A stretch of DNA of 64,000 nucleotides from assembly GCF_004123295.1 (NCBI RefSeq), contig NZ_SDMK01000004.1:1-64000 (forward strand). Reading direction: 5' to 3'. The notes beneath the pieces were generated by a model. That model had not been told where the DNA came from. It saw only the letters and a list, made by a program, of their open reading frames with translations, and did no database searches. Positions within the stretch are counted from its first letter, which is position 1. Each line of letters begins with the position of its first letter. This stretch comes from Silvibacterium dinghuense. GTDB taxonomy: Bacteria; Acidobacteriota; Terriglobia; Terriglobales; Acidobacteriaceae. This document shows positions 1-64,000 of this stretch, piece after piece. Both the position numbers and the translations under genes were made by a program.

Positions 1-88
1 TGAGCGCTCTCAGAAGAGCTGCGTCGAGCCCCTCGGCCCGGCGTGGAAACATGCCAAAACCACCCATTCCGTCCCACTGCTGCACCAT
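1..88 (-). CDS. Possible start of a gene running off the left edge
   Basis: On the minus strand a reading frame stays open from about position 200 to the window edge, and its first ATG is at 88 (MVQQWDGMGGFGMFPRRAEG). It would lie just downstream of the lacI-type gene and be read in the same direction. No clear ribosome binding site precedes the ATG, and too little is visible to recognise a family. It could equally be non-coding sequence. Confidence 0.25.
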   Translation of the reverse strand, partial: MVQQWDGMGGFGMFPRRAEGLDAALLRAL

Positions 89-206
89 CCCGGAGTTCTC
101 ATGGAGAAGGACAATGTCGGAGGATGGACTGCTGAGCAGCGACGACGCGGGAAAGACTTCCCGGCAGGGGTTGCCGACGGGTGCGTCTACTCAGTTTTTG
201 CGGAAG

Positions 207-1244
207 TCAGTTTTGCGGAGGGCGGCAGCCACAGGAGGCCCGGGGAATCAGCCGGGTGTGCAACTCTACCATCTTCCCCCGGTCCTTTTCCGCACCAGCC
301 CCATCGAGCATCCGGGAAAAGAGCAGCTCCGCCGCTGTGCGCCCCAGAGCCTCGATCGGCTGCTGCACCACACTGATGGAAGGACGCACCGTCGCCGCCA
401 GCTCAAAGTCGTCGTAACCCAGCAGCGCCACCCGCTCCGGAACCGAAATTCCCAGCTTCTGCAACGCCTCGAAGACAAAGATGGTTGTGCTGTTTTTCAG
501 GGTCAGCAGGGCATCCGGAGGATTGGGGGCCGCCAGCACGCTTTCCACCGCGTACTCCGCCGAGCGATAGTCCTTAATGGATGCATCCAGGATCATCTCA
601 AGGCCGGCCGTCTCAATCTCTTTCTGGTAGCCCTTGATGCGCTCATGAAGCGTGTATAGCGTGGGCTCTCCCGTCAGGCAGGCGATCCGCCGGTAGCCAT
701 GGTCGATCAGGTGCCGCGTCGCCATCCGAGCTCCGGCGAAGTTGTCCGCAACCACGGCCGGGATGGGCATGCCTTCCATTGGACGGTCGAGCGTCACCAC
801 CGGAACCTGCACCCGCTTGAGCAGCGTGCGCAGCACCTGGCTCTGTGAATTGCCCGGGGCCAGGATGAAGCCATCGGCACGGTGGCGCAGCAGCACATTC
901 ACGCTCTCCACCTCGGCATGCGCATCATTCTGGGTCGTCAGCACGATCAGCAAGGAGTCATGCGCGCGCGCAATGGCCTGCGCCGCCTCGGCGCAACTGG
1001 AAAAAAATGGATCGGCGATACTCGGAATCACGAAACCGATACTCCGCGTCCGGTCACCCTTCAGGATGCGGGCCGCCTGGTTCGGCATATAGCCCAGGCT
1101 CTCGATGACCTTCTGCACCCGTGCCAGCGTCTGCGGGTCCACACGCTGCCCACCGTTGATCACGCGCGATACCGTCGTCGTTCCGACTCCGGCCTTCTTC
1201 GCCACTTCGCTCAGCGTAGGATGCTTGCTCTTCTTCTTTGTCAT
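207..1244 (-). CDS. LacI-family transcriptional regulator
   Basis: A 345-residue DNA-binding regulator of usual LacI/GalR length. Residues about 10-30 form the helix-turn-helix (LSEVAKKAGVGTTTVSRVIN), followed by the hinge helix region (YMPNQAARILKG). Residues about 68-335 are the periplasmic-binding-protein-like sugar sensor, starting at RSIGFVIPSIADPFFS. The ATG at 1244 has a good ribosome binding site (AGGGGAAG just upstream). By family knowledge it would bind a palindromic operator and release it when a sugar or related effector binds. The target is unknown. The possible gene at the left edge lies immediately downstream on the same strand, while the right side is a 1.2 kb stretch without a convincing gene. 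Confidence 0.93.
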   Translation of the reverse strand: MTKKKSKHPTLSEVAKKAGVGTTTVSRVINGGQRVDPQTLARVQKVIESLGYMPNQAARILKGDRTRSIGFVIPSIADPFFSSCAEAAQAIARAHDSLLIVLTTQNDAHAEVESVNVLLRHRADGFILAPGNSQSQVLRTLLKRVQVPVVTLDRPMEGMPIPAVVADNFAGARMATRHLIDHGYRRIACLTGEPTLYTLHERIKGYQKEIETAGLEMILDASIKDYRSAEYAVESVLAAPNPPDALLTLKNSTTIFVFEALQKLGISVPERVALLGYDDFELAATVRPSISVVQQPIEALGRTAAELLFSRMLDGAGAEKDRGKMVELHTRLIPRASCGCRPPQN

Positions 1245-1830
1245 CTTCCCCTGTGCGCAGAGCAGCCCTTTGTTTCTGGCCCGGCCTGCAGTGCATGCAG
1301 TCTACGACAGGAATCGCCCGTCTGGACCAGACTCTCACCGAAGCCTGGCCGAAATAGGGGTACTCCCTGCCGTCTCTCCATTTGGAAAGACGAGACAACT
1401 GCATACTCAGGATATCCATAGTACTAGAGCCTGTTATGGACTTTCGCGCGCGCGGCGTTGCTGGTGAAAATCGGCGCACCCCAGGCGGAGTCCGAAGGCT
1501 GTGGCGGGTCCACCGTCGAGGGCGACAACGAAGTAGCGGTCGATTTTCCCCGCCCCCCAATATTCGTTTTCAGGGGACTGGGGCCAATTTTCCCGATCTC
1601 TTCGTCGCTCGCCGCTCGGATATGACCCGATATCCGTCGCGACAAACGCCGTCGCTCCGCAGCATCTCATATGTAAGCTAAGTGTAAGCTAAGCCTCGAG
1701 CACAAGGTGTCCTATATCGAGGGAATAAGCTCCTGCCCGGGAATAACCGCAATCACAGGCTTCTGCCCTCTGCGATAAAAGGCAGATCGCTCCCATTCCG
1801 AGATGCACCTAACAATAAGTTTCCAGGCAG

Positions 1831-1870
1831 AACAACGCTCTTAGAAACGCACAACAACGCTCTTAGAAAC
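1831..1870. repeat. Short direct repeat, 18 bp twice, 22 bp period
   Basis: The 18-mer AACAACGCTCTTAGAAAC occurs at 1831-1848 and again at 1853-1870 with no mismatch. It lies in non-coding DNA. It may be a local duplication or paired protein-binding sites, and nothing in the sequence decides between these. Confidence 0.7.
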
Positions 1871-2198
1871 AAAGATAAGTCGCGACCCTTCGCCTTGTAA
1901 CCCCGGGAGAGAGTGCGCGAAACTCTGCTTCTTTCCGACAAGACATTGAGGTCCTATCCCAGCTTCTATCTGAATGATCGATTGACGACAGACTCGTTGC
2001 TGAAGCGACCCTCTAACCGGAAGCACTCATTCTGTTTTGGCTACTCCAACAAAGAAACCTCTATCAGCAACATCGCGGTTCCCCCAAAAGAGGGAGATAC
2101 TCCCTGACGATATATATGCAATATATGCATCCGGGTAATGAACCGATGGATTCCCTATTTGAGGACCGGATAGAGCCGAAAGCGGTAAAGTCAATCGG

Positions 2199-2223
2199 TT
2201 TTCATATCACCGGCGATATCACA
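2199..2223. promoter_or_regulatory. Candidate operator, site A of a shared motif
   Basis: The core ATATCACCGGCGATAT is a near-perfect palindrome (14 of 16 positions) about 250 bp upstream of the ribbon-helix-helix gene at 2470. From TTTT through GATA-C it matches site B at 13911-13932 at about 20 of 22 positions. The shorter ATATCAC-N-GG core also recurs at 22907-22931. Matching sequence upstream of different genes in one region suggests binding by a common regulator. The regulator itself is not known. Confidence 0.45.
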
Positions 2224-2469
2224 AATGACGTGAAAACAAAAAATATCTTTCTGGGTGCCAAAATGATATTTTCCACTTCATTTTCCCACAAAAGTAATGT
2301 TACTTTTATCGCGTTGGATTAAGCATTGTCCATCCCTAGATGAGTACTTTAGTACCCGCCAAGGGCTGCTTATGACCCCTTTGCCTTCTCCCGAGACGAC
2401 TCCTGGAAGGGCTCTTCTCGGCACTGGTGCCAAGCGGCAAACCATCACGGAGGTGAATCCATAGCCCGT

Positions 2470-2697
2470 ATGTCAGTTGATACAAAGCAGCGTTATTGCT
2501 TTCCACTTCGCCTCTCTTCAACGATGCGCCGGCAGGCGAATGATCTGGCCCACAGTGAAGGACTTTCGCTGAACCACTTCATCAGCCTGGCTGTCGCTGA
2601 AAAAATCAGCCGCATGGAACATAGTTCGTGGTTAAAAGAACAGGCGCGGCCCTCACAAGAACCAATGACCTCTTCCTTGTTCCGGCGCCGCCCTTAG
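2470..2697 (+). CDS. Small ribbon-helix-helix protein, HicB/Arc-like
   Basis: A 75-residue protein whose residues about 10-50 have the ribbon-helix-helix pattern: a short strand (CFPLRLS), then a helix, a turn (EGLSLNHF) and a second helix (ISLAVAEKISRME). This resembles the C-terminal DNA-binding domain of HicB-type antitoxins. No HicA-like toxin gene is adjacent, so it is an orphan DNA-binding protein or a stand-alone regulator. A GGAGGTG sits at 2449-2455, 14 bases before the ATG, which is longer than usual. A close paralogue lies at 23384-23605, and the two bracket the pilus and adhesin region. The tail after residue 55 is unrelated between the two copies. Confidence 0.8.
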   Translation: MSVDTKQRYCFPLRLSSTMRRQANDLAHSEGLSLNHFISLAVAEKISRMEHSSWLKEQARPSQEPMTSSLFRRRP

Positions 2698-2720
2698 CCA
2701 TTCTTTCCGCTTTGACTCTC

Positions 2721-2762
2721 GCCCGCTGCAACCAGGCCTCCCCAGGAGGACCGGCAGCGGGC
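2721..2762. terminator. Hairpin between convergent genes
   Basis: The perfect 9 bp arms GCCCGCTGC (2721-2729) and GCAGCGGGC (2754-2762) enclose a smaller inverted repeat (CCTCC/GGAGG). The structure lies between the ends of the plus-strand ribbon-helix-helix gene and the minus-strand Tad cluster, where a two-way terminator is expected. There is no clear T-run on either side, so intrinsic termination is uncertain. Confidence 0.45.
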
Positions 2763-2833
2763 ACACTCGTCTTCCGGGATGAAATACAAGCAGGCTGCCC
2801 CGCAGTCATTGCCTGCAGGGCATGAAGCAGCAA

Positions 2834-3343
2834 CTACTCGGCAATAGTCCCGCTGGAGGTACTTGCCAGAGTAATCGTCTTATCAGGGAGGAACGGCAGA
2901 AGAAAGTTATAGTTATAACTGACTGTTACCGACACGGTGCAGGTAATGCTGTTCGTGCCGTTGATCGTGTCGCAGGCCGCTCCTGTAGCGGTAGTGCCTG
3001 GCCAGCTTGTCGACACACTCAACTGGCTCGTGCTGATAAGGGGCGGAACCGTACTCAGGACAAAGTTGCTTACGTTCGTGGATGTAGCCATGCAATCGCC
3101 TGCGGTCGTCGTCGAGCAAGTCGTACCGGACCAGTACGAACCTCGAACAATGGCATATCGCGTGGCCTCCCGTGCCGCATTGGTCACATAATGTTGCGCA
3201 TAAAGTGCCACGGACCCGGCGAGAATGCTGAAGATCGTCATGAGAACAAGGCTCAGCGTGATGGTGAATTCCACCAGCTCGCTGCCTGTTTCCTCCATCC
3301 ATAACGATCGGAAGGAAGGCTGCAACGGCGTTCGCACCGCCAT
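2834..3343 (-). CDS. TadE-like pseudopilin (last gene of the Tad cluster)
   Basis: A TadE-family minor pseudopilin of about 169 residues. An N-terminal stretch with the ETGSELVEFTIT processing-type motif is followed by one hydrophobic helix (LSLVLMTIFSILAGSVALYA). The rest is a Ser/Thr-rich periplasmic domain with four cysteines. A GTG at 3382 is possible, but the ATG at 3343 has a strong ribosome binding site (AAGAGGAG, about 8 bases before) and is preferred. It follows the other TadE-like gene directly. By family knowledge such proteins are cut by the prepilin peptidase and help build or anchor the Flp pilus. Confidence 0.85.
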   Translation of the reverse strand: MAVRTPLQPSFRSLWMEETGSELVEFTITLSLVLMTIFSILAGSVALYAQHYVTNAAREATRYAIVRGSYWSGTTCSTTTAGDCMATSTNVSNFVLSTVPPLISTSQLSVSTSWPGTTATGAACDTINGTNSITCTVSVTVSYNYNFLLPFLPDKTITLASTSSGTIAE

Positions 3344-3384
3344 CCGCGCGGCTCCTCTTGCCATGATGCAGTGCAGGCTCACGC

Positions 3385-3909
3385 CTAATCCCCTCCCGAG
3401 CGCATTTCTACCGTCTTCTGCAGCACGATCGAACTGGGGATTCCAGGGTATGGAAAGATAGGCGTGTACGTATCAGACGCGCTTACCTGCGCATAATTCA
3501 CATAGTTCTCGCCGCTGCAGGACACAGGCACAGTGACACAGTTGGTGCTGGATTGTGAACCATCGAAACATTCGCAACCGTAGGTTGCAGTCGTCGTCAA
3601 CGCAGCAAGATTTGGAGCATCCGCCTTGACCGCATCTGCCATTCCAGCGGTATCGGATGGATTTTGCACACCATAGAGAGCTCCGGCATGGGCTGCCGAC
3701 TCCACTTCAATGGCAATGGAGTAGGCGCGCCCGAAGTCGATGGCACCTGCCATCAGCAGCAACAGTATAGGCATCACCAGCGCCGTCTCGAGAAGACTGG
3801 AGCCACTCTCCGAACAGTCTCCCAGACTGCGCTGCGAAGCAGCATACCCTGGCCGCTTCGCGGCGGACAGGTTGCGAGAAAGACTATTGCACCAGTGAGA
3901 CATCGTCAC
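3385..3909 (-). CDS. TadE-like pseudopilin
   Basis: A minor pseudopilin of about 174 residues. The segment SGSSLLETALVMPILLLLMA is the typical TadE/TadF signal and membrane helix with its conserved Glu. A periplasmic domain with several cysteines (including CECF) follows. The reading frame opens at 3942, but ATGs at 3909 and 3903 are more plausible because they coincide with the end of the upstream TadG-like gene (3884), giving a short overlap and likely translational coupling. It belongs to the same minus-strand pilus operon. Confidence 0.85.
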   Translation of the reverse strand: MTMSHWCNSLSRNLSAAKRPGYAASQRSLGDCSESGSSLLETALVMPILLLLMAGAIDFGRAYSIAIEVESAAHAGALYGVQNPSDTAGMADAVKADAPNLAALTTTATYGCECFDGSQSSTNCVTVPVSCSGENYVNYAQVSASDTYTPIFPYPGIPSSIVLQKTVEMRSGGD

Positions 3910-5290
3910 CATTGAGCGGAGATCCGCTTTGAAGAGTCGCATAGTTATTCCCGAAAGAGCTGATAATCGTAACGTTGAATTCGATATCCTTAGCTACGAG
4001 AATGTTGTAGTTATCGGAAATTGCAGCTACACCATAGCTGACCATCGCATCCGGCTCATAGACTGCGCCTTCCATCTTGCTCCCAACCAGCAGGTCCGCC
4101 ACGAAAGTTCCCGTAGTCGTAACGTTAGGCGCCTGCATGAAGAGCATGCCACCATATTCTCCGCTCGTTGGAGCCGTAAGGCTGAAGCTAGTGAGTCCAA
4201 GAGTTGCTGGCGCAGTGATGGAAAATCCTCCGACCGATGTCGATGGAGAGTTTATATTTCCTTCGTTGTAGAACGTCACGCCATCACCCTGGATAGAAGA
4301 AAGAGCGGAAATCGTGATGTTCAGGCCGCCCTGCTGAACAAGCGAAAGCAACCCGGTCCCATCCCTGAGAATATAAGTACCCGGCTCAAAGATGACATTG
4401 GCCAACACCGCAGCTGTAATGTTGATCCCCCCGCAGTAGACCCCAGGATGGAAGATCACTGTGCTCCCCAGGCCGAGAATAATATTCACTGCATTGGAAG
4501 ACCCGTAATACGGCGAAGTGAGGCTGGTGCCGCAAGCATTACTCGCGGTACTGGGAGCGAGAAGATAGGCCAGTGGATCATTCGGCTGCGGACGCGGGAC
4601 ACCAGTATGCGCCGGAGGTGTCACACCACAAAGTAGTCCGCTTGATCCTCCGGTCACGTTGACACTCGGAGCGTATACGAACAACGTTACCGGACATGAA
4701 AAGGCAGAGCTGGAGTTCGACTCATCGACCATTCCACAGTTGAATTTCTCGATTACGCCTATCGGCATCTGAATCGCATCTGCCCCCGTCTGATCCAACG
4801 CATAAATACATGGACCACCGATACCTCGTGCAGCTTCTGCACGTGCGGTCACAGCGACAGTGCTGACTCCAAAGATGCGCGCAAAATACGTTGGGACATA
4901 ATCCGTAACTACCGCCTCTACATAGTTCTGCTTATTGGCATTGGGATCGCCGGAAACAGCACAGACCGGGTTATTAAGGGTCAGCGTGAGCCCTGTGCTC
5001 CCAGGCGTCGCGCAATTCAGACCTAAAGACGCCCCGGTAAAGCCATTCTCGGTAAGAGACTGTGAAGCCGCAGTCTGCATAGAAGGACAATCTGCCGTCC
5101 CCCCGCAAATGCGCACCTCGCTGGCCGCGGCCAGTGCCGCAGCATCGGCTGCTGTCTGCAGGTTACGCCGAACATAGCGGAGATGCCCCACATCAATCGC
5201 GAAACCGACAAAGCCGAGAATCATTGTCATGCAGAGAGCAACAACAATGGTCGTCTGGCCACGATCATTGCGCAGCAGGAAACGCAGCAT
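3884..5290 (-). CDS. TadG-like Flp pilus-assembly protein with unusual C-terminus
   Basis: About 468 residues. The N-terminus (NDRGQTTIVVALCMTMILGF, then AIDVGHLRYVRRNLQTAADA) is the characteristic TadE/G-like domain with one membrane helix. The frame extends back to 5506, but that part overlaps the DUF192 gene, so the ATG at 5290 is the better start. Instead of the von Willebrand A domain of classical TadG, the C-terminal half is Gly/Ser/Thr/Asn rich with repeated short strands. It resembles a beta-helical surface domain, which is inference from composition only. It lies between DUF192 and two TadE-like genes in the pilus operon. Confidence 0.8.
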   Translation of the reverse strand: MLRFLLRNDRGQTTIVVALCMTMILGFVGFAIDVGHLRYVRRNLQTAADAAALAAASEVRICGGTADCPSMQTAASQSLTENGFTGASLGLNCATPGSTGLTLTLNNPVCAVSGDPNANKQNYVEAVVTDYVPTYFARIFGVSTVAVTARAEAARGIGGPCIYALDQTGADAIQMPIGVIEKFNCGMVDESNSSSAFSCPVTLFVYAPSVNVTGGSSGLLCGVTPPAHTGVPRPQPNDPLAYLLAPSTASNACGTSLTSPYYGSSNAVNIILGLGSTVIFHPGVYCGGINITAAVLANVIFEPGTYILRDGTGLLSLVQQGGLNITISALSSIQGDGVTFYNEGNINSPSTSVGGFSITAPATLGLTSFSLTAPTSGEYGGMLFMQAPNVTTTGTFVADLLVGSKMEGAVYEPDAMVSYGVAAISDNYNILVAKDIEFNVTIISSFGNNYATLQSGSPLNGDDVSLVQ

Positions 5291-5321
5291 GGCAGGATCT
5301 GCAATGCCACGCGAGCCGCGA

Positions 5322-5681
5322 TTAGTTGCGCGTATCCATCTCAAGGGTGTGTCCGATCCTGGTTCCACTTTCCACGATCCTGCCCGCCGGGACTTCCAGC
5401 ACACTGCTGATCTTCCAATGAACCGCAGTGATACGGTTCGGCACCAATGCATTCCACAGGTGAACGACACGATGCTTGCGATCAAGACCGATAACATCGA
5501 TCGCAAACTTCATTCCTATGGTATGAACTCCCGAGGAAGGCTTAATCCAGAGCCCTTCCTCCGGAGCCAGTTGTCTGCGTCCAAGCAATCCGCGCATCCT
5601 GGTGAAACTGGTATTCGCGATCTCGATCTGGCCGCCGATGTTCTTTCCCGTGCTTTCATTCCGCACAGATATGACGCGCAT
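5322..5681 (-). CDS. DUF192 family protein
   Basis: A 119-residue protein matching the DUF192 fold. The visible family features are an N-terminal strand, FTRMRGLLGR, then GLWIKPSSGVHTIGM and FAIDVIGLD, ending in a strand with VLEVPAGRI. The function of DUF192 is not established. Many members are secreted, but this one shows no signal peptide. It sits inside the Tad pilus operon between the membrane micropeptide (5708-5803) and the TadG-like gene, on the same strand and with short gaps. That suggests a pilus- or envelope-related job, although the family does not prove it. Confidence 0.85.
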   Translation of the reverse strand: MRVISVRNESTGKNIGGQIEIANTSFTRMRGLLGRRQLAPEEGLWIKPSSGVHTIGMKFAIDVIGLDRKHRVVHLWNALVPNRITAVHWKISSVLEVPAGRIVESGTRIGHTLEMDTRN

Positions 5682-5707
5682 GCTTTTCCCCCACAGCCTC
5701 AGGCTGT

Positions 5708-5803
5708 TTAGGCCGAATTCCGGCTGCGGCGGTAAATGATGATGCCGAGGACAACTACCGCCAGAACCCCTGCGATAAGACGAACCATTGTGACTGTATC
5801 CAT
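5708..5803 (-). CDS. 31-residue single-pass membrane micropeptide in the Tad operon
   Basis: A small frame starts at ATG 5803 and ends with TAA at 5708. Its product begins MDTVTMVRLIAGVLAVVVLG, continues as a hydrophobic helix, and ends with a basic tail (YRRSRNSA). A ribosome binding site (GGAGGG) lies 11 bases upstream. It fills the gap between the tadC stop and the DUF192 gene, on the same strand. A short N-terminus, one membrane helix and positive residues at the C-terminal end point to a real inner-membrane micropeptide. I recognise no family. Confidence 0.6.
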   Translation of the reverse strand: MDTVTMVRLIAGVLAVVVLGIIIYRRSRNSA

Positions 5804-5879
5804 AACGACTTATTCCCTCCAGCGATGTGGCTCAGTGAAGGCTGCAATGCATTCCGGCTGCAGCCTAAAACAGCCATGG

Positions 5880-6782
5880 TTAATGTGCGATATCTTTCAA
5901 GCTGCTTGCTATCTGCAAAACAGCCGGACCCAAAAGGACAATGAACAGACAGGGGAAAATACAGAAAACGAGTGGGAAGATGATCTTTACCTTGGTCTTT
6001 TCGGCAAGCTCTTCTACCTGTTGACGCCTTTTCGTGCGAAGATCGTCCGCAAAGGTACTGAGTGTCTTGACGATAGGTGTGCCAAATCGATCGGCCTGCG
6101 TAAGCATGCTGACGAACACCGAAATTTCGCGCACCTTGATCCTGTCAGCGAGATTCTGCCATGTTTCCATGCGCGGACGGCCAGCCTTCTGCTCCTGGTG
6201 AACTCGAGTCAGCTCATTCTGCAAATCGCTATGCGACTTGGCGATTTCGCTATTCACCCGAATCAGCGCCTGGTCCAGTCCGAGCCCTCCATCCACACAA
6301 ATCACGAGCAGGTCGACCACATCTGGCAGGCTTCGGCGGATGCGGTTCCGGCGGATGCGGGCCCGCTCTGTAAGCCAGAATCCCGGAAATATGTATCCCA
6401 CCGCTACAAAGACAAAGACCCAGAAAAGCGTGTTACTAGGAATGAAGCTGCCGAGAAATGCGCCGGCCAACGGAGTAAGACATTGCGCCGCGAAGTAAAA
6501 ATCCGGAGCATTCGGTCCTCGATACCCCGCAGCCGCAAGACGATCGATAGATTTTGAACTTACAGAAAGTCCAAGACGAGTGCGGATATCATGCGCCAGC
6601 TTAAGAAGCCCATCTTCTAAGCGAGCTAGCCCATGCAGTCCTTCCCGATCGGGGTGATTTCCTCCTATCGCGGCGAGTACTCGCTGCGATTCCCGATTGC
6701 CGCGCGATAGAAAAGGGATCAGGAGAAGACCAATCAGGCAGAAGACTATAACCCCAATCGCAACGAAGAAAAGAATCTGCAT
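5880..6782 (-). CDS. tadC: TadC, inner-membrane platform protein of the Flp pilus
   Basis: A 300-residue type II secretion F-domain protein. There is an N-terminal membrane helix (FFVAIGVIVFCLIGLLLIPF), a pair of helices near residues 100-140, and a C-terminal helix (IIFPLVFCIFPCLFIVLLGP). The central cytoplasmic region carries LPDVVDLLVICVDGGLGLDQ and FVSMLTQADRFGTPIVKTL, both typical of TadB/TadC. With TadB it forms the platform on which the CpaF ATPase acts. It starts 5 bases after the tadB stop, in one operon. Confidence 0.92.
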   Translation of the reverse strand: MQILFFVAIGVIVFCLIGLLLIPFLSRGNRESQRVLAAIGGNHPDREGLHGLARLEDGLLKLAHDIRTRLGLSVSSKSIDRLAAAGYRGPNAPDFYFAAQCLTPLAGAFLGSFIPSNTLFWVFVFVAVGYIFPGFWLTERARIRRNRIRRSLPDVVDLLVICVDGGLGLDQALIRVNSEIAKSHSDLQNELTRVHQEQKAGRPRMETWQNLADRIKVREISVFVSMLTQADRFGTPIVKTLSTFADDLRTKRRQQVEELAEKTKVKIIFPLVFCIFPCLFIVLLGPAVLQIASSLKDIAH

Positions 6783-6787
6783 CGGCG

Positions 6788-7762
6788 CTACACCTCAATC
6801 CCATGAATAATTTGCCGAATAATGAATCCACCGAGGAGAAGAAGGCCAAGACCTACATAAAGCATTCGCTTGCCTACTTCGGTATGAAAAAGCACCTTTG
6901 AGTAGCCGGGGCTCACTAAATTGATGAGGGCAAGAAGTCCTACAGGAAGAAGACAGAGAACCCAACCTGTAAGTCGGCCCTGTGCCGTGTGGGTACGAAT
7001 ATCACGCTGGATACGAAGTCGATCGCGCATAATCACGACCAGCCGCTCCAGTATCTCGACCAGGTTGCCGCCTGTATCTCGCTGCACAAGAAATGCAGTA
7101 ATCATCACCCGTAGATCTTCCGAGGGCATCCGCTCCATCATCTGATTGAGAGCTTCCCTCAGGGGCAAACCATAATTCTGCTTTTTAAATACCTCTGCGA
7201 ACTCTGTCTTGGCAGGCTCCGGAGATTGCTGCGCAACGATATCCAGTGCCGCAACGACAGAATGACCGGCACGAAGCGACCGCGCACAGGTTTCTACACA
7301 CTCTGGGAGCACCGCGTTAAAGGCTGCAAGCCTCTTCTTCTGTCGATAGCGCAGATAACTTAGTGGAATGCATCCCATGGCAATCGCTGCAGGAATTGCC
7401 ATCCACGGAGTACTGAGCTCGAGCAGGATCATTAGAAATCCTGCGGCGCCAAGAACAACAGATAACATGAGTACCGCAGACACGGTGGTCTTAACCTGAC
7501 TGCGCACGACAAGAGTCGCAATCCTGGCCGCGAATGCCGACTTAACCAGAATTGGTTTCATCCAGCCAAGTACATCCCGCTCCTGCGCAAGCAAACTCTC
7601 AGCCCCTGGCAGAAGGATGTTTTGCAGATCAGAAGGCGCAGTGACCACCTGCCTGATTCGACGATCAACGGCAGCCTGCGCAGCTGTTGGTCTCAGTGCA
7701 AGCGCAAGAGCCCCAAAGACAATAGACAAGGTGACGAGAAAAACTACGGATATCAGCAGCAT
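6788..7762 (-). CDS. tadB: TadB, inner-membrane platform protein of the Flp pilus
   Basis: A 324-residue type II secretion F-domain protein. It has an N-terminal helix (ISVVFLVTLSIVFGALALAL), two central helices around residues 95-135, the F-domain core (LPECVETCARSLRAGHSVVAAL and TGGNLVEILERLVVIMRDR), and C-terminal helices. It is encoded 12 bases downstream of cpaF and 5 bases upstream of tadC, the standard Tad order. It is expected to pair with TadC in the pilus platform. Confidence 0.93.
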   Translation of the reverse strand: MLLISVVFLVTLSIVFGALALALRPTAAQAAVDRRIRQVVTAPSDLQNILLPGAESLLAQERDVLGWMKPILVKSAFAARIATLVVRSQVKTTVSAVLMLSVVLGAAGFLMILLELSTPWMAIPAAIAMGCIPLSYLRYRQKKRLAAFNAVLPECVETCARSLRAGHSVVAALDIVAQQSPEPAKTEFAEVFKKQNYGLPLREALNQMMERMPSEDLRVMITAFLVQRDTGGNLVEILERLVVIMRDRLRIQRDIRTHTAQGRLTGWVLCLLPVGLLALINLVSPGYSKVLFHTEVGKRMLYVGLGLLLLGGFIIRQIIHGIEV

Positions 7763-7774
7763 GCAGTTCTCCTC

Positions 7775-9118
7775 TCAAACCTCAACGGCGTGCGTAAGAA
7801 AATCAGACGGCAGCGCTATGCCGCATGCAGCCAGCTTCTCTGCAAAACGCGGAATAATTCCTGTGGAATAAAATCGTCCTTTTACCGTTCCAGCCGAAGT
7901 AACGCCCTTTCGCTCAAAAAGGAAGAGATCGTTCATGCTGATGTTTTCGCTGAAGGAGCCGGTAAGTTCTGTGATGTGTGTGATACGCCGGCTACCATCG
8001 CTCAAACGCGCAACCTGAACAATCAGCTGCACTGCAGATGCGATCTGCGAACGGATGGCGCGCTCCGGCAAGCGAATATCGCCCATCATCGCCATCGTTT
8101 CCATACGCGAGAGCGCATCTCGTGGCGTGTTCGCGTGGATGGTCGTCAGCGATCCGTCGTGCCCCGTGTTCATCGCCTGCAACATATCGAGCGCTTCTTC
8201 ACCGCGAACCTCACCGAGAACAATGCGATCCGGCCGCATGCGCAACGCATTGATCATGAGTTCACGCTGGCGGACTGCCCCACGGCCCTCAACATTCGGC
8301 GGTCTTGTTTCCAGGCGAACGACATGCTCCTGCCGCATGAGCAATTCTGCCGAATCTTCAATGGTGACAATGCGTTCATTGCCGTGAATGAAAGACGACA
8401 AAATGTTCAGCAATGTCGTTTTGCCCGTTCCGGTGCCGCCTGAAATGACGATGCTCACCCGGGCCTGCACCGCACAGCGGAGCAAATTGAGCATCGGCGC
8501 TGTCAGGGTATTGGAACGCAAGAGATCCTCTGCAGCGAGAGGGGTATTACCAAAACGGCGAATAGAAAGAATAGGTCCGTCGATGGCCAGAGGCGGAATA
8601 ATGACGTTGACACGCGAGCCATCCGCCAGCCGGGCATCCACCATCGGAGAAGATTCGTCGACACGGCGGCCCACCGCAGAAACGATCTTCTCGATGATGT
8701 GCATAAGATGACGGTCATCTTTGAAAACAACATTTGTCTTTTCAAGAAGGCCACGCCGCTCTACATAAACAGCGTTGTGCGTATTGACGAGGATGTCGTT
8801 CACTGTTGGATCGTGCAGGAGTGGCTCGAGAGGGCCCATCCCGAACACTTCATCCAGCACCTCTTGTGCCAGCTTGTCTCGCTCTGTCACGCTCAGTGGA
8901 ATGCCATGTTCGACAAGCAAGCGCTGTATCAAGAGAAAGAGCTGCTGCTGGCCAGAGCGCGTATCGTTAAACTCGCTCAAGCGATCAAGATCCAACCGTT
9001 TGATGAGTTCTTTATGCACAGCCGACTTGATCTGCTGCTGGAGCACCTCCGGCACACCGCGCGTGTTATGCGGGATTCCGCTGTCACCACCGCTCAGGGT
9101 CTCTTCTGTCGCACTCAT
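7775..9118 (-). CDS. cpaF: CpaF/TadA, Flp pilus assembly ATPase
   Basis: About 447 residues, a type II/IV secretion ATPase that powers pilus subunit assembly at the inner membrane. The Walker A motif GGTGTGKTT is near residues 227-235. The Asp box (VTIEDSAEL), Walker B region ([16 protein letters not shown]) and His box ([18 protein letters not shown]) follow in order, all intact. An upstream ATG at 9136 is possible, but the ATG at 9118 has an AGGA eight bases before it and is preferred. It lies between cpaE and tadB with small gaps. Confidence 0.94.
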
Positions 9119-9153
9119 TGGATATTTCCTCAGCATCTCGGCATCCCAACCAC

Positions 9154-10410
9154 TTATCTCCAGAGCGATAACAATGGTTTCACCCGCTTGGCGCTCACCT
9201 CACTCAATGGCGCACCTGCAATCGCTTCGGCCCACTTTGCAAAACGACTTGCCAGTGGAGACTTAGTTCCAGGCATGATTGGCTCCCCAAGATTTGCCGT
9301 CTTTGCAAGCTCGAGATACGCATTCGGAATGCGTAGTTTGATCGGCAGCTTGACTGCCTTTTCCACCTGCTCGACAAGAGCAGGATCCAGATCCGAGACA
9401 CGGTTCAGTGCAATCTCGATCTTCTCGGCGGAAGCATCCAGCAGAAGGAAGCGGTCAATATAGCGGGAAAGATTGCGCAGTGATCCAACATCCTGCGTGG
9501 AAACCAGGTAAATGCGCTGCGATGCTTCTATGACCGGCATATTGTGCTCTTCCTGCCGGATATCACAGTCGAAGATGATGTAGTCGTATTCGCAACGCAG
9601 GAACTCCAGCGTCTTTGTCAAGGCATCGCCATCCATGGCTCGTGCCCCGCAGCTATCCAACGATGAGAGAACATCCAGGCCCATCGGATGACGGCCTATA
9701 AAGCCATGCAGTAACTGGCTGTCGAGGCGATTAAAGTTTTTAACCACTTCCTGAAACTGAGACTTTCTTCCATCCATACCAAGATAGACACAGACGTGCC
9801 CAAGCTCCTGGCAATGGTCTACGAGAAGAACGCGCTTGCCTTGCATCTGCGAGAGGAATACGGCCAGGTGCACCGCAAGAGTCGTCGTCCCTACTCCGCC
9901 TTTTACTCCGAAGAGAGAAAGAATCGAACCAGACTGTGGCTCCTTGTAATGCGTGCTGAACCATTGCCGCTCAAGCCGGTCGAAGAGATCATTCAGCGTG
10001 ACTTCCTGCAGAGGGGTCTCCAGGAACTCACTGCATCCCGAGCGCATGGCTACGAGAATTTTGGCAGGGTCTTTACTCTTAGCCAAAGCAACGACGGTGA
10101 TTTTCCCGGCAAACATCTGCGTGAGATATTGCGCAGTCTCAATTGCCTCTTCCGTGGATCGGCTGAAATCGACGAACGCAATACAGATCTCGGCAGACTT
10201 GATGAGTGGAGCAAAATAAGGCCGCTTATCCGGTGAGATATAAGAAGTGAACGTAGCCACTTCACTGCGCCATGTTCTTTTCTTTATCGCATGGTTCAAG
10301 CGATCCACGGTATCAGCCCCAAGACAGACAGCAATCACCATAGGATCTGGAACTTCCACCCTATTACCATTGAAAGGCAAAACCCGGCCTCGCATCATAT
10401 TGTTTAGCAT
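9154..10410 (-). CDS. cpaE: CpaE/TadZ, pilus localisation protein with MinD-like ATPase domain
   Basis: A 418-residue protein. Residues 1-150 form a receiver-like domain, with sequence after [20 protein letters not shown] consistent with that fold. Residues about 163-400 are a MinD/ParA-type ATPase whose deviant Walker A is KGGVGTTT (170-177). The later [15 protein letters not shown] is the Walker B-like segment. By family knowledge TadZ/CpaE places the pilus machine in the cell. Its ATG overlaps the TGA of cpaC by one base (TGATG), implying coupled translation. Confidence 0.92.
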
Positions 10411-11855
10411 CAGTTAGACTTCTTCTTCTGCAATGATTCGTCGAATTGCTTGGAGTCGATAGAAGGAACCGGAAGATTCGGCTCGCTCATATTCGAGCTT
10501 TCCGTGATCGGATTTACGACTTCCGGGGTGACGATCACAATCAGCTCTGTTGTTGAGTGATTCAGATTTTTGGACTTGAACAGCTGACCAAGAATGGGGA
10601 TGCTCGAAAACCCTGGCGTGCGGCTATAAGCGTCTGTCGTGCGACGATCGAGCAAACCCGATATGGCAAAGCTCTGGCCACTGCGAAGCACGACCTGAGT
10701 TTCTGCACGCCGCGTTGAAATGGCGGGGATATCATACCCGTCGATACTCACCTCGTTCGTGTAATCGAGCGCGCTCACTTCCGGTGCGACCTTCAGCTGG
10801 ATCGTGCCGTCGACATTCACCACTGGCGTGAAATCGATCTTCACCCCATAAGGACGAAACTGAATACTGATAGAAGTGAGACCGCCGGTAGTTCCCTGCA
10901 CCACCGGGAATGGAAACTCACCACCGGACAGGAAACTTGCTTCCTTTCCGCTGATCGTAGTGATGGTGGGCTCTGCCAGTATCTGGAGGATCTGCTTCGT
11001 CTCAAGATCCTGCAAGGTGGCGCCGATATTGAGCGACGAACTGTAGAGCAGAAAGTTGAGCGGACTGGTGTAAGACGCTATCTTGTTTCCGACGGATGCA
11101 GAGGTTCCGCTACTGGAACTGCTAGAAGACGATCCGTTCGTTGAAGCCGTGAGGGTGGACGGGAATTGTGTGGTTGTTGTTTGAGCAAGTGTATTGCCGC
11201 CGACATTGAAGAAGTTAAATCCGAACTGCATAAGCTTTTGCCTATCAACTTCGACGATGCGGACCTTTAGACGAACCTGCTTGACCGCTGCCGAGTTCAC
11301 ACTCAATGCATTGAAGACATTCTTCGAGTACATCCCGGCCAGTTTTCCTGCCGCATCGGAGTCTTCAGGTGTCGCAACCATGCCTGAAAGCACGATGCGG
11401 CCGCCATCGCCCTGTACGTCCACATTCTCTCCGGGCAAAGAGTGTTGTAAAGATGTTCGCAACTGCTCAAGATCGAGATCCGAAGAGATGAGATAGGGCT
11501 GAGATTCTCCCGATTCATCCCATACCACCAAAGAACTCACGCCATAATCCTTGGAACTGACCAGCACCTGGTTCGGACTGGCAACATAGGCAGAAATCAC
11601 ACCCGGATTACTTACATAAATTCTGCTCAGGCGATGACGCGTGTTGATATACATCGATCGCCCCACGACCATATGCATCGCCTGTTCATTCGGAGCAGCG
11701 CTGGTAAAGTCTGCAGGCTGCGCCGCAACCGCAGAAGCAGAGAGCACCGCCTGTGTCCTGCTCTGCGCCCATGCGCCTGCAGCGACTGCAGTCAGCATGA
11801 AAGGCAGGAGCAACGCCTCAAAAGATTTCATTACGCCGCCGGCATATTTCTTCAC
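10410..11855 (-). CDS. cpaC: CpaC/RcpA, outer-membrane secretin of the Flp pilus
   Basis: A 481-residue secretin that forms the outer-membrane channel for the pilus. A signal peptide (FEALLLPFMLTAVAAGAWA) leads an N-terminal pilus-formation domain (NTRHRLSRIYVSNPGVISAY), a BON-like segment (GGRIVLSGMVATPED) and the C-terminal secretin core. The core ends with the signature TELIVIVTPEV. The frame opens with GTG at 11855, overlapping the cpaB stop as GTGA. An ATG at 11831, closer to the signal peptide, is an alternative. A Ser-rich insert of about 20 residues lies near residue 240. Confidence 0.93.
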   Translation of the reverse strand: MKKYAGGVMKSFEALLLPFMLTAVAAGAWAQSRTQAVLSASAVAAQPADFTSAAPNEQAMHMVVGRSMYINTRHRLSRIYVSNPGVISAYVASPNQVLVSSKDYGVSSLVVWDESGESQPYLISSDLDLEQLRTSLQHSLPGENVDVQGDGGRIVLSGMVATPEDSDAAGKLAGMYSKNVFNALSVNSAAVKQVRLKVRIVEVDRQKLMQFGFNFFNVGGNTLAQTTTTQFPSTLTASTNGSSSSSSSSGTSASVGNKIASYTSPLNFLLYSSSLNIGATLQDLETKQILQILAEPTITTISGKEASFLSGGEFPFPVVQGTTGGLTSISIQFRPYGVKIDFTPVVNVDGTIQLKVAPEVSALDYTNEVSIDGYDIPAISTRRAETQVVLRSGQSFAISGLLDRRTTDAYSRTPGFSSIPILGQLFKSKNLNHSTTELIVIVTPEVVNPITESSNMSEPNLPVPSIDSKQFDESLQKKKSN

Positions 11856-12676
11856 TGGAAGCTCTCCGTAGTGGACTTATCTCCGCTGATCACCTGAACG
11901 TTATATTTCGCAGGCGCGGGGGTCGCTGCTACGGCTCGCACATGGGGATGAGCTTTTGGCTGCGGCAAGCGATTTACTGCATCGGGCTGCCCAAGCGAAG
12001 CAAGCTGAATGGGGGCAGCGGCGGATTCCGCCGAGTCCGTCCCGTTTCGCAGCACGAAGTGAACACGACCCTGTGCACTGGCAAGCACGACTCGCTCAGC
12101 ATCCTGAGGCGAGACCAAGAGCGTCACCACATCGACTGGCGCAGGTTTTCCCTGCGGGTCAGGCTCCATCTTCTGGCCCGCGGTAAGAATTTCCGCATCC
12201 TGCAAAACGGTAGATGTTACAGGCATGGCGGAAGACGGCATCGTATAGGTAACAAGCACATCGACATGCGTGCCCGGAAAGAGGAAGCCCGCAACACCTA
12301 CGACCTGATCCGACTTAAGGGAAAGAGCCCGCATACCGGGCGGAATCTTATTGGAAAGCCCCGCGCCGGAACCGGGTGCGGCGAGCTGGCTTTCGAGCAG
12401 TGGCTGACCGGCAGCGACAGGAAAAAGCACAACACGGCCAATTACATCCTGAGGTCGCACGAAGGCTCCTACCAACGCCATCGAGTTCGGCCATGCAATC
12501 TGCTTGATATCGGCCGCGGCGAGCACAGATCCAGCATCCAGCGCGTGCGCAGCTGCATAGTACTGCAACCGTTGCCCGCTGTGAGCGTGCGCCAATCTAC
12601 CTGCGATCCATAGCGTAAAGATGCCCGATACCAGAACAGCGATCAAAAGAGCCACGAGAAGCCGGCGTGTTTTCAT
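11852..12676 (-). CDS. cpaB: CpaB/RcpC, Flp pilus assembly protein
   Basis: About 274 residues. One N-terminal membrane helix (LLVALLIAVLVSGIFTLWIA) is followed by a SAF domain (AAHALDAGSVLAAADIKQIA, then RVVLFPVAAGQPLLESQL) and a CpaB-type periplasmic domain with HVDVLVTYTMP. The frame reaches back to 12718, but that would overlap the prepilin peptidase gene. ATG 12676, six bases after its stop, precedes the membrane helix and is the likely start. RcpC/CpaB helps assemble or stabilise the secretin pore. Confidence 0.92.
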   Translation of the reverse strand: MKTRRLLVALLIAVLVSGIFTLWIAGRLAHAHSGQRLQYYAAAHALDAGSVLAAADIKQIAWPNSMALVGAFVRPQDVIGRVVLFPVAAGQPLLESQLAAPGSGAGLSNKIPPGMRALSLKSDQVVGVAGFLFPGTHVDVLVTYTMPSSAMPVTSTVLQDAEILTAGQKMEPDPQGKPAPVDVVTLLVSPQDAERVVLASAQGRVHFVLRNGTDSAESAAAPIQLASLGQPDAVNRLPQPKAHPHVRAVAATPAPAKYNVQVISGDKSTTESFQ

Positions 12677-12681
12677 ATTGG

Positions 12682-13221
12682 TCAGCCTCGGCTTCCCTGA
12701 AGATAGAGCGTGATGCACGCACCTGCCGCGATGGCGATGCCATAGGGCAGCCGCAACGCAGACTGATTCTGGACATTCAATTCCTCATGCGGCTTGAGAC
12801 CGCTGCGGAGGTGATGCCCTAAAAGCGTGCCCATATTCTTCAACGTAGAGCGAAGCGCTCCTCTACGAAGAATGAGCATCATGGCCAGCACTCCACCGGT
12901 GAGGGCAGTAAATACCAGCAGATACGGCAGCTGCGCGAATCCGGCGAGTGCGGCGATAGCGGCGATCAGCTTCACATCTCCGCCGCCCATTCCTCCGGCA
13001 AGAAAGAAGAGGAAGAAGACGAATCCTGCGATAAGACCGGCTGCCAGCGAGGTAAGCATGCCAGACCAGCCGTCCATGCCGAAGTGGAGAAGAATCCCGA
13101 CTGCAAAGGCCGTCAGGCACAGGAGATTTGGAATTCTTCGCGTTCGCACATCCCAGACAGCAGCGATGCCGGCGAAGGCAGATGCTGCGGCGCAGAAGAC
13201 CACCTGGTGATCTTGCATCAT
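12682..13221 (-). CDS. cpaA: CpaA/TadV-type prepilin peptidase (A24 family)
   Basis: A 179-residue aspartic membrane protease that cleaves Flp and TadE-type prepilins. The two catalytic aspartates are visible as D24 (AVWDVRTRRIPN) and D82 (GGMGGGDVKL). Several membrane helices follow the usual small-A24 layout, without the N-terminal methyltransferase domain of PilD. It lies between flp and cpaB on the minus strand, and the 180 bp gap to flp contains a strong hairpin. Confidence 0.92.
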   Translation of the reverse strand: MMQDHQVVFCAAASAFAGIAAVWDVRTRRIPNLLCLTAFAVGILLHFGMDGWSGMLTSLAAGLIAGFVFFLFFLAGGMGGGDVKLIAAIAALAGFAQLPYLLVFTALTGGVLAMMLILRRGALRSTLKNMGTLLGHHLRSGLKPHEELNVQNQSALRLPYGIAIAAGACITLYLQGSRG

Positions 13222-13403
13222 GTTGTGTTCCCTAGAAAGTGTTCGCAGCGATCAAGGTGTGGATGATGCCGGCAGCTATCGAGCAGGCGTCACTCAAGGC
13301 ATAGAGTCAAACAAAAGAACAAAACGACAGGGATACTTCCGATAAGTTGTGCCTGGGGCCTCGCATAAGCGATAGCCCCGGCGCATGTGGCGCAGCTACT
13401 CAC
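13222..13403. other. Gap between the pilin and prepilin peptidase genes
   Basis: The 182 bp between flp and the peptidase gene has no coding sequence. It contains the stem-loop at 13355-13379. It probably forms an intercistronic leader of the operon. Confidence 0.6.
13355..13379 (-). other. Intercistronic stem-loop after the pilin gene
   Basis: GGGGC (13355-13359) pairs with GCCCC (13375-13379), and the inner TCGC pairs with GCGA around an ATAA loop, giving a stable two-part stem. It lies 25 bases past the flp stop and has no T-run. Such structures after highly expressed pilin genes often act as partial terminators or protect the upstream mRNA. That role is inferred here. Confidence 0.5.
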
Positions 13404-13589
13404 TTAGCCAGCAGCAGTCGTCAAATCGGTATCAATAGCGGTAAACACTTTTGCAATATCGGTGGCCAGCGTCTGCAAAGCGGTGACTGAAACAAGGCCA
13501 ACCAGGCCGGCAACCAGTGCGTATTCGATCAGGTCCTGGCCCGACTCATCCGAGATCAGGCGATTCATGATGGCTTTCATGTTCTTCAC
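13404..13589 (-). CDS. flp: Flp-type major pilin
   Basis: A 61-residue type IVb prepilin. The processing motif is DESGQDLIEYALVAGL, with cleavage expected after G17, leaving Q as residue 1 and E22 as the conserved Glu5 of the mature pilin, followed by Tyr. One hydrophobic helix (LIEYALVAGLVGLVSVTAL) follows, with a short tail. It is the first gene of the minus-strand Tad cluster. The long upstream region, shared with the divergent GGDEF-EAL gene, contains motif site B. Confidence 0.95.
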   Translation of the reverse strand: MKNMKAIMNRLISDESGQDLIEYALVAGLVGLVSVTALQTLATDIAKVFTAIDTDLTTAAG

Positions 13590-14023
13590 GGGATTACTCC
13601 TTCAAGGCAATAGTGAAATGGAGAGACTCACACACGTATGAGACGGATAGCTCACGGTGCGCACGGCATGGAATTTCTGGGTGACGTGAAAAGGCATCGG
13701 GGGTGACGCCAATTGCGGGAGCACAATAAGAAACTACGTTTCTCGATTACTCCAGCGAGCCTTCGCCGCCTCTCTTCTACGACGTGGCCATCTGCCTCTT
13801 ACCTGCTCTCATTGCATTCTTGCGATCATGCATGAGTTATTGGCTTTGATATGCCATCATTTAACCACGGCCATTACTGATTGCAAGTACCACCTGCACA
13901 AATATCACCGTTTTGATATCACTGGCGATACCTGGTAACCATCCGCAGTTATCTTACTCACAAGGGAAGTCTCGTTTCTTCCATGACATCTTATTTCCAT
14001 AGTCAACCGGGGGAGAGCGGAAT
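13590..14023. promoter_or_regulatory. Divergent intergenic region between the flp and GGDEF-EAL genes
   Basis: This 434 bp region must hold the flp promoter on one strand and the promoter of the GGDEF-EAL gene on the other. The AT-rich segment at 13835-13960 includes motif site B. I could not place -35/-10 boxes with confidence. No small gene is evident. Confidence 0.55.
13911..13932. promoter_or_regulatory. Candidate operator, site B of a shared motif
   Basis: TTTTGATATCACTGGCGATA followed by CC closely matches site A at 2199-2223 and shares the ATATCAC-N-GG core with site C at 22907-22931. It is about 90 bp upstream of the GGDEF-EAL gene and about 320 bp upstream of flp, so a bound protein could influence both. 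Its function is inferred from conservation and position. Confidence 0.45.
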
Positions 14024-15631
14024 ATGATGAGATGCTTATTTCATTCCTCATCCGAACGATTACTCACGATGCTTCCTCTCCATCGAAACGCTCTTGAAGC
14101 ACTCGCACTCGGCTCCGGAGTGGCAGGCATATTGTCCCTGGCTTCGGCCTTCTTTTGGTGGACGTCATCTCGCCGCTCTCTTCACAAGAAGATGCAGGAG
14201 GATCACGAGCGTTCGCTGGAGTTCGCCTCACAACAACAGAGCTTCCAGCTGCAAAACGATGCCCTGCAGCGAGAAATCCGTCAGCGGCAATGGATGGAAG
14301 CAAAGCTGATGCATCTGGCATTCCATGACAGCCTGACAGGGCTGGGAAATCGTGCCTTTCTGCTCGAGTCTCTGCAGGCACCACACGAGACTGGCCCGCG
14401 CAGAGACAAGTCCACCCGATATCTCATGCATCTTGGCCTGGACAGATTTCAATCCGTCAATGATCTCTTCGGGTATCAAGCAGGCGACCTTCTACTAAAA
14501 GAGGCTGCAGAACGGTTAGAAGGCATCCTCTCCGATGAAGACATTGCGGTTCGCTTGACTGCAGACGAATTCTGCATCCTCTTTGGAAAGATCACCTCCC
14601 ATGACCAGGCCATTCGCATGGCGATCCGCCTGCTGCGACTGATGGAGAAGCCCTACACGCTGCAGCAACAGGAATTTCCGGTCACGGCGAGTATCGGCGT
14701 GTGCGAACTGCAGCCGCGCTACTCCGACGGCGAAGAACTGCTGCGCGCGACGGCTACCGCATTGACGCGAGCCAAGAAGCAAGGCGGCAACTGCTATGTC
14801 TTTTACGACCGCGTCATCTTTGAAGATACGCTGCGTGCGATTGATACGACTCTGCAACTCCGCACCGCGGCAGAGCTCAATCAATTCGAACTTTATTACC
14901 AGCCGCTCGTCGACATGCGTGATCTTTCCATTTACGGGGTAGAGTCTCTCATTCGCTGGAATCACCCCACCAGAGGGCTCCTGGCGCCAGGAGCCTTTAT
15001 TCAGTTGGCTGAAGAATCCGGATCGATTCTTCCCATGGGTATCTGGGCCCTCAAGCGGACGGCGGAAGATATTCGCACCATTCAGCAGGAGTTACACTGC
15101 GACCTGGTTTTCAGCATCAATGTTTCCAGCCCTCAACTGGAAGATCCAGACTTTCTCCGCCACATCCGGGAACTTACGAACACCTGCGGCATCGATCCTT
15201 CCCTGCTGCAACTTGAAATCACGGAAAGCGTTTTTGTGCGCGATCCACACCGTATCGGCAAGCTCCTTCAGGAGATTCGCGCACTCGGTATCAGGATCGC
15301 TCTCGACGATTTCGGAACCGGATACTCTTCGCTCAGCTACCTCGCGCAACTCCCGATCGATGTGCTTAAAATCGATCAGTCCTTCGTGCGCGACATGATG
15401 CGTCACGACCTCAATCTGGAAATCGTAAAGCTTCTGATCGATCTGGCGCGTACCGCAAAGATGAGCATCGTCGGCGAAGGGATCGAAACACCGGAGCAGG
15501 CCCTTGCGCTCCTGCATGCCGGCTGCAACTTTGCACAGGGCTATCTCTATAGCCGGCCTGTTCCACTCAGCAACCTCCTCCTGAAACTTCGCCAGGGCAT
15601 TCAGGCGCGTGAAACCAGGCTCTGTCAATAG
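14024..15631 (+). CDS. Membrane GGDEF-EAL protein, likely c-di-GMP phosphodiesterase
   Basis: A 535-residue protein. One N-terminal membrane helix (about residues 24-47) is followed by a coiled linker, a GGDEF domain (about 95-260) and an EAL domain (about 275-525). The GGDEF site is degenerate: TADEF at 179-183 replaces GGDEF, so cyclase activity is unlikely. The EAL site keeps its key residues: E307 of the ESL motif, N366, E398, the D428-D429-FGTG stretch, K449 and the EGIET Glu. It is therefore probably an active c-di-GMP hydrolase, perhaps with the GGDEF part as a GTP sensor. A GGGGGAG lies 8 bases before the ATG. It is divergent from the Tad operon, fitting control of surface attachment. 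Confidence 0.92.
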   Translation: MMRCLFHSSSERLLTMLPLHRNALEALALGSGVAGILSLASAFFWWTSSRRSLHKKMQEDHERSLEFASQQQSFQLQNDALQREIRQRQWMEAKLMHLAFHDSLTGLGNRAFLLESLQAPHETGPRRDKSTRYLMHLGLDRFQSVNDLFGYQAGDLLLKEAAERLEGILSDEDIAVRLTADEFCILFGKITSHDQAIRMAIRLLRLMEKPYTLQQQEFPVTASIGVCELQPRYSDGEELLRATATALTRAKKQGGNCYVFYDRVIFEDTLRAIDTTLQLRTAAELNQFELYYQPLVDMRDLSIYGVESLIRWNHPTRGLLAPGAFIQLAEESGSILPMGIWALKRTAEDIRTIQQELHCDLVFSINVSSPQLEDPDFLRHIRELTNTCGIDPSLLQLEITESVFVRDPHRIGKLLQEIRALGIRIALDDFGTGYSSLSYLAQLPIDVLKIDQSFVRDMMRHDLNLEIVKLLIDLARTAKMSIVGEGIETPEQALALLHAGCNFAQGYLYSRPVPLSNLLLKLRQGIQARETRLCQ

Positions 15632-15694
15632 AGCAGCGCCGGCTCTCTCTCATGCGAGGAGCGGCCCACATGTTTCTTTCCAACGCCTACTGGC

Positions 15695-15729
15695 AAAAAA
15701 AGGCCGGCATCAAATTGCCCGATGCCGGC
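15695..15729 (-). terminator. Intrinsic terminator of the OmpA-family gene
   Basis: The perfect 9 bp arms GCCGGCATC (15703-15711) and GATGCCGGC (15721-15729) flank a 9-base loop. On the minus strand the stem is followed at once by seven T residues (A-run at 15695-15701). It sits 55 bp beyond the stop of the OmpA-family gene and is a textbook Rho-independent terminator for that strand. Confidence 0.88.
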
Positions 15730-15784
15730 TCCATCAAAGGTCCCAGGACAGAGACCACTTCTTCATGTGGATGAAACGCAAACC

Positions 15785-17101
15785 TTACTGACCATCTGGA
15801 ACGAGCTGCGCGCGCCGGTTCTGCTGCATGCAGCTTTCGGTCGTTTCCGTACAGAACGGCTTCTCTTTCCCATAGCTCAATACTTTCATGCGTGACTTGT
15901 TTACACCGGCTTCCGCCAGTGCTTTGCGTGTTGCTGTGGCACGCTTGAGCCCCAAGGCGATGTTGTATTCTGCCGAGCCACGCTCGTCCGCATAACCTGC
16001 AATCGTGATGCTGAGATCCGGATGCGCATTCAGATACGCAGCATCCTGCGCGATCCCTCCCTGCTCATCCGAACGAATATGCGAGCTGTCGTAACTGAAG
16101 AACATATCCACGACATGCTTGTGAAAGTCATCCATGTCGGCAGGAGGCACAATCACTTCCGCCGGCTGTGTCGAATTTTGAGCTACGGCTTCCTCCCGAA
16201 CATGAAATGAGGCCTGGCAGGTCGCGCTCACGGATGGATTGGAGACAAGCGATGCACGCCCATCGACTCGATACACTCCGGGCGCGAGATGCGAAGTATC
16301 GATCGTGACCATGCGGCCGGTGCTTTCTATCGCGCCGGCATTGCTGGTCCACGAGTACGTGACATCCAGCTTGTCTGGCAAGGTCATCGTCTCGCCGATT
16401 ACCTGGACCGCATTGCCTGCCGATACTTCCTGCGCACCGACACTGCAGTTGAACTCGATCTCCGAACGCGTTTCCGGAGGGACACGCATCGGCGGCGCCG
16501 GTGCTATGTGATTTCCGCCGAAACGAAAGACAATGCCCGTGCTGATTTGAAGCTGATTTTGCGAGCCATTGCTGCCGTTTGGAAACTCGGTGCGAAGATA
16601 CTGCGCATTGAAGGTACGAATTGCGATGCGCGGCGTGAGATTGAAATCCAGTCCGCCTCCGGTTGAAAAGGCAAAGCTCTCGGCACTGCTCTTCGAGCCA
16701 GTGCTGGTGGGGAAATAAGATCCCGTACCGCGCGCGCCGCCAGCGAGGAACTGGCCAAACGCTGTCAGCCGGGAATGATTCCACAAAAAGCGCGGCCCCC
16801 CCATGTAGGTCATCAGCGTAAGGTTCTGGCCCAGCGTGCTGATGTCAGTGGCATGACCGGCAGTGACCATGCCCGCCACGCCCAGCCATTTCTTGAAGTT
16901 AAAGTCGCCTTCTACGAATGCGCCATTCATCGTGAAGCATTGGCAGGATGCAGGCGGAGCATTGGCATCGATCAGGTTGTAGCCGCCGGCAAGATCAAAG
17001 CGCGACGTGTAATCGACATCCTGGGGAGTGGCCCGCTGCCCATAAGCAGCGGCTCCCCCGGCAAGCATAAGCAGACCAATTAACAACTTCGAGCGGATCA
17101 T
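15785..17101 (-). CDS. OmpA-family outer-membrane protein
   Basis: A 438-residue protein with a signal peptide (LLIGLLMLAGGAAAYGQ). Residues about 25-205 form an OmpA-like beta-barrel (ending GIVFRFGGNH), and a linker with an Ig-like stretch follows. The C-terminal peptidoglycan-binding OmpA/Pal domain (about 325-438) carries the family motif ITIAGYADERGSAEYNIALG and ends near RRAQLV. A ribosome binding site (AGGAGAAAAGG) directly precedes the ATG. It starts 43 bp after the giant Ig-repeat lipoprotein gene on the same strand and probably shares its transcript, linking an outer-membrane anchor with a long surface protein. Confidence 0.9.
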   Translation of the reverse strand: MIRSKLLIGLLMLAGGAAAYGQRATPQDVDYTSRFDLAGGYNLIDANAPPASCQCFTMNGAFVEGDFNFKKWLGVAGMVTAGHATDISTLGQNLTLMTYMGGPRFLWNHSRLTAFGQFLAGGARGTGSYFPTSTGSKSSAESFAFSTGGGLDFNLTPRIAIRTFNAQYLRTEFPNGSNGSQNQLQISTGIVFRFGGNHIAPAPPMRVPPETRSEIEFNCSVGAQEVSAGNAVQVIGETMTLPDKLDVTYSWTSNAGAIESTGRMVTIDTSHLAPGVYRVDGRASLVSNPSVSATCQASFHVREEAVAQNSTQPAEVIVPPADMDDFHKHVVDMFFSYDSSHIRSDEQGGIAQDAAYLNAHPDLSITIAGYADERGSAEYNIALGLKRATATRKALAEAGVNKSRMKVLSYGKEKPFCTETTESCMQQNRRAQLVPDGQ

Positions 17102-17144
17102 CCTTTTCTCCTATCTTGAACATTCAGATCTGGCGTGCCGCTGC

Positions 17145-20100
17145 TCAATAGAGCAGCGACACGCTGGGTGAAGTCGTCAACGGACTCGTATTGAGCAACA
17201 CGAATCTGTCAGGAGAAATGGCGTAGATCACGGTTGTGCCGTCTCCGAGCAGGTAGCGTCCTGCCGTTGCCGGGGTGGTGTTGCTGTTCGGATCAGAGAG
17301 TGTATAGGTGGTGGTGGTAGTTTCGCCGAGTTCCAGCACATTGATCGTGCCCACTCCGACATTCATGTCGAGGGTGTAACTCGCCTTACCGGCTCCATTT
17401 GCAGTGAAATATCCCGACGTATTGATACTGGCCAGCGAACTTGCCGGGATCGTGGAATCGACGAACGTTCCATCGAGTGTCGACAGGCTGAACGGCGAAC
17501 CCGTCTGCTGCTCGATGTGTCCGAGACCGGCGTAACTGCTCTCGAGGAAATAGCCGGTTCCAGGACTGGTGAGATAGACGATGCGCGGTGCCGGCGGCCC
17601 TGTAGGCAGACCAAGGATGGCAAGCAGCGTAGCAATCAGGCTCGGCGGCTGAGGATAGTCCAGCTCGCTGCGTCCATTGCTCGCAACCTCGCAGGTAGAC
17701 GTTCCGGTTGCAGTGGAGTTGCCCAGCAACGCCTGCAGCAGCGTGCTGGAGTTGGAGAGGCCGGTGAGGTTATCCACCAGGCTGGTAAGACCCGCGCTAT
17801 CCACGTTGGTCGTATTGCAGGTGCCCGCGCCGTCGCCGCTGGCGCGGAAGATGGTTGCGGTGGAGAAGTTGAGTACGCTCTGCAGTGTGGTTCCGAGCAG
17901 GCCAGGATCGGACTGTGCATTCTCATATCCGATAAACGGCCCATTCAGATCCGTGTTCGAGAAGCTGCTCATGGTCTGCAGCTGCGCCGTGCCGGCCAGC
18001 AGAGAGTAGGCGGAGTGCTTGTCGGTTGACATCACGAACGCCTCGTTCGCATTCACGATGTAGACCGCGTAGTCCGACGGATATACACCGTCAGAGATGC
18101 TGGAGTTACTGAGCGTCATCGCCAGTCGCCCATTCTGGTCGGCAGCCTCGTAGCTGCCGGTCAGCGGTGCATTCGGGAAATTCACGCTCGCGATGTTGGC
18201 ATCGGCCGCGCCGGTGCTGATCGTACCGGCACCGTCCGTGGTGAACTGACCTACCGTCGCCACAGGCCCGGAAGCGATGCCAATGGTGCAGGAGACCAGG
18301 CAGGGAGTGTCACCCGAGAATCCAAAGGCATAACTGCCTTTGAGTCCGGCGGAGTAAGCGGAGGTGGTCTGCGCCAGGAGCGAGCCGCTGCCCTTGGTGC
18401 CTACCAGTTGGTCGTCGTCGTACTCAATCAGGCTGCCCTGCGTGGAGACCGTCGCCGGCGATACAGGAGCCTTGAGCGAGATGGCATAGGTGAAGGTCTG
18501 ATCGGTCGTGCCGTCCGAATTCAGAGTTGTGATGGTGATGAAGCCCCGGCTGTCGGAGTTCACGATGTAGGTGCCAAGGAATGTCTGCGTTGCCACCGTG
18601 GTTCCGGCAGGCGCCGAAGACTGATGGTTCGCATCCAGCTCGCCGGCCGTGATGCCACCGGTTCCGTCCGCGGTAAAGCTGCCGACGGTCGCCGTCTGGT
18701 AGGCAAGCACTCCGGCCACCACGTCGTCATATCCCTGGAAGAGATACGCATAGGGACCGGTAAGCTCCGAGTCGTTCGGAGAAGACTGATACACGACCAG
18801 GAGGATCAGGTTGTCGGTGGCCGTGGCCCCCTTGCTGTCGGTCACGGTAACGGTGAAGCTGCTAGCACCCGCTGCCGTCGGCGTGCCACTGAGAACGCCG
18901 TCGGAGGCGAGCGTAATGCCTGCCGAAACAGTTCCCGTCGTCACGGCGTAGGTGTAAGGCGCCGTGCCGCCGGTGGCCTGCAGCGTATAGGAGTACGGGG
19001 TGTTCAGGATGGCATTCGGCAGCGTCGCCGCAAGGGTCAGCGTACCGGATGGGTTAATGGTGATGCTTTCGGGACCAGTCACCGTCTTCGCCGGGCTCTC
19101 CGAATCTGTCACCGTCACAGTTACAACACTCGTCTCCGCTGTCGTCGGCGTACCGCTTACCGTGCAGCCGCTCAGCGTAAGACCTGCAGGCAGCGTGCCG
19201 CTATTGATCACGCAGCTGTAAGGCGAGGTGCCACCGCTTACGCCGATCGTGGCGCTATAAGCGATGCCTACCGTACCATTCGGTAGCGTAGAGGTGGTCA
19301 GCGTCAAACTCGCCGGCGAGATCACGATCGTCTCAGGACCGGTTGCCGTCTGCGCCGGGCTTCCGGAGTCCGTCACCTTCACAGTAACGGTGGAAGACCC
19401 GGCTGTGGTCGGCGTGCCGCTCACGGTGCAGCCGCTCAGCGTGAGGCCAGCAGGCAACGTGCCGCTGGTGATCGCGCAGCTGTACGGCGAAGTGCCTCCA
19501 CTGGCGCCGATGGTCGCACTGTAGGGCACTCCTACCGTGCCATTCGGCAGTGTGGTGCTAGTCAGGGTTAGAGTTGCCGGAGAAATCACAATCGTCTCCA
19601 GGCCGGTGACCGTCTGCGCCGGGCTACCCGAATCTGTCACCTTCACGGTTACAGTCGAGCTTCCCGCCGTGGTCGGCGTACCGCTTACCGTGCAGCCATT
19701 CAGGATCAAGCCTGCCGGCAGCGTGCCGCTGGTGATCGCGCAGCTGTACGGCGAAGTGCCTCCACTGGCGCCGATGGTCGCACTGTAGGGCACTCCTACC
19801 GTGCCATTCGGCAGCGTCGTGCTGGTCAGGGTTAGAGTTGCCGGAGAAATCACAATCGTCTCCGGGCCGGTGACCGTCTGCGCCGGGCTACCCGAATCTG
19901 TCACCTTCACGGTTACAGTCGAGCTTCCCGCAGTCGTCGGCGTACCGCTTACCGTGCAGTCGCTCAGAGTAAGGCCAGCAGGCAGCGTGCCACTGGTGAT
20001 CGCGCAGCTGTAGGGCGAGGTTCCGCCGCTGGCACCGATTGTCGCGCTATACGCAACGCCTACCTTGCCGTTCGGCAACGTGGTGCTGGTCAATGTAAGA

Positions 20101-22673
20101 GTTGCCGGAGAGATCACGATCGTCTCCGGGCCAGTAACTGTCTTTGCCGGGCTTCCGGAATCAGTTACCTTCACCGTGACTGTCGAGGTGCCCGCTGTCG
20201 TCGGCGTGCCACTCACGGTGCAACCACTGAGTGCCAGACCCGCAGGCAGCGTACCGCTCGTGATCGCGCAGCTGTAGGGTGATGTTCCGCCGCTGGCACC
20301 GATCGTCGCACTATACGCAACACCCACCGTACCATTCGGAAGCGTGGTGCTGGTCAGGGTTAAGGCCGCTGGAGAGATCACGATCGTCTCCGGACCGCTG
20401 ACTGTATCTGCGGGGCTCGCCGAATCGGTCACCTTCACCGTGACCGTCGACGTCTCCGCTGTTGTTGGCGTACCGCTCACCGTGCAGCCGTTCAGCGTAA
20501 GGCCTGCAGGCAACGTGCCGCTCGTGATCGCGCAGCTGTAGGGTGATGTTCCACCGCTGGCTCCGATGGTCGCGCTATACGCAACGCCCACCGTACCGTT
20601 CGGCAACGTGGTGCTGGTCAAGGTAAGAGTTGCCGGAGAGATCACGATGGTCTCGGGTCCCGTGGCTGTCTTCGCGGGGCTTCCCGAGTCCGTCACCTTT
20701 ACGGTAACCGTCGACGTCTCCGCTGTTGTCGGTGTACCGCTCACCGTGCAACCGCTCAGCGACAGGCCCGCAGGCAGCGTACCGCTGGTGATCGCGCAGC
20801 TGTAGGGCGAAGTTCCACCGCTCGCGCCGATGGTCGCACTATAAGCCACGCCCACCGTGCCGTTCGGCAGTGTCGTTGTCGTAAGAGTCAGGTTCGCCGG
20901 AGAGATCACAATTGTCTCCGGGCCACTGACTGTATCCGCGGGGCTCGCCGAATCGGTCACCTTCACCGTGACCGTCGACGTCTCCGCTGTTGTCGGTGTA
21001 CCGCTCACCGTGCAACCGCTCAGCGACAGGCCCGCAGGCAGCGTACCGCTGGTGATCGCGCAGCTGTAGGGCGAAGTTCCACCGCTCGCGCCGATGGTCG
21101 CACTATAAGCCACGCCCACCGTGCCGTTCGGCAGTGTCGTTGTCGTAAGAGTCAGGTTCGCCGGAGAGATCACAATTGTCTCCGGGCCACTGACTGTATC
21201 CGCGGGGCTCGCCGAATCGGTCACCTTCACCGTGACCGTCGACGTCTCCGCTGTTGTCGGTGTACCGCTCACCGTGCAACCGCTCAGCGACAGGCCCGCA
21301 GGCAGTGTACCGCTGGTGATCGCGCAGCTGTAGGGCGAGGTTCCACCGCTGGCTCCGATCGTCGCGCTGTAGGCAACGCCGACCGTGCCGTTCGGCAGCG
21401 TGGTGCTGGTCAAAGTTAAGGTGGCCGGAGAGATCACAATCGTCTCTGGGCCAGTGACGGTATTCGCCGGACTTGCCGAATCGGTCGCCTTCACTGTAAC
21501 CGTCGAAGAACCTGCTGTTGTCGGAGTGCCGCTCACCGTGCAGCCGCTCAGCGAAAGTCCTGCAGGCAGCGTGCCGCTGGTGATCGCGCAGCTGTAGGGC
21601 GAGGTTCCACCGCTCACGCCGATCGTCGCACTGTAAGCGACGCCCACCGTGCCGTTGGGAAGCGTCGTGGTCGTGAGAGTCAGCGTGCTAGTTGCCGCAT
21701 TCACGGTGATCGACGCCGAGGCCGTGGCTGTAGCGCCGGTAGAATCCTGCACCTGGACAACGAAGGTCGAAGATCCCGCTGTCGTCGGAGTACCAGAGAT
21801 CACTCCGGTCGAAGCAGAGATCGTGAGCCCGGCAGGCAGCGTGCCTGATGCGATGCTCCAGGTATAAGGCGTCACACCGCCGCTTGCAGTCAGCGAAGTC
21901 GTGTATGCAACACCAACCGTGCCGGGAGGCTGTACGCCACCGGTCAGCGTCAAAGGCGTCGTGGTACCGGAAGTAGAAACAGTGATGGTCTCGTTTACCG
22001 TCGCGGTATAGGGCGTCACGCTCTGGTCGACAACCTGCACCACAAATGTCGATGTGCCCTGCGTCGTCGGAGTACCCGAGATCACACCCGTGCTGGCATT
22101 GAAGGTCAAACCATCCGGCAGCGATCCACTCGCGAGGCTCATCGTCAGCGTGCCCGTGCCGCCGCTCGGCGTAAGCGTCGCTGAGTATGCCGTGCCAACC
22201 GTGCCCGCGGGCAGCGATCCGCTAATCTTCGGATCGGGGTTGACTGTAACGCTGACCGTGCGCGAATTCGAGGTATTCGCAATGCCAGCCGTCAACGTAA
22301 CCTGCGACTGCGATGTGATGCCCGACGGAGCAGTATAGGTCACATCCGTACCGGTAGTGGCGGAGAGACTGCCACATGCGCTCCCACTGCAACTTGCTCC
22401 AGCAATGGCCCAGGAAATCGTCTCGGTCCCGGAAAGATTCGCTGTAATGCCAACCGACTGGCCCGCATCCATCGTGATCGAAGATGCAGAGAGCGAAGTA
22501 ATCCCATTACCGGCATAGCCGCTCGCGCCGCAGCCCGCAAGAACAATCGTAAAAGCGGATACCAGCAGGGCAGCACTTATGCCGACACCACTTCGAGCTA
22601 TCTTCAGGAGGCGGGAGCTATAACTCGCATCTACTTTTTCGGGGGACGACAGGAAAGGTTTGGCCTTAAACAT
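17145..22673 (-). CDS. Giant lipoprotein with 13 He_PIG Ig-like repeats
   Basis: About 1,842 residues from ATG 22673, which has AAGGAG ten bases upstream; the longer frame from 22781 is unlikely. A lipobox (TIVLAGCGASG) predicts lipid anchoring. After a short Ig-like region come 13 putative-Ig He_PIG domains of about 88 residues: two divergent ones, ten near-identical ones (LPNGTVGVAYSATIGASGG, then SGTLPAGL and SGTPTTA) and one more divergent one. The last roughly 570 residues contain about three diverged copies of a module with GSYAF and VGQFTTDGAGTIS, seen in acidobacterial surface proteins. It is likely a cell-surface adhesin or carbohydrate-interacting stalk. The ligand is unknown. It is followed by the OmpA-family gene. 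Confidence 0.88.
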   Translation of the reverse strand: MFKAKPFLSSPEKVDASYSSRLLKIARSGVGISAALLVSAFTIVLAGCGASGYAGNGITSLSASSITMDAGQSVGITANLSGTETISWAIAGASCSGSACGSLSATTGTDVTYTAPSGITSQSQVTLTAGIANTSNSRTVSVTVNPDPKISGSLPAGTVGTAYSATLTPSGGTGTLTMSLASGSLPDGLTFNASTGVISGTPTTQGTSTFVVQVVDQSVTPYTATVNETITVSTSGTTTPLTLTGGVQPPGTVGVAYTTSLTASGGVTPYTWSIASGTLPAGLTISASTGVISGTPTTAGSSTFVVQVQDSTGATATASASITVNAATSTLTLTTTTLPNGTVGVAYSATIGVSGGTSPYSCAITSGTLPAGLSLSGCTVSGTPTTAGSSTVTVKATDSASPANTVTGPETIVISPATLTLTSTTLPNGTVGVAYSATIGASGGTSPYSCAITSGTLPAGLSLSGCTVSGTPTTAETSTVTVKVTDSASPADTVSGPETIVISPANLTLTTTTLPNGTVGVAYSATIGASGGTSPYSCAITSGTLPAGLSLSGCTVSGTPTTAETSTVTVKVTDSASPADTVSGPETIVISPANLTLTTTTLPNGTVGVAYSATIGASGGTSPYSCAITSGTLPAGLSLSGCTVSGTPTTAETSTVTVKVTDSGSPAKTATGPETIVISPATLTLTSTTLPNGTVGVAYSATIGASGGTSPYSCAITSGTLPAGLTLNGCTVSGTPTTAETSTVTVKVTDSASPADTVSGPETIVISPAALTLTSTTLPNGTVGVAYSATIGASGGTSPYSCAITSGTLPAGLALSGCTVSGTPTTAGTSTVTVKVTDSGSPAKTVTGPETIVISPATLTLTSTTLPNGKVGVAYSATIGASGGTSPYSCAITSGTLPAGLTLSDCTVSGTPTTAGSSTVTVKVTDSGSPAQTVTGPETIVISPATLTLTSTTLPNGTVGVPYSATIGASGGTSPYSCAITSGTLPAGLILNGCTVSGTPTTAGSSTVTVKVTDSGSPAQTVTGLETIVISPATLTLTSTTLPNGTVGVPYSATIGASGGTSPYSCAITSGTLPAGLTLSGCTVSGTPTTAGSSTVTVKVTDSGSPAQTATGPETIVISPASLTLTTSTLPNGTVGIAYSATIGVSGGTSPYSCVINSGTLPAGLTLSGCTVSGTPTTAETSVVTVTVTDSESPAKTVTGPESITINPSGTLTLAATLPNAILNTPYSYTLQATGGTAPYTYAVTTGTVSAGITLASDGVLSGTPTAAGASSFTVTVTDSKGATATDNLILLVVYQSSPNDSELTGPYAYLFQGYDDVVAGVLAYQTATVGSFTADGTGGITAGELDANHQSSAPAGTTVATQTFLGTYIVNSDSRGFITITTLNSDGTTDQTFTYAISLKAPVSPATVSTQGSLIEYDDDQLVGTKGSGSLLAQTTSAYSAGLKGSYAFGFSGDTPCLVSCTIGIASGPVATVGQFTTDGAGTISTGAADANIASVNFPNAPLTGSYEAADQNGRLAMTLSNSSISDGVYPSDYAVYIVNANEAFVMSTDKHSAYSLLAGTAQLQTMSSFSNTDLNGPFIGYENAQSDPGLLGTTLQSVLNFSTATIFRASGDGAGTCNTTNVDSAGLTSLVDNLTGLSNSSTLLQALLGNSTATGTSTCEVASNGRSELDYPQPPSLIATLLAILGLPTGPPAPRIVYLTSPGTGYFLESSYAGLGHIEQQTGSPFSLSTLDGTFVDSTIPASSLASINTSGYFTANGAGKASYTLDMNVGVGTINVLELGETTTTTYTLSDPNSNTTPATAGRYLLGDGTTVIYAISPDRFVLLNTSPLTTSPSVSLLY
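19035..21678 (-). repeat. Ten tandem 264 bp coding repeats
   Basis: The LPNG-encoding position recurs at an exact 264 bp spacing from 19273 to 21649, giving ten copies of an 88-codon unit within the lipoprotein gene. Adjacent copies around 20700-21300 are identical over more than 264 bp. A second identical stretch occurs around 19480-19580 and 19740-19840. This indicates recent duplication or gene conversion, and the repeat number is likely to vary between strains. Confidence 0.93.
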
Positions 22674-22906
22674 CGGGGTATGACTCCTTGACTGATCACA
22701 GGCACACGGCCTCGCGAGCGGCTGAGAGCCGCAGTTCGATAGCCATAAGCACTTATGCGAAGAATTCGCTGACAAGGCCACGCATACGATTCACGCAGCG
22801 AAGTACATCAAGAAGACAGGCAGTACCTAACGATCTGGTTACTTACGTCCAGCCCATAGTATGTCCGCTAGGAACATTTACAACATCAGAAAGAAGAAAT
22901 ATTCAC

Positions 22907-22931
22907 GTTTCAATATCACGGATGACATCAC
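22907..22931. promoter_or_regulatory. Candidate operator, site C of a shared motif
   Basis: GTTTCAATATCACGGATGAC, followed by ATCAC, shares the ATATCAC core and the following GG-YGAY-ATCAC pattern with site A, though it is less similar than sites A and B are to each other. It lies about 235 bp upstream of the lipoprotein gene start and further upstream of the second ribbon-helix-helix gene. Confidence 0.38.
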
Positions 22932-23334
22932 TGTCCGAGCAGATAGAAAAGCGCGCGTGACATAAGTAGCGATATGACCCGTGGCAGGGCGATAGCATTC
23001 CACCCATATAGGCCATCAAGACAAGCACTTACCGACCCGACACTGTACAAATGAGCAAATAAGAGCAAGGCAGGAAAGCTCGCAACTAAGAAATGCGGGA
23101 ATGGCCTTCTATCCATGAATAATCCGAAAGACACGGATTATCATTTACACTCCCAGATCACACAGATATATTTTTTGCGATCCTAACTCTATCAGGCGTC
23201 TTTAACGCAACAGGAACGATTGCAAATCCAAATCCCACACATGACCAAGATAAGAGCAGATTGCCTCTTTGACGCCGTTACTTGTATTCGACAAATATCC
23301 AAGCATGCAGATGCACAGTACTTTTGAAATCGCG

Positions 23335-23360
23335 CTGCCTCCGAAAATATGCGGAGGCAG
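23335..23360 (+). promoter_or_regulatory. Leader hairpin before the second ribbon-helix-helix gene
   Basis: The perfect 9 bp arms CTGCCTCCG (23335-23343) and CGGAGGCAG (23352-23360) surround an 8-base A/T-rich loop. The structure ends 23 bases before the ATG at 23384 and just before the AGGAG ribosome binding site. It could affect mRNA stability or translation, or serve as a dyad protein-binding site. Confidence 0.45.
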
Positions 23361-23383
23361 TATCAGTGAGTCAGGAGTTATGA

Positions 23384-23605
23384 ATGGCTGATGAGTATAA
23401 ACGCCACCACTGCTTTCCGCTTCGCCTTTCCCCGACCATGCGGCAACAAGCGATCAATCTCGCAGAGCGCGAGGGCATTTCGCTCAATCACTTCATCACT
23501 CTGGCTGTCGCGGAGAAAATTACCCGCCTGGAGCACGTACAGGACTCCGAGGGTTCCGCACCCCGGAATATCGTCATCCAGAGCGAAGAGGAGAAACCTG
23601 CTTAA
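23384..23605 (+). CDS. Small ribbon-helix-helix protein, paralogue of the one at 2470
   Basis: A 73-residue protein closely related over residues 8-52 to the product of 2470-2697 (shared CFPLRLS, TMR-QA, GISLNHFI, LAVAEKI and R-EH). The pattern is the ribbon-helix-helix DNA-binding fold of HicB-like antitoxins and Arc/MetJ-type repressors. No toxin gene is next to it. An AGGAG lies about 8 bases before the ATG. The acidic tail (QSEEEKPA) differs from the other copy. It may be a regulator of the pilus and adhesin genes it borders, which is inference from position. Confidence 0.8.
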   Translation: MADEYKRHHCFPLRLSPTMRQQAINLAEREGISLNHFITLAVAEKITRLEHVQDSEGSAPRNIVIQSEEEKPA

Positions 23606-23624
23606 GCTTTTCATGCTTAAGCAG
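23598..23624 (+). terminator. Hairpin overlapping the stop of the small regulator
   Basis: CTGCTTAAGC (23598-23607) and GCTTAAGCAG (23615-23624) form a perfect 10 bp inverted repeat, and the TAA stop lies in the left arm. No T-run follows, so it is a candidate terminator or 3'-end stabiliser rather than a certain one. Confidence 0.5.
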
Positions 23625-23711
23625 CAGACGACAAGAATTTCTCCCACCACGGTCACAAGGACAGGCTCTTGAGAGGCATCACGAAACTAAAGAAAGTATG
23701 TCGAGAAGGGA

Positions 23712-26432
23712 TCAGCCTTCGGGGTCGTAATTCAGGTTTGGCCCAAGCCACCGCTCGACCTCTCGCAGAGACATCCCTTTGCGCTTCTGATAGTCGATAA
23801 CTTGATCGCGGCCGAGCTTGCCAACGCTGAAATAACGCGACTCTGGATGCGCAAAGTAAAGGCCACTAATGCTCGATCCGGGCCACATGGCAAAGGACTC
23901 CGTGATGAGGATGCCGGTCTTCGCCTCAACATCGAGCAGCTCCCAGAGCGTTCCTTTTTCCGTGTGATCCGGGCTTGCCGGGTAGCCAGGTGCCGGACGG
24001 ATGCCACGATACTCTTCCCGAATCAGCTCGGCATTCGTAAAGCGCTCCTCGAGACCATAACCCCACTCATTCCGGACACGCTGGTGGAGACATTCCGCAA
24101 ATGCTTCGGTGAGACGATCCGCGAGTGCCTCGGCCATGATCGCACTGTAGTCATCATGCTGTGCCCGGAAGAGATCGCAAAGCTCGCGCAAGCCGATCCC
24201 ACTCGTGACAGCAAAGGCTCCGACATAATCCGGCAGGCATGTATCCTTCGGTGCGACAAAGTCTGAGAGGCAGCGGCACGGATCGGAACCTTCTCGATTG
24301 GCCTGCTGACGGAGAAAGTGGAATCGTTCGAGTACGGTTGAACGTGCCTCATCCGTATAGAGCTCGATATCGTCGCCAACAGCATTCGCCGGAAACATAC
24401 CATACACACCCCGTGCCGTAATCAGCTTCTCAGCAATGATCCGGTCCAGAAGCGCATTGCCTTCGGCGAAGATCTGGCGTGCCTGGGCTCCCTGCTTTTC
24501 GTCCTCGAGAATGCGCGGGTAGATCCCTTTCAATCCCCAGGCATGGAAGAAAGGTGACCAATCGATATACTCACGCAGCGTTGCGAGCGAAAAATCCTCG
24601 AGTACGCGCACGCCGGTAAATGAGGGTTGCGCGATATCTTCAATCCGCCACTCGATCGGCGTATGCCGCGCACGCGCTTCTTCAATCGGGACTGTCTTCT
24701 GGCGAGGTGCGGCGTGGGCCTTTCTTACTGCTTCATACTCTGCCCGATGCTTCTCTACGAAGGCCTGCCTGTTCTCTTCGCTCAGCAGGCTCGTCGTTAC
24801 CGGCACAGCACGGCTTGCATCAAGCACGTGCACCACCGGCTCACTGTAATGAGGCGCGATCTTAATCGCCGTATGCGCGCGGCTTGTCGTTGCGCCGCCG
24901 ATCAGCAGTGGGATCTTAAAGCTCTGCCGCTCCATCTCCCGCGCCACATGCACCATCTCATCCAGCGACGGAGTAATCAGCCCGCTCAGACCAATAATGT
25001 CGGCATTCTCTGACCTGGCACGCTCGAGGATCTTTTCGGCAGGGACCATGACGCCCATGTCGATGACCTCATAGTTGTTGCATGCCAGCACGACACCAAC
25101 GATGTTCTTGCCGATATCATGAACGTCGCCTTTGACTGTGGCCAGCACAATCTTGCCCTGGGTTCTGACTTCGATCCCGGCTGCGGCCATCGCCTCTTTC
25201 TCGGCCTCCATGAACGGCGTGAGATAGGCAACTGCCTTCTTCATGACGCGGGCCGACTTCACCACCTGCGGCAGGAACATTTTTCCTGCGCCAAAGAGAT
25301 CGCCGACAATACTCATACCCGCCATGAGCGGGCCTTCGATCACTTGCAAAGGGCGTCCCAGCTTGGCGCGCGCTTCTTCCGTGTCGACATCGATATGAGT
25401 ATCGATGCCCTTCACCAGCGCATGAGAGAGACGCTCCTCGACGGTGCCATGCCGCCACTCTTCCGTCTTTTTTTCAGCAGCAGCGCTGCCTGTGCCCGCC
25501 GCCTTCAGCGCTTCTCCAAAATCCACCAGGCGTTCGGTCGCATCCGGTCTGCGGTTGAGCAGCACATCCTCAACCAGCACCTTCAATTCCGGCTCGATCT
25601 CCTCGTACACCTCGAGCATACCGGCGTTCACAATCCCCATATCCATGCCTGCGGCAATGGCGTGATAGAGAAAAGCCGAGTGCATGGCTTCGCGCACCTT
25701 GTTATTGCCACGAAAGCTGAAGGAGATATTCGAAACGCCGCCACTTACCTTGGCATGCGGCAGGTTTTCCTTGATCCAGCGCGTTGCGCGGATAAAGTCC
25801 ACCGCGTAGTTGTTATGTTCCTCAAGACCCGTGGCGACGGTCAGAATATTCGGGTCAAAGATAATATCTTCCGGCGCGAATCCAACTTCATCTACAAGGA
25901 TGCGGTAGGCACGCTCGCAGATACGGATCTTATCTGCGTAATCCGCAGCCTGTCCCTGCTCATCGAAGGCCATGACCACGGCAGCAGCACCATACTTCAG
26001 CACCGTTGCAGCGTGGCTTTTGAACTTCTCCTCGCCTTCCTTGAGCGAGATAGAATTTACGATGCCCTTGCCCTGCAGACACTTCAAGCCTGCATGAACA
26101 ACCTCCCACTTGGAGGAGTCCACCATGAAGGGCACCTTCGCCACTTCCGGCTCGCTGGCCAGCAGTTGCAGAAAGCGCGTCATAGCCGCAACGCCATCGA
26201 TCATGCCCTCGTCCATGCAGATATCGATAACGTTGGCGCCATTCTCTACCTGCTGACGGGCAATACTTACTGCCTCTTCGTACTTCCCTTCCTTAATCAG
26301 CTTGGCGAACTTCGGCGATCCGGCGACGTTGGTGCGTTCGCCGATCATGATGTAGACACCGGGCTGCTGCGTGAAAGGTTGCGATCCGGAAAGACGTAGA
26401 GGTCTTGGTTCGATCGATGGGAGACTGCTCAT
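23712..26432 (-). CDS. metH: Methionine synthase, folate, cobalamin and reactivation half
   Basis: A 906-residue protein equal to the C-terminal three domains of cobalamin-dependent MetH. The pterin-binding domain is about residues 10-300 ([16 protein letters not shown] and [14 protein letters not shown]). The cobalamin cap and binding domain is about 330-590, with the base-off B12 motif [14 protein letters not shown]. The AdoMet reactivation domain is about 600-900 (EWGYGLEE and [12 protein letters not shown]). Its ATG overlaps the TGA of the upstream homocysteine-domain gene by 4 bases, so the two polypeptides are surely co-translated. Together they make about 1,270 residues, similar to the single-chain E. 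coli enzyme. It transfers methyl groups from methyltetrahydrofolate to homocysteine through B12. Confidence 0.95.
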
Positions 26433-27535
26433 CCTTCGCTCTCCACCAACGCTTCACGCCTCAGACTGCGGGGCGCCTTCCCCTCGAGTGCCTTTGCAAT
26501 CGCCGCGATGTGTTCCGGCGTGTTGCCACAGCATCCGCCTGCGATATTGATCAGCCCACCGTCCGCAAACTCGCCGAGATAGCGAGCCATGTCAGCCGGC
26601 TCAAGATCGAATCCCGTCGGCGACAGCGGATTGGGCAGACCAGCATTGGGATAGGCCGAGACAGCCGTATCCGCCTTGGCGGCCAGCTCTTCGAGGAAGG
26701 GATACATCAGGTCCGGTCCGAGCGAGCAGTTAAGCCCGATCGAGAGCGGCTTCACATGCCGCACCGCATTCCACAATGCTTCAATCGTCTGTGCTGAGAT
26801 CATGGTTTCGCCACCGCGTCCAACCGCGGCGGAAACCATCACCGGCAGAGTCTTGCCATCCTCTTCGAAAACCTCCTGAATGGCGACAAGCGCAGCTTTC
26901 GCATTCAATGAGTCGAAAATCGTCTCGACAAGCAGTAGATCGGAGCCGCCGGCAATCAGAGCACGTGTCTGTTCGGCGTACACCTGCTTTACCTGGTCGA
27001 AGGTGACTACGCGAAAGCCGGGATCGTCGGCATCCGGTGAATTCGAGAGCGAAACCGTCAATGGCCCGATCGCCCCTGCGACAAACCGCGGACGGCCCGT
27101 AGCATTCGCAATGCGGTCGGACCATTCGCGGCATTGCCGCGCCGACTGTTCATTGATCTCCCAGGCGAGATCGCGGAGCGATGCGTCCTCGATGATCTTC
27201 TGATAGAAGGCTGGATCCTTCTTCCCGCCATGCTCGCGCGGATCATCCACAAAAAATTCGCTTTGTGCGATGCTGGTAGCGCCGAAGGTGTTCGTCTCGA
27301 TGATGTCGGCTCCGGCTTCAAGAAAACGCCGATGGATATCGCCAATCATCTCCGGCTGCGTCAGGCTGAAAAGGTCTCCATTGTTGAGCAGGTCTTTCTG
27401 CGCATCCCGGAAACGATCCCCGCGGATGTCGGCCTCCTTCATCCCGTAGGTGCGGATGGTCGTGCCCATGGCGCCGTCGATGATGGCGATTCTCTGCTCA
27501 AGAATGGCCTGAAGAGGATGCTGCGAACGATTCAT
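26429..27535 (-). CDS. metH: Methionine synthase, homocysteine-binding half
   Basis: About 368 residues forming the N-terminal homocysteine S-methyltransferase domain of MetH. It starts [20 protein letters not shown] and has the zinc-binding cysteines in GLNCSLGPD and [11 protein letters not shown]. The frame reaches back to 27748, but the homologous region begins near ATG 27535 (or ATG 27562). No strong ribosome binding site is visible at either. The gene ends in a 4-base ATGA overlap with the folate/B12 half, so the two products should work as one enzyme. A 19 bp perfect hairpin lies just upstream. Confidence 0.93.
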
Positions 27536-27572
27536 GGTTTTCAGGTAAAGTACTGTACCCATTATCTCATCT

Positions 27573-27612
27573 GCGACGATGCCCTTGCCGGAGCCGGCAA
27601 GGGCATCGTCGC
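27573..27612. terminator. Strong perfect hairpin upstream of the split metH
   Basis: GCGACGATGCCCTTGCCGG (27573-27591) is repeated inverted at 27594-27612 with only two bases between the arms. It lies between the end of the DUF3465-like gene and the metH start, both on the minus strand. No T-run follows, so it may be a terminator, a structured leader of metH, or both. Confidence 0.5.
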
Positions 27613-27642
27613 TTGCACGAAGAAAACCAGATCCATCTGCCT

Positions 27643-28128
27643 CTATCGCGAACAGGAATTCGGAGTCTTGGCTCCATTCACCACGACCCAGCCATTGTCC
27701 GCCGTGGGATGTGTCGAGCAGTGAACATCGTGAATCCCCGCAACCCAAAGGCCGCCGGTGACATAGCCCTGCCCGTAGGCGAAGACCGAGTCACCGGCAT
27801 TGGCTGAAACCGTGCCATCCAGCGCATCATTGATCGCAACCTGGATCTTCACTGCTCCATCCTGCGGAAGAGTCACATCCAGCGTAATAATGTGGTGCGA
27901 GCCGTGCCGGCCTCCATGGTTTACTCGCGTCCCCGTAGCGACACCGCATGCCATGACGTTTTCCACGTAGCCTCTGGGATGACTGCGAATCATCTGCTGC
28001 AGCCCCGCATTCACTTGCGGGCTGCAGGAAGCCGGCACTGGCACATCGCGTCCCTGCGCATGCGCACTCCCCATACAAACTCCTGAACCTATGATCGCGA
28101 CCGTCGCGAGAACCATCCTGATCCGCAT
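27643..28128 (-). CDS. Small secreted DUF3465-like protein
   Basis: A 161-residue exported protein with a signal peptide (MVLATVAIIGSGVCMGSAHA). The mature part has HGSHHIITLDVTLP, KIQVAINDALDG, GDSVFAYGQGYV and a C-terminal VHCSTHPTADNGWVVVNG, a pattern I associate with DUF3465. The function is unknown; the fold probably resembles a small OB-type beta-barrel. Four cysteines in the mature chain could form disulfides. A good ribosome binding site (AAGGGGAGAG) precedes the ATG. It lies between the terminator of the NHL-repeat gene and metH, with no evident functional link to either. Confidence 0.75.
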   Translation of the reverse strand: MRIRMVLATVAIIGSGVCMGSAHAQGRDVPVPASCSPQVNAGLQQMIRSHPRGYVENVMACGVATGTRVNHGGRHGSHHIITLDVTLPQDGAVKIQVAINDALDGTVSANAGDSVFAYGQGYVTGGLWVAGIHDVHCSTHPTADNGWVVVNGAKTPNSCSR

Positions 28129-28194
28129 CTTCTCTCCCCTTAGACAACAGTCTGTGCCACGACATCGGCACGTTCACCGCTCGACAAATGTATC

Positions 28195-28235
28195 AAAAAG
28201 CCTCGGGCCCGGAGTCGACATGCTCCGGGCCCGAG
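28195..28235 (-). terminator. Intrinsic terminator of the NHL-repeat gene
   Basis: CTCGGGCCCGGAG (28202-28214) and CTCCGGGCCCGAG (28223-28235) form a perfect 13 bp GC-rich stem with an 8-base loop. On the minus strand the stem is followed by G-C and five T residues. It lies just past the stop of the NHL-repeat gene at 28253. Confidence 0.85.
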
Positions 28236-28252
28236 AAAGATGCAAGCCGCGT

Positions 28253-30193
28253 CTAGGACGAAGGCGTCCAGTGATAGACCACAACATTGGTGCTGTTGTA
28301 GTTGTCCTTGGTGACGACGTATTCCCCCGTGGAGCGCAGATACGCGCGAATGCCGTACATCGAGTCGACATCATTGCCGACGGAGACGGCGCTGGTATTG
28401 CTGTTCGTGAACGTAATGGTGTTAGCACCGGTCGTCAAGTTATACGCATCGATATTCGGAACAGTATGCACGTATCCGACAAAGAGGTAGTTGCCGGCAG
28501 CGGCTATGGTCTTGGGATTGGTGCCAGTGAGTGTGATAACTGGATTGGGAGTCGAGGTATTACCCGCCTGCCAGCCATGGTAGACCTCGACACGCGTTCC
28601 GATTGCGGTCCAGTCCGTACTGCCGGTAATCCCCGAAGCGAGGATCATGGTGTCGGAGTCCACCAGATAGATGATGCGCGTAAGAGTGCCGATAGAGGCA
28701 GGAGTCGGCGTCGAAGTACCCGCTCCCCAAGTCGGCTTGCCAGTCGAATCAAAGCCGGCAAGCGGATAGTGCCAGATGGCACTCGTCTTATCCAGGCCGG
28801 CCCATATATCACCCTTGCTATCGATACAGAAGCCATCGCGAATGCGAGCTGTTGTATTGAAGAGCGTACCGGGGATAGATCCAACTGGGATAGCAATATC
28901 ACCATTCGCATCCGAGAAGTAATAGAGGTAGAAGATATCCGGGTTCTGGCCATTGGCAACCAGAAGCCGGTGGCCATTCACATAAGCCATCTGGCCAAAA
29001 TCTTCTCCGCGCTGAGGATCGGTCACATCGATGCGTGGATCGGAAGGATAAGTGAACGGGTCAATGGTATTGGCGATGAATGAGCCTCCGGCTGTACCGG
29101 TGTAAATATTGTTGCCGCTATAGAAATACACGCCATCCGTAGCTGGATCGGGAGCGACCACAGCTTCGAAGTTCAGGCCCTGCAGCTTCCACTTCAAAGC
29201 CCCGGTCTTGTCATAGGCATGGATATCCGTTCCTCCATCGCGTCCGAGATCCCACGTACCGCCCCAGGGATTGTTGAGGACATATAGATTCCCGGCCGTA
29301 TCCTTGCCGATGCCATGCACGCGCGTGAACCGCTTATCCCCGACGCGCCCCTTGGTGCCCGTGGTTGTATCCAGATATCCACCGAGCGTGCCGAATGTGC
29401 TCAGGAGCGTGGGAGTGCCGCTGATGTCGAATATCTTGATATTCATATCCGGCCCTTCATCTCCTACAAGCAACTCTCCATTCGTTGCATCGTAGTAAAG
29501 CGAAGCTGGACGAGCGGTGGAAGCAAGACTGAGGGTCGTAACCGCCGTGCCTGCTGCGTTGAACTCCTGAATCGCACCGCTTGCCTTCTGCGCTACCCAG
29601 ATATTGCCGGAACTATCCACCGCAATCGCACCGGGAGACGCGACGCTGATGTCCTGCTGCCACGCCCCATCCGTGGTGTAAACACGAACACGATTACCGG
29701 GATAGTCGCTTACGTAGAGAAGATCACCGGCGGTGGTGATTCCAGTGATGACATCCGCCTTCTCCTCTGTCGTATCGGCACTCACGGCGATCACCAGATC
29801 GCGAGTCTGGCTGGAACGGTTGTAACGTCCGACAAGTCCGCTTCCGCCCAGCGAGCTATTAAAAGCAAGGGCCACGAAAAGGTCCGTGTCATTGCCCGTG
29901 ATCGCGCTGCCCTGAAATTCATTATGGGCACCCATGGAGCCAAGTGTGGCTCCGTTCTGATAGATGCCGACTCCGCCTGCATCTTCATCCCAGAGGCTGG
30001 AGGTATAAATCACGCCTGACGGATCCACCCACATCGAACGAGCGGCATTGCCAACATGCGAGGCGTCGAGACCATAGGTATTCGCCAGCCAGTCCGTTGT
30101 GTACTGGGCATAACTGAGGTGTGCATAGAGAAGGGAAAGCGCGACGCCAAGAAACACACAGAGAAGGCGTATTCTCAAATTCCGGAAAAGCAT
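28253..30193 (-). CDS. Secreted NHL-repeat beta-propeller protein
   Basis: A 646-residue protein with a signal peptide (LLCVFLGVALSLLYAHLSYA). Repeated blade-like segments include GAIAVDSSGNIWVAQKASGA, VHGIGKDTAGNLYVLNNP and DGFCIDSKGDIWAGLDKTSA. These resemble NHL/SMP-type propeller blades. Propellers of this kind bind ligands or partner proteins, and a few are lyases or lactonases; no catalytic signature is clear here. The gene has a strong ribosome binding site (GAGGAGC) and its own terminator. It lies downstream of the hydrolase operon on the same strand, separated by about 350 bp. Confidence 0.8.
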   Translation of the reverse strand: MLFRNLRIRLLCVFLGVALSLLYAHLSYAQYTTDWLANTYGLDASHVGNAARSMWVDPSGVIYTSSLWDEDAGGVGIYQNGATLGSMGAHNEFQGSAITGNDTDLFVALAFNSSLGGSGLVGRYNRSSQTRDLVIAVSADTTEEKADVITGITTAGDLLYVSDYPGNRVRVYTTDGAWQQDISVASPGAIAVDSSGNIWVAQKASGAIQEFNAAGTAVTTLSLASTARPASLYYDATNGELLVGDEGPDMNIKIFDISGTPTLLSTFGTLGGYLDTTTGTKGRVGDKRFTRVHGIGKDTAGNLYVLNNPWGGTWDLGRDGGTDIHAYDKTGALKWKLQGLNFEAVVAPDPATDGVYFYSGNNIYTGTAGGSFIANTIDPFTYPSDPRIDVTDPQRGEDFGQMAYVNGHRLLVANGQNPDIFYLYYFSDANGDIAIPVGSIPGTLFNTTARIRDGFCIDSKGDIWAGLDKTSAIWHYPLAGFDSTGKPTWGAGTSTPTPASIGTLTRIIYLVDSDTMILASGITGSTDWTAIGTRVEVYHGWQAGNTSTPNPVITLTGTNPKTIAAAGNYLFVGYVHTVPNIDAYNLTTGANTITFTNSNTSAVSVGNDVDSMYGIRAYLRSTGEYVVTKDNYNSTNVVVYHWTPSS

Positions 30194-30544
30194 GGGGGAC
30201 TGCTCCTCAATAAATTCCGCCGGGGCGGACCGGGAGCAGGCAGCGCTTGCATCGGGGAGTCTGACTCTCGGCGAAGAGCGTTCTAATGGGCGCTGGAAAA
30301 GCCCGTCAAGAAACGATTGCGAATGGATGAGCGGCGCTCATCCGTCTCACTCTGCGCACCCGATATCGGCCTTCACGGCAAACAGGGTATCCGCACGAAA
30401 GGACGGAACACCTGCGAAATAAAGGAAATCCAGAGTGGATAAAGAGAGGCTGGAAGGCCGCATTTCACTCTGCGAAAGAGCAACAGACGCACGATGCATC
30501 TCTCTCCACGAGATGAAAGCGGCCTTCTTATTCCGTTACAGCGC
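30194..30544. other. Gap downstream of the hydrolase operon
   Basis: About 350 bp with no supported gene between the GH27 stop and the NHL-repeat gene start. It contains the inverted repeat at 30453-30527 and must hold the NHL gene promoter. Confidence 0.55.
30453..30527 (-). terminator. Inverted repeat after the hydrolase operon
   Basis: GAAGGCCGC-A-TTTCA (30453-30467) pairs with TGAAAGCGGCCTTC (30514-30527), giving a 14 bp stem with one bulged base and a long loop that holds a smaller hairpin. It lies just beyond the last gene (GH27) of the operon. There is no T-run, so its role as terminator is tentative. Confidence 0.42.
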
Positions 30545-31741
30545 CTAAGGAGCGACGAGCAGAAGAACCACCCCGTGCTTGGGAACTGAAACAGAGTAGT
30601 TCTCAGATGCGATGAGGTCCTTACCCGCCCATACATCCCGCACATGCGCATGCATGGGAACCTGCAGATCATGGAGAGGAACCTGCATGGTATGCGCAAG
30701 CTCGCCGCGATTGAATAGAGCAATCGCCTGACGGCCATGAGCAAGCGGCTTACGCCATATCTCGTAAGGCCCCACTGCGGAGAATCGATCTCCCTGCTTG
30801 CCTAAAGGGTCCTGATCAATGGCAATGGCATCCTTGTTTTCAAGAATGGCGAGATCTTCCGGCTTCACCTTGCTGAGATCATTCCCCGCAAGCAGAGGCG
30901 CGGCCAGCATGGCCCACAAGCTCATGTGCGTCTTATACTCATCGAACGTCATGCCGCCGTTACCAACCTCCAGCATGTCGGGATCATTCCACTGACCGGG
31001 ACGAGCGTATCGCGACAGGCCTGCCTGCTGAAAACCGATGAGAGACATGCGATCGTAACTGTCGGAGATATCGCCTGTAGTGCGCCAGAGTGTTCCACCC
31101 ACTTCCGGACCCCACTCCCATACGCTGTTCATGCCGTACTGGCAGAGGCTGAACACAATCGGCCGTCCGGTTGCGACAAGCGCATCGTGCATTTTCCGAT
31201 AAGCCTCTTTTTGCAATGGAAATGCAGCGGCAACATCTCCTTTACCTGCTGCACGCAACACATCGCCATAACTGCAAAGGTCATACTTGAGGTAATCGAT
31301 ACCCCATGCAGCATAAGTGCGCGCGTCCTGCTGCTCGTGCCCGAGGCTGCCTTCAAATTTCGCGCAGGTCCTGGCACCAGGAGAAGAATAGATACCCAGC
31401 TTCATGCCGCGGGCATGCACATAATCAGCCAGAGCCCTCATATCAGGAAAGCGGCTGTTGCTCTGAATCGTGCCATCCGGCAGGCGCGAACCCTGCCAGC
31501 CATCATCGATATTTACGTAGACATATCCGGCATCACGCATGCCGTTGGAGACCATGGCATCGGCAGCCGCGCGCACATCTGCGTCAGTCACGTGCTGGTA
31601 AAAGTGATTCCAACTGTTCCAGCCCATCGGCGGAGTAGGCGCAAGTGTGGATTGCGCATGCAACGACACAATGGCAAGCATCGAGAGGACGGCCAGGCAG
31701 CAGGAGCGCAAAGAAAGCACAGAACGAAGAACACGGTTCAT
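30545..31741 (-). CDS. GH27 alpha-galactosidase, secreted
   Basis: A 398-residue glycoside hydrolase family 27 enzyme with a Sec signal peptide (SCCLAVLSMLAIVSLHA). Family landmarks are PPMGWNSWNHF at the start of the barrel, YVNIDDGWQ, the nucleophile Asp in DYLKYDLCSYG and the acid/base Asp in WRTTGDISDS. The C-terminal beta-sandwich ends NYSVSVPKHGVVLLLV. It removes terminal alpha-galactose from galactomannan or galacto-oligosaccharides in the periplasm or outside the cell. AAGGA precedes the ATG. It starts 13 bp after the GH28 gene and is the last gene of the hydrolase operon. Confidence 0.93.
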   Translation of the reverse strand: MNRVLRSVLSLRSCCLAVLSMLAIVSLHAQSTLAPTPPMGWNSWNHFYQHVTDADVRAAADAMVSNGMRDAGYVYVNIDDGWQGSRLPDGTIQSNSRFPDMRALADYVHARGMKLGIYSSPGARTCAKFEGSLGHEQQDARTYAAWGIDYLKYDLCSYGDVLRAAGKGDVAAAFPLQKEAYRKMHDALVATGRPIVFSLCQYGMNSVWEWGPEVGGTLWRTTGDISDSYDRMSLIGFQQAGLSRYARPGQWNDPDMLEVGNGGMTFDEYKTHMSLWAMLAAPLLAGNDLSKVKPEDLAILENKDAIAIDQDPLGKQGDRFSAVGPYEIWRKPLAHGRQAIALFNRGELAHTMQVPLHDLQVPMHAHVRDVWAGKDLIASENYSVSVPKHGVVLLLVAP

Positions 31742-31754
31742 GAAAATTTCCTTC

Positions 31755-33401
31755 TTAGAGAGGATGCGAGGTCAGCGCAGCCGGAGCAGCTCCGGCCACA
31801 ACAGCAACAGGAGCTGCAGCCCGCGACAGATCGTTCGCTACAAGAGAAATGCCTGCAGACTCGCCACCTGAAACACGGAGAAAGGCACCGGTCATCGCGG
31901 GAGCACGGTGGCCATGCACAAAGACGTCCTTGCAGTTGTGAAGCTGAATGATAGAGGCAGGAGAATCCGGCGCCGCACTGCGCAGTGCATGTATCTCCAG
32001 ATCGCTTCCATCATCACAGACGAGCGTGGCTCTTTCCTCCGGGGACGACGAGAGGCATTCTAAGTTGTGGAGACGAATACCATGCGCATGACGGATATAC
32101 AGACCAGAAGCCGGAAGTCGGCCGAACATGCGAGCTTCCGGATATTTCTCCGACTGCTCCGGAACTTCTTTCTGTGCCCAACTCGCGCGGCCATGCTCTC
32201 CTGAATAAAAGCTGGAATTCGAGACAACGATATCTTCCACAGGCATACCCGGGAGCCCGGTGATGGAACTGGTAAGAATCGCTCCCGTCGCATGCAATCC
32301 ATCAATGCGTAGATTGCGCAAGGAAGAACCCGCACCAGGTGTTCGTCTGCCCAGACGGATAAAGAGAGGTGTCCGGGCGTTCTCCATACGAATATTCGAG
32401 ATGGTCACACCCTGCATCGCACCGCCATCCACAATCTCGAGCGCAATACCCGACGTCAGTCGCTGATTCAGCGGAGTCGAGTCGTCGTTATAAATCACAG
32501 AATTGCTGAAGACGATATTTTCCACCCGGCCATGTGTAGCCGTACCCACCTTGAAGCCGTTGCAGCAGGTAGAGAGCACGCAATTAGTCACAGTGATGTT
32601 CTTCGTCGGCAGCAATTCTCCATACGGATTTTCGCTCTTGATGCAGATCGCGTCGTCACCTGTAGCGATGTCGCAATCGGAGACGAAGACATTCCGACAG
32701 GCTGTAATGTCCATGCCGTCGGTATTCGGTGCATAAACAGGATTACGCACTCGGATGCCATGGATAAAAACCGATTCGCAGGCTACCGGACGAAGCGTCC
32801 ATCCCGCAGCATTTCTCAACGTGATGCCTTCGATGCGGAGATTCCGGCAACGTGCGAATTCCAGCATCGGTGAAGGACGGCGTTGCGTGGCAGGCTCATA
32901 ATCCCACGCGATCACATCGCCCCATAGATCCTCTCCGCGTGGCGCGGGCCGGCCCTTGCGATGCCAGAAGGCCGCTCCATTCCCATCGATTGTTCCCTGC
33001 CCTGTAACGGCGATGTCCTCAGCATCCAACGCAAAAATCAGGTGCCGTCCGTTGGCATCACCCTCCACAGGCGGCCCAGGATGATATTCATAGTCCTCTG
33101 TGTTCGTGCTTCCGAGCAAAACCGCGCCTGCTTCAAGATGAAGCGTGACACGGCTGCGAAGCATGAGGCCACCGGAGAGAAATATCCCAGGAGTAAGTAC
33201 AACCACGCCCCCACCCGCGTCATGCACTGAGTCAATCGCTCGCTGCAGAGCGTGGGTATTCAGCGTGCGACCATCCCCCCGCGCTCCCATCTCGGATACA
33301 TCGACCACCTGCTTGCTCGAAACCGAGGATACAGCCGGCAGAACCCCCAACGCGGAGAGCCGCAGGAACTGGCGCCTGCCAAGCTCTGATCCCGACATCA
33401 T
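31755..33401 (-). CDS. GH28 polygalacturonase-like enzyme with Tat signal
   Basis: A 548-residue pectin-active family 28 enzyme with a right-handed beta-helix. A twin-arginine signal (GRRQFLRLSALG) is at the N-terminus, followed by the typical start GARGDGRTLNTHALQRAI. Catalytic motifs are NTDGMDI and TGDDAICIKS, which hold the three aspartates. The usual G-H-G region appears as GFKVGTATHGRVENI. It may act on galacturonan or rhamnogalacturonan, which cannot be separated by eye. It lies between GH2 (50 bp upstream) and GH27 (13 bp downstream), on the same strand. Confidence 0.9.
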   Translation of the reverse strand: MMSGSELGRRQFLRLSALGVLPAVSSVSSKQVVDVSEMGARGDGRTLNTHALQRAIDSVHDAGGGVVVLTPGIFLSGGLMLRSRVTLHLEAGAVLLGSTNTEDYEYHPGPPVEGDANGRHLIFALDAEDIAVTGQGTIDGNGAAFWHRKGRPAPRGEDLWGDVIAWDYEPATQRRPSPMLEFARCRNLRIEGITLRNAAGWTLRPVACESVFIHGIRVRNPVYAPNTDGMDITACRNVFVSDCDIATGDDAICIKSENPYGELLPTKNITVTNCVLSTCCNGFKVGTATHGRVENIVFSNSVIYNDDSTPLNQRLTSGIALEIVDGGAMQGVTISNIRMENARTPLFIRLGRRTPGAGSSLRNLRIDGLHATGAILTSSITGLPGMPVEDIVVSNSSFYSGEHGRASWAQKEVPEQSEKYPEARMFGRLPASGLYIRHAHGIRLHNLECLSSSPEERATLVCDDGSDLEIHALRSAAPDSPASIIQLHNCKDVFVHGHRAPAMTGAFLRVSGGESAGISLVANDLSRAAAPVAVVAGAAPAALTSHPL

Positions 33402-33451
33402 GCATCCACTCCGCTTTTCTTATCGTTCCGCGTCATTTGCATCCCACGCTC

Positions 33452-35788
33452 CTATACCAGGTCAGAGGCCGCTGGAGTGACCTGAATGCTGATCTCCTTC
33501 GTACCCAGACGCGGATGCTTTGCCCGCAGAACCACTGTGCCGGGCTGCCTCGTAGCACGAATCCAGATCGCGCCCGTTCCCCCTATAAGCGAAAAAGGAT
33601 TGTCACCAATAAGCTGCGCCGGGCCGGAGAGATCAAAGACAATCGGGTCGTTAGCAATGGGGCGAATGCGATCGAACTCATCCGTCACACGAAGAACGAT
33701 ACGTGTGGTATCTGCGCCGTCCGCATGGAGCTCGAGGTCATCCGCCGTGGCGTGGAACTTGCGGTCCACGCCACGCCCTGAAAAGCTCTTCGAGATAACC
33801 TGCTTGCCCTGAATATAGCCATCGATGCGCAGGTCACCCCAATCGCGAAGCGACTTTTTATCGAGCGGCACAGAAAAGGGCGGATAGCGAAGATGTGAAA
33901 ACTGCTGACGATCGGGGTCAGCTTCGGCAATCAGCTCGAAACCTGAACCTCGATTCAGATAAAACTTGAGATGATCGCAGTTCGAACAGACGAGCGCCGT
34001 AGTAAAGCCGACATTCTCATCGTTACGCGCCCAATGGAATGCCGGTTCCAGAACAACCTCTTCTGCAGGATCGCACTGCGACTTATAGAATCCTGCCGCA
34101 GGTTTCGGCAGCCGGAAAATATCCGAAACGCCGTGATAGCAGATACGGTCACCACTGCCGAAATTGAAGTGCGTGTTGTAATCAAATGCGCACCAGCCAA
34201 TGCCTCCGGAAAAGCTGGCCGAAGAAGCAATCTGGTCGTGGATACGGGCGTGACGCAGAGTATGCTCGCGCTGCCGCTCTGAGTTATCCGTAGAGCGTGT
34301 AGGAAAAGTGTGCCCGACAAACTCTGTATTCAGATACAACGGCGCTACCGGAGCGTGAAGCGGAAATCCGAAATCGTTGTTGGTGTAAACATCCTCAAGC
34401 AACTCCGAAGCCAGATTGGAGCGAATGCCTCCGGTCTGCCGCGTCTTATCCAGCGCATGAGCAGCAGCGTTCGTCCGCGTATAGAAATCGTGATCGTCCT
34501 TGGACTCATTGATGCGAACGCCCCAAAGAATGATCGAAGGGTGGTTCCAGTCCCGGCGAATCATCCGGCCGACATTATCCACAGCAATATCCTGCCAGGC
34601 CGCGTCTCCGATATGCTGCCAGCCGGGAATCTCCTCCAGCACCAGAAGGCCAAGCTCATCGCAGGCATCGAGAAAGTGACGCGACTGCGGATAGTGCGAG
34701 GTTCTCACGATGTTGCATTTCAGCTCGTGACGCAGAATCCAGGCGTCTCTGCGCTGCACACGAGCCGGCATTGCCTGTCCTACGAATGGAAACGTCTGAT
34801 GCCTGTCCAGGCCCCTCAGCTTCACAATGTTGCCGTTGAGCGAGAATCCTGCAGGAGTAAAATGGGCTTCGCGAAAACCGATGCGCCGGCTGTCCTCGTC
34901 ATGCACCTGCTCACCGCGACGGAGCTGTACATGCACGCTATAGAGCTTCGGATGCTGCAAATCCCACAACTCGATGCCGGACAGGTGTTCCAACGTCACG
35001 ACCTGCGAGCTGCCTCCACCCGCAACCGGCTTAGGAGCAAAGGCTGCCGACTGCTGCGCGAGAACACGATCGCCATCGCGCAATTCCACATGCAACACAA
35101 GGCCTTTCTCGGCCTGCACCGAGGATTCAAAGAAGCTCTCGACCTCGAGCGAAGGAGACGGCGAAAGCGGATCGATGGCACGAGCGACCAGATTCTCAAG
35201 AAAAATCCTGGGAACGATGCGAAGATTCACCTCGCGATAGATACCGCCGAAGGTCATGTAATCCACTTCGTAACCGAAGGGAGGAATATCCTTACGCTCC
35301 GTGGAGTCCAGGTGTACGGCAAGTACATTGTCCCCGTCCCAATTCACGAAGGGAGTCAGCTCAAAGGAGAAGTGCGTATAGCCGCCCTTATATTCACCGA
35401 GGCTGTGTCCATTGATCCAGACCGTAGAGGCCGTCATCGCACCTTCAAAGTCCACGAAGACACGCTGTTCGCGCGCCGAGCGCGGAAGGCGGAAGTGACG
35501 GCGATAGCTGGAGATAAATTCGTAGTCCGCATCATCAAAGCTATGCCAAGGAAGAAGCTTGTTGGTATGAGGCAGAACCACCGGCGCATAGCCTGCATCG
35601 TTGAAATGCGCATCCGTATCTCCCGGCATCACGGCTGGGGAAAACAGCCATCCCTGATTGATCGGGACGATGCGAGGAAGAGCATGCTGCGAGGCATCCA
35701 TCTGTTCTGCCATGCCATGCATGGCCGCAGGCACGAGCGTCGCGCCTGCGGCCAGCCCGGAAGATTTGAGAAAAAACCTGCGATTCAT
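33452..35788 (-). CDS. GH2 beta-galactosidase-like enzyme with Tat signal
   Basis: A 778-residue family 2 enzyme. It has a twin-arginine signal (NRRFFLKSSGLAAGA), a sugar-binding jelly roll (about 60-210), an Ig-like domain and a TIM barrel. The acid/base Glu is in WGVRINES and the nucleophile Glu in YLNTEFVG. A C-terminal Ig-like domain ends near RLGTKEISIQV. It may be a beta-galactosidase; beta-mannosidase or beta-glucuronidase activity cannot be excluded. AGGAG lies just before the ATG, which overlaps the upstream gene stop by 4 bases (ATGA). Confidence 0.9.
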   Translation of the reverse strand: MNRRFFLKSSGLAAGATLVPAAMHGMAEQMDASQHALPRIVPINQGWLFSPAVMPGDTDAHFNDAGYAPVVLPHTNKLLPWHSFDDADYEFISSYRRHFRLPRSAREQRVFVDFEGAMTASTVWINGHSLGEYKGGYTHFSFELTPFVNWDGDNVLAVHLDSTERKDIPPFGYEVDYMTFGGIYREVNLRIVPRIFLENLVARAIDPLSPSPSLEVESFFESSVQAEKGLVLHVELRDGDRVLAQQSAAFAPKPVAGGGSSQVVTLEHLSGIELWDLQHPKLYSVHVQLRRGEQVHDEDSRRIGFREAHFTPAGFSLNGNIVKLRGLDRHQTFPFVGQAMPARVQRRDAWILRHELKCNIVRTSHYPQSRHFLDACDELGLLVLEEIPGWQHIGDAAWQDIAVDNVGRMIRRDWNHPSIILWGVRINESKDDHDFYTRTNAAAHALDKTRQTGGIRSNLASELLEDVYTNNDFGFPLHAPVAPLYLNTEFVGHTFPTRSTDNSERQREHTLRHARIHDQIASSASFSGGIGWCAFDYNTHFNFGSGDRICYHGVSDIFRLPKPAAGFYKSQCDPAEEVVLEPAFHWARNDENVGFTTALVCSNCDHLKFYLNRGSGFELIAEADPDRQQFSHLRYPPFSVPLDKKSLRDWGDLRIDGYIQGKQVISKSFSGRGVDRKFHATADDLELHADGADTTRIVLRVTDEFDRIRPIANDPIVFDLSGPAQLIGDNPFSLIGGTGAIWIRATRQPGTVVLRAKHPRLGTKEISIQVTPAASDLV

Positions 35789-38700
35789 TGTTTCTCCTGA
35801 ATAGATGTCGAGGTTGCGCCATTGCGGTCCGCGCTGAATTCAAGCTCGTTCGACCAGTGCGTCTTCCAGTCATCATGAAAGGTAAAGGAGTTGGTCGTGG
35901 ACACACTGCGTCCGGTCGCAAGCTCATGTGCCGGCCCCTTGTTGTCATTGACGCGGCAGGTGAACTTGATCGTCTCTCCTCGCTGAATACGAGCATAGAC
36001 CTCGGGCATTGCGCTCCAGGGAATGGCAGCTTCGACAATCCGCGTACCGTTTTCGTAGCGGGTTACAAGCTTGCCATCGACAGGACCACCGTCGATAGGC
36101 GAATGCGGCTGGCGCGGAAAGAAATGCTTGCGTGGAATCCCCGGAGCCTGCAAACGCCAGATCTCCGTCCCGCCACCGTACTCCTGAGCAACGGTGTTGA
36201 GAGCGAACTCATAGTCTGTATCCCAGTACGTGATGAAGTGTGGCATCACTCCAGGCGGATGCGGAAGCAGAGGCTTCGCCGGAAGAACATTGAAGGCGAT
36301 CTGCACGTTATCATGCTCACCGCTGCCGGAGGGAACGTCAAAATGCTTGCGATAAGAGAAGTGCCGCACATTCTCAGGCCAGGTCAGCGGTGTACCGTCA
36401 GGCGCCTGCACATGTGTGGGATAAAAATACGAGTCGTCATCCCGCTTTGCGAAGCGAAGCATGCCAGCGTCCGGCGTGGTATCGGCAATCTTTGCGGCAA
36501 AGTAGAAAAACTGATCGTCATAGGCAAGATATGCGGTAGCAAGGTTGCTGCCAGCACCCTGTGTGAAGTCCCGGTAAGGAAGCCAGGCTTCTTCCGTCAG
36601 ATTGGCACCGATCCCGGTGCCGGGAAGAATCTGAGGAAGCACCCCGACCCAGTCCTGCAGATTGCCGTCGACAGAGATCGTGCGATAGGCGATCCGGTTC
36701 ACGTGCAGATCTTCATGCAGCGTGGCCGTTCCCTCTGCGCCCGCATCCACAGAGGCTTCGAGTGGATAGACATTCTGCGGGAGCGGCGTTTCCGGAGGCA
36801 GCGAGAACGTAACCGTGCGCGTCTCATTTGCAACGAGACGAACTCGCTGCGTGTCGAGGGGAAGAGAAAGATTGGTCAGGCGCGCTGAAACATTGGCATC
36901 GATGGGATGGTTCAACACATTCGTCAGTGTCAGGCGAAACGAAGAACCGGCTCCCAGCGGCGTGGTCATATCATGCGCAACAATCTCTACCGGATCGATG
37001 CCATGGATTTCAGCCGAACGTACCGCTGCAAGCAGAGCCGCGAATGATCCATTGCGTCCGTCACCACGAAGAAAATAACCGCTGCCATTCAATGGAACCG
37101 TAAGAACGCCATTCAAAGCAGGCATGGCGTTGCCATTGCTGTCGAATGCTCGCAGGCGATGCTCGCTGTCATGCAAGACAAGATGTGCGTCCGATGCGAT
37201 ATGCACAGAACGAAACACTGTTCGATTCGGATCGTAAAGCGCCTTCAGGTCGCCGAGCACCACCAGCGTGCCATCTTCTTCCGGCTTTGCTGCACCGGGC
37301 AATCCACGAAAGGTAAAGACCCAGGGAAGTCCGTTGGCAAAAAGGAGCCGCTCAAAATCACGCTGGCCGATGAACTTCTGTGTCGCGGCAACTGCCGCGG
37401 CCGGTGCCCATACCTGCACAATGGAAACAGGCTTTCCATCCACAACGAGGTTGTGGCTGTCATAAACGTTCCCCGCATAAATACCAGCGGTACGCGTTAG
37501 TCCCTGGGCGCGCATGGATGCGATCACCGCTGGAAATCGATCCTCGGAATTCGCAATCCAGCTTTCCGTATCCCACACGCGAACCGGCCCGTAAGGGCTC
37601 TTGCGATTTCTCCATGCCGGCTCTTCGGTAGCATCCGCAGCAAGCGGCTGATAGTGAACGCTGACAAAGTCGAGCCACTTCAAAAACTGGTCCGAACCAT
37701 CCGCAAAGAGCTTGTCTCGCGCATTCGATGAAGAACATGTGCCGCCAATAAGAACCTGAACACCCGCCTTCTTGCGTGCCGCTTCCACCCCTTGCGCCAT
37801 GCTGGTGTAAATCTCGCGATAACGAGGAATGTCCGCGCCCCAGCCAGAGATAGACGTGCTCTCCCATGGCTCATTCCATAACTCCACCGCATTCAGATTG
37901 CCGCTCGGCCAGCCATAGCGCATCGCCAGGCGCTCGACCCAGTTTTGAAAATCGGGATCATACTGAGGAAGCCATGCTTCGTCGGATTTACTCTTCAGCA
38001 TCGTGCCCTCAGGTGAGAGCCATGGACGCGGACGGCCAAGCGGCTGCGTCACCGTCGAACCATTCTGCAATGTGAGCATCACCGCTACATCATGCGTCTT
38101 GGCCCAGCCCATATAAGCATCGAGGTCACGCTCGAGCGTCGCCGCTTCAGGAGCAGAAGCAGGAGCATAGGATGCAGGAAGACGCATCGCCTTTACCCCG
38201 AGCCGCTCGAACAGGGTGAATACCTTTTCGTTCATGAACTGCGGCCAGGTCGCATCAAGGGCATAGGTCGGAAATTGCACCCGACCATTATCCGGAGAGA
38301 TCGAGCGCGCCAATGCCGCGGCAAAGCTCCTGCCGCGTCCTTCCACATCGGAGACAAGCACATAGCCACCAAAGCGCTCCGGCACCTGAGGCACAACAAC
38401 AACATCCTGCGTGCCTCCCGGCGCAAGATTCAGATGAAATGGGGTTGAGCCTTCCTTCGCGATCCGTGAAACCTGCGGCTTCCACACCTCTCCGGCTGGC
38501 ACTTTCGTTGCGTAGCTGATGAGCTCCATCTCGCCATTCGCTTCCATCGGGTGCGATGTCCGGTTCTTGAAGCGAAACGTAAGCGAGATGCTCTCTCCGG
38601 GCAGCACACTATTTACCCCGGTTGATTGCCCAGCAAAGACGGCGATCTCTTCTACCGAGTAGTCCTTCGCCTGCTGATCCGCAGCGAGGCCAAAGACATC

Positions 38701-38820
38701 CGCATAGCCTGGCATCCGAGAACCCGTCACCATCTGTGCGAGAACAGGAAGCGGAAAAGCAATCGAGAGAGCAGCAAGGCAGGAAGAGGCAAGCAGTACA
38801 AATCGGCGTTTATTTGCCAT
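35785..38820 (-). CDS. Secreted clan GH-A glycosidase with CBM9-like C-terminal domain
   Basis: About 1,011 residues from ATG 38820, immediately before a signal peptide (RFVLLASSCLAALSIAFPLP); the GTG at 38856 overlaps the GH92 gene. The middle (about 170-500) is a TIM barrel of clan GH-A type. The acid/base motif AVELWNEPW has Glu near residue 317, and the nucleophile motif VRVWDTESW has Glu near 419, most like GH39 or unassigned GH-A families. The last 280 or so residues (from RTISVDGNLQDWVGV) look like a CBM9/DOMON-type carbohydrate-binding domain with ATAYLAYDDQFFYFAAKIAD. The substrate is unknown. It sits in the operon between GH92 and GH2, overlapping both. Confidence 0.78.
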   Translation of the reverse strand: MANKRRFVLLASSCLAALSIAFPLPVLAQMVTGSRMPGYADVFGLAADQQAKDYSVEEIAVFAGQSTGVNSVLPGESISLTFRFKNRTSHPMEANGEMELISYATKVPAGEVWKPQVSRIAKEGSTPFHLNLAPGGTQDVVVVPQVPERFGGYVLVSDVEGRGRSFAAALARSISPDNGRVQFPTYALDATWPQFMNEKVFTLFERLGVKAMRLPASYAPASAPEAATLERDLDAYMGWAKTHDVAVMLTLQNGSTVTQPLGRPRPWLSPEGTMLKSKSDEAWLPQYDPDFQNWVERLAMRYGWPSGNLNAVELWNEPWESTSISGWGADIPRYREIYTSMAQGVEAARKKAGVQVLIGGTCSSSNARDKLFADGSDQFLKWLDFVSVHYQPLAADATEEPAWRNRKSPYGPVRVWDTESWIANSEDRFPAVIASMRAQGLTRTAGIYAGNVYDSHNLVVDGKPVSIVQVWAPAAAVAATQKFIGQRDFERLLFANGLPWVFTFRGLPGAAKPEEDGTLVVLGDLKALYDPNRTVFRSVHIASDAHLVLHDSEHRLRAFDSNGNAMPALNGVLTVPLNGSGYFLRGDGRNGSFAALLAAVRSAEIHGIDPVEIVAHDMTTPLGAGSSFRLTLTNVLNHPIDANVSARLTNLSLPLDTQRVRLVANETRTVTFSLPPETPLPQNVYPLEASVDAGAEGTATLHEDLHVNRIAYRTISVDGNLQDWVGVLPQILPGTGIGANLTEEAWLPYRDFTQGAGSNLATAYLAYDDQFFYFAAKIADTTPDAGMLRFAKRDDDSYFYPTHVQAPDGTPLTWPENVRHFSYRKHFDVPSGSGEHDNVQIAFNVLPAKPLLPHPPGVMPHFITYWDTDYEFALNTVAQEYGGGTEIWRLQAPGIPRKHFFPRQPHSPIDGGPVDGKLVTRYENGTRIVEAAIPWSAMPEVYARIQRGETIKFTCRVNDNKGPAHELATGRSVSTTNSFTFHDDWKTHWSNELEFSADRNGATSTSIQEKQ

Positions 38821-41125
38821 GAACAGGTCCCATTGTTGTTTTGTTCGGCTCCGCACTCATCTCAAACGTAAGCGTGGAACCATTCACGATATCTTCGTGA
38901 CGAAATTCATACGTGAGCAGCTGGACGCCATCCCGCTGCACAGAACGGACATACAAACTGCGCGCAGAACTGCCAGGCGCGAGGATCGTAAAGTTTTTCC
39001 CATTGTCCTGATGAATCACGATACGAGTGAAGAGCGGAGAGCCGATGCTATACATAGGTGTGCCGGGACATTCCGGATAGAAGCCCATCGCACTCAACAC
39101 ATACCAGGCAGACATCTGCCCGGCATCGTCGTTGCCCGGGAGCCCATCTGGGCCTCCGTGAAAGTTCGCAAGCATGATCTGGCGCACGCGCTCCTGCGTC
39201 TTCCACGGAGTTCCGGCATAGTTATACAGATAGGCGATGCCATGACTCGGCTCGTTCCCTTGATCGTAAAGTCCCTTATCGAACAGCCCATCCAGCTTTT
39301 CGATAAATGTCGCCGCTCCGCCGCTGGCCTGAATCAACCCTGAAATATCCTGCGGCACAAAGAAGGTGTACTGCCACGGAAGGCCCTCGGTGATATACGG
39401 CACCGGCTTCGATGGATCGAAGGGCGTAATCCAGTTTCCGTTGGCGTAACGTCCGCGTACAAAGCCTGTCGACGGATCGAAGACTCTTCTCCAGTTCGCC
39501 GAACGCTTGCGCAACACATCGGCATCTTCCGTATGTCCCAGCGCTTCGGCAAACTGAGCGACTACGGAATCGTCATACGCATATTCCAGCGTGCGAGAGA
39601 CCTGCTCCCGATGATGGAAGGCATCGAGCACTTCATCCTCGAGCGGAACGAAGCCATATCGCATGTAAGAGGTGAGCGCGCGGCGCCCCTTGCCATCCAC
39701 ATACTGAACCCGCGGCGGAGTTACAAAAGCATTCTGCCGGATAAGGCGATAAGCCGCTGCAACGTCAAAGTCGCGCAGCCCCTTGGCGTAAGCATCCACG
39801 ATGACCGGCGCAGCATGATCGCCGATCATCTCCGAGGTATAGCTGTTCCATGTAGGAAAGATAGGGAGAAAGCCTCCCTGCTCACCCTTGTCGATCAGGC
39901 TCTGCACCATCTGCTGGTCGCGCTGCGGCTCAAGAATAGTCAGCAGGGGATGAAGTGCGCGGAAGGTATCCCAGAGCGAGAAGTCATCGTAATACGCAGA
40001 ACCGCCTGCGGTACGATGCAGCTTGCCCTCCTGAGCAAAGCCGCGATAGCTTCCATCGACATCGCTGACCATTCGCGGCGCGAGTGAGGCATGGAAGAGC
40101 GCGGTGTAGAAGACGGTCCGTTCTTCCGGCGTTCCTCCCTCGATCTCAATCCTTCCCAGCAGATGCTTCCAGGCCTTTTCTGTTTCCTGCTGAACTTCGT
40201 CAAAATTCCATCCCTGCTCTTCCGCATCCAGGTTCTTCTCTGCTTCCTCCACGCTCGTGAACGACGTACCTATTTTGACGAGAACGGGTGACGATGCATT
40301 CCCTGCAAAGGTGACAAAGGCCCCCGGCTGCGTGCAGGGTATCTTCGTTTTCAATGCATGCTGCGATACGTCTTTGCCGCACCATGTCCCGAAATCAGCA
40401 GCCTTCTCCTGATAGCGCAGGGCAAAATATCCGCTGAAGCCCGCAGACTTTCCCGCTCCCTGATAGATGCGCACCACAGGGTTATAACCGACAATCTCAT
40501 GCCGATCCGGTCTTACTTCTACGAATCCCTGCCCCGCTCTTACATTCGGCTGCACCACCAGGTGCCGAACTCCCGCTGCAGGATACGTAATCCTCAACAT
40601 TCCTGCCCGAGTTGTACCCGTCAGCTCGACCTTCGTCTGATAGTCCTCGAGTAACACGGAGTAATAGGCAGGCGACATCACCTCAGAATCATGAGAAAAA
40701 CGGGAAGCGCGCGCCGAGGGGGCGACCTTGAGGTCTCCCACCACAGGCATCAGCGTGACGCTGCCGTAGTCCTGGGTGCAGCTGCCGCTCAACCAGTGGC
40801 TGCCGCGAAATCCAGTGATATGGCTGTCTTTGTAATAGTAGGGGGACAGGCACTTATTTTCCGTAGCCTGTGTCTCCGGGGTCCAGCCTGTCATGCCGAA
40901 GGGCATGCCCACCACCGGATAAGTCTGGCCATCGTACGAAGTACCGATGTGCGGATCGACCAGTGAGTATGGATCGCCGTTTCCTGGATGCGACTGAGCC
41001 AATGCCGCACATGTTCCGCTCAGCACCCACAAAAGCACAGTCGCTCGCATGAATAAGGCATGCGAAGTCCTAGATGAATTCTGCCTGGATACTCTGCGCT
41101 TGCCTCGAGGCAGCCAATACTGCAC
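38810..41125 (-). CDS. GH92 alpha-mannosidase, secreted
   Basis: A 771-residue family 92 enzyme of usual length, a calcium-dependent exo-alpha-mannosidase. Landmarks are the N-terminal VDPHIGTSYDGQTYPVVGMP, HWLSGSCTQDYGSVTLMP, the long helical barrel, EPSHGIAYLYNYAG and GNDDAGQMSAWYVLSAMGFY. The GTG at 41125 has a strong ribosome binding site (AGGGGAG) and would give a basic leader before the signal peptide (ATVLLWVLSGTCAALA); ATG 41050 is an alternative. It is the first gene of the five-gene hydrolase operon, after the terminator of the TonB receptor gene. Confidence 0.92.
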   Translation of the reverse strand: MQYWLPRGKRRVSRQNSSRTSHALFMRATVLLWVLSGTCAALAQSHPGNGDPYSLVDPHIGTSYDGQTYPVVGMPFGMTGWTPETQATENKCLSPYYYKDSHITGFRGSHWLSGSCTQDYGSVTLMPVVGDLKVAPSARASRFSHDSEVMSPAYYSVLLEDYQTKVELTGTTRAGMLRITYPAAGVRHLVVQPNVRAGQGFVEVRPDRHEIVGYNPVVRIYQGAGKSAGFSGYFALRYQEKAADFGTWCGKDVSQHALKTKIPCTQPGAFVTFAGNASSPVLVKIGTSFTSVEEAEKNLDAEEQGWNFDEVQQETEKAWKHLLGRIEIEGGTPEERTVFYTALFHASLAPRMVSDVDGSYRGFAQEGKLHRTAGGSAYYDDFSLWDTFRALHPLLTILEPQRDQQMVQSLIDKGEQGGFLPIFPTWNSYTSEMIGDHAAPVIVDAYAKGLRDFDVAAAYRLIRQNAFVTPPRVQYVDGKGRRALTSYMRYGFVPLEDEVLDAFHHREQVSRTLEYAYDDSVVAQFAEALGHTEDADVLRKRSANWRRVFDPSTGFVRGRYANGNWITPFDPSKPVPYITEGLPWQYTFFVPQDISGLIQASGGAATFIEKLDGLFDKGLYDQGNEPSHGIAYLYNYAGTPWKTQERVRQIMLANFHGGPDGLPGNDDAGQMSAWYVLSAMGFYPECPGTPMYSIGSPLFTRIVIHQDNGKNFTILAPGSSARSLYVRSVQRDGVQLLTYEFRHEDIVNGSTLTFEMSAEPNKTTMGPVHGK

Positions 41126-41248
41126 GCGTTCTCCCCTTTCGCTTCTGTTTGTAGACTCCGCTCAGCCATGCGTCAATGCGTGATAGCGGCATACCGATCC
41201 GTCTCGGAGCCTGAAACGAGCCGGGCTCGCGGCTTCCAAGAAAACAAC

Positions 41249-41281
41249 TATGGCGTACTTCTTATCGCGAAGTACGCCATA
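41249..41281 (-). terminator. Terminator of the TonB-dependent receptor gene
   Basis: TATGGCGTACTTC (41249-41261) and GAAGTACGCCATA (41269-41281) form a perfect 13 bp stem with a 7-base loop. On the minus strand it is followed by a T-rich tail (GTTGTTTTC). It begins 21 bp after the receptor stop and separates that gene from GH92. Confidence 0.78.
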
Positions 41282-41301
41282 GCCTTTTCGCATCAATCAG
41301 C

Positions 41302-44300
41302 CTAGAAGGTGAATTCTCCACCGATGCGAATGATGCGAGACATACCCGCGGTCTGCGACTGGTTGAACTGGCCAAAGCTCGCCGAGGGGTTGGGTGTCAC
41401 TGTTCCCGTGACATTAGAGGTCGTAATCGATCCGTCGAGCACGTGGTTCGCGCCGTAATATACCGGATGATTGAAGACATTGCTGAAGGTGGCATTGAGG
41501 TTGAGATGATAACGCTCGCCGAATGCCACCCCCTTGCTGAATTGCATATCGAAGAGAGCCTCGCGCGGGCTGCGCGCCCCGGCCAGCAGGCGCGGTGCAT
41601 TACCGAGAGCCGGATTGTTCAGCGTGCCCGGAACCGCAAATGCATCCGGATTGAGATACGGCGTGAAGTTCGAATTCAAGGCATTTTTCTTCCAGTTCTT
41701 ATTGATCAGGTGAGCGCCCGGAACGAGATTGGGGCGCAGCGTGTAACCAGAGGGCAATGCACTGGCCGTGCAATACTTCGCGGTACCGGTGGCCGTGCAG
41801 CCATTCGTGCCTGTAGGGGTGACAGAAACAAAATAGCCCACGGTTCCCAGCGTGACGGGCGTAGGCAGTCCGTCAGCATATGTGGCGATGCCAGCCGTCG
41901 AGATATTCCCGATAACCTGGTTGAGAAATCCATTGTGCGTATCGAGCCACTTTCCACGGCCCAGGGGCAGCTCATAGGTGTATCCGAGCTTAAGGCGGCT
42001 GGGCTGATCGAAGCTCGACACAGACCACTCCGCCTTCGGATTGTAGGGATTCTGCAGTACCGCGGAGCCGAACCCCCCAGAGTTAGCTCCAGTATTGGTA
42101 TCCGGAACATCATCCATGGTCTTCGACCATGTGTAGTTAGCAAGCAGTGAGAGCCCATAGCCGAAACGCTGGTTCACGCTGAGATAAAAGCCGTTGTACT
42201 CCATCGTGCCGCCGCGCGGATAAATCTCCGGAAGCGCCTGATTGTAGAAATTCTGGTAAGGATTCAGCCGCTGCAGATTAGTCTCCGAGACCAGAGCGCC
42301 ATTCTGCGTAATGCCATAAGCATTCGGCGATGAAGCCCCAAGATTCTGATGGCTCTGGATCGCCTCAATCAGGGTACCGAGCGTCGGGGTATTGAGTGCA
42401 TTCGTAAACGGCCCGATCAGATGCGTACCCTTGCTACCGTTGTATGTAGCCTGAAGAAGAGTCAGCGGAGCAGGCTGATATTGCACCGTAAACGACCAGC
42501 TCTGCGTATAAGGAACAGCACTGCTCTGCGAAACGAACACAGGAGCCAGCCCCGTGGAGTAAAGAATCGGTCCACGATTACCGTTCAGCGCGGTATAGGC
42601 AGAGGTGAGCGCACCCACCGGATTGGTAATGTAGTTGACCGTGGAATTCGGAGTGACACCACCGCTCTGGCCACCAACAGCCTGAGAGGACACATTGAAA
42701 TCCGGGTCAGGAATATTCTCATACCCGGTGAGCGGCAAACGCTGCAGCGTGTATGCTGCCCGCACCGTCATACGCTCATTCGGCGAGTAGGCAAAACCCA
42801 GCCGTGGCTCAAAGCCCTTGTAGTTGATCGGCCAGAGCGTGCGAGGGTTTCCGCATGCATCCGAGAAGCAATAGGCCGTGGTCGTATCCAGAAGGCCGTT
42901 GAGATTACCCGGCGTATTCAGACGGATATAGGCCTGGTTATTGAACTTCTCTGCGCGCGGCGTCTCTAGCTCCCAGCGCAGGCCGGCATTGATGGTGAGA
43001 TGCGGCGTTACGCGCCAGTCATCCTGGAAGTACCCCGCATAGTAGCGCCAGCGATAGTATCCGGGAACTTCTACCGGAGTATTGCTGAAGGCCGAGATGG
43101 TACCGAGAATGAATGTGGCCAGAGGCGCACCACCGGAAGATCCATTGTTCGTCTGTGCGCCAAGGAAGTTATATTTTCCGCCTGTGGTTCCGCTGAGATC
43201 GTACTGGTTCGACTGAATCCAGCGAATGTCTGTGCCGAACTGGAAGAGATGCTGCCCATGCGTCCATGTAACATCGTCCCCGGCGATAAAGTTCTGGTCC
43301 GCCTGGATGGCCGCAGTCGCAGTCCCCATCTGCATGGTGTAAGACACGCCATTCTGGTTCAGATTGCCGAGACTGGGAAAGCCATATCCCGAAGTAGCCG
43401 GAGTCAGGCCATAAGCTGCGGCGAAATCCTTGTTCTGCGTGATAGGAGGAGGCAGACGCTGTTGATTCACTCGCATGAACGAATAATGAAAGGAGTTGAC
43501 AATGTTATTCGTGAAGACATGCGTATAGCCCACGGCGATATCGTGGGTCCGTGCCGAATCCGTAGGCACGATCGTCAGCGGATTCGACGCGGAAACAGCA
43601 AAGAACCGGTTTGCGACAACTGGAATTACCGTATAGCGGACAAAGAGCTGATCTGAATTGCTGAAATGCTGGTCGAAACGCATGGAGTAGCGATTATCCA
43701 CATTGTTGACACCGCGCTTATAGGTCGCATTCGTGCCGTCATTCTGCGAAGTCGCCTGAGCATTGTCGAACTTTATATATGGACCAGGATTGCTCGGCGT
43801 CGGGAACAACGAAAGAACATATTGCGCAAAGGGGTTCTGCGCCAGCTGAGCCGAAATATCGTCATTCGGGATGGCACGGATCAGAGAAGCATCGTAAGGG
43901 CCATCAGGAAAGCCAGCCGCATTCACTGCGGACTGATAATTGATAGCGCCGATACGCGGGGCAGCAAGAGCCGCGGCATAGCCGGAAGATTTCAGGATGC
44001 TCTGATTTAACAATGCCAGCGAGTTATGGATATGGCCCGCGAGTTCATCCGGCGTGGGGAAGATACCGCGAAAGCCAAAGGCGTTCTGCATACGGGCCGG
44101 CTCAACACCGACGAAGAAGAAAGTCTTATCCCGATGCGGATACACTTTGGGAATCCAAACAGGTCCGCCGAGATAGAACCCGTAGTAGTTTTCATGCAGC
44201 GCATTGCTCGTGGTACCGCCGTCAGGAAAGGCATTGAAGTAAGGATCGGTATGACGATATGTCACCCCGCCGTGATAATCCTTTGTGCCGGCAGCGCTGC

Positions 44301-45126
44301 TCTGCACAATAACGCCTCCGCCCGTGCGGCCATACTTCGCCGAGAGCCCGGTCACGATCACGGTTGTTTCCTGTACTTCGCGTCCGGAGAGATTCACACC
44401 CGTACGCGCGTAACTGGCCTGCGTTACATCCGAGCCGTCCACAACCACTGAGCTGGTTCCAGGAGGCGCGCCGCCTACCACGATGCTGGCGCCAGGCACC
44501 ACATAGCTGGTATAGGCATTCGGATTTTCCGTTGAAATTCCGCCCGGCTGCAACGTATCTCCCTCCACACCGGGAGCGAGCAGCGCAGCCTCGAGCGAAC
44601 TGCGTTCCGGGTAGGGGAGATCCAGAACGAGCTTATGATCCACGGTCGTCGTAACATCCGACTCGCTCTTGGTCAGCAGGTCGACATTCGCATTCACAGT
44701 CACTACGGTGTTCGCCTTGCCAACCTCGAGCAAAATATCGAGTGAGGTGAGTCCCACACCGGCTACCGTGACTGACTTCATCACCTTCTGCTCGAAGCCA
44801 GGTGCCGATATCCCCACGCTGTACTCGCCGGGATTCAACGAAAGCACCTGGAAGGCTCCTTCGTCATTTGCCTGCGTTGTCTGCTGTACGCCGGTCGCGT
44901 TGCTGGTGACTTCGATCGAGGCATGGGGAATGACCGCACCATGCGCATCGTGCACCGTGCCTCCAATCGAGCCCTGCCCTGTTTGTGCCTGGAGCATCGC
45001 CGGCAACATCAAGACAATGCTCATAGCCAGCCATAAGCCCGGCCGGAAAACCATCCGCAGACCTTTCATAAAACCACCATGTCCAGCGATTGCCGCTGTC
45101 TTCTTATGTTTGTTTCCAAAAAGCAT
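41302..45126 (-). CDS. Oar-like TonB-dependent outer-membrane receptor
   Basis: A 1,274-residue receptor. After a signal peptide (LWLAMSIVLMLPAMLQAQ) comes a carboxypeptidase-regulatory-like domain (GGTVHDAHGAVIPHASIEVT), the plug (about 125-260, with SVVVDGSDVTQASYA and KYGRTGGGVIVQSSA) and a large beta-barrel ending in a terminal Phe (IRIGGEFTF). This is the common acidobacterial receptor class, here next to glycan hydrolases and thus likely an oligosaccharide importer. No SusD-like partner gene is present. The ATG at 45126 has a strong ribosome binding site (GAGGAGG). Confidence 0.92.
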   Translation of the reverse strand: MLFGNKHKKTAAIAGHGGFMKGLRMVFRPGLWLAMSIVLMLPAMLQAQTGQGSIGGTVHDAHGAVIPHASIEVTSNATGVQQTTQANDEGAFQVLSLNPGEYSVGISAPGFEQKVMKSVTVAGVGLTSLDILLEVGKANTVVTVNANVDLLTKSESDVTTTVDHKLVLDLPYPERSSLEAALLAPGVEGDTLQPGGISTENPNAYTSYVVPGASIVVGGAPPGTSSVVVDGSDVTQASYARTGVNLSGREVQETTVIVTGLSAKYGRTGGGVIVQSSAAGTKDYHGGVTYRHTDPYFNAFPDGGTTSNALHENYYGFYLGGPVWIPKVYPHRDKTFFFVGVEPARMQNAFGFRGIFPTPDELAGHIHNSLALLNQSILKSSGYAAALAAPRIGAINYQSAVNAAGFPDGPYDASLIRAIPNDDISAQLAQNPFAQYVLSLFPTPSNPGPYIKFDNAQATSQNDGTNATYKRGVNNVDNRYSMRFDQHFSNSDQLFVRYTVIPVVANRFFAVSASNPLTIVPTDSARTHDIAVGYTHVFTNNIVNSFHYSFMRVNQQRLPPPITQNKDFAAAYGLTPATSGYGFPSLGNLNQNGVSYTMQMGTATAAIQADQNFIAGDDVTWTHGQHLFQFGTDIRWIQSNQYDLSGTTGGKYNFLGAQTNNGSSGGAPLATFILGTISAFSNTPVEVPGYYRWRYYAGYFQDDWRVTPHLTINAGLRWELETPRAEKFNNQAYIRLNTPGNLNGLLDTTTAYCFSDACGNPRTLWPINYKGFEPRLGFAYSPNERMTVRAAYTLQRLPLTGYENIPDPDFNVSSQAVGGQSGGVTPNSTVNYITNPVGALTSAYTALNGNRGPILYSTGLAPVFVSQSSAVPYTQSWSFTVQYQPAPLTLLQATYNGSKGTHLIGPFTNALNTPTLGTLIEAIQSHQNLGASSPNAYGITQNGALVSETNLQRLNPYQNFYNQALPEIYPRGGTMEYNGFYLSVNQRFGYGLSLLANYTWSKTMDDVPDTNTGANSGGFGSAVLQNPYNPKAEWSVSSFDQPSRLKLGYTYELPLGRGKWLDTHNGFLNQVIGNISTAGIATYADGLPTPVTLGTVGYFVSVTPTGTNGCTATGTAKYCTASALPSGYTLRPNLVPGAHLINKNWKKNALNSNFTPYLNPDAFAVPGTLNNPALGNAPRLLAGARSPREALFDMQFSKGVAFGERYHLNLNATFSNVFNHPVYYGANHVLDGSITTSNVTGTVTPNPSASFGQFNQSQTAGMSRIIRIGGEFTF

Positions 45127-45487
45127 TCCGCCTCCTCAACTTCGGAATGCGGACAGGGGGAACTGCCGGATGGCCAGCACAAGGTAAAGCATGTTCACAG
45201 CTTCTGTGCGTATCTGTTTGTCCGATTCCAACCGGCTTTTTAGGTTGTGCTGAAACAGCATGTCAACAGCGAAGGCGGCTTTTCAGGGGCAGTGAAGATC
45301 GTTTCACATCGCACAACGAATCCGTCTTAAGCCCCTCTCGTGCACAGGCGCGGTAAAGGCGTAAAAAATCATGTTTTACAGGAAATCCATGTGTAATCCA
45401 TATCCGGATACAGGCTGGACGGTTCCTCGCAAGATATGGCTTTACGTTTTACACAGAGAAACAAAAATAGCGTTCACATGAGCCATT
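45127..45487. promoter_or_regulatory. Upstream region of the TonB-dependent receptor gene
   Basis: About 360 bp between the chimeric regulator and the receptor, both minus strand. It holds an inverted repeat GTAAAA (45361-45366)/TTTTAC (45374-45379), a further TTTTAC copy at 45447-45452 and the palindrome TATCCGGATA (45401-45410). These are candidate operator sites for the adjacent regulator. No gene is evident. Confidence 0.45.
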
Positions 45488-46657
45488 TCAAACGCGATCC
45501 GGGGCTCGCTTCATCCACGCATCATTCGGATAAATCTTGTTCACATTCTCCGGAGTGAGGAGTTCGTGCTGCACGAAGACCGCGGGAGCTACTGGCTTAC
45601 GCCTGAGAATATCGAGAGCCAGCTGAATAATCTGCGCGCCGTAGGTTTCAGGAAAATAGGCCACGGAACAGACCAGGCGCGAGGAAGAGCGCCGCATTTC
45701 TTCCCTGGCCGCAAGGCTGCCATCCTGGCCTGCAATCGCGCAGGCCCGCTCGAGGCCTGCCTCGCGAAAGGCCTGCAGCGCAGCCAGCGCGGTGGAGTCG
45801 TTCACTGCACCAACCAGCGCTCGCTCGGGCCGCTTGCGGCGCAGGTGCTTACGCACCAGATCGAGTGTGGCTTCAAATTGGCCACCCTTCGTATCGTAAT
45901 GATGCGTAGGAAGGTTGCGGCCTCCGGGAAGCAATTCACCAATGCCATCGACAATACCGGTGAGCCGCGCATTTAGAAGCGAGCCGGCAACATCCACACC
46001 AAGAAGAATCAATTGCTCCGGATTGGCCTTCCAGTGGCGTGTCGCCCATTTCGCCAGATGGCGTCCTGCCATGCGGCCCGCTTTATAGTTATCCGCGCCA
46101 AAGTAGACAGCTCCAGGATGAGGAATATCGAGCGCGATAAATGGAATACGCGCATCGGAAAATTTGGCGGCAATCTGCGCTGCCACGGCCACATTAATTT
46201 GCGAGTCCACCACCAGATCCACTTTTTCCGCGATGAATTTATCCGCGTTCTGGAGCGCAATCCTCGGGCTGAATTCGTTATTCGCAATCAGAAGATCCAC
46301 ATTGGCAGCATTCGCCGCCACCACCAGGCCATCCGTGACAGTTGCCGTAAATGGAAGCAGGTTGCTCTGCGAGGCGTAGCCGATCCGGAAACGCCGCGAA
46401 CGCGAGACCTGGATCGAGGAACGATAGCCCTGCTTGCCCGCGCGCTCGAGCATGCGCGTCTCCACCAGAGTTTCCAGCAGGCGAAACGCCGTGGCCTTGT
46501 GCAGGCCGGTACGCGCAGCCACCACGCGGAGATCGAGAATCTCCGACGTAGTTGTGAAGGCGTTGAGGATATCCACGGCACGCACCACGGACTGGATGGT
46601 GTAGGAACGCTTGCGTCGTGAACCTTCTTCCGGCTCTACGCTGTCATGTTTTGTCAT
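45488..46657 (-). CDS. Chimeric regulator: IclR-type winged helix plus sugar-binding-protein domain
   Basis: A 389-residue protein. Residues about 18-75 are an IclR-type DNA-binding domain (SVVRAVDILNAF, then LRVVAARTGLHKATAFRLLE). Residues about 92-370 resemble a type 1 periplasmic sugar-binding domain as in LacI/RbsB proteins, in place of the IclR effector domain. Visible signs are LLIANNEFSPRIALQNADKF, VDLVVDSQINVAVAAQIAA, FGADNYKAGRMAGRHLA and CAIAGQDGS. No signal peptide precedes it, so it should be cytoplasmic. It lies between the divergent uronate genes and the TonB receptor, so it probably senses a sugar or uronate and controls one or both. The architecture is unusual. Confidence 0.82.
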   Translation of the reverse strand: MTKHDSVEPEEGSRRKRSYTIQSVVRAVDILNAFTTTSEILDLRVVAARTGLHKATAFRLLETLVETRMLERAGKQGYRSSIQVSRSRRFRIGYASQSNLLPFTATVTDGLVVAANAANVDLLIANNEFSPRIALQNADKFIAEKVDLVVDSQINVAVAAQIAAKFSDARIPFIALDIPHPGAVYFGADNYKAGRMAGRHLAKWATRHWKANPEQLILLGVDVAGSLLNARLTGIVDGIGELLPGGRNLPTHHYDTKGGQFEATLDLVRKHLRRKRPERALVGAVNDSTALAALQAFREAGLERACAIAGQDGSLAAREEMRRSSSRLVCSVAYFPETYGAQIIQLALDILRRKPVAPAVFVQHELLTPENVNKIYPNDAWMKRAPDRV

Positions 46658-46726
46658 TTGGCTGTCTCTCTACAGGTTTCTGTATGGCATTCTTTCCGCA
46701 TCTTCAAGCTCCATAACGTCTCGCAC

Positions 46727-46742
46727 TGCAAAACGATTTCCT
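46727..46742. promoter_or_regulatory. Possible operator between the chimeric regulator and uxuA
   Basis: TGCAAAACGATTTCCT lies in the 266 bp divergent gap between the two genes. Its AAAACGATTT core is partly palindromic around a central CG, as in LacI-type operators. It matches the general cre-like style only loosely, and the adjacent regulator uses an IclR-type reader, so this is a weak call. Confidence 0.2.
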
Positions 46743-46923
46743 TGCTCAGGGATTCCCGCTCTCAAGCTGCCTCCAGCAGGATTAGGATGGGCACGCAATG
46801 GATACCGGGGAGAAGGATTTGCCATACCCCGCAAAAAAGTAATGGAAACAAGGCACAATCGGCAATGGCGGGCATTGAGGGGTATAGTTTTGAAACCTCG
46901 GGAAGCAGGGTTGGAGTAAGAGT

Positions 46924-48138
46924 ATGGAGCAGACCTGGCGCTGGTTTGGACCGGGCGATCGAGTCACACTGCGAGACGCGAAAGAGGCAGGCGCGGAGGG
47001 CATCGTCACCGCGCTCCATGAAGTTCCCGCCGGCGAAGCATGGCCGGTTGAGCTCATTCGAAAACGCAAAGCGGAGATTGAAGCCGCAGGATTGCGCTGG
47101 AGCGTCGTCGAAAGCCTCGACGTCACAGAGCGCATCAAAATGCGCGCCCCGGGATGGCAGCGTGACACGGAAAATTTCAAGACGTCTTTGCTAAACCTGG
47201 CCGCCTGCGGCATCCGCACCGTGGCCTATAACTGGATGCCTCTGTTCAGCTGGACGCGAACCCATTTGCACGCGCCCGTGCCCGGTGGAGGCTTTACCCT
47301 CCGCTTTGATGCGCTCGCGTTTGCCGCATTCGATCTCTATCTTCTCAAGCGCAACGGAGCAGAGCAGGAGTGGGGAGAAGCGGCCAGTCAACAGGCGCAA
47401 GCTTATTTCCAGGCAATGACGCCTCACGAAAGAGATGAGCTCCTTGAAACCATCCTGTGCGGCCTGCCCGGCGGCAATGGCCGCTACACTCTGCAGGGAG
47501 TCCGCGATTTGGTCGAGCAATATAACGGCCTGGATGCAAGCAGCTTCCGCGAGCATGCAGGAGAATTCCTGCGATCTGTCTGCCCGGTAGCGGAGGAACT
47601 CGGAATGCGATTAGGCGTTCACCCCGATGATCCGCCGAGACCCCTGCTTGGGCTACCTAGGATCGTAAGCACGGCAGAGGATCTGGACTGGCTTATGGCA
47701 CAGTCTGCACTGACAGCAAATGGAATCACCTTCTGCACAGGCGCTCTCGGAGTAAGAGCAGATAACGATTTGGCTGCCATGGTGCACCGTTTCTTACCGC
47801 GCATTGCATTCTTCCACCTCCGCTCGACACAGCGTGAGAACACTCTGGTCAAGGCAGGTAGCCAGCCGCTGGAGAGCTTCTTTGAAGCAGCCCACCTCGA
47901 AGGCGATGCGGACCTCATCGGAATCCTGCTTGAGGTTGTGAAACAAGAGCAGTGTGGAGAATGCGCAAAGCTTCCCTTCCGCTCCGATCATGGCCAGGAG
48001 CTATTGAATGATTGTGAGCGCGCAGCGGCTCCAGGGTATCCGGCAGTGGGGCGGTTGCGTGGGCTCGCAGAGCTTCGGGGAGCCATACGCATGGCAGAAC
48101 GCATAACGGCGAAGGTGGAACACGATGAAGCCATATAG
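46924..48138 (+). CDS. uxuA: Mannonate dehydratase
   Basis: A 404-residue enzyme that dehydrates D-mannonate to 2-keto-3-deoxygluconate in uronic acid catabolism. It starts MEQTWRWFGPGDRVTLRDAK. The family signature MRLGVHPDDPPRPLLGLPRI is present, with IKMRAPGWQRDTENFKTSLL and ANGITFCTGALG giving further metal-binding and active-site regions. GGAG lies 7 bases before the ATG. Its end overlaps the dehydrogenase gene by 14 bases. Glucuronate released by the GH67 enzyme at 57 kb is a plausible source of its substrate. Confidence 0.94.
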   Translation: MEQTWRWFGPGDRVTLRDAKEAGAEGIVTALHEVPAGEAWPVELIRKRKAEIEAAGLRWSVVESLDVTERIKMRAPGWQRDTENFKTSLLNLAACGIRTVAYNWMPLFSWTRTHLHAPVPGGGFTLRFDALAFAAFDLYLLKRNGAEQEWGEAASQQAQAYFQAMTPHERDELLETILCGLPGGNGRYTLQGVRDLVEQYNGLDASSFREHAGEFLRSVCPVAEELGMRLGVHPDDPPRPLLGLPRIVSTAEDLDWLMAQSALTANGITFCTGALGVRADNDLAAMVHRFLPRIAFFHLRSTQRENTLVKAGSQPLESFFEAAHLEGDADLIGILLEVVKQEQCGECAKLPFRSDHGQELLNDCERAAAPGYPAVGRLRGLAELRGAIRMAERITAKVEHDEAI

Positions 48139-48877
48139 CGGAAAGAATGCGCTCGTCTTTGGAGGGGCCTCAGGGATAGGCCTCGTCACGGCTCAGCTTC
48201 TTCAAGAGCGCGGCGCAAAGGTTACAGTGGCAGATCTGAGCGACCCCAACGGAGACCTCCACGGCGCGCCCTGGCTTCGTTGCGACGTCCGGGAGCCCGC
48301 ACAGGTCGAAGCCGCCGTGCAAACTGCTGCGGACGGAAAAAATCTCGACTGGCTGGTGTACAGCGCGGGGATTCAGCACTACGGAACCGTGATCACAACG
48401 CCGGTCGAAGAATATGACATGGTGCAATCCGTGAATGCCCGTGGCGCCTTTCTCGCGGCCCGGGCAGCCATCCCCAGGATGAAAGCAGGCGGCGCCATTG
48501 TGATTGTTTCGTCCGTCCAGGCATTGGCCTGTCAGGATGGCGTTGCTGCCTATGCAGCGAGCAAAGGCACGCTTGAGGCGCTGGTACGTGCCATGGCCGT
48601 GGATCATGCGAAAGATCACATCCGCGTGAATTCCGTGATGCCGGGAACAGTCGATACACCGATGGTTCGCGCCTCCGCAGATTCCTTCCGTGGAGACGGA
48701 CCTCTCGAAGAGATACTGGCGGAATGGGGCAGCTCGCATCCGCTGCAGAGAGTGGCGCAGCCTGCAGAAGTGGCGCAGGTCATCGCCTTCCTGCTGAGCG
48801 ATGAAGCCTCTTTCCTGACCGGGTCCTCCTATCGGGTCGATGGAGGATTACTCGCACAGCTCCCGGTGCGCCTATAG
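48125..48877 (+). CDS. Short-chain dehydrogenase linked to uronate catabolism
   Basis: A 250-residue classical short-chain dehydrogenase. The cofactor motif is FGGASGIGL (residues 12-20), followed by D37-like acidic residues after the second strand. The NAG-type motif reads YSAGIQ, and the active-site Ser-Tyr-Lys are in VSSVQALACQ and YAASKG. GGTGGAA precedes the ATG, which overlaps uxuA, indicating coupled translation. By context it may reduce fructuronate to mannonate, replacing the unrelated UxuB reductase. The family alone does not give the substrate. Confidence 0.88.
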   Translation: MKPYSGKNALVFGGASGIGLVTAQLLQERGAKVTVADLSDPNGDLHGAPWLRCDVREPAQVEAAVQTAADGKNLDWLVYSAGIQHYGTVITTPVEEYDMVQSVNARGAFLAARAAIPRMKAGGAIVIVSSVQALACQDGVAAYAASKGTLEALVRAMAVDHAKDHIRVNSVMPGTVDTPMVRASADSFRGDGPLEEILAEWGSSHPLQRVAQPAEVAQVIAFLLSDEASFLTGSSYRVDGGLLAQLPVRL

Positions 48878-48885
48878 ATATGCAC

Positions 48886-49800
48886 CTATAACTCGAACCG
48901 ATAACTTGGAAGGCCGGGAACCTCTACCTCCAAACAGAAAAGCGCACCACCTGGCGCCGCCTCGCCATCCTCCGAGGCGGCAGCCGAGGTAAAGTACAAC
49001 GTCTTGTAATCAGGACCACCGAAAGCACAGGTCGTCGGATTCTTCACCGACGTATCGATCACCTCCGCTAGCGCGCCGTCCGGTGCGAAACGGACGATGC
49101 AGCCTCCGCCATATCTGCAATTCCATAGATATCCGTCCGCATCCATAGCAGAACCATCGGGCAGGCCGCGAAGAAAGCCTTCGGCAAAGAGAGCAGGTGC
49201 AGAGATCGTGCTCGAAGTGCAATAGAAATCCGAGCTATAGATACAATTGCGCAGTGTATCTCCGAAGAAGAGGCGCTCTCCACTGGGCGACCAGGCCACG
49301 GTATTCATGATCCCCATGCCGCTGTGCCATACACAGGTCTTGCCGCTGCGCTCGAGCGAAAGCAACTCGCCAAGATAGTCGGTAATCTCCACGCTGCCGC
49401 CATCGCTTCGGACATTGTTTTGCATCGTGCCGAACCAGAGCATTCCATCCGGACCGACCCGGGCATCGTTGCATCGCACTCCCGGCCACGCAGGCAGTTG
49501 GAAGAGCGTGGCCACGGAACAGCAGGCAGTTGTATCCCAGAGAATGATGCTCCCCCCGAGCACGACGAGGATGAGCGCAGGGTTGGAAGTAAGCGCCACA
49601 GCCGTCACCGGCTGCTCAAACTGCCACGTCTCAAAGCGTGTATCCGCGAGCCTGTAGCGATGCAGAAGACGCCGGTTGATATCGGTCCAGTACAAGGCAT
49701 CTTCTTCCGGATGCCAGACCACGCCCTCGCCGCAAATATCATGGGCTGAAACCACACAGGAAATCTCACGAACCTTGCCGGAAGTCACATCCATCCGCAT
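48886..49800 (-). CDS. SMP-30/gluconolactonase family lactonase
   Basis: A 304-residue six-bladed propeller enzyme. The metal-binding positions are visible: Glu in CGEGVVWHPEED, Asn in VRCNDARVGPDGMLWFGTM, Asn in GIMNTVAWSPSGERLFFGD and Asp in GLPDGSAMDADGYLWNC. There is no signal peptide, so it should be cytoplasmic. Likely substrates are sugar lactones from aldose or uronate oxidation. It converges on the dehydrogenase gene with only 8 bp between them, and its link to uronate use is inferred from position. Confidence 0.9.
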   Translation of the reverse strand: MRMDVTSGKVREISCVVSAHDICGEGVVWHPEEDALYWTDINRRLLHRYRLADTRFETWQFEQPVTAVALTSNPALILVVLGGSIILWDTTACCSVATLFQLPAWPGVRCNDARVGPDGMLWFGTMQNNVRSDGGSVEITDYLGELLSLERSGKTCVWHSGMGIMNTVAWSPSGERLFFGDTLRNCIYSSDFYCTSSTISAPALFAEGFLRGLPDGSAMDADGYLWNCRYGGGCIVRFAPDGALAEVIDTSVKNPTTCAFGGPDYKTLYFTSAAASEDGEAAPGGALFCLEVEVPGLPSYRFEL

Positions 49801-50005
49801 CCTTCATCCATCGAAAGCTCTGCATCACCGCATGCGCAGAGGAATCGCGATATGCCTCCGCAAGCGCGCTTCCAGTTTGCCATTAGAGAGAGTCTTCTGG
49901 CGCGTCCTTCCCCACTTATGGAAGCAGAATCGATAAGAACGCGCGCATCACACCATGCGAAACACGGTGGAGAAATAAAATTCCCGTTGCCTTCTTCCTT
50001 CTCCA

Positions 50006-50977
50006 TTGGAAATCCTAATCATTGCGCATTTGAAGCTCAGAGAAACCAGGAGGTTCTTCCCTTTGCAGCAGAGGTTGGCAATTTCCCCGAAAAGATTATC
50101 CCAGGCTGTTCTCTGGGCTCTCGTCATGATGTTGGGATGTGGAATCAGCGTCGCTTCACCCGACACAAGCCTGCCTCTCTGGGCAGGCAAAGTCCCCCTG
50201 GCAACCGGCTCGGCAGCGACCGACACTCCGGCTATCGATGTGTATCTGCCAGCGAAGAACCCGACACAGACGGGCATTCTTGTCATTCCGGGTGGAGGCT
50301 ATCACTATCTGGCCGCACCGGAAGGAGAGCCGGTGGCAAAGTGGCTCTGCGCGCATGGTATCGCAGCATTCGTGCTGCATTACCGCGTGGCTCCGTATCA
50401 CTATCCGGCCGAAATGCTCGATGGACAGAGAGCCGTCCGTTTCATCCGCTCACGCGCTAAGGATTTCGGAATCGACGAGACGCGGCTCGGGGTATGGGGC
50501 TTCTCCGCCGGCGGGCACATGGCGTCTTACCTGCTCACGCATGGACAGGAGAAGCTTCCCTTCGAAACAGCCGATGCGGTTGATGCTCTGGACCCACGTC
50601 CGAACTTTGGCATCCTTGCCTATCCGGTCATCTCGATGAAGCCCGGCATCACGCACTCCGGTTCGCACACCAGCCTGCTCGGTGATGCACCGGCACCGCA
50701 GGTCGAGGATGAGTTATCCAATGAGCTCCACGTGACCGACGATTCACCGCCCGTCTTTCTCTTCGCCACAAGCGATGATCCGGTTGTCCCGGTAGAGAAC
50801 AGCGTCCTCTTCTATCAAGCATATGTACATCATCATCGCCCCGTGGAAATGCACCTGTTCGAGCACGGGTCTCATGGGCTCGTGCTGGCAGAGCATGTTC
50901 CCGGAGCTTCGATGTGGCCAGACCTGCTCGGCGCCTGGATGACTCGCAATGGCTGGATGGCGCACGCAGAGCCATAA
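50006..50977 (+). CDS. Secreted alpha/beta-hydrolase esterase, acetylxylan-esterase-like
   Basis: Up to 323 residues. The fold signs are the oxyanion segment VIPGGGYHYLA, the nucleophile elbow GFSAGGHMASYL with its Ser, an Asp in ATSDDPVVPVENS and a His in FEHGSHGLVLAEH. Similar proteins in polysaccharide loci remove acetyl groups from xylan. A hydrophobic export signal (AVLWALVMMLGCGISVASP) is present. The start is unclear: the frame opens with TTG at 50006, and later TTG or ATG codons closer to the signal are possible. It ends convergent with the metal-efflux operon. Confidence 0.85.
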   Translation: MEILIIAHLKLRETRRFFPLQQRLAISPKRLSQAVLWALVMMLGCGISVASPDTSLPLWAGKVPLATGSAATDTPAIDVYLPAKNPTQTGILVIPGGGYHYLAAPEGEPVAKWLCAHGIAAFVLHYRVAPYHYPAEMLDGQRAVRFIRSRAKDFGIDETRLGVWGFSAGGHMASYLLTHGQEKLPFETADAVDALDPRPNFGILAYPVISMKPGITHSGSHTSLLGDAPAPQVEDELSNELHVTDDSPPVFLFATSDDPVVPVENSVLFYQAYVHHHRPVEMHLFEHGSHGLVLAEHVPGASMWPDLLGAWMTRNGWMAHAEP

Positions 50978-51011
50978 CCTTCGCAGATCCTGCTGCGCCG
51001 CATAGCCGTGC

Positions 51012-51049
51012 AAGAGTCACGTCCCAAGAACACTGCGGACGCGACTCTT
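51012..51049. terminator. Hairpin between the convergent esterase and efflux genes
   Basis: AAGAGTCACGTCC (51012-51024) and GGACGCGACTCTT (51037-51049) form a 13 bp stem with one mismatch that becomes a G-U pair on the minus transcript. It lies between the two gene ends, where a bidirectional terminator is expected. T-runs are weak on both sides. Confidence 0.5.
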
Positions 51050-51083
51050 ATCTAGCTATGCAGCTTCAGCATTTGCCACATCA

Positions 51084-54000
51084 TCAGTTTTCAAACTCGA
51101 CTTCCGGCTCAGGCAGAACGTCGGAGGGCCGGGCAATCCACACATAGAGAGTCGGCAGCAGGAAGATACTCATAACGAGATCGGCAATCAGGCCCCCAAC
51201 GATGACAATGGCAAACGGCCGTTGTGAGTCCGATCCGATACCGTGGGACATGGCAGCAGGCAGGAGACCTAATGTCGCAACCAGCATGGTCATCATGATC
51301 GGCCGCAATCGCAGAACAGCGCCTTCAATCGCAGACTCCTCGATTGACTTCCCGCGTGCACGCAACTGGTTCATGTATTCGAGCATGATGACGCCAGTCT
51401 GCACCGAGACGCCAAAGAGCGCGAGGAAACCGACTCCCGAAGAAACGCTGAAGTTTGTTCCAGTGATGAGCAGCGCCAGCATGCCGCCAATACGAGCCAT
51501 GGCAACATTCGCCAGGATGAGCAAAGCCCACTTGAAGGACTTATACATTGCGTAAAGGATGATGAAGATCAGCAGCACGGTGAGCGGCACGATAATCAGC
51601 ATGCGCGCCTCCGCGCGAACCTCACTCTGATACTCTCCTTCCCAGCCAATGTGATAGCCTCGCGGCAGCGAGACCTGCTGATTAACCTTACTGATCGCCT
51701 CTTTTACCGCGTCACCCAGAGCACGGCCTCTTACGCTGTACTTGATAGCTACATAGCGCTGATTATTTTCGCGGTAAATTTCCGAGCCTTCATCCGCCTC
51801 GTGAATCGTGCACAACTGCGCCAGCGACACACGCTCGCCCGAGGGAGAAAGCAGGCGAATATTCTCAATCGCTTCGCGCGTATCGCGATAGTGCGGCAGA
51901 TAGCGCAGGGTAAGGTTGTAACTCTCTTCCCCACGCAACACCTGTGTAAGCGCATTCCCACCCACGGCCGTCTGGACAGCATCCTGTACATCAGCCACAT
52001 TGATCTGGAACCGTGCCGCCTTGCGGCGGTCTACCTCGATGTCGAGATCGGGCTGGCCGGTCACCTGAAAAACACCCAGGTCGGTGATGCCTTGCACGTG
52101 GCTCATCACGTCGGCCACCTGGGTCGCCTTATCTTCAAGCACATGAAGGTCGCTGCCATAAACCTTCGTTGCAAGCTCACCTTTCACACCGCTTACCGCT
52201 TCTTCCATGTTGTCTTCGATGGGCTGCGAGAAACCCCATACAACACCTGGAATCTGACGCTGAAGCTCCAGTGTCATTGCGGCAATCAGGTTGTCTTTAT
52301 CTCCATCGAATACAGGCCGCCACTCTTTCTTCGGCTTTAAACCTACGAAGTATTCCGTGTTGAAGAAGCCGGTGTGATCGGTACCGTCATCGGGACGGCC
52401 AGTCTGACTGGTGCATTCCGTTGCCTCAGGAAAAGAGCATAGGATCAGGCGCGCTTTATTCGCTACGCGAATGCCTTCATCCGGGCCTGCACTCTGCGCA
52501 AGCGTTCCTCGCACCCAGAGTGCGCCTTCATCGAGATGCGGCAGGAACTCCGAACCAATGACGCCGCCGACTGCGAGATAAATGGCTACGACCAGTCCGA
52601 ACATGCCGGTGCCAACCATGAGCCAGCGATGATGAATCGCCCAATGCACGCTCCTGCGATAGCGTGTGTTGAGCTTTTCCATCACCGGGTTCTCCCACTC
52701 CTTTGCGCCGCGCCGGAAAAGAAAGCTCGAGAGCACCGGCGCAAGCACCATGGAGAACAGAAGCGCGCCTAACAGCGCAAAGGCAACCGTCCAGGCCATT
52801 GGGCGAAAGAGTCTTCCTTCCACAGCCTGCAGGGTAAAGATCGGAAGATACGCCGTGATGATGATGAGGATGGCATAGAAGACCGGCCGCTGCACTTCAT
52901 GCGCAGCCTCTCGGATGCGCTCCACCGTAGGCCGATCCGACTCGTTCTTGCGCCCCAGATGGCGCACGATATTCTCCACCATCACCACAGAGCCATCGAC
53001 AACCATGCCGAAATCAAGCGCTCCGAGCGATAGCAGGTTGGCGGGAACGTGCTTGAGATCGAGGCAGATTGCAGCAAAGAGCAACGAGAACGGAATCGTC
53101 AGCGCGACAATGAAGGCTCCGCGGACATTCCCCAGAAAAAGAAAGAGAATGATGACGACAAGAACGATGCCTTCGGTGAGGTTATGCAACACCGTGTGCG
53201 TCGTAAATTCGATCAGCTCACTGCGATCGATAAAGGGAACGATCTTCACGCCCTTGGGCAGGATCTGATCGTTTAGCTCCTTCACCTTCTCATGGATGGC
53301 CTCCAGCACCGGCTGGGCATCATCGCCTTTTTGCAGCACAGCAATTCCGGAAACTACATCGTCATCGTCAACCAACTTGCCATCTTCGCGATGATAGGTG
53401 TCGCCGAACCTGCCCAGACGGATCATGGGACCTTGCGTGACAGTGGCAATATCACGCACGCGCAGTGCGGTGCCTGTCTTAGTCAGAATCACCGTGTTTT
53501 CGATGTCCTGAATATTGCGGACCTGCCCTACTTCGCGAATATTGATCTGCTGGTTTCCGGCCTCGATAAAGCTGCCGCCACCATTGGCATTGTTATTCGT
53601 AATTTGCTGTTCAACCTGGGCCAGACTTAACCCATAAGACACGAGCTTGTCCGGATCGAGACGCACCTGGTATTCGCGCGTGGGGCCACCAAAAGGATTA
53701 GTATCTGGCACACCTGGCACTGACTTGAGATTCTTTTCAATCACCCAGGTCTCGATCGTCTTCAGGTTCATGACGTCGTATTCCGGGTTTGTGCTTCTCA
53801 GCGTGTAGAAGTAAATCTGTCCGACCGGGCTCCAGTCGGTTCCCATCTGCGGAGTGACTCCCGTCGGCAGCGTCACCTGCGAAAGACGCTCGAGCACACG
53901 TTCACGGTTTTCGAAGTTCGTCGTATCTTCTCCGAAAACCATTTCTACCGTAGACAGGCCAAAGATAGACCAAGAGCGGACGTGAGCCACTCCCGGAATG

Positions 54001-54224
54001 CCATTCATCACCGTCTCGAGCGGAATAGTCACCTGCTGCTCGATCTGCTCAGCAGAGATACCTGGCCATTGCGCAATCACATCGACATAGTTATTGGCCA
54101 CATCGGGATAGGCCTCGACAGGCAGTCGCTTAAACGAGACAATGCCCCAGGCGAAGAGCAATACCGCAGCCGCCAGCACCAGGAAGCGGTTCTGCAGCGC
54201 AGCATCCACAATCTTGCGGATCAT
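51084..54224 (-). CDS. Heavy-metal efflux RND pump, CzcA/CusA family
   Basis: A 1,046-residue inner-membrane RND transporter of family length with 12 expected membrane helices. It starts IVDAALQNRFLVLAAAVLLF, and the porter loops contain PVEAYPDVANNYVDVIAQWP. The membrane motif DFGMVVDGSVVMVEN has the Asp, Asp and Glu at +6 and +13 as in CzcA, the proton-relay set typical of divalent-cation pumps (Co, Zn, Cd). The monovalent Cu/Ag type CusA cannot be fully excluded. Its ATG overlaps the membrane-fusion gene stop by 4 bases. Confidence 0.93.
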   Translation of the reverse strand: MIRKIVDAALQNRFLVLAAAVLLFAWGIVSFKRLPVEAYPDVANNYVDVIAQWPGISAEQIEQQVTIPLETVMNGIPGVAHVRSWSIFGLSTVEMVFGEDTTNFENRERVLERLSQVTLPTGVTPQMGTDWSPVGQIYFYTLRSTNPEYDVMNLKTIETWVIEKNLKSVPGVPDTNPFGGPTREYQVRLDPDKLVSYGLSLAQVEQQITNNNANGGGSFIEAGNQQINIREVGQVRNIQDIENTVILTKTGTALRVRDIATVTQGPMIRLGRFGDTYHREDGKLVDDDDVVSGIAVLQKGDDAQPVLEAIHEKVKELNDQILPKGVKIVPFIDRSELIEFTTHTVLHNLTEGIVLVVIILFLFLGNVRGAFIVALTIPFSLLFAAICLDLKHVPANLLSLGALDFGMVVDGSVVMVENIVRHLGRKNESDRPTVERIREAAHEVQRPVFYAILIIITAYLPIFTLQAVEGRLFRPMAWTVAFALLGALLFSMVLAPVLSSFLFRRGAKEWENPVMEKLNTRYRRSVHWAIHHRWLMVGTGMFGLVVAIYLAVGGVIGSEFLPHLDEGALWVRGTLAQSAGPDEGIRVANKARLILCSFPEATECTSQTGRPDDGTDHTGFFNTEYFVGLKPKKEWRPVFDGDKDNLIAAMTLELQRQIPGVVWGFSQPIEDNMEEAVSGVKGELATKVYGSDLHVLEDKATQVADVMSHVQGITDLGVFQVTGQPDLDIEVDRRKAARFQINVADVQDAVQTAVGGNALTQVLRGEESYNLTLRYLPHYRDTREAIENIRLLSPSGERVSLAQLCTIHEADEGSEIYRENNQRYVAIKYSVRGRALGDAVKEAISKVNQQVSLPRGYHIGWEGEYQSEVRAEARMLIIVPLTVLLIFIILYAMYKSFKWALLILANVAMARIGGMLALLITGTNFSVSSGVGFLALFGVSVQTGVIMLEYMNQLRARGKSIEESAIEGAVLRLRPIMMTMLVATLGLLPAAMSHGIGSDSQRPFAIVIVGGLIADLVMSIFLLPTLYVWIARPSDVLPEPEVEFEN

Positions 54225-55366
54225 TGCGCCTCCAGTGCTGTTTCAAGCGCAAGGACATCACCGACAATCTGCTGTCCGGGCGCAATACCCGAGAGCACCT
54301 GCTGCTTCCCATCGGGCTCCGTATCTCCGATCTCCACCTCCACACGGCGAAATTGTCCGCTCCCCGCCGGCTCATAAACCCAATCACGATCGTGCAGATG
54401 CAAAACTGCGGTCGCGGGGATCACTGCGAACGACTTCGACTCCTGTCCCTGGAAGCTTGCAGTAACAAACATGCCCAGGCGAAGAAGATTCCGTGGGTTC
54501 GGAACTTCAACGCGAACCTTTGCAGTGCGAATATTCGGATCGAGTATCGGTCCAATATCGCTGATGCGGCCCGTCAGAGTTTCATCAGGATAAGCTGCCA
54601 GCTTGATTTCTGCCGCCTGCCCCAGCTTCAACTTCGGAATGTCATTTTCATAGACATCGCAGATGATCCACACCACTGAGAGGTCGGCAATGGTGAAAGC
54701 AGTCGGGGAGCCGGCATAGGTCACGCCGGCAGCCGCGGCATCGGTTACATTCTGCGCCACGATGACACCGGGAATGGGCGCATATACATTCACGATGCTC
54801 GATGGATGCTCTTTATCGACCCCCAGCGTTTTGAGCTGCTGTTCTGCCGCATGAAGATCCGTAAGCGCATCTTCTTCCGTATCCTGAGCTTGCTCCAGCG
54901 CACTCTTTGGCACTGCGCCATGGTCATAAAGATCCTGGGCCCGATTCAGGGCCGTACGCGCAAGCTGCTCATCGTTGGCCGCCTTCAGATACACGTCGAA
55001 GGCGTTCGTGATATCCGGACTCTGCACCCGGAGAAGCAGATCGCCCTTTTTTACGTGATCATCGAGACGCGCACGGATATCTACGACACGGCCACTCGCC
55101 AGAGAGATCACCGGCACCTCCCGCGCGATATCAGGAAAGACAGAACCGGTTACGTTCAGCCTGGGATACGCCTGCATGGCCTCCGCGGTCACCAGCGAAT
55201 AGCGCCCCGCGTCAGGAATAGCGATCGTTCCATTGTGGCTTGCTTCTACCACTGCTGGGGTCGAGGTCGGAGCGCCGCTTGCCGGGTCGAACTTCTTTTC
55301 GCATGCCGTCATCCAGGACACGGCTGCGACACAGGCCAGCGCTTGCAAATACTTCGCAGTCTTCAT
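54221..55366 (-). CDS. RND membrane-fusion lipoprotein, CzcB/CusB family
   Basis: A 381-residue periplasmic adaptor. A lipobox (VAAVSWMTACEKK) follows the signal peptide. The HlyD-type barrel-sandwich flanks (VVDIRARLDDHVKKGDLLLR) and a helical hairpin (about 130-190) come next, then a beta-barrel with TVWIICDVYENDIPKL-type sequence. It connects the RND pump to the outer-membrane channel. It overlaps by 4 bases both the upstream OMF gene and the downstream pump gene. Confidence 0.92.
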   Translation of the reverse strand: MKTAKYLQALACVAAVSWMTACEKKFDPASGAPTSTPAVVEASHNGTIAIPDAGRYSLVTAEAMQAYPRLNVTGSVFPDIAREVPVISLASGRVVDIRARLDDHVKKGDLLLRVQSPDITNAFDVYLKAANDEQLARTALNRAQDLYDHGAVPKSALEQAQDTEEDALTDLHAAEQQLKTLGVDKEHPSSIVNVYAPIPGVIVAQNVTDAAAAGVTYAGSPTAFTIADLSVVWIICDVYENDIPKLKLGQAAEIKLAAYPDETLTGRISDIGPILDPNIRTAKVRVEVPNPRNLLRLGMFVTASFQGQESKSFAVIPATAVLHLHDRDWVYEPAGSGQFRRVEVEIGDTEPDGKQQVLSGIAPGQQIVGDVLALETALEAQ

Positions 55367-56628
55367 TGGATCACCTCACGGCCCACGGCAAGGTTCAGCT
55401 GCCCTGCAGCAACCAGGTAAGCTCCGACCAGCTGCAGATAGGCCATCTGTACGTTTCTGTAATCGCTCTGTGCGTTCAGGAAGTCCATCAGCGAAGCGCC
55501 GCCATGCTGATAGGCATAGGTCACCGTGTCGCGCACGCGCACCGCCTGCGCCAGATACTGCGCCTTATAAGGACGAAGCAGGATGAGATTGCTGTTCACC
55601 TGCTCCCATGCGGAATCCACGTCGCTGAAGACCTGCGCCCGCGCTGCATCTTCAAGCTGCTGGTTGCGGCCGATATCCAGCTGCGTACGCTTCTTTTCCC
55701 CCTGATTGCGATCGAAGATACGCAGAGGAATACTCACGTTGAAGCCTACATATGGATCGAGAGGAGGATTTGCTCCGGCATCCACTCCGAAGGTAGGGTC
55801 CGTCGAGCCGTTGGCAACAGCCAGCTTGTGATTTGTCACTGACTGCTGCACCGATTGCATCGCAGCCTGAAGATCCGGCCGCTCGGCCAGCGCAATCTGG
55901 CGGAACTGGGTAACCGGATCCAGCTGATCGGTAAAGTCGAAGGTTCCGTCTACATCAAACTGGTCAATGGGAGTGCGCTGATCGAGCAGTTGCAGCAGCT
56001 GAATCTTCGAGGTTCGAAGACTCACCTCTGCGGCCTGTAGATCTGACTCGTACTGCACGCGCTGCAACACAATGCGGTCAAAATCAATCTGCGCCAGATC
56101 ACCATCCTTCAGACGCGTGCGACTGATATCGATGATGTGGTCGTAATAATCAAGCTCATCTTTGGAAAGCTGCACCAGGGCCTTGTCCTGAAGCGTCTGC
56201 ACGAAGAGCGAGCGCAGGTTGAAGATCATGTTCCGCGTAAGATCTTCGTGCTGCGAAGAGGCGATACGTGTTCCTTCCTGTGCGCTCTCCTGGCGTAGCT
56301 CACGCTTGTGATCGCGCTCATGCAGGTAGGTGATCGAACCCGTAGTCAGCGCATTCGAAAATGGCTGGTACGCCGGATCTTTATAGAAGGGGTAAAGCTG
56401 ATCGACGCCGAAGGTGACCTGCGGATTTGGCCGCAAGTAGGCGGTAATCTCTTCCGCCTTCATCTCCTGCACATTGCTTTCATCCGCAGCAAGCGTGGGA
56501 TTCGAGGCAAGAAAGGACTGTTTTACCTGATCCCAGTTCATCCTGGACTGCGCATCGGCTGCCGTATGCAACGTCAGAGAAAACAGGCTAAGGAGCAAAA
56601 ATCTAAATAAAACATTTCGCAGCTTCAT
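55363..56628 (-). CDS. TolC-like outer-membrane efflux protein
   Basis: About 421 residues, from ATG 56628 just before the signal peptide (VLFRFLLLSLFSLTLHTAADA); the frame opens at 56658. Two outer-membrane efflux repeats are present (about 30-215 and 240-420). Motifs include YLRPNPQVTFGVDQLYPF and VGFNVSIPLRIFDRNQGEKK, which are usual in CzcC/CusC-like channels. It is the first gene of a compact three-gene efflux operon with ATGA overlaps. A metal-sensing regulator is not adjacent. Confidence 0.92.
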   Translation of the reverse strand: MKLRNVLFRFLLLSLFSLTLHTAADAQSRMNWDQVKQSFLASNPTLAADESNVQEMKAEEITAYLRPNPQVTFGVDQLYPFYKDPAYQPFSNALTTGSITYLHERDHKRELRQESAQEGTRIASSQHEDLTRNMIFNLRSLFVQTLQDKALVQLSKDELDYYDHIIDISRTRLKDGDLAQIDFDRIVLQRVQYESDLQAAEVSLRTSKIQLLQLLDQRTPIDQFDVDGTFDFTDQLDPVTQFRQIALAERPDLQAAMQSVQQSVTNHKLAVANGSTDPTFGVDAGANPPLDPYVGFNVSIPLRIFDRNQGEKKRTQLDIGRNQQLEDAARAQVFSDVDSAWEQVNSNLILLRPYKAQYLAQAVRVRDTVTYAYQHGGASLMDFLNAQSDYRNVQMAYLQLVGAYLVAAGQLNLAVGREVIQ

Positions 56629-56658
56629 CCATGCAGTCATGCAGGAAATCGAGAGCAT

Positions 56659-57032
56659 AAATCGTCTCCACGCAGCCGCTGCATCACCATCGCAGCGGAA
56701 TCCGGATCATCCGCGGGGCATTACACCAAGCGAACCTTAGGTAAGTTTTCAACGTTGTCCACCGGATTCCCGGCTATCTTTCGGTTATGGCTTCAGCATC
56801 TTTCGGTGAGTCCGACCGGCCGAAAGCGGCTAAGAACCTGCTCTTTCCGCCATGCCGAGCCGCCATCTGCTGCACGCCGGTGTACCGATCCAGCCCGTTT
56901 GAGTATGCTGCGGTGGTATCGCACGCGCTCCTTCCGCAGGGTCCGGATTTCGCGATCGACACAAAGATGTCACCCTGAGATATAGGACATTTGGACCATG
57001 TGCGTGATCTTCGCTTTCCAGATGATGAAAAA
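56659..57032. promoter_or_regulatory. Divergent region between the efflux operon and GH67 gene
   Basis: About 370 bp likely holding promoters in both directions. It contains the repeated octamer TCTTTCGG (56777-56784 and 56799-56806) and a CCGACCGGCCGAAAG dyad-like stretch. No coding sequence is supported. Confidence 0.4.
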
Positions 57033-59552
57033 ATGCGACGTGTTCTCCTCCTCCTGGCTATGCTCCTCCCCTTATCCCTGGCTGCAGAGGATGGACACGC
57101 CGGCTGGCTGCGCTATGCCCGTTTGAGCGCACAGGATGCGCAGGCCTATGCTTCACTTCCGCAGATCATTAGCGTCGAAGGCAGCTCCCAGGTCGATCGA
57201 TGCGCCGCGCAGGAGTTGGCCCATGGTCTGAGCTCGATGCTCGGGCATCCATTTGCCGTCGCGCCGACCGCAGGCAGAAATACCGCGCATGCTCCCGCCT
57301 TCGATCTGCGGCTGGCATCACGCAACGATGCCATGCCCCCGGAGTCCTACCGCTTCAAACGCGAGGGCAACGATTACGTCATTCTCGGCGCGGATACACG
57401 GGGCGTGCTTTACGGCGTCTTCCATCTCCTCGAGCTCGTCGCTACGCTTCAGCCGCTTCCAAAATCCACTACTGCCTCCGCACCCGCCGCCCCCATCCGC
57501 TGGGTCAACCAGTGGGACAATCTCGATGGCAGCATCGAGCGCGGTTACGCGGGCCGCAGCATTTTTTTTGACGGAGGCAAGGTACGCGATGATCTTTCGC
57601 GCGTATCCGACTACGGACGGCTGCTGGCCTCGATCGGCATCAATGGACTTACCGTGAACAACGTCAACGCCGACCTGCGCACGCTGGAGCCGGAAGAGCT
57701 GGCAGGCTTTACCCGCATCGCGGACGAGTTGCGCCCTTGGGGCATCCGCCTCTCACTATCCATCGATCTCTCGAGTCCTGAGGTTGTCGGCCACCTGAAG
57801 ACATTCGATCCGCTGGACCCCGCAGTAGCGGCATGGTGGTCGAAGACCGTCGACGAAATCTACACACGCATCCCGGATTTCGCCGGCTTTGTTGTGAAAG
57901 CGGATTCAGAGGGACGCCCCGGTCCTTCACACTATGACCGCACTCCAGCCGAAGCGGCGAATGTGCTGGCACGTCCACTGCAGAAGCATGGCGGCATCGT
58001 GCTCTATCGCGGCTTCGTCTACAACCACCACCTGGACTGGCATGACCTCAAGGCCGATCGCGCACGGGCCGGATACGATAACTTCCATGCGCTCGATGGT
58101 AAGTTCGAGCCGAATGTCGTGCTGCAAATCAAGCATGGGCCCATCGACTTCCAGGTGCGGGAGCCGGTCTCTCCGCTCTTCGCTGCGATGCGGCACACCT
58201 CGCAAACCGTAGAGCTGGAAATCACCCAGGAATACACGGGCCAGCAGCGCCACATGGTTTTCCTGGTACCGATGTGGAAGTGGGCGCTCGACACCGATCT
58301 GCGCGCGGAGAACCGCTCTACGCCGCTCAAAGAGATCGTCGAGGGCAGGAGCTTTCATCAACCACTGGGCGGCTTTGTCGCGGTCGCCAATGTCGGCATG
58401 GATACGAACTGGCTGCACCATCCGATGGCCATGGCCAATCTCTACGGCTATGGCCGGCTGGCATGGAATCCCGATGAGCCGGCCGAAAAAATTATCGACA
58501 CCTGGACGCGTCTGACCTTCGGCAACAAGCCGGAGGTAGTGCGCACCATCGACGCGCTGCAGCTCGAGAGCTGGCGCGATTACGAAAACTATACCGGTCC
58601 GCTCGGCATTGGCACCTTAACGGATATCATCGGCGTCCATTATGGTCCTGGCGTAGGTTCGGCAGAAAACAACGGCTGGGGACAGTGGTTTCGCGCAGAT
58701 CGTCAAGGTGTGGGCATGGATCGCACCGTAGCCACCGGAACAGGCTACATCGGCCAGTATCCGCCGCAGCTGGCGGCCATCTACGAGTCGCTCAAAACCT
58801 GCCCCGATGATCTGTTGCTGTTCATGCATCACGTGCCGTATACCTACCGCCTGCACAATGGCGATACAGTCATCCAGCATATCTACAACAGCCACTATGA
58901 AGGCGCAGCGGCCGTCGCAACCTATGCGCCACGCTGGCTGGCCTTGAAGCCGGATATCGACCCGGAGCGCTTCGAAAAGGTGCTGGAGCTGTTTCATTAC
59001 CAGGCCGGACATGCCATCGTCTGGCGCGATGCCGTGAACACATGGTTCCACACCATATCCGGCATCCCCGACGAGCTCCATCGCGTAGACAATTTCCCCG
59101 ATCGCATGGAAGCCGAGTCAATGCAGGCCGATGGCTACCGCACTGTAGCCGTCACTCCGATAGAAACCGCATCCGGCGGGCATGCGGTCGAGTGTGAACA
59201 AGGCTCAGGGTGCTCGCTCAGCGCAAAAGCCGGACGCAGCGGTGAGTATCGCATTGCGGTGCAGTACTTCGATCTGCGGGAGGGCAACGCACACTTCACC
59301 CTGCTGGTAAACGGAGCTCCTATCGCCGCATGGACAGCGGATGACACGCTGCCCCCGGCTTCGAACGACCTGAAGCTCGATGGCCATACCAGCACCCGCT
59401 ACACAACCATGCCGGTTCTGCTGCATCCCGGCGACACAATCACACTGCGCGGAATGCCGGACGGCAAGGATCCCGCCGCTATCGACTATCTCTCTTTCCT
59501 GCCTGCCGGAAAGCAGGCGACAGACACGGCTTCTGCAACTACCATGCGATAG
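57033..59552 (+). CDS. GH67 alpha-glucuronidase
   Basis: About 839 residues from ATG 57033, which begins a signal peptide (RRVLLLLAMLLPLSLAAEDG); the frame opens at TTG 56991. The family 67 signature IRWVNQWDNLDGSIERGYAG is present, followed by the catalytic TIM barrel (ADSEGRPGPSHYDRTPAEAA, HYGPGVGSAENNGWGQWFRA). The enzyme removes 4-O-methylglucuronic acid from xylo-oligosaccharides. A C-terminal extension beyond residue about 700 (GGHAVECEQGSGCSLSAKAG) looks like a small carbohydrate-binding domain. It is followed by the GH3 gene with an 80 bp gap. Family members are often cytoplasmic, so the signal peptide is notable. Confidence 0.92.
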   Translation: MRRVLLLLAMLLPLSLAAEDGHAGWLRYARLSAQDAQAYASLPQIISVEGSSQVDRCAAQELAHGLSSMLGHPFAVAPTAGRNTAHAPAFDLRLASRNDAMPPESYRFKREGNDYVILGADTRGVLYGVFHLLELVATLQPLPKSTTASAPAAPIRWVNQWDNLDGSIERGYAGRSIFFDGGKVRDDLSRVSDYGRLLASIGINGLTVNNVNADLRTLEPEELAGFTRIADELRPWGIRLSLSIDLSSPEVVGHLKTFDPLDPAVAAWWSKTVDEIYTRIPDFAGFVVKADSEGRPGPSHYDRTPAEAANVLARPLQKHGGIVLYRGFVYNHHLDWHDLKADRARAGYDNFHALDGKFEPNVVLQIKHGPIDFQVREPVSPLFAAMRHTSQTVELEITQEYTGQQRHMVFLVPMWKWALDTDLRAENRSTPLKEIVEGRSFHQPLGGFVAVANVGMDTNWLHHPMAMANLYGYGRLAWNPDEPAEKIIDTWTRLTFGNKPEVVRTIDALQLESWRDYENYTGPLGIGTLTDIIGVHYGPGVGSAENNGWGQWFRADRQGVGMDRTVATGTGYIGQYPPQLAAIYESLKTCPDDLLLFMHHVPYTYRLHNGDTVIQHIYNSHYEGAAAVATYAPRWLALKPDIDPERFEKVLELFHYQAGHAIVWRDAVNTWFHTISGIPDELHRVDNFPDRMEAESMQADGYRTVAVTPIETASGGHAVECEQGSGCSLSAKAGRSGEYRIAVQYFDLREGNAHFTLLVNGAPIAAWTADDTLPPASNDLKLDGHTSTRYTTMPVLLHPGDTITLRGMPDGKDPAAIDYLSFLPAGKQATDTASATTMR

Positions 59553-59633
59553 CGCAAAGATTCACCCCTTTTTCCACGCTCATAACCGTTGCGTCTTCTC
59601 ATCCCTTGCCCACGCAAAACGATGGAGTTTCGA

Positions 59634-62351
59634 ATGCGATCTGTCTATGGTGTTCTTTTTCTGGCTGCAGCTCTGCTCTCTGCGGCAGCGCAGGAACCTG
59701 CCTATAAAAACCCGGCGCTGCCGGCCGAGGAGCGTGCGGCAGACCTGGTGCACCGCATGACGCTGGAAGAGAAGGTGGGGCAGATGGGCTCCGCTGCGCA
59801 CGCCATTCCACGGCTCGACGTCCCCGCCTATAACTACTGGAATGAAGCGCTGCACGGCGTAGCCCGTTCCGGCTATGCCACCATGTTTCCGCAGGCCATC
59901 GGCATGGCCGCTACCTGGGACGCACCGCTCCTCCATCAAGTTGGCGATGCGATTGCCACCGAGGCGCGCGCGAAGAACTCCGAAGCCCTGCGCCACGGCA
60001 ATCACGATATCTACTTCGGACTCACCTTCTGGTCTCCGAACATCAATATCTTCCGCGATCCGCGCTGGGGACGCGGCCAGGAGACCTACGGAGAAGATCC
60101 CTTCCTCACCGGCACGCTGGGCGTGAACTTTATTCGTGGCCTGCAGGGCGATGATCCGCACTATTACAAGGTGATCGCCACACCGAAACACTTTGCCGTG
60201 CATTCCGGCCCGGAAAACATACGTCATAAATTCGATGTCACACCCACGCGGCATGACTTGTGGGACACCTATCTGCCACAGTTCCGTATGGCCATCGTCG
60301 ACGGCAAGGCTGACTCGATTATGTGCTCCTACAACGCAGTGGATGGCGCACCTGCGTGCGGCAGCACCATGCTGCTTCAGCAGGTGCTCCGCCAGGACTG
60401 GGGCTTTCATGGATTTGTTACCTCCGACTGCGGCGCCATCGATGACTTCTTCAAGCCCAATACCCACCAGACCGAACCCGATGCGGAACATGCCGACCGC
60501 GATGCGCTGCTGGCCGGCACGGACACCAACTGCGGCGCCACATACGAGCACCTGGGCGATGCCGTCCGGCAGGGGCTGATCCAGGAAGCAGATATCGACC
60601 GGAGCCTTATCCGCCTCTTCACCGCACGCATGGAGCTGGGCCTCTTCGACCCGCCAGCCACAGTGCCCTACGCGCAGACTCCCTTCAGCGCCGTGCACTC
60701 TCCGGAGAACGTCGCGGTCGCACAACGCACAGCGGAAGAGTCGATGGTGCTGCTCAAGAATGATGGCATTCTGCCTCTCGCCTCTGGGCGTTTCCGTCAC
60801 ATCGCGGTCGTCGGACCGAATGCAGCAATGCTTTCTTCTCTCGAAGGCAATTACAACGGCACGCCCTATGATCCTCAACTCCCCGTCGATGCTATCCGCC
60901 GCACACTGACCGCTGCCAGTGTGCGCTATGCGCCGGGCGCCCCTTTTGTCGATGGTTTCATGCTGCCCGTGCCGCGCACCATGCTGCATCCGTCTCCGAA
61001 CTCAAAGGAAGAAGGACTGAAGGCGGAGTACTTCGCCTCACCGTCGCTGAGCGGCACACCGCTGCTGACACGCATCGACCCCGGAATCGACTTCAACTGG
61101 AGCGGCGTGAATCCGCTGCCGCAGCATCCCTCCACTGGCTTTGCCGTGCGCTGGACAGGCACGCTGACACTGCCCGCCGCAGGAGAATACCAGTTCCAGC
61201 TCAGCGCCGGTCCCTGTAATCACTGCGCCTACGAGCAAAGCTACACCGTGCGGATCGATGGTCAGGTGGTCACCGAAGCGAAAGCACTTCCGGAGGGCAC
61301 AGAGACAGGCCCCGTGCAGGTGAATGGCACAACGGGACTTCCCCAGGAGAGCCATCAGCAGCGCCCGACGAAATTTGCATTCAAGGCAGATAAGGCTGGA
61401 GCCCACACCATCGAAGTCGACTTTGTCCGCTCGAGCGCGGAGCATGGCACGGGGATCACACTGTCCTTCATGCCGCCTGCGGAACAGCTCCTGCAGCACG
61501 CCATCGAGACAGCACGCGACTCCGATCTCGTCATCGCCATGCTCGGACTCACGCCGACGCTCGAAGGCGAAGAAATGCCCATCAACCTGCAGGGATTTCA
61601 AGGCGGCGACCGCACCGATGTAGCGCTACCTGCAGCTCAGGAGAAACTGCTCGAGGCGCTGACGGCTCTGGGCAAGCCAGTGGTCGTCGTGCTGCTCAAC
61701 GGATCGGCACTCGCAGTGAACTTTGCCGAACAGCACGCGAATGCCATCCTCGAAGCATGGTATCCGGGAGAAGCTGGCGCGCAGGCCATCGCCGATACAT
61801 TGACCGGAGCCAATAATCCCGGTGGCCGCCTTCCGATCACCTTTTATCGTTCCATCAACGACCTCCCGTCCTTTACCGACTACACCATGAAAGGGCGCAC
61901 CTATCGCTATTTCGCAGGCGATCCGCTCTTCGGCTTCGGCTACGGTCTCAGCTACACCACGTTCTCGTATGCAAATGTGCATGCCTCGACAAAGCACCTC
62001 GCAGCTGGCCAGCCGCTCGTCGTCGAAGCGGATGTCACCAACAGCGGCAAACTTGCCGGAGATGAAGTCGCTCAGCTCTACCTGCTGCCTCCGGACACAG
62101 GCAACAGCGGTCTCTCACCGCTACGCCAGCTCGAAGGCTTCGAGCGCGTGCATCTGAAGCCGGGCGAAACCAGGCACCTGCGTTTCACCCTCCATGCACG
62201 GGAGCTCTCCGAAGTGGATGCGCATGGCGCACGTTCGGTACAGGCTGGCGCATATCAAATCTATGTTGGCGGCTCGCAGCCGTCCTCCAGCTCACTCCAT
62301 ACGCAGTATGCAAACTTCAACATCGAAGGTAGTGCGGATGTCGCACACTGA
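59634..62351 (+). CDS. GH3 beta-xylosidase-like enzyme with PA14 insert
   Basis: About 905 residues from ATG 59634, the start of a signal peptide (VYGVLFLAAALLSAAAQ); earlier starts at 59589 and 59622 are less likely. The N-terminal barrel has the nucleophile Asp in FVTSDCGAIDDFF, typical of the xylosidase/arabinofuranosidase branch. The second domain is interrupted by a PA14 domain (about 440-590: EGLKAEYFASPSLSGTPLL, then SYTVRIDGQ). A fibronectin III-like domain closes the chain (VVEADVTNSGKLAGDEVAQL). It probably completes xylo-oligosaccharide breakdown after GH67 action. Confidence 0.92.
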   Translation: MRSVYGVLFLAAALLSAAAQEPAYKNPALPAEERAADLVHRMTLEEKVGQMGSAAHAIPRLDVPAYNYWNEALHGVARSGYATMFPQAIGMAATWDAPLLHQVGDAIATEARAKNSEALRHGNHDIYFGLTFWSPNINIFRDPRWGRGQETYGEDPFLTGTLGVNFIRGLQGDDPHYYKVIATPKHFAVHSGPENIRHKFDVTPTRHDLWDTYLPQFRMAIVDGKADSIMCSYNAVDGAPACGSTMLLQQVLRQDWGFHGFVTSDCGAIDDFFKPNTHQTEPDAEHADRDALLAGTDTNCGATYEHLGDAVRQGLIQEADIDRSLIRLFTARMELGLFDPPATVPYAQTPFSAVHSPENVAVAQRTAEESMVLLKNDGILPLASGRFRHIAVVGPNAAMLSSLEGNYNGTPYDPQLPVDAIRRTLTAASVRYAPGAPFVDGFMLPVPRTMLHPSPNSKEEGLKAEYFASPSLSGTPLLTRIDPGIDFNWSGVNPLPQHPSTGFAVRWTGTLTLPAAGEYQFQLSAGPCNHCAYEQSYTVRIDGQVVTEAKALPEGTETGPVQVNGTTGLPQESHQQRPTKFAFKADKAGAHTIEVDFVRSSAEHGTGITLSFMPPAEQLLQHAIETARDSDLVIAMLGLTPTLEGEEMPINLQGFQGGDRTDVALPAAQEKLLEALTALGKPVVVVLLNGSALAVNFAEQHANAILEAWYPGEAGAQAIADTLTGANNPGGRLPITFYRSINDLPSFTDYTMKGRTYRYFAGDPLFGFGYGLSYTTFSYANVHASTKHLAAGQPLVVEADVTNSGKLAGDEVAQLYLLPPDTGNSGLSPLRQLEGFERVHLKPGETRHLRFTLHARELSEVDAHGARSVQAGAYQIYVGGSQPSSSSLHTQYANFNIEGSADVAH

Positions 62352-62376
62352 CACGTCGCACAGGAAAGCAGAACGT

Positions 62377-63615
62377 ATGATGCATCTCCGATCCCTGCAC
62401 GCTCTCGTTGTACTCGCCGCGCTGGCTGCGCCGTGCACGATGCACGGCCAGTCCGATTCTTCGTGGGTTGCATCGTGGGCCAGCGCGCAGCAGGTCCCCG
62501 AGCCTGCCAATGCGTTGCCTGCCACGGACCTCACCGACGCCACCCTGCGCCAGATCGTCCATCTCTCGCTCGGCGGCAGCGCCGTCCGCGTGCGTCTCTC
62601 CAATGCCTTCGGCACAACGGATCTTCATCTTGGCGGCGTTCATCTGGCGCGCGCCGTTTCACCTGCGTCATCCGCCATCGACACGCGCACGGATCGCACT
62701 CTCACCTTCCACGGAGCGCAGGATGTCATCATCCCCGCCGGCGCCGACTACTGGTCTGACCCGGTATCGCTGCCCATCTCCGCAGGCACAGACATCGCCA
62801 TCACGCTGCATCTCGATACCGCTCCAGCAACCGAGACCTCGCACCCCGGCTCACGCGCCACCAGCTATCTCGCGCACGGAATGCACCTGGCTGACGGCGA
62901 GCTTTCAACACCAAAGACCTTCGAGCACTGGTTCTTTCTGAGCGGCATCGATGTAGCCGCATCTTCACAGGATGCGGCGATTGTCGCACTCGGCGATTCG
63001 ATCACTGACGGCCATGGCGCAACGACAAATGGCAACGACCGCTGGCCCGATGACCTCGCCCAGCGGCTTGCACAAGCCACCAGCCATCGCAGTGTCGTCA
63101 ATGTCGGAATTGGCGGCAACCATGTGCTCACCGACGGCCTGGGGCCGAATGCGCTGGCGCGCTTCAATCGAGATGTTCTGGCACAGAGTCGCGTGCGCGT
63201 TCTGATCCTGCTCGAGGGCGTCAATGACCTCGGCGCACTCGCACGGCAGACTCCTCCGGCCAGCGGCGAGGAGCATGCCGCGCTGCTGCAACGGCTCGAA
63301 GCCGGTTATCAGCAGATGATCGATCGGGCTCACGCGCAGGGCCTCTTCGTCATCGGAGGAACGATTCTTCCCTACACCGGCTCGGATTACTATCACCCCG
63401 CCGTGGCCGACGAAGCGGCACGGCAGGAGCTCAACGCGTGGATCCGCCAGCCTGGGCACTTCGACGCCGTGGTGGACTTCGACTCCGTAACGCGCGATCC
63501 CCAGAGGCCGGATCGTCTTCTCCCCGCCTATGATTCCGGCGATCACCTGCACCCATCACCTGCAGGATACCGGGCCATGGCCGCAGCAATCCCGCTTGCA
63601 TTGCTGCAGCATTAA
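62377..63615 (+). CDS. Secreted SGNH/GDSL hydrolase, likely carbohydrate esterase
   Basis: About 412 residues from ATG 62377, before a signal peptide (LHALVVLAALAAPCTMHGQ); the frame reaches back to 62194 but would overlap GH3. An N-terminal jelly-roll-like domain (SWVASWASAQQVPEP to GIDVAA) precedes the SGNH core. Block I is ALGDSITDG, block II GIGGNH, block III EGVNDLG and block V DHLHPSPAGY. Such proteins deacetylate plant polysaccharides. AGGA lies 11 bases upstream. It follows the GH3 gene by 25 bp and is likely co-transcribed. Confidence 0.9.
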   Translation: MMHLRSLHALVVLAALAAPCTMHGQSDSSWVASWASAQQVPEPANALPATDLTDATLRQIVHLSLGGSAVRVRLSNAFGTTDLHLGGVHLARAVSPASSAIDTRTDRTLTFHGAQDVIIPAGADYWSDPVSLPISAGTDIAITLHLDTAPATETSHPGSRATSYLAHGMHLADGELSTPKTFEHWFFLSGIDVAASSQDAAIVALGDSITDGHGATTNGNDRWPDDLAQRLAQATSHRSVVNVGIGGNHVLTDGLGPNALARFNRDVLAQSRVRVLILLEGVNDLGALARQTPPASGEEHAALLQRLEAGYQQMIDRAHAQGLFVIGGTILPYTGSDYYHPAVADEAARQELNAWIRQPGHFDAVVDFDSVTRDPQRPDRLLPAYDSGDHLHPSPAGYRAMAAAIPLALLQH

Positions 63616-63624
63616 CCCTCGAAC

Positions 63625-64000
63625 TTAGTGGTAGCGATAAAGCCGCACCCGGTAAATACGTCCATCGGAGATATCCTGCGGATAAATACGCAGTTGCTGC
63701 CCCTGTCCGCTTTCATCTCCGTTGAGACGCCGCCGTACAACCCACTGGCCATGCTCGTAAAGCTCTTCGTCGATGCTCTCGATGCCGACGATCGGCGCAC
63801 CCGGCCGATCGGAACTAAAAACAACCTGCGCATCTCCGGCTCCGGCAACGAGAAATGTATCCGGCCCCTGCTGAAGAAAGAGCACGCCAATCCGCGATCC
63901 CTGCTCGTTCCCCGTGCGGCGGATTTCTGCCGTGTACTCCCCGATCCGCACACGAGCCGCACGCTGCGCATCGCCTTCCACCAGAGCTGCGGTCGCGGAG
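63625..64000 (-). CDS. C-terminal fragment of a DUF5597-containing (GH35-like) protein
   Basis: The frame runs off the right edge, so only about 124 C-terminal residues are visible. RARVRIGEYTAEIRR-like sequence (AARVRIGEYTAEIRRTGNEQ), QWVVRRRLNGDESGQG and the end RIYRVRLYRYH match the DUF5597 domain found after GH35-type beta-galactosidases in Acidobacteria and Bacteroidota. It converges on the SGNH hydrolase gene with about 9 bp between stops. The catalytic part lies outside the window. Confidence 0.7.
   Translation of the reverse strand, partial: SATAALVEGDAQRAARVRIGEYTAEIRRTGNEQGSRIGVLFLQQGPDTFLVAGAGDAQVVFSSDRPGAPIVGIESIDEELYEHGQWVVRRRLNGDESGQGQQLRIYPQDISDGRIYRVRLYRYH

Follow-up and report, generated by a model that had tools for sequence, protein, structure and literature searches.

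A predicted exported clan GH-A glycosidase of Silvibacterium dinghuense and its possible role in the use of a mannose-containing glycan

A stretch of 64,000 nucleotides of Silvibacterium dinghuense (contig NZ_SDMK01000004.1, positions 1 to 64,000; the window) was found to encode a rare, conserved protein of the bacterial family, here named GHX. GHX is proposed to be an exported retaining GH-A beta-glycosidase of a mannose-containing heteroglycan, acting together with a receptor, further glycosidases, a sugar-sensing regulator and enzymes for mannose use, a reading to which we give an even chance. Acidobacteria are abundant in soil and possess many glycan enzymes without known targets. The new element of the analysis is the context of the gene across nine acidobacterial GHX loci.

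The GHX gene and its proposed catalytic residues

The gene and the parts of its product are located as follows.

35785..38820, minus strand: GHX, predicted exported clan GH-A glycosidase of 1011 aa (open reading frame, 10-sequence alignment, dN and dS)
38737..38820, minus strand: signal-peptide-like start, residues 1-28, ending in VLA before QM (by eye, from sequence only)
38281..38736, minus strand: N-terminal beta-rich domain, residues ~29-180 (strands in a low-confidence full-length model)
37306..38268, minus strand: catalytic barrel, residues ~185-505 (from the barrel model and its structural comparison; the end is of low confidence)
37870..37872, minus strand: codon of E317, proposed acid/base (WNEPWE; N316-E317-P318), invariant in 10 of 10 sequences
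37564..37566, minus strand: codon of E419, the putative nucleophile in the motif WDTESW, kept in all 10 aligned sequences
37051..37278, minus strand: post-barrel beta domain, residues ~515-590 (alignment with Sumerlaeota proteins)
36685..36993, minus strand: Ig/NEW3-like domain, residues ~610-712 (alignment with Sumerlaeota proteins)
35821..36684, minus strand: CBM9-like tail, residues ~713-1000 (Pfam below cut-off and profile comparisons)

The 1011 aa are read from an ATG; the mechanically determined open reading frame reaches a GTG at 38856. GHX shares 11 bases with the end of the GH92 gene (38810-41125) and 4 bases with the start of the GH2 gene (33452-35788). Full-length relatives with 56-81% identity were found in 8 further acidobacterial genomes. 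Across the bacterial family GHX is rare, with 9 of 398 genomes containing it. Partial matches (G446, G380 and G250 with 38-88 residues, as well as G582 and G657) were left out of the GHX counts. L036 (G599) and L003 (G449) encode one and the same protein, and L004, with its broken frame, was used only in separate pieces. For GHX and L003, dN was determined to be 0.125 and dS 1.84, which together with the full-length relatives in 8 genomes identifies GHX as a real gene. No GHX relative was found in the plasmid records searched, and 0 of 127 stretches of viral contigs that fit a pattern encode one. The open-literature matches listed contain no report of the family.

Both motifs from which a preliminary description of this reading frame had derived a clan GH-A barrel, WNEP and WDTES, are present. 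The residues R213, N316, E317, H389, D417, T418, E419 and W421 are invariant in all 10 aligned sequences, with the two glutamates E317 and E419 102 residues apart. GH-A enzymes have the residue order R / N-E / H / E, and the invariant residues of GHX follow the same order. Close to the start of the protein, Q29-M30 are kept in most of the aligned sequences.

A barrel-only model was built from 11 sequences (mean pLDDT 55, pTM 0.55), of which only the better parts were relied on. In this model N316-E317 lies just past the confident strand 309-314, within a loop of pLDDT <50. We read this strand as barrel strand 4, and the Asn-Glu pair would then stand after strand 4 as required for clan GH-A. 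In clan GH-A the nucleophile glutamate follows barrel strand 7; E419 comes after a short strand (414-416), where pLDDT is also <50. The invariant motif residues and the partial model, which places both glutamates after strands in GH-A order, agree with the earlier clan assignment. As to the (beta/alpha)8 barrel of the clan, the partly confident model could be superposed on barrels of GH5 enzymes and beta-glucosidases (VIA Z of ~12-13, rmsd 3.6-5.2 over 207-252 residues, among the best 50 listed); its second half is of low confidence.

Domain architecture and family membership

The N-terminal domain of roughly 150 residues noted earlier was recovered as the beta-rich region ~29-180 of a full-length model (4 sequences, mean pLDDT 43), and its profile found no relative among solved structures. 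For the tail, the earlier label CBM9-like is supported by profile comparison but not by Pfam. Profile comparison relates the tail to Sumerlaeota proteins, of which both scanned (2 of 2) carry CBM9_1 above cut-off, and weakly to a CBM74 protein of known structure (E 1.2e-4). The cut-off of 23.4 bits for Pfam CBM9 (PF06452), however, was reached neither by GHX (13.7 bits) nor by its best relative (18.2 bits). The NEW3 label of the preceding domain derives from the paralogue L017, which matched NPCBM_assoc below cut-off (E 0.025).

The combination of domains had been described as one that could not be assigned. This claim is weakened, because the barrel, post-barrel and CBM9 parts are common to Sumerlaeota proteins: L023, L025, L027 and L017 share with GHX a barrel whose acid/base motif is NEP, a D-x-x-G-N domain behind the barrel, an Ig-like domain and a CBM9-like tail. 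Six Sumerlaeota proteins were matched in the tail region only, and L023, L025 and L027 were taken into a three-protein alignment. L022 and L024 were left out since their motifs look altered by eye (WGEPE, nucleophile motif indistinct), and L026 since its frame is cut off. GHX aligned with the three-protein set over 598 columns in hhalign (probability 99.5, E 1e-22), and the barrel alone gave a weak match (probability 46, E 2e-4). The nucleophile site of the three proteins is VSEFGW or ITEMGW, unlike WDTESW in GHX, whereas the paralogue L017 (25% identical) shares DTESW.

The NCBIfam scan of GHX returned no family, and Pfam matches of GHX were found only below cut-off, which is consistent with the earlier statement that it has no clear family. 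Pfam, NCBIfam and the PDB sequences likewise yielded no characterised family that GHX matches strongly over its full length. Judged by sequence, GHX falls outside the curated families tested in Pfam and NCBIfam and is a possible new subfamily.

GHX could instead be a divergent GH5 enzyme that forms an unnumbered GH5 subfamily and acts like other GH5 beta-glycanases or beta-glycosidases. Pfam PF00150 (GH5/Cellulase) matches 9 of the 10 sequences at E <=0.01, and GHX resembles it in the clan fold and in half a domain around the acid/base. The cut-off of 23.5 bits is passed by one sequence of 10 (L003, 24.8 bits) over about half of the domain only. GHX (22.5 bits, profile positions 17-173 of 272) and 7 others are below it, L040 has no match, and the matches of ~120-200 residues stop before the nucleophile, leaving that half uncovered. 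Among solved structures, the barrel profile matches a GH5-type exo-beta-1,3-glucanase best (E 0.001), and many GH5 structures reach VIA Z 12-13 among the best 50 listed. Within the same 50, however, the barrels of beta-glucosidases and PslG score as high, so that the resemblance to GH5 is clan-wide. Membership in GH5 is considered doubtful, with a real minority chance.

PDB sequence searches of GHX gave weak echoes of both GH5 and GH39. PslG of Pseudomonas aeruginosa, which we take to belong to GH39, was the first Foldseek match of the partial model (E 8.9e-09) and had a VIA Z no more than 1 below the top among the best 50 listed. GHX might on this basis be a GH39-like endo-beta-glycosidase akin to PslG that cuts a bacterial exopolysaccharide, perhaps its own or that of a neighbour. 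GH39 xylosidases also appeared in PDB profile searches (E 0.19-0.28), and three sequences matched Pfam GH39 (PF01229) at E 0.015-0.18. All GH39 sequence matches were below cut-off, however (12.2 bits for GHX and 14.6 for the best scanned sequence against 26). The superposition on PslG is poor (Foldseek TM 0.39, rmsd 15; VIA rmsd 10-11 over ~290 residues, best 50 listed), identity is 13-16%, and no PslG sequence was among the matches listed. According to PMC11912335, PslG is an endo-beta-glucosidase of the retaining type whose substrate is a polymer of mannose, rhamnose and glucose; mannose, glucose, galactose and xylose are components of Granulicella exopolysaccharides (PMC5259719). The GH28 enzyme encoded near GHX fits an exopolysaccharide poorly, and the GH39-like reading as a whole appears quite improbable.

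The GH148 enzyme EngU, as described in an excerpt of PMC5725463, is likewise a GH-A enzyme that fitted no existing family and has a CBM. Its motifs are INNEN and VTEYN, its CBM4 is inserted in the barrel and its glutamates are 342 residues apart, compared to WNEPWE, WDTESW and 102 residues in GHX. As INNEN and VTEYN are absent from GHX, membership in GH148 was rejected.

Gene neighbourhood and sugar modules

The following genes were found around GHX in the window.

30545..31741, minus strand: GH27-type, alpha-galactosidase A / Melibiase_2 (Pfam)
31755..33401, minus strand: GH28, rhamnogalacturonidase/polygalacturonase-like, below equivalog cut-offs (Pfam, NCBIfam)
33452..35788, minus strand: GH2, best NCBIfam model beta-galactosidase, far below equivalog cut-off (Pfam, NCBIfam)
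38810..41125, minus strand: GH92, alpha-mannosidase family (Pfam E 7e-174; TIGR01180 651 bits, over cut-off)
41302..45126, minus strand: outer-membrane receptor, CarboxypepD_reg and beta barrel, putatively TonB-dependent-like (domain scan)
45488..46657, minus strand: regulator, IclR-type HTH and periplasmic-binding-type sugar sensor (domain scan)
46924..48138, plus strand: UxuA, D-mannonate dehydratase (TIGR00695 432 bits, over cut-off)
48125..48877, plus strand: SDR overlapping uxuA, with an aldose dehydrogenase as its best NCBIfam model (207 bits against a cut-off of 341)
48886..49800, minus strand: SMP-30/gluconolactonase-like lactonase (Pfam SGL E 9e-68; no NCBIfam family)

The GH92 and GH2 neighbours named in the preliminary description were confirmed at family level. 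A close homologue of the receptor occurs in 7 of the 9 acidobacterial GHX loci (47-85% identity in the 6 besides the window); in the remaining 2 the receptor is distant (~25% identity, with a short stretch of up to 36%). GH92 homologues were found within the examined DNA of 7 of the 9 loci, and two loci of the isomerase type described below have no GH92 nearby. GH28 is present at ~50% identity or more in 4 of the 9. The regulator was identified in 5 of 9 loci, each time beside a sugar module. An N-glycan as substrate was set aside, since GH28 fits it poorly.

Two modules accompany the regulator. The UxuA-SDR-SGL module was found in 2 loci (the window and G449), and a module of an isomerase, an aldolase-like protein and a PfkB kinase in 3 (G344, G746 and G027); the examined DNA of the other 4 of 9 contains neither. 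The one isomerase scanned exceeded the cut-off of Pfam Lyx_isomer, and its best NCBIfam model was D-lyxose/D-mannose isomerase (251 bits against a cut-off of 350). The aldolase-like protein found no relative among solved structures. The isomerase family occurs in 3 of the 9 genomes with GHX and in 11 of the remaining 389 (Fisher p 0.0026, related genomes counted as independent), and in all 3 genomes having both it sits inside the GHX locus. Among 11 control loci, 3 contain the trio but not GHX, and one of these 3 also has the regulator.

D-mannose is the simplest sugar shared by both modules. A route from mannose via mannonolactone and mannonate to KDG, with an aldohexose dehydrogenase and a mannonate dehydratase, is described in PMC6901390. 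Against a role of the isomerase in mannose use, PMC8378251 reports a D-lyxose isomerase with <2% activity on mannose. The preliminary description had suggested a galactose- or mannose-containing glycan; the neighbourhood supports mannose better than galactose.

The window module may also serve uronates, given that UxuA is over its cut-off, the SDR is below its own and UxaC is encoded elsewhere in the same genome. UxuA also serves glucuronate breakdown. GHX would then be a GH-A enzyme for a plant or fungal glycan rich in uronic acids, such as pectin side chains or glucuronomannan gum, with UxuA and the SDR serving glucuronate; GH28 in 4 of 9 loci would fit this. The SDR, however, most resembles an aldose dehydrogenase and is adjoined by the lactonase, and the three isomerase-type loci, which have the regulator too, carry a D-lyxose/D-mannose-type isomerase instead. 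We regard a uronate substrate as unlikely. Glucuronomannan itself is compatible with both the mannose and the uronate reading.

Proposed role of GHX

For the mannose-containing heteroglycan favoured here, we infer the following course. GHX would be exported and probably act either on the cell surface or within the periplasm as a retaining beta-glycosidase of clan GH-A, with E317 as acid/base and E419 as nucleophile, while its CBM9-like and Ig-like modules may hold or position the glycan. Fragments released from the heteroglycan would enter by way of the outer-membrane receptor and be trimmed, in the window locus, by GH92, GH2, GH28 and GH27. The sugar set free, most probably D-mannose, is predicted to be detected by the regulator. 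Its use would follow an oxidative path in the window, with SDR, lactonase and UxuA, and an isomerase path in three relatives.

A more far-reaching version is offered only tentatively: that GHX is the first of an unnumbered family in clan GH-A whose members cut a beta-linked mannose-containing glycan, and that two unrelated D-mannose modules swap under one IclR-HTH/sugar-sensor regulator. A conserved GH-A enzyme, a recurring receptor and interchangeable sugar modules together provide a testable guess at the substrate, and GHX could define a glycosidase family.

Family membership and active site of the glycosidase

The central gene of this analysis is the following:

35785-38820, (−), GHX, predicted exported glycosidase, 1011 residues, read from the window ORF

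A protein search of its own genome found one GHX copy only. GHX shares 11 bases with the end of the GH92 gene and 4 with the start of the GH2 gene, and from this gene spacing GH92, GHX and GH2 probably form one transcription unit. Between GHX and its acidobacterial relative L003, dS was 1.84 and dN 0.125; silent changes were saturated in 4 of the 9 dN/dS comparisons.

The preliminary description assigned GHX to no clear family, which agrees with the profile searches. No NCBIfam family was found at E 0.1, and the Pfam scores for Cellulase (22.5 bits, cut-off 23.5), CBM9_1 (13.7 bits, cut-off 23.4) and GH39 (12.2 bits, cut-off 26) were all below threshold. In the ten-sequence GHX alignment, 9 sequences matched Cellulase and 2 matched CBM9_1 at E 0.01 or better; the Cellulase cut-off was passed by one sequence (L003) and the CBM9_1 cut-off by none of those scanned. 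Against PDB sequences, the single protein gave one match at chance level. The barrel profile matched a GH5-type exo-beta-1,3-glucanase (E 0.001, first third of the profile) and GH39 xylosidases (E 0.27), and the tail profile a CBM74 protein (E 1.2e-4, 71 positions). Judged by sequence, GHX appears to be a GH-A enzyme outside the curated families tested (Pfam, NCBIfam).

Residues R213, N316, E317, H389, D417, T418, E419 and W421 are invariant in all ten aligned sequences. In the barrel model, strand 309-314 precedes E317 and strand 414-416 precedes E419. Some blocks of its first half reach a mean pLDDT of 74-94 and others 32-59, with values below 50 for the E317 loop and nearly all residues after 416 up to about 540. 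Foldseek ranked PslG first (E 8.9e-09, TM 0.39, rmsd 15), and in VIA-align PslG, GH5 and beta-glucosidase barrels lay within about 1 Z of each other (12.1-13.2 among the 50 matches listed). The modeled structure thus supports clan GH-A and indicates nothing firm on the family.

Domain architecture and distribution

GHX consists of a signal-like start (by eye), an N-terminal beta domain, the barrel, a post-barrel beta domain, an Ig/NEW3-like domain and a CBM9-like tail. This combination had been considered unassignable, but the ten-sequence profile aligned from barrel to tail with three Sumerlaeota proteins (598 columns, prob 99.5, E 1e-22). Most of this signal lies behind the barrel, since the barrel-only profile reached prob 46 (E 2e-4) and the tail-only profile prob 97.3. 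The three proteins keep the NEP motif, as in GHX, whereas their nucleophile site reads VSEFGW or ITEMGW, unlike WDTESW of GHX. Both of two Sumerlaeota proteins scanned passed the CBM9_1 cut-off. The domain combination is therefore not unique, and none of the searches gave a name for it. The original observation holds, and part of its interpretation was correct. Two further Sumerlaeota proteins (L022, L024) have a tail of the same kind, an acid/base site reading WGEPE and no clear nucleophile motif by eye; their barrels are perhaps inactive or of changed mechanism.

GHX is a rare, conserved enzyme. It was present in 2 of 61 near genomes, in 3 full-length copies among 396 genomes of the phylum and in 9 copies among 398 genomes of the bacterial family, own genome included in each case. 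For the last count eleven genomes matched, of which G582 and G657 were left out as short partial matches. The GTDB contig scan gave the Acidobacteria MAG L003, whose protein is the same as that of genome G599, and a Sumerlaeota MAG with a relative at 46% identity and a second copy (L017, 25-26% identical). The search matched 7 of 40 Sumerlaeota genomes, namely this MAG and six others in which the match was confined to the region after the barrel. No GHX relative was found in plasmid records or viral contigs.

Gene neighborhood of the GHX loci

A tblastn comparison with 15 query proteins covered nine acidobacterial loci, namely the 64-kb window and eight other stretches of about 47-67 kb. The features concerned are:

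41302-45126, (−), outer-membrane receptor
45488-46657, (−), regulator, IclR-type helix-turn-helix joined to a periplasmic-binding-type sugar sensor
46924-49800, UxuA (+), overlapping SDR (+) and convergent lactonase SGL (−)
L044:8017-9033, (−), aldolase-like protein (named by eye), 339 residues, between isomerase and kinase; homologues in L018 and L019

The receptor homologue is 47-100% identical in 7 of 9 loci and about 25% in G671 and G526, which carry TPR and FG-GAP/ASPIC genes. GH92 was found in 7 loci, not in the 52-54 kb each of G344 and G746. GH28 is present in the window, G027 (65%), G584 (62%) and G668 (two pieces, 74 and 50%), with a match of 30% in G344; GH27 in the window, G027, G671 and G526; and GH2 in the window and G027. 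In G584 and G668 a LacI-type regulator adjoins GHX, and GH31 and GH35, or GH3, are close by.

Periplasmic-binding-type sugar sensors are usually paired with a LacI-type helix-turn-helix. The regulator at 45488-46657, for which no NCBIfam family was found, has homologues in four other GHX loci (G449, G344, G746, G027), which with the window makes 5 of 9, and in one control locus. UxuA, SDR and SGL lie close to it in the window and G449; those of the window are a candidate for a complete oxidative mannose (or uronate) route. A published cascade of Thermoplasma enzymes is described as leading from mannose via mannonolactone and mannonate to KDG (PMC6901390). In place of these genes, G344, G746 and G027 carry a D-lyxose/D-mannose-type isomerase, the aldolase-like protein and a PfkB kinase. 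For the aldolase-like protein, Pfam, NCBIfam and solved structures gave no match at the thresholds applied. No isomerase of the D-lyxose/D-mannose type was found in the own genome.

Members of the isomerase family were found in 14 of 398 genomes: 3 of the 9 that carry GHX and 11 of the 389 that lack it (Fisher p 0.0026). As control, one stretch of 4-20 kb around an isomerase was taken from each of these 11 genomes without GHX, which covers 11 of their 12 isomerase sites (all but the second one in G540). No GHX, GH92 or GH2 was among the matches listed for these stretches. All three module genes (isomerase, aldolase-like protein, kinase) are present in 3 of the 11, in one with the regulator too. 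The sugar module is therefore a cassette of its own, with which GHX loci have become linked. Such linkage fits a shared sugar and is no proof that GHX frees it.

Other features of the window are a protein of 1878 residues that contains 13 Ig-type stretches of the He_PIG kind (17148-22781, −), with similar proteins near GHX in G584 and G668, and a B12-dependent methionine synthase split across two overlapping ORFs (23712-27748, −), the S-methyltransferase alone in one, then pterin, B12 and activation domains. The GH92 homologue of the MAG L003 (5698-8011) is read in two overlapping frames, which is a frameshift in the gene or in the assembly.

Possible substrates

Of the sugars that the mannonate route and the D-lyxose/D-mannose isomerase route could share, D-mannose is the simplest. 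In the window, GH92 could provide it. Since G344 and G746 lack GH92 in the stretches examined, GHX itself is a candidate there for the release of mannose or mannose-ended fragments. Enzymes of clan GH-A act mostly on beta-D bonds, with retention of configuration, so a beta-mannosidic or neighboring beta bond is the natural guess for the target. The chief rival reading is that the locus serves a glycan rich in uronates, because UxuA also serves glucuronate and UxaC is present in the genome. Mannose is listed with glucose, galactose and xylose in a published account of acidobacterial exopolysaccharide (PMC5259719), which is a plausible target of GHX beside plant gums. GHX thereby has a substrate lead that is open to direct testing.
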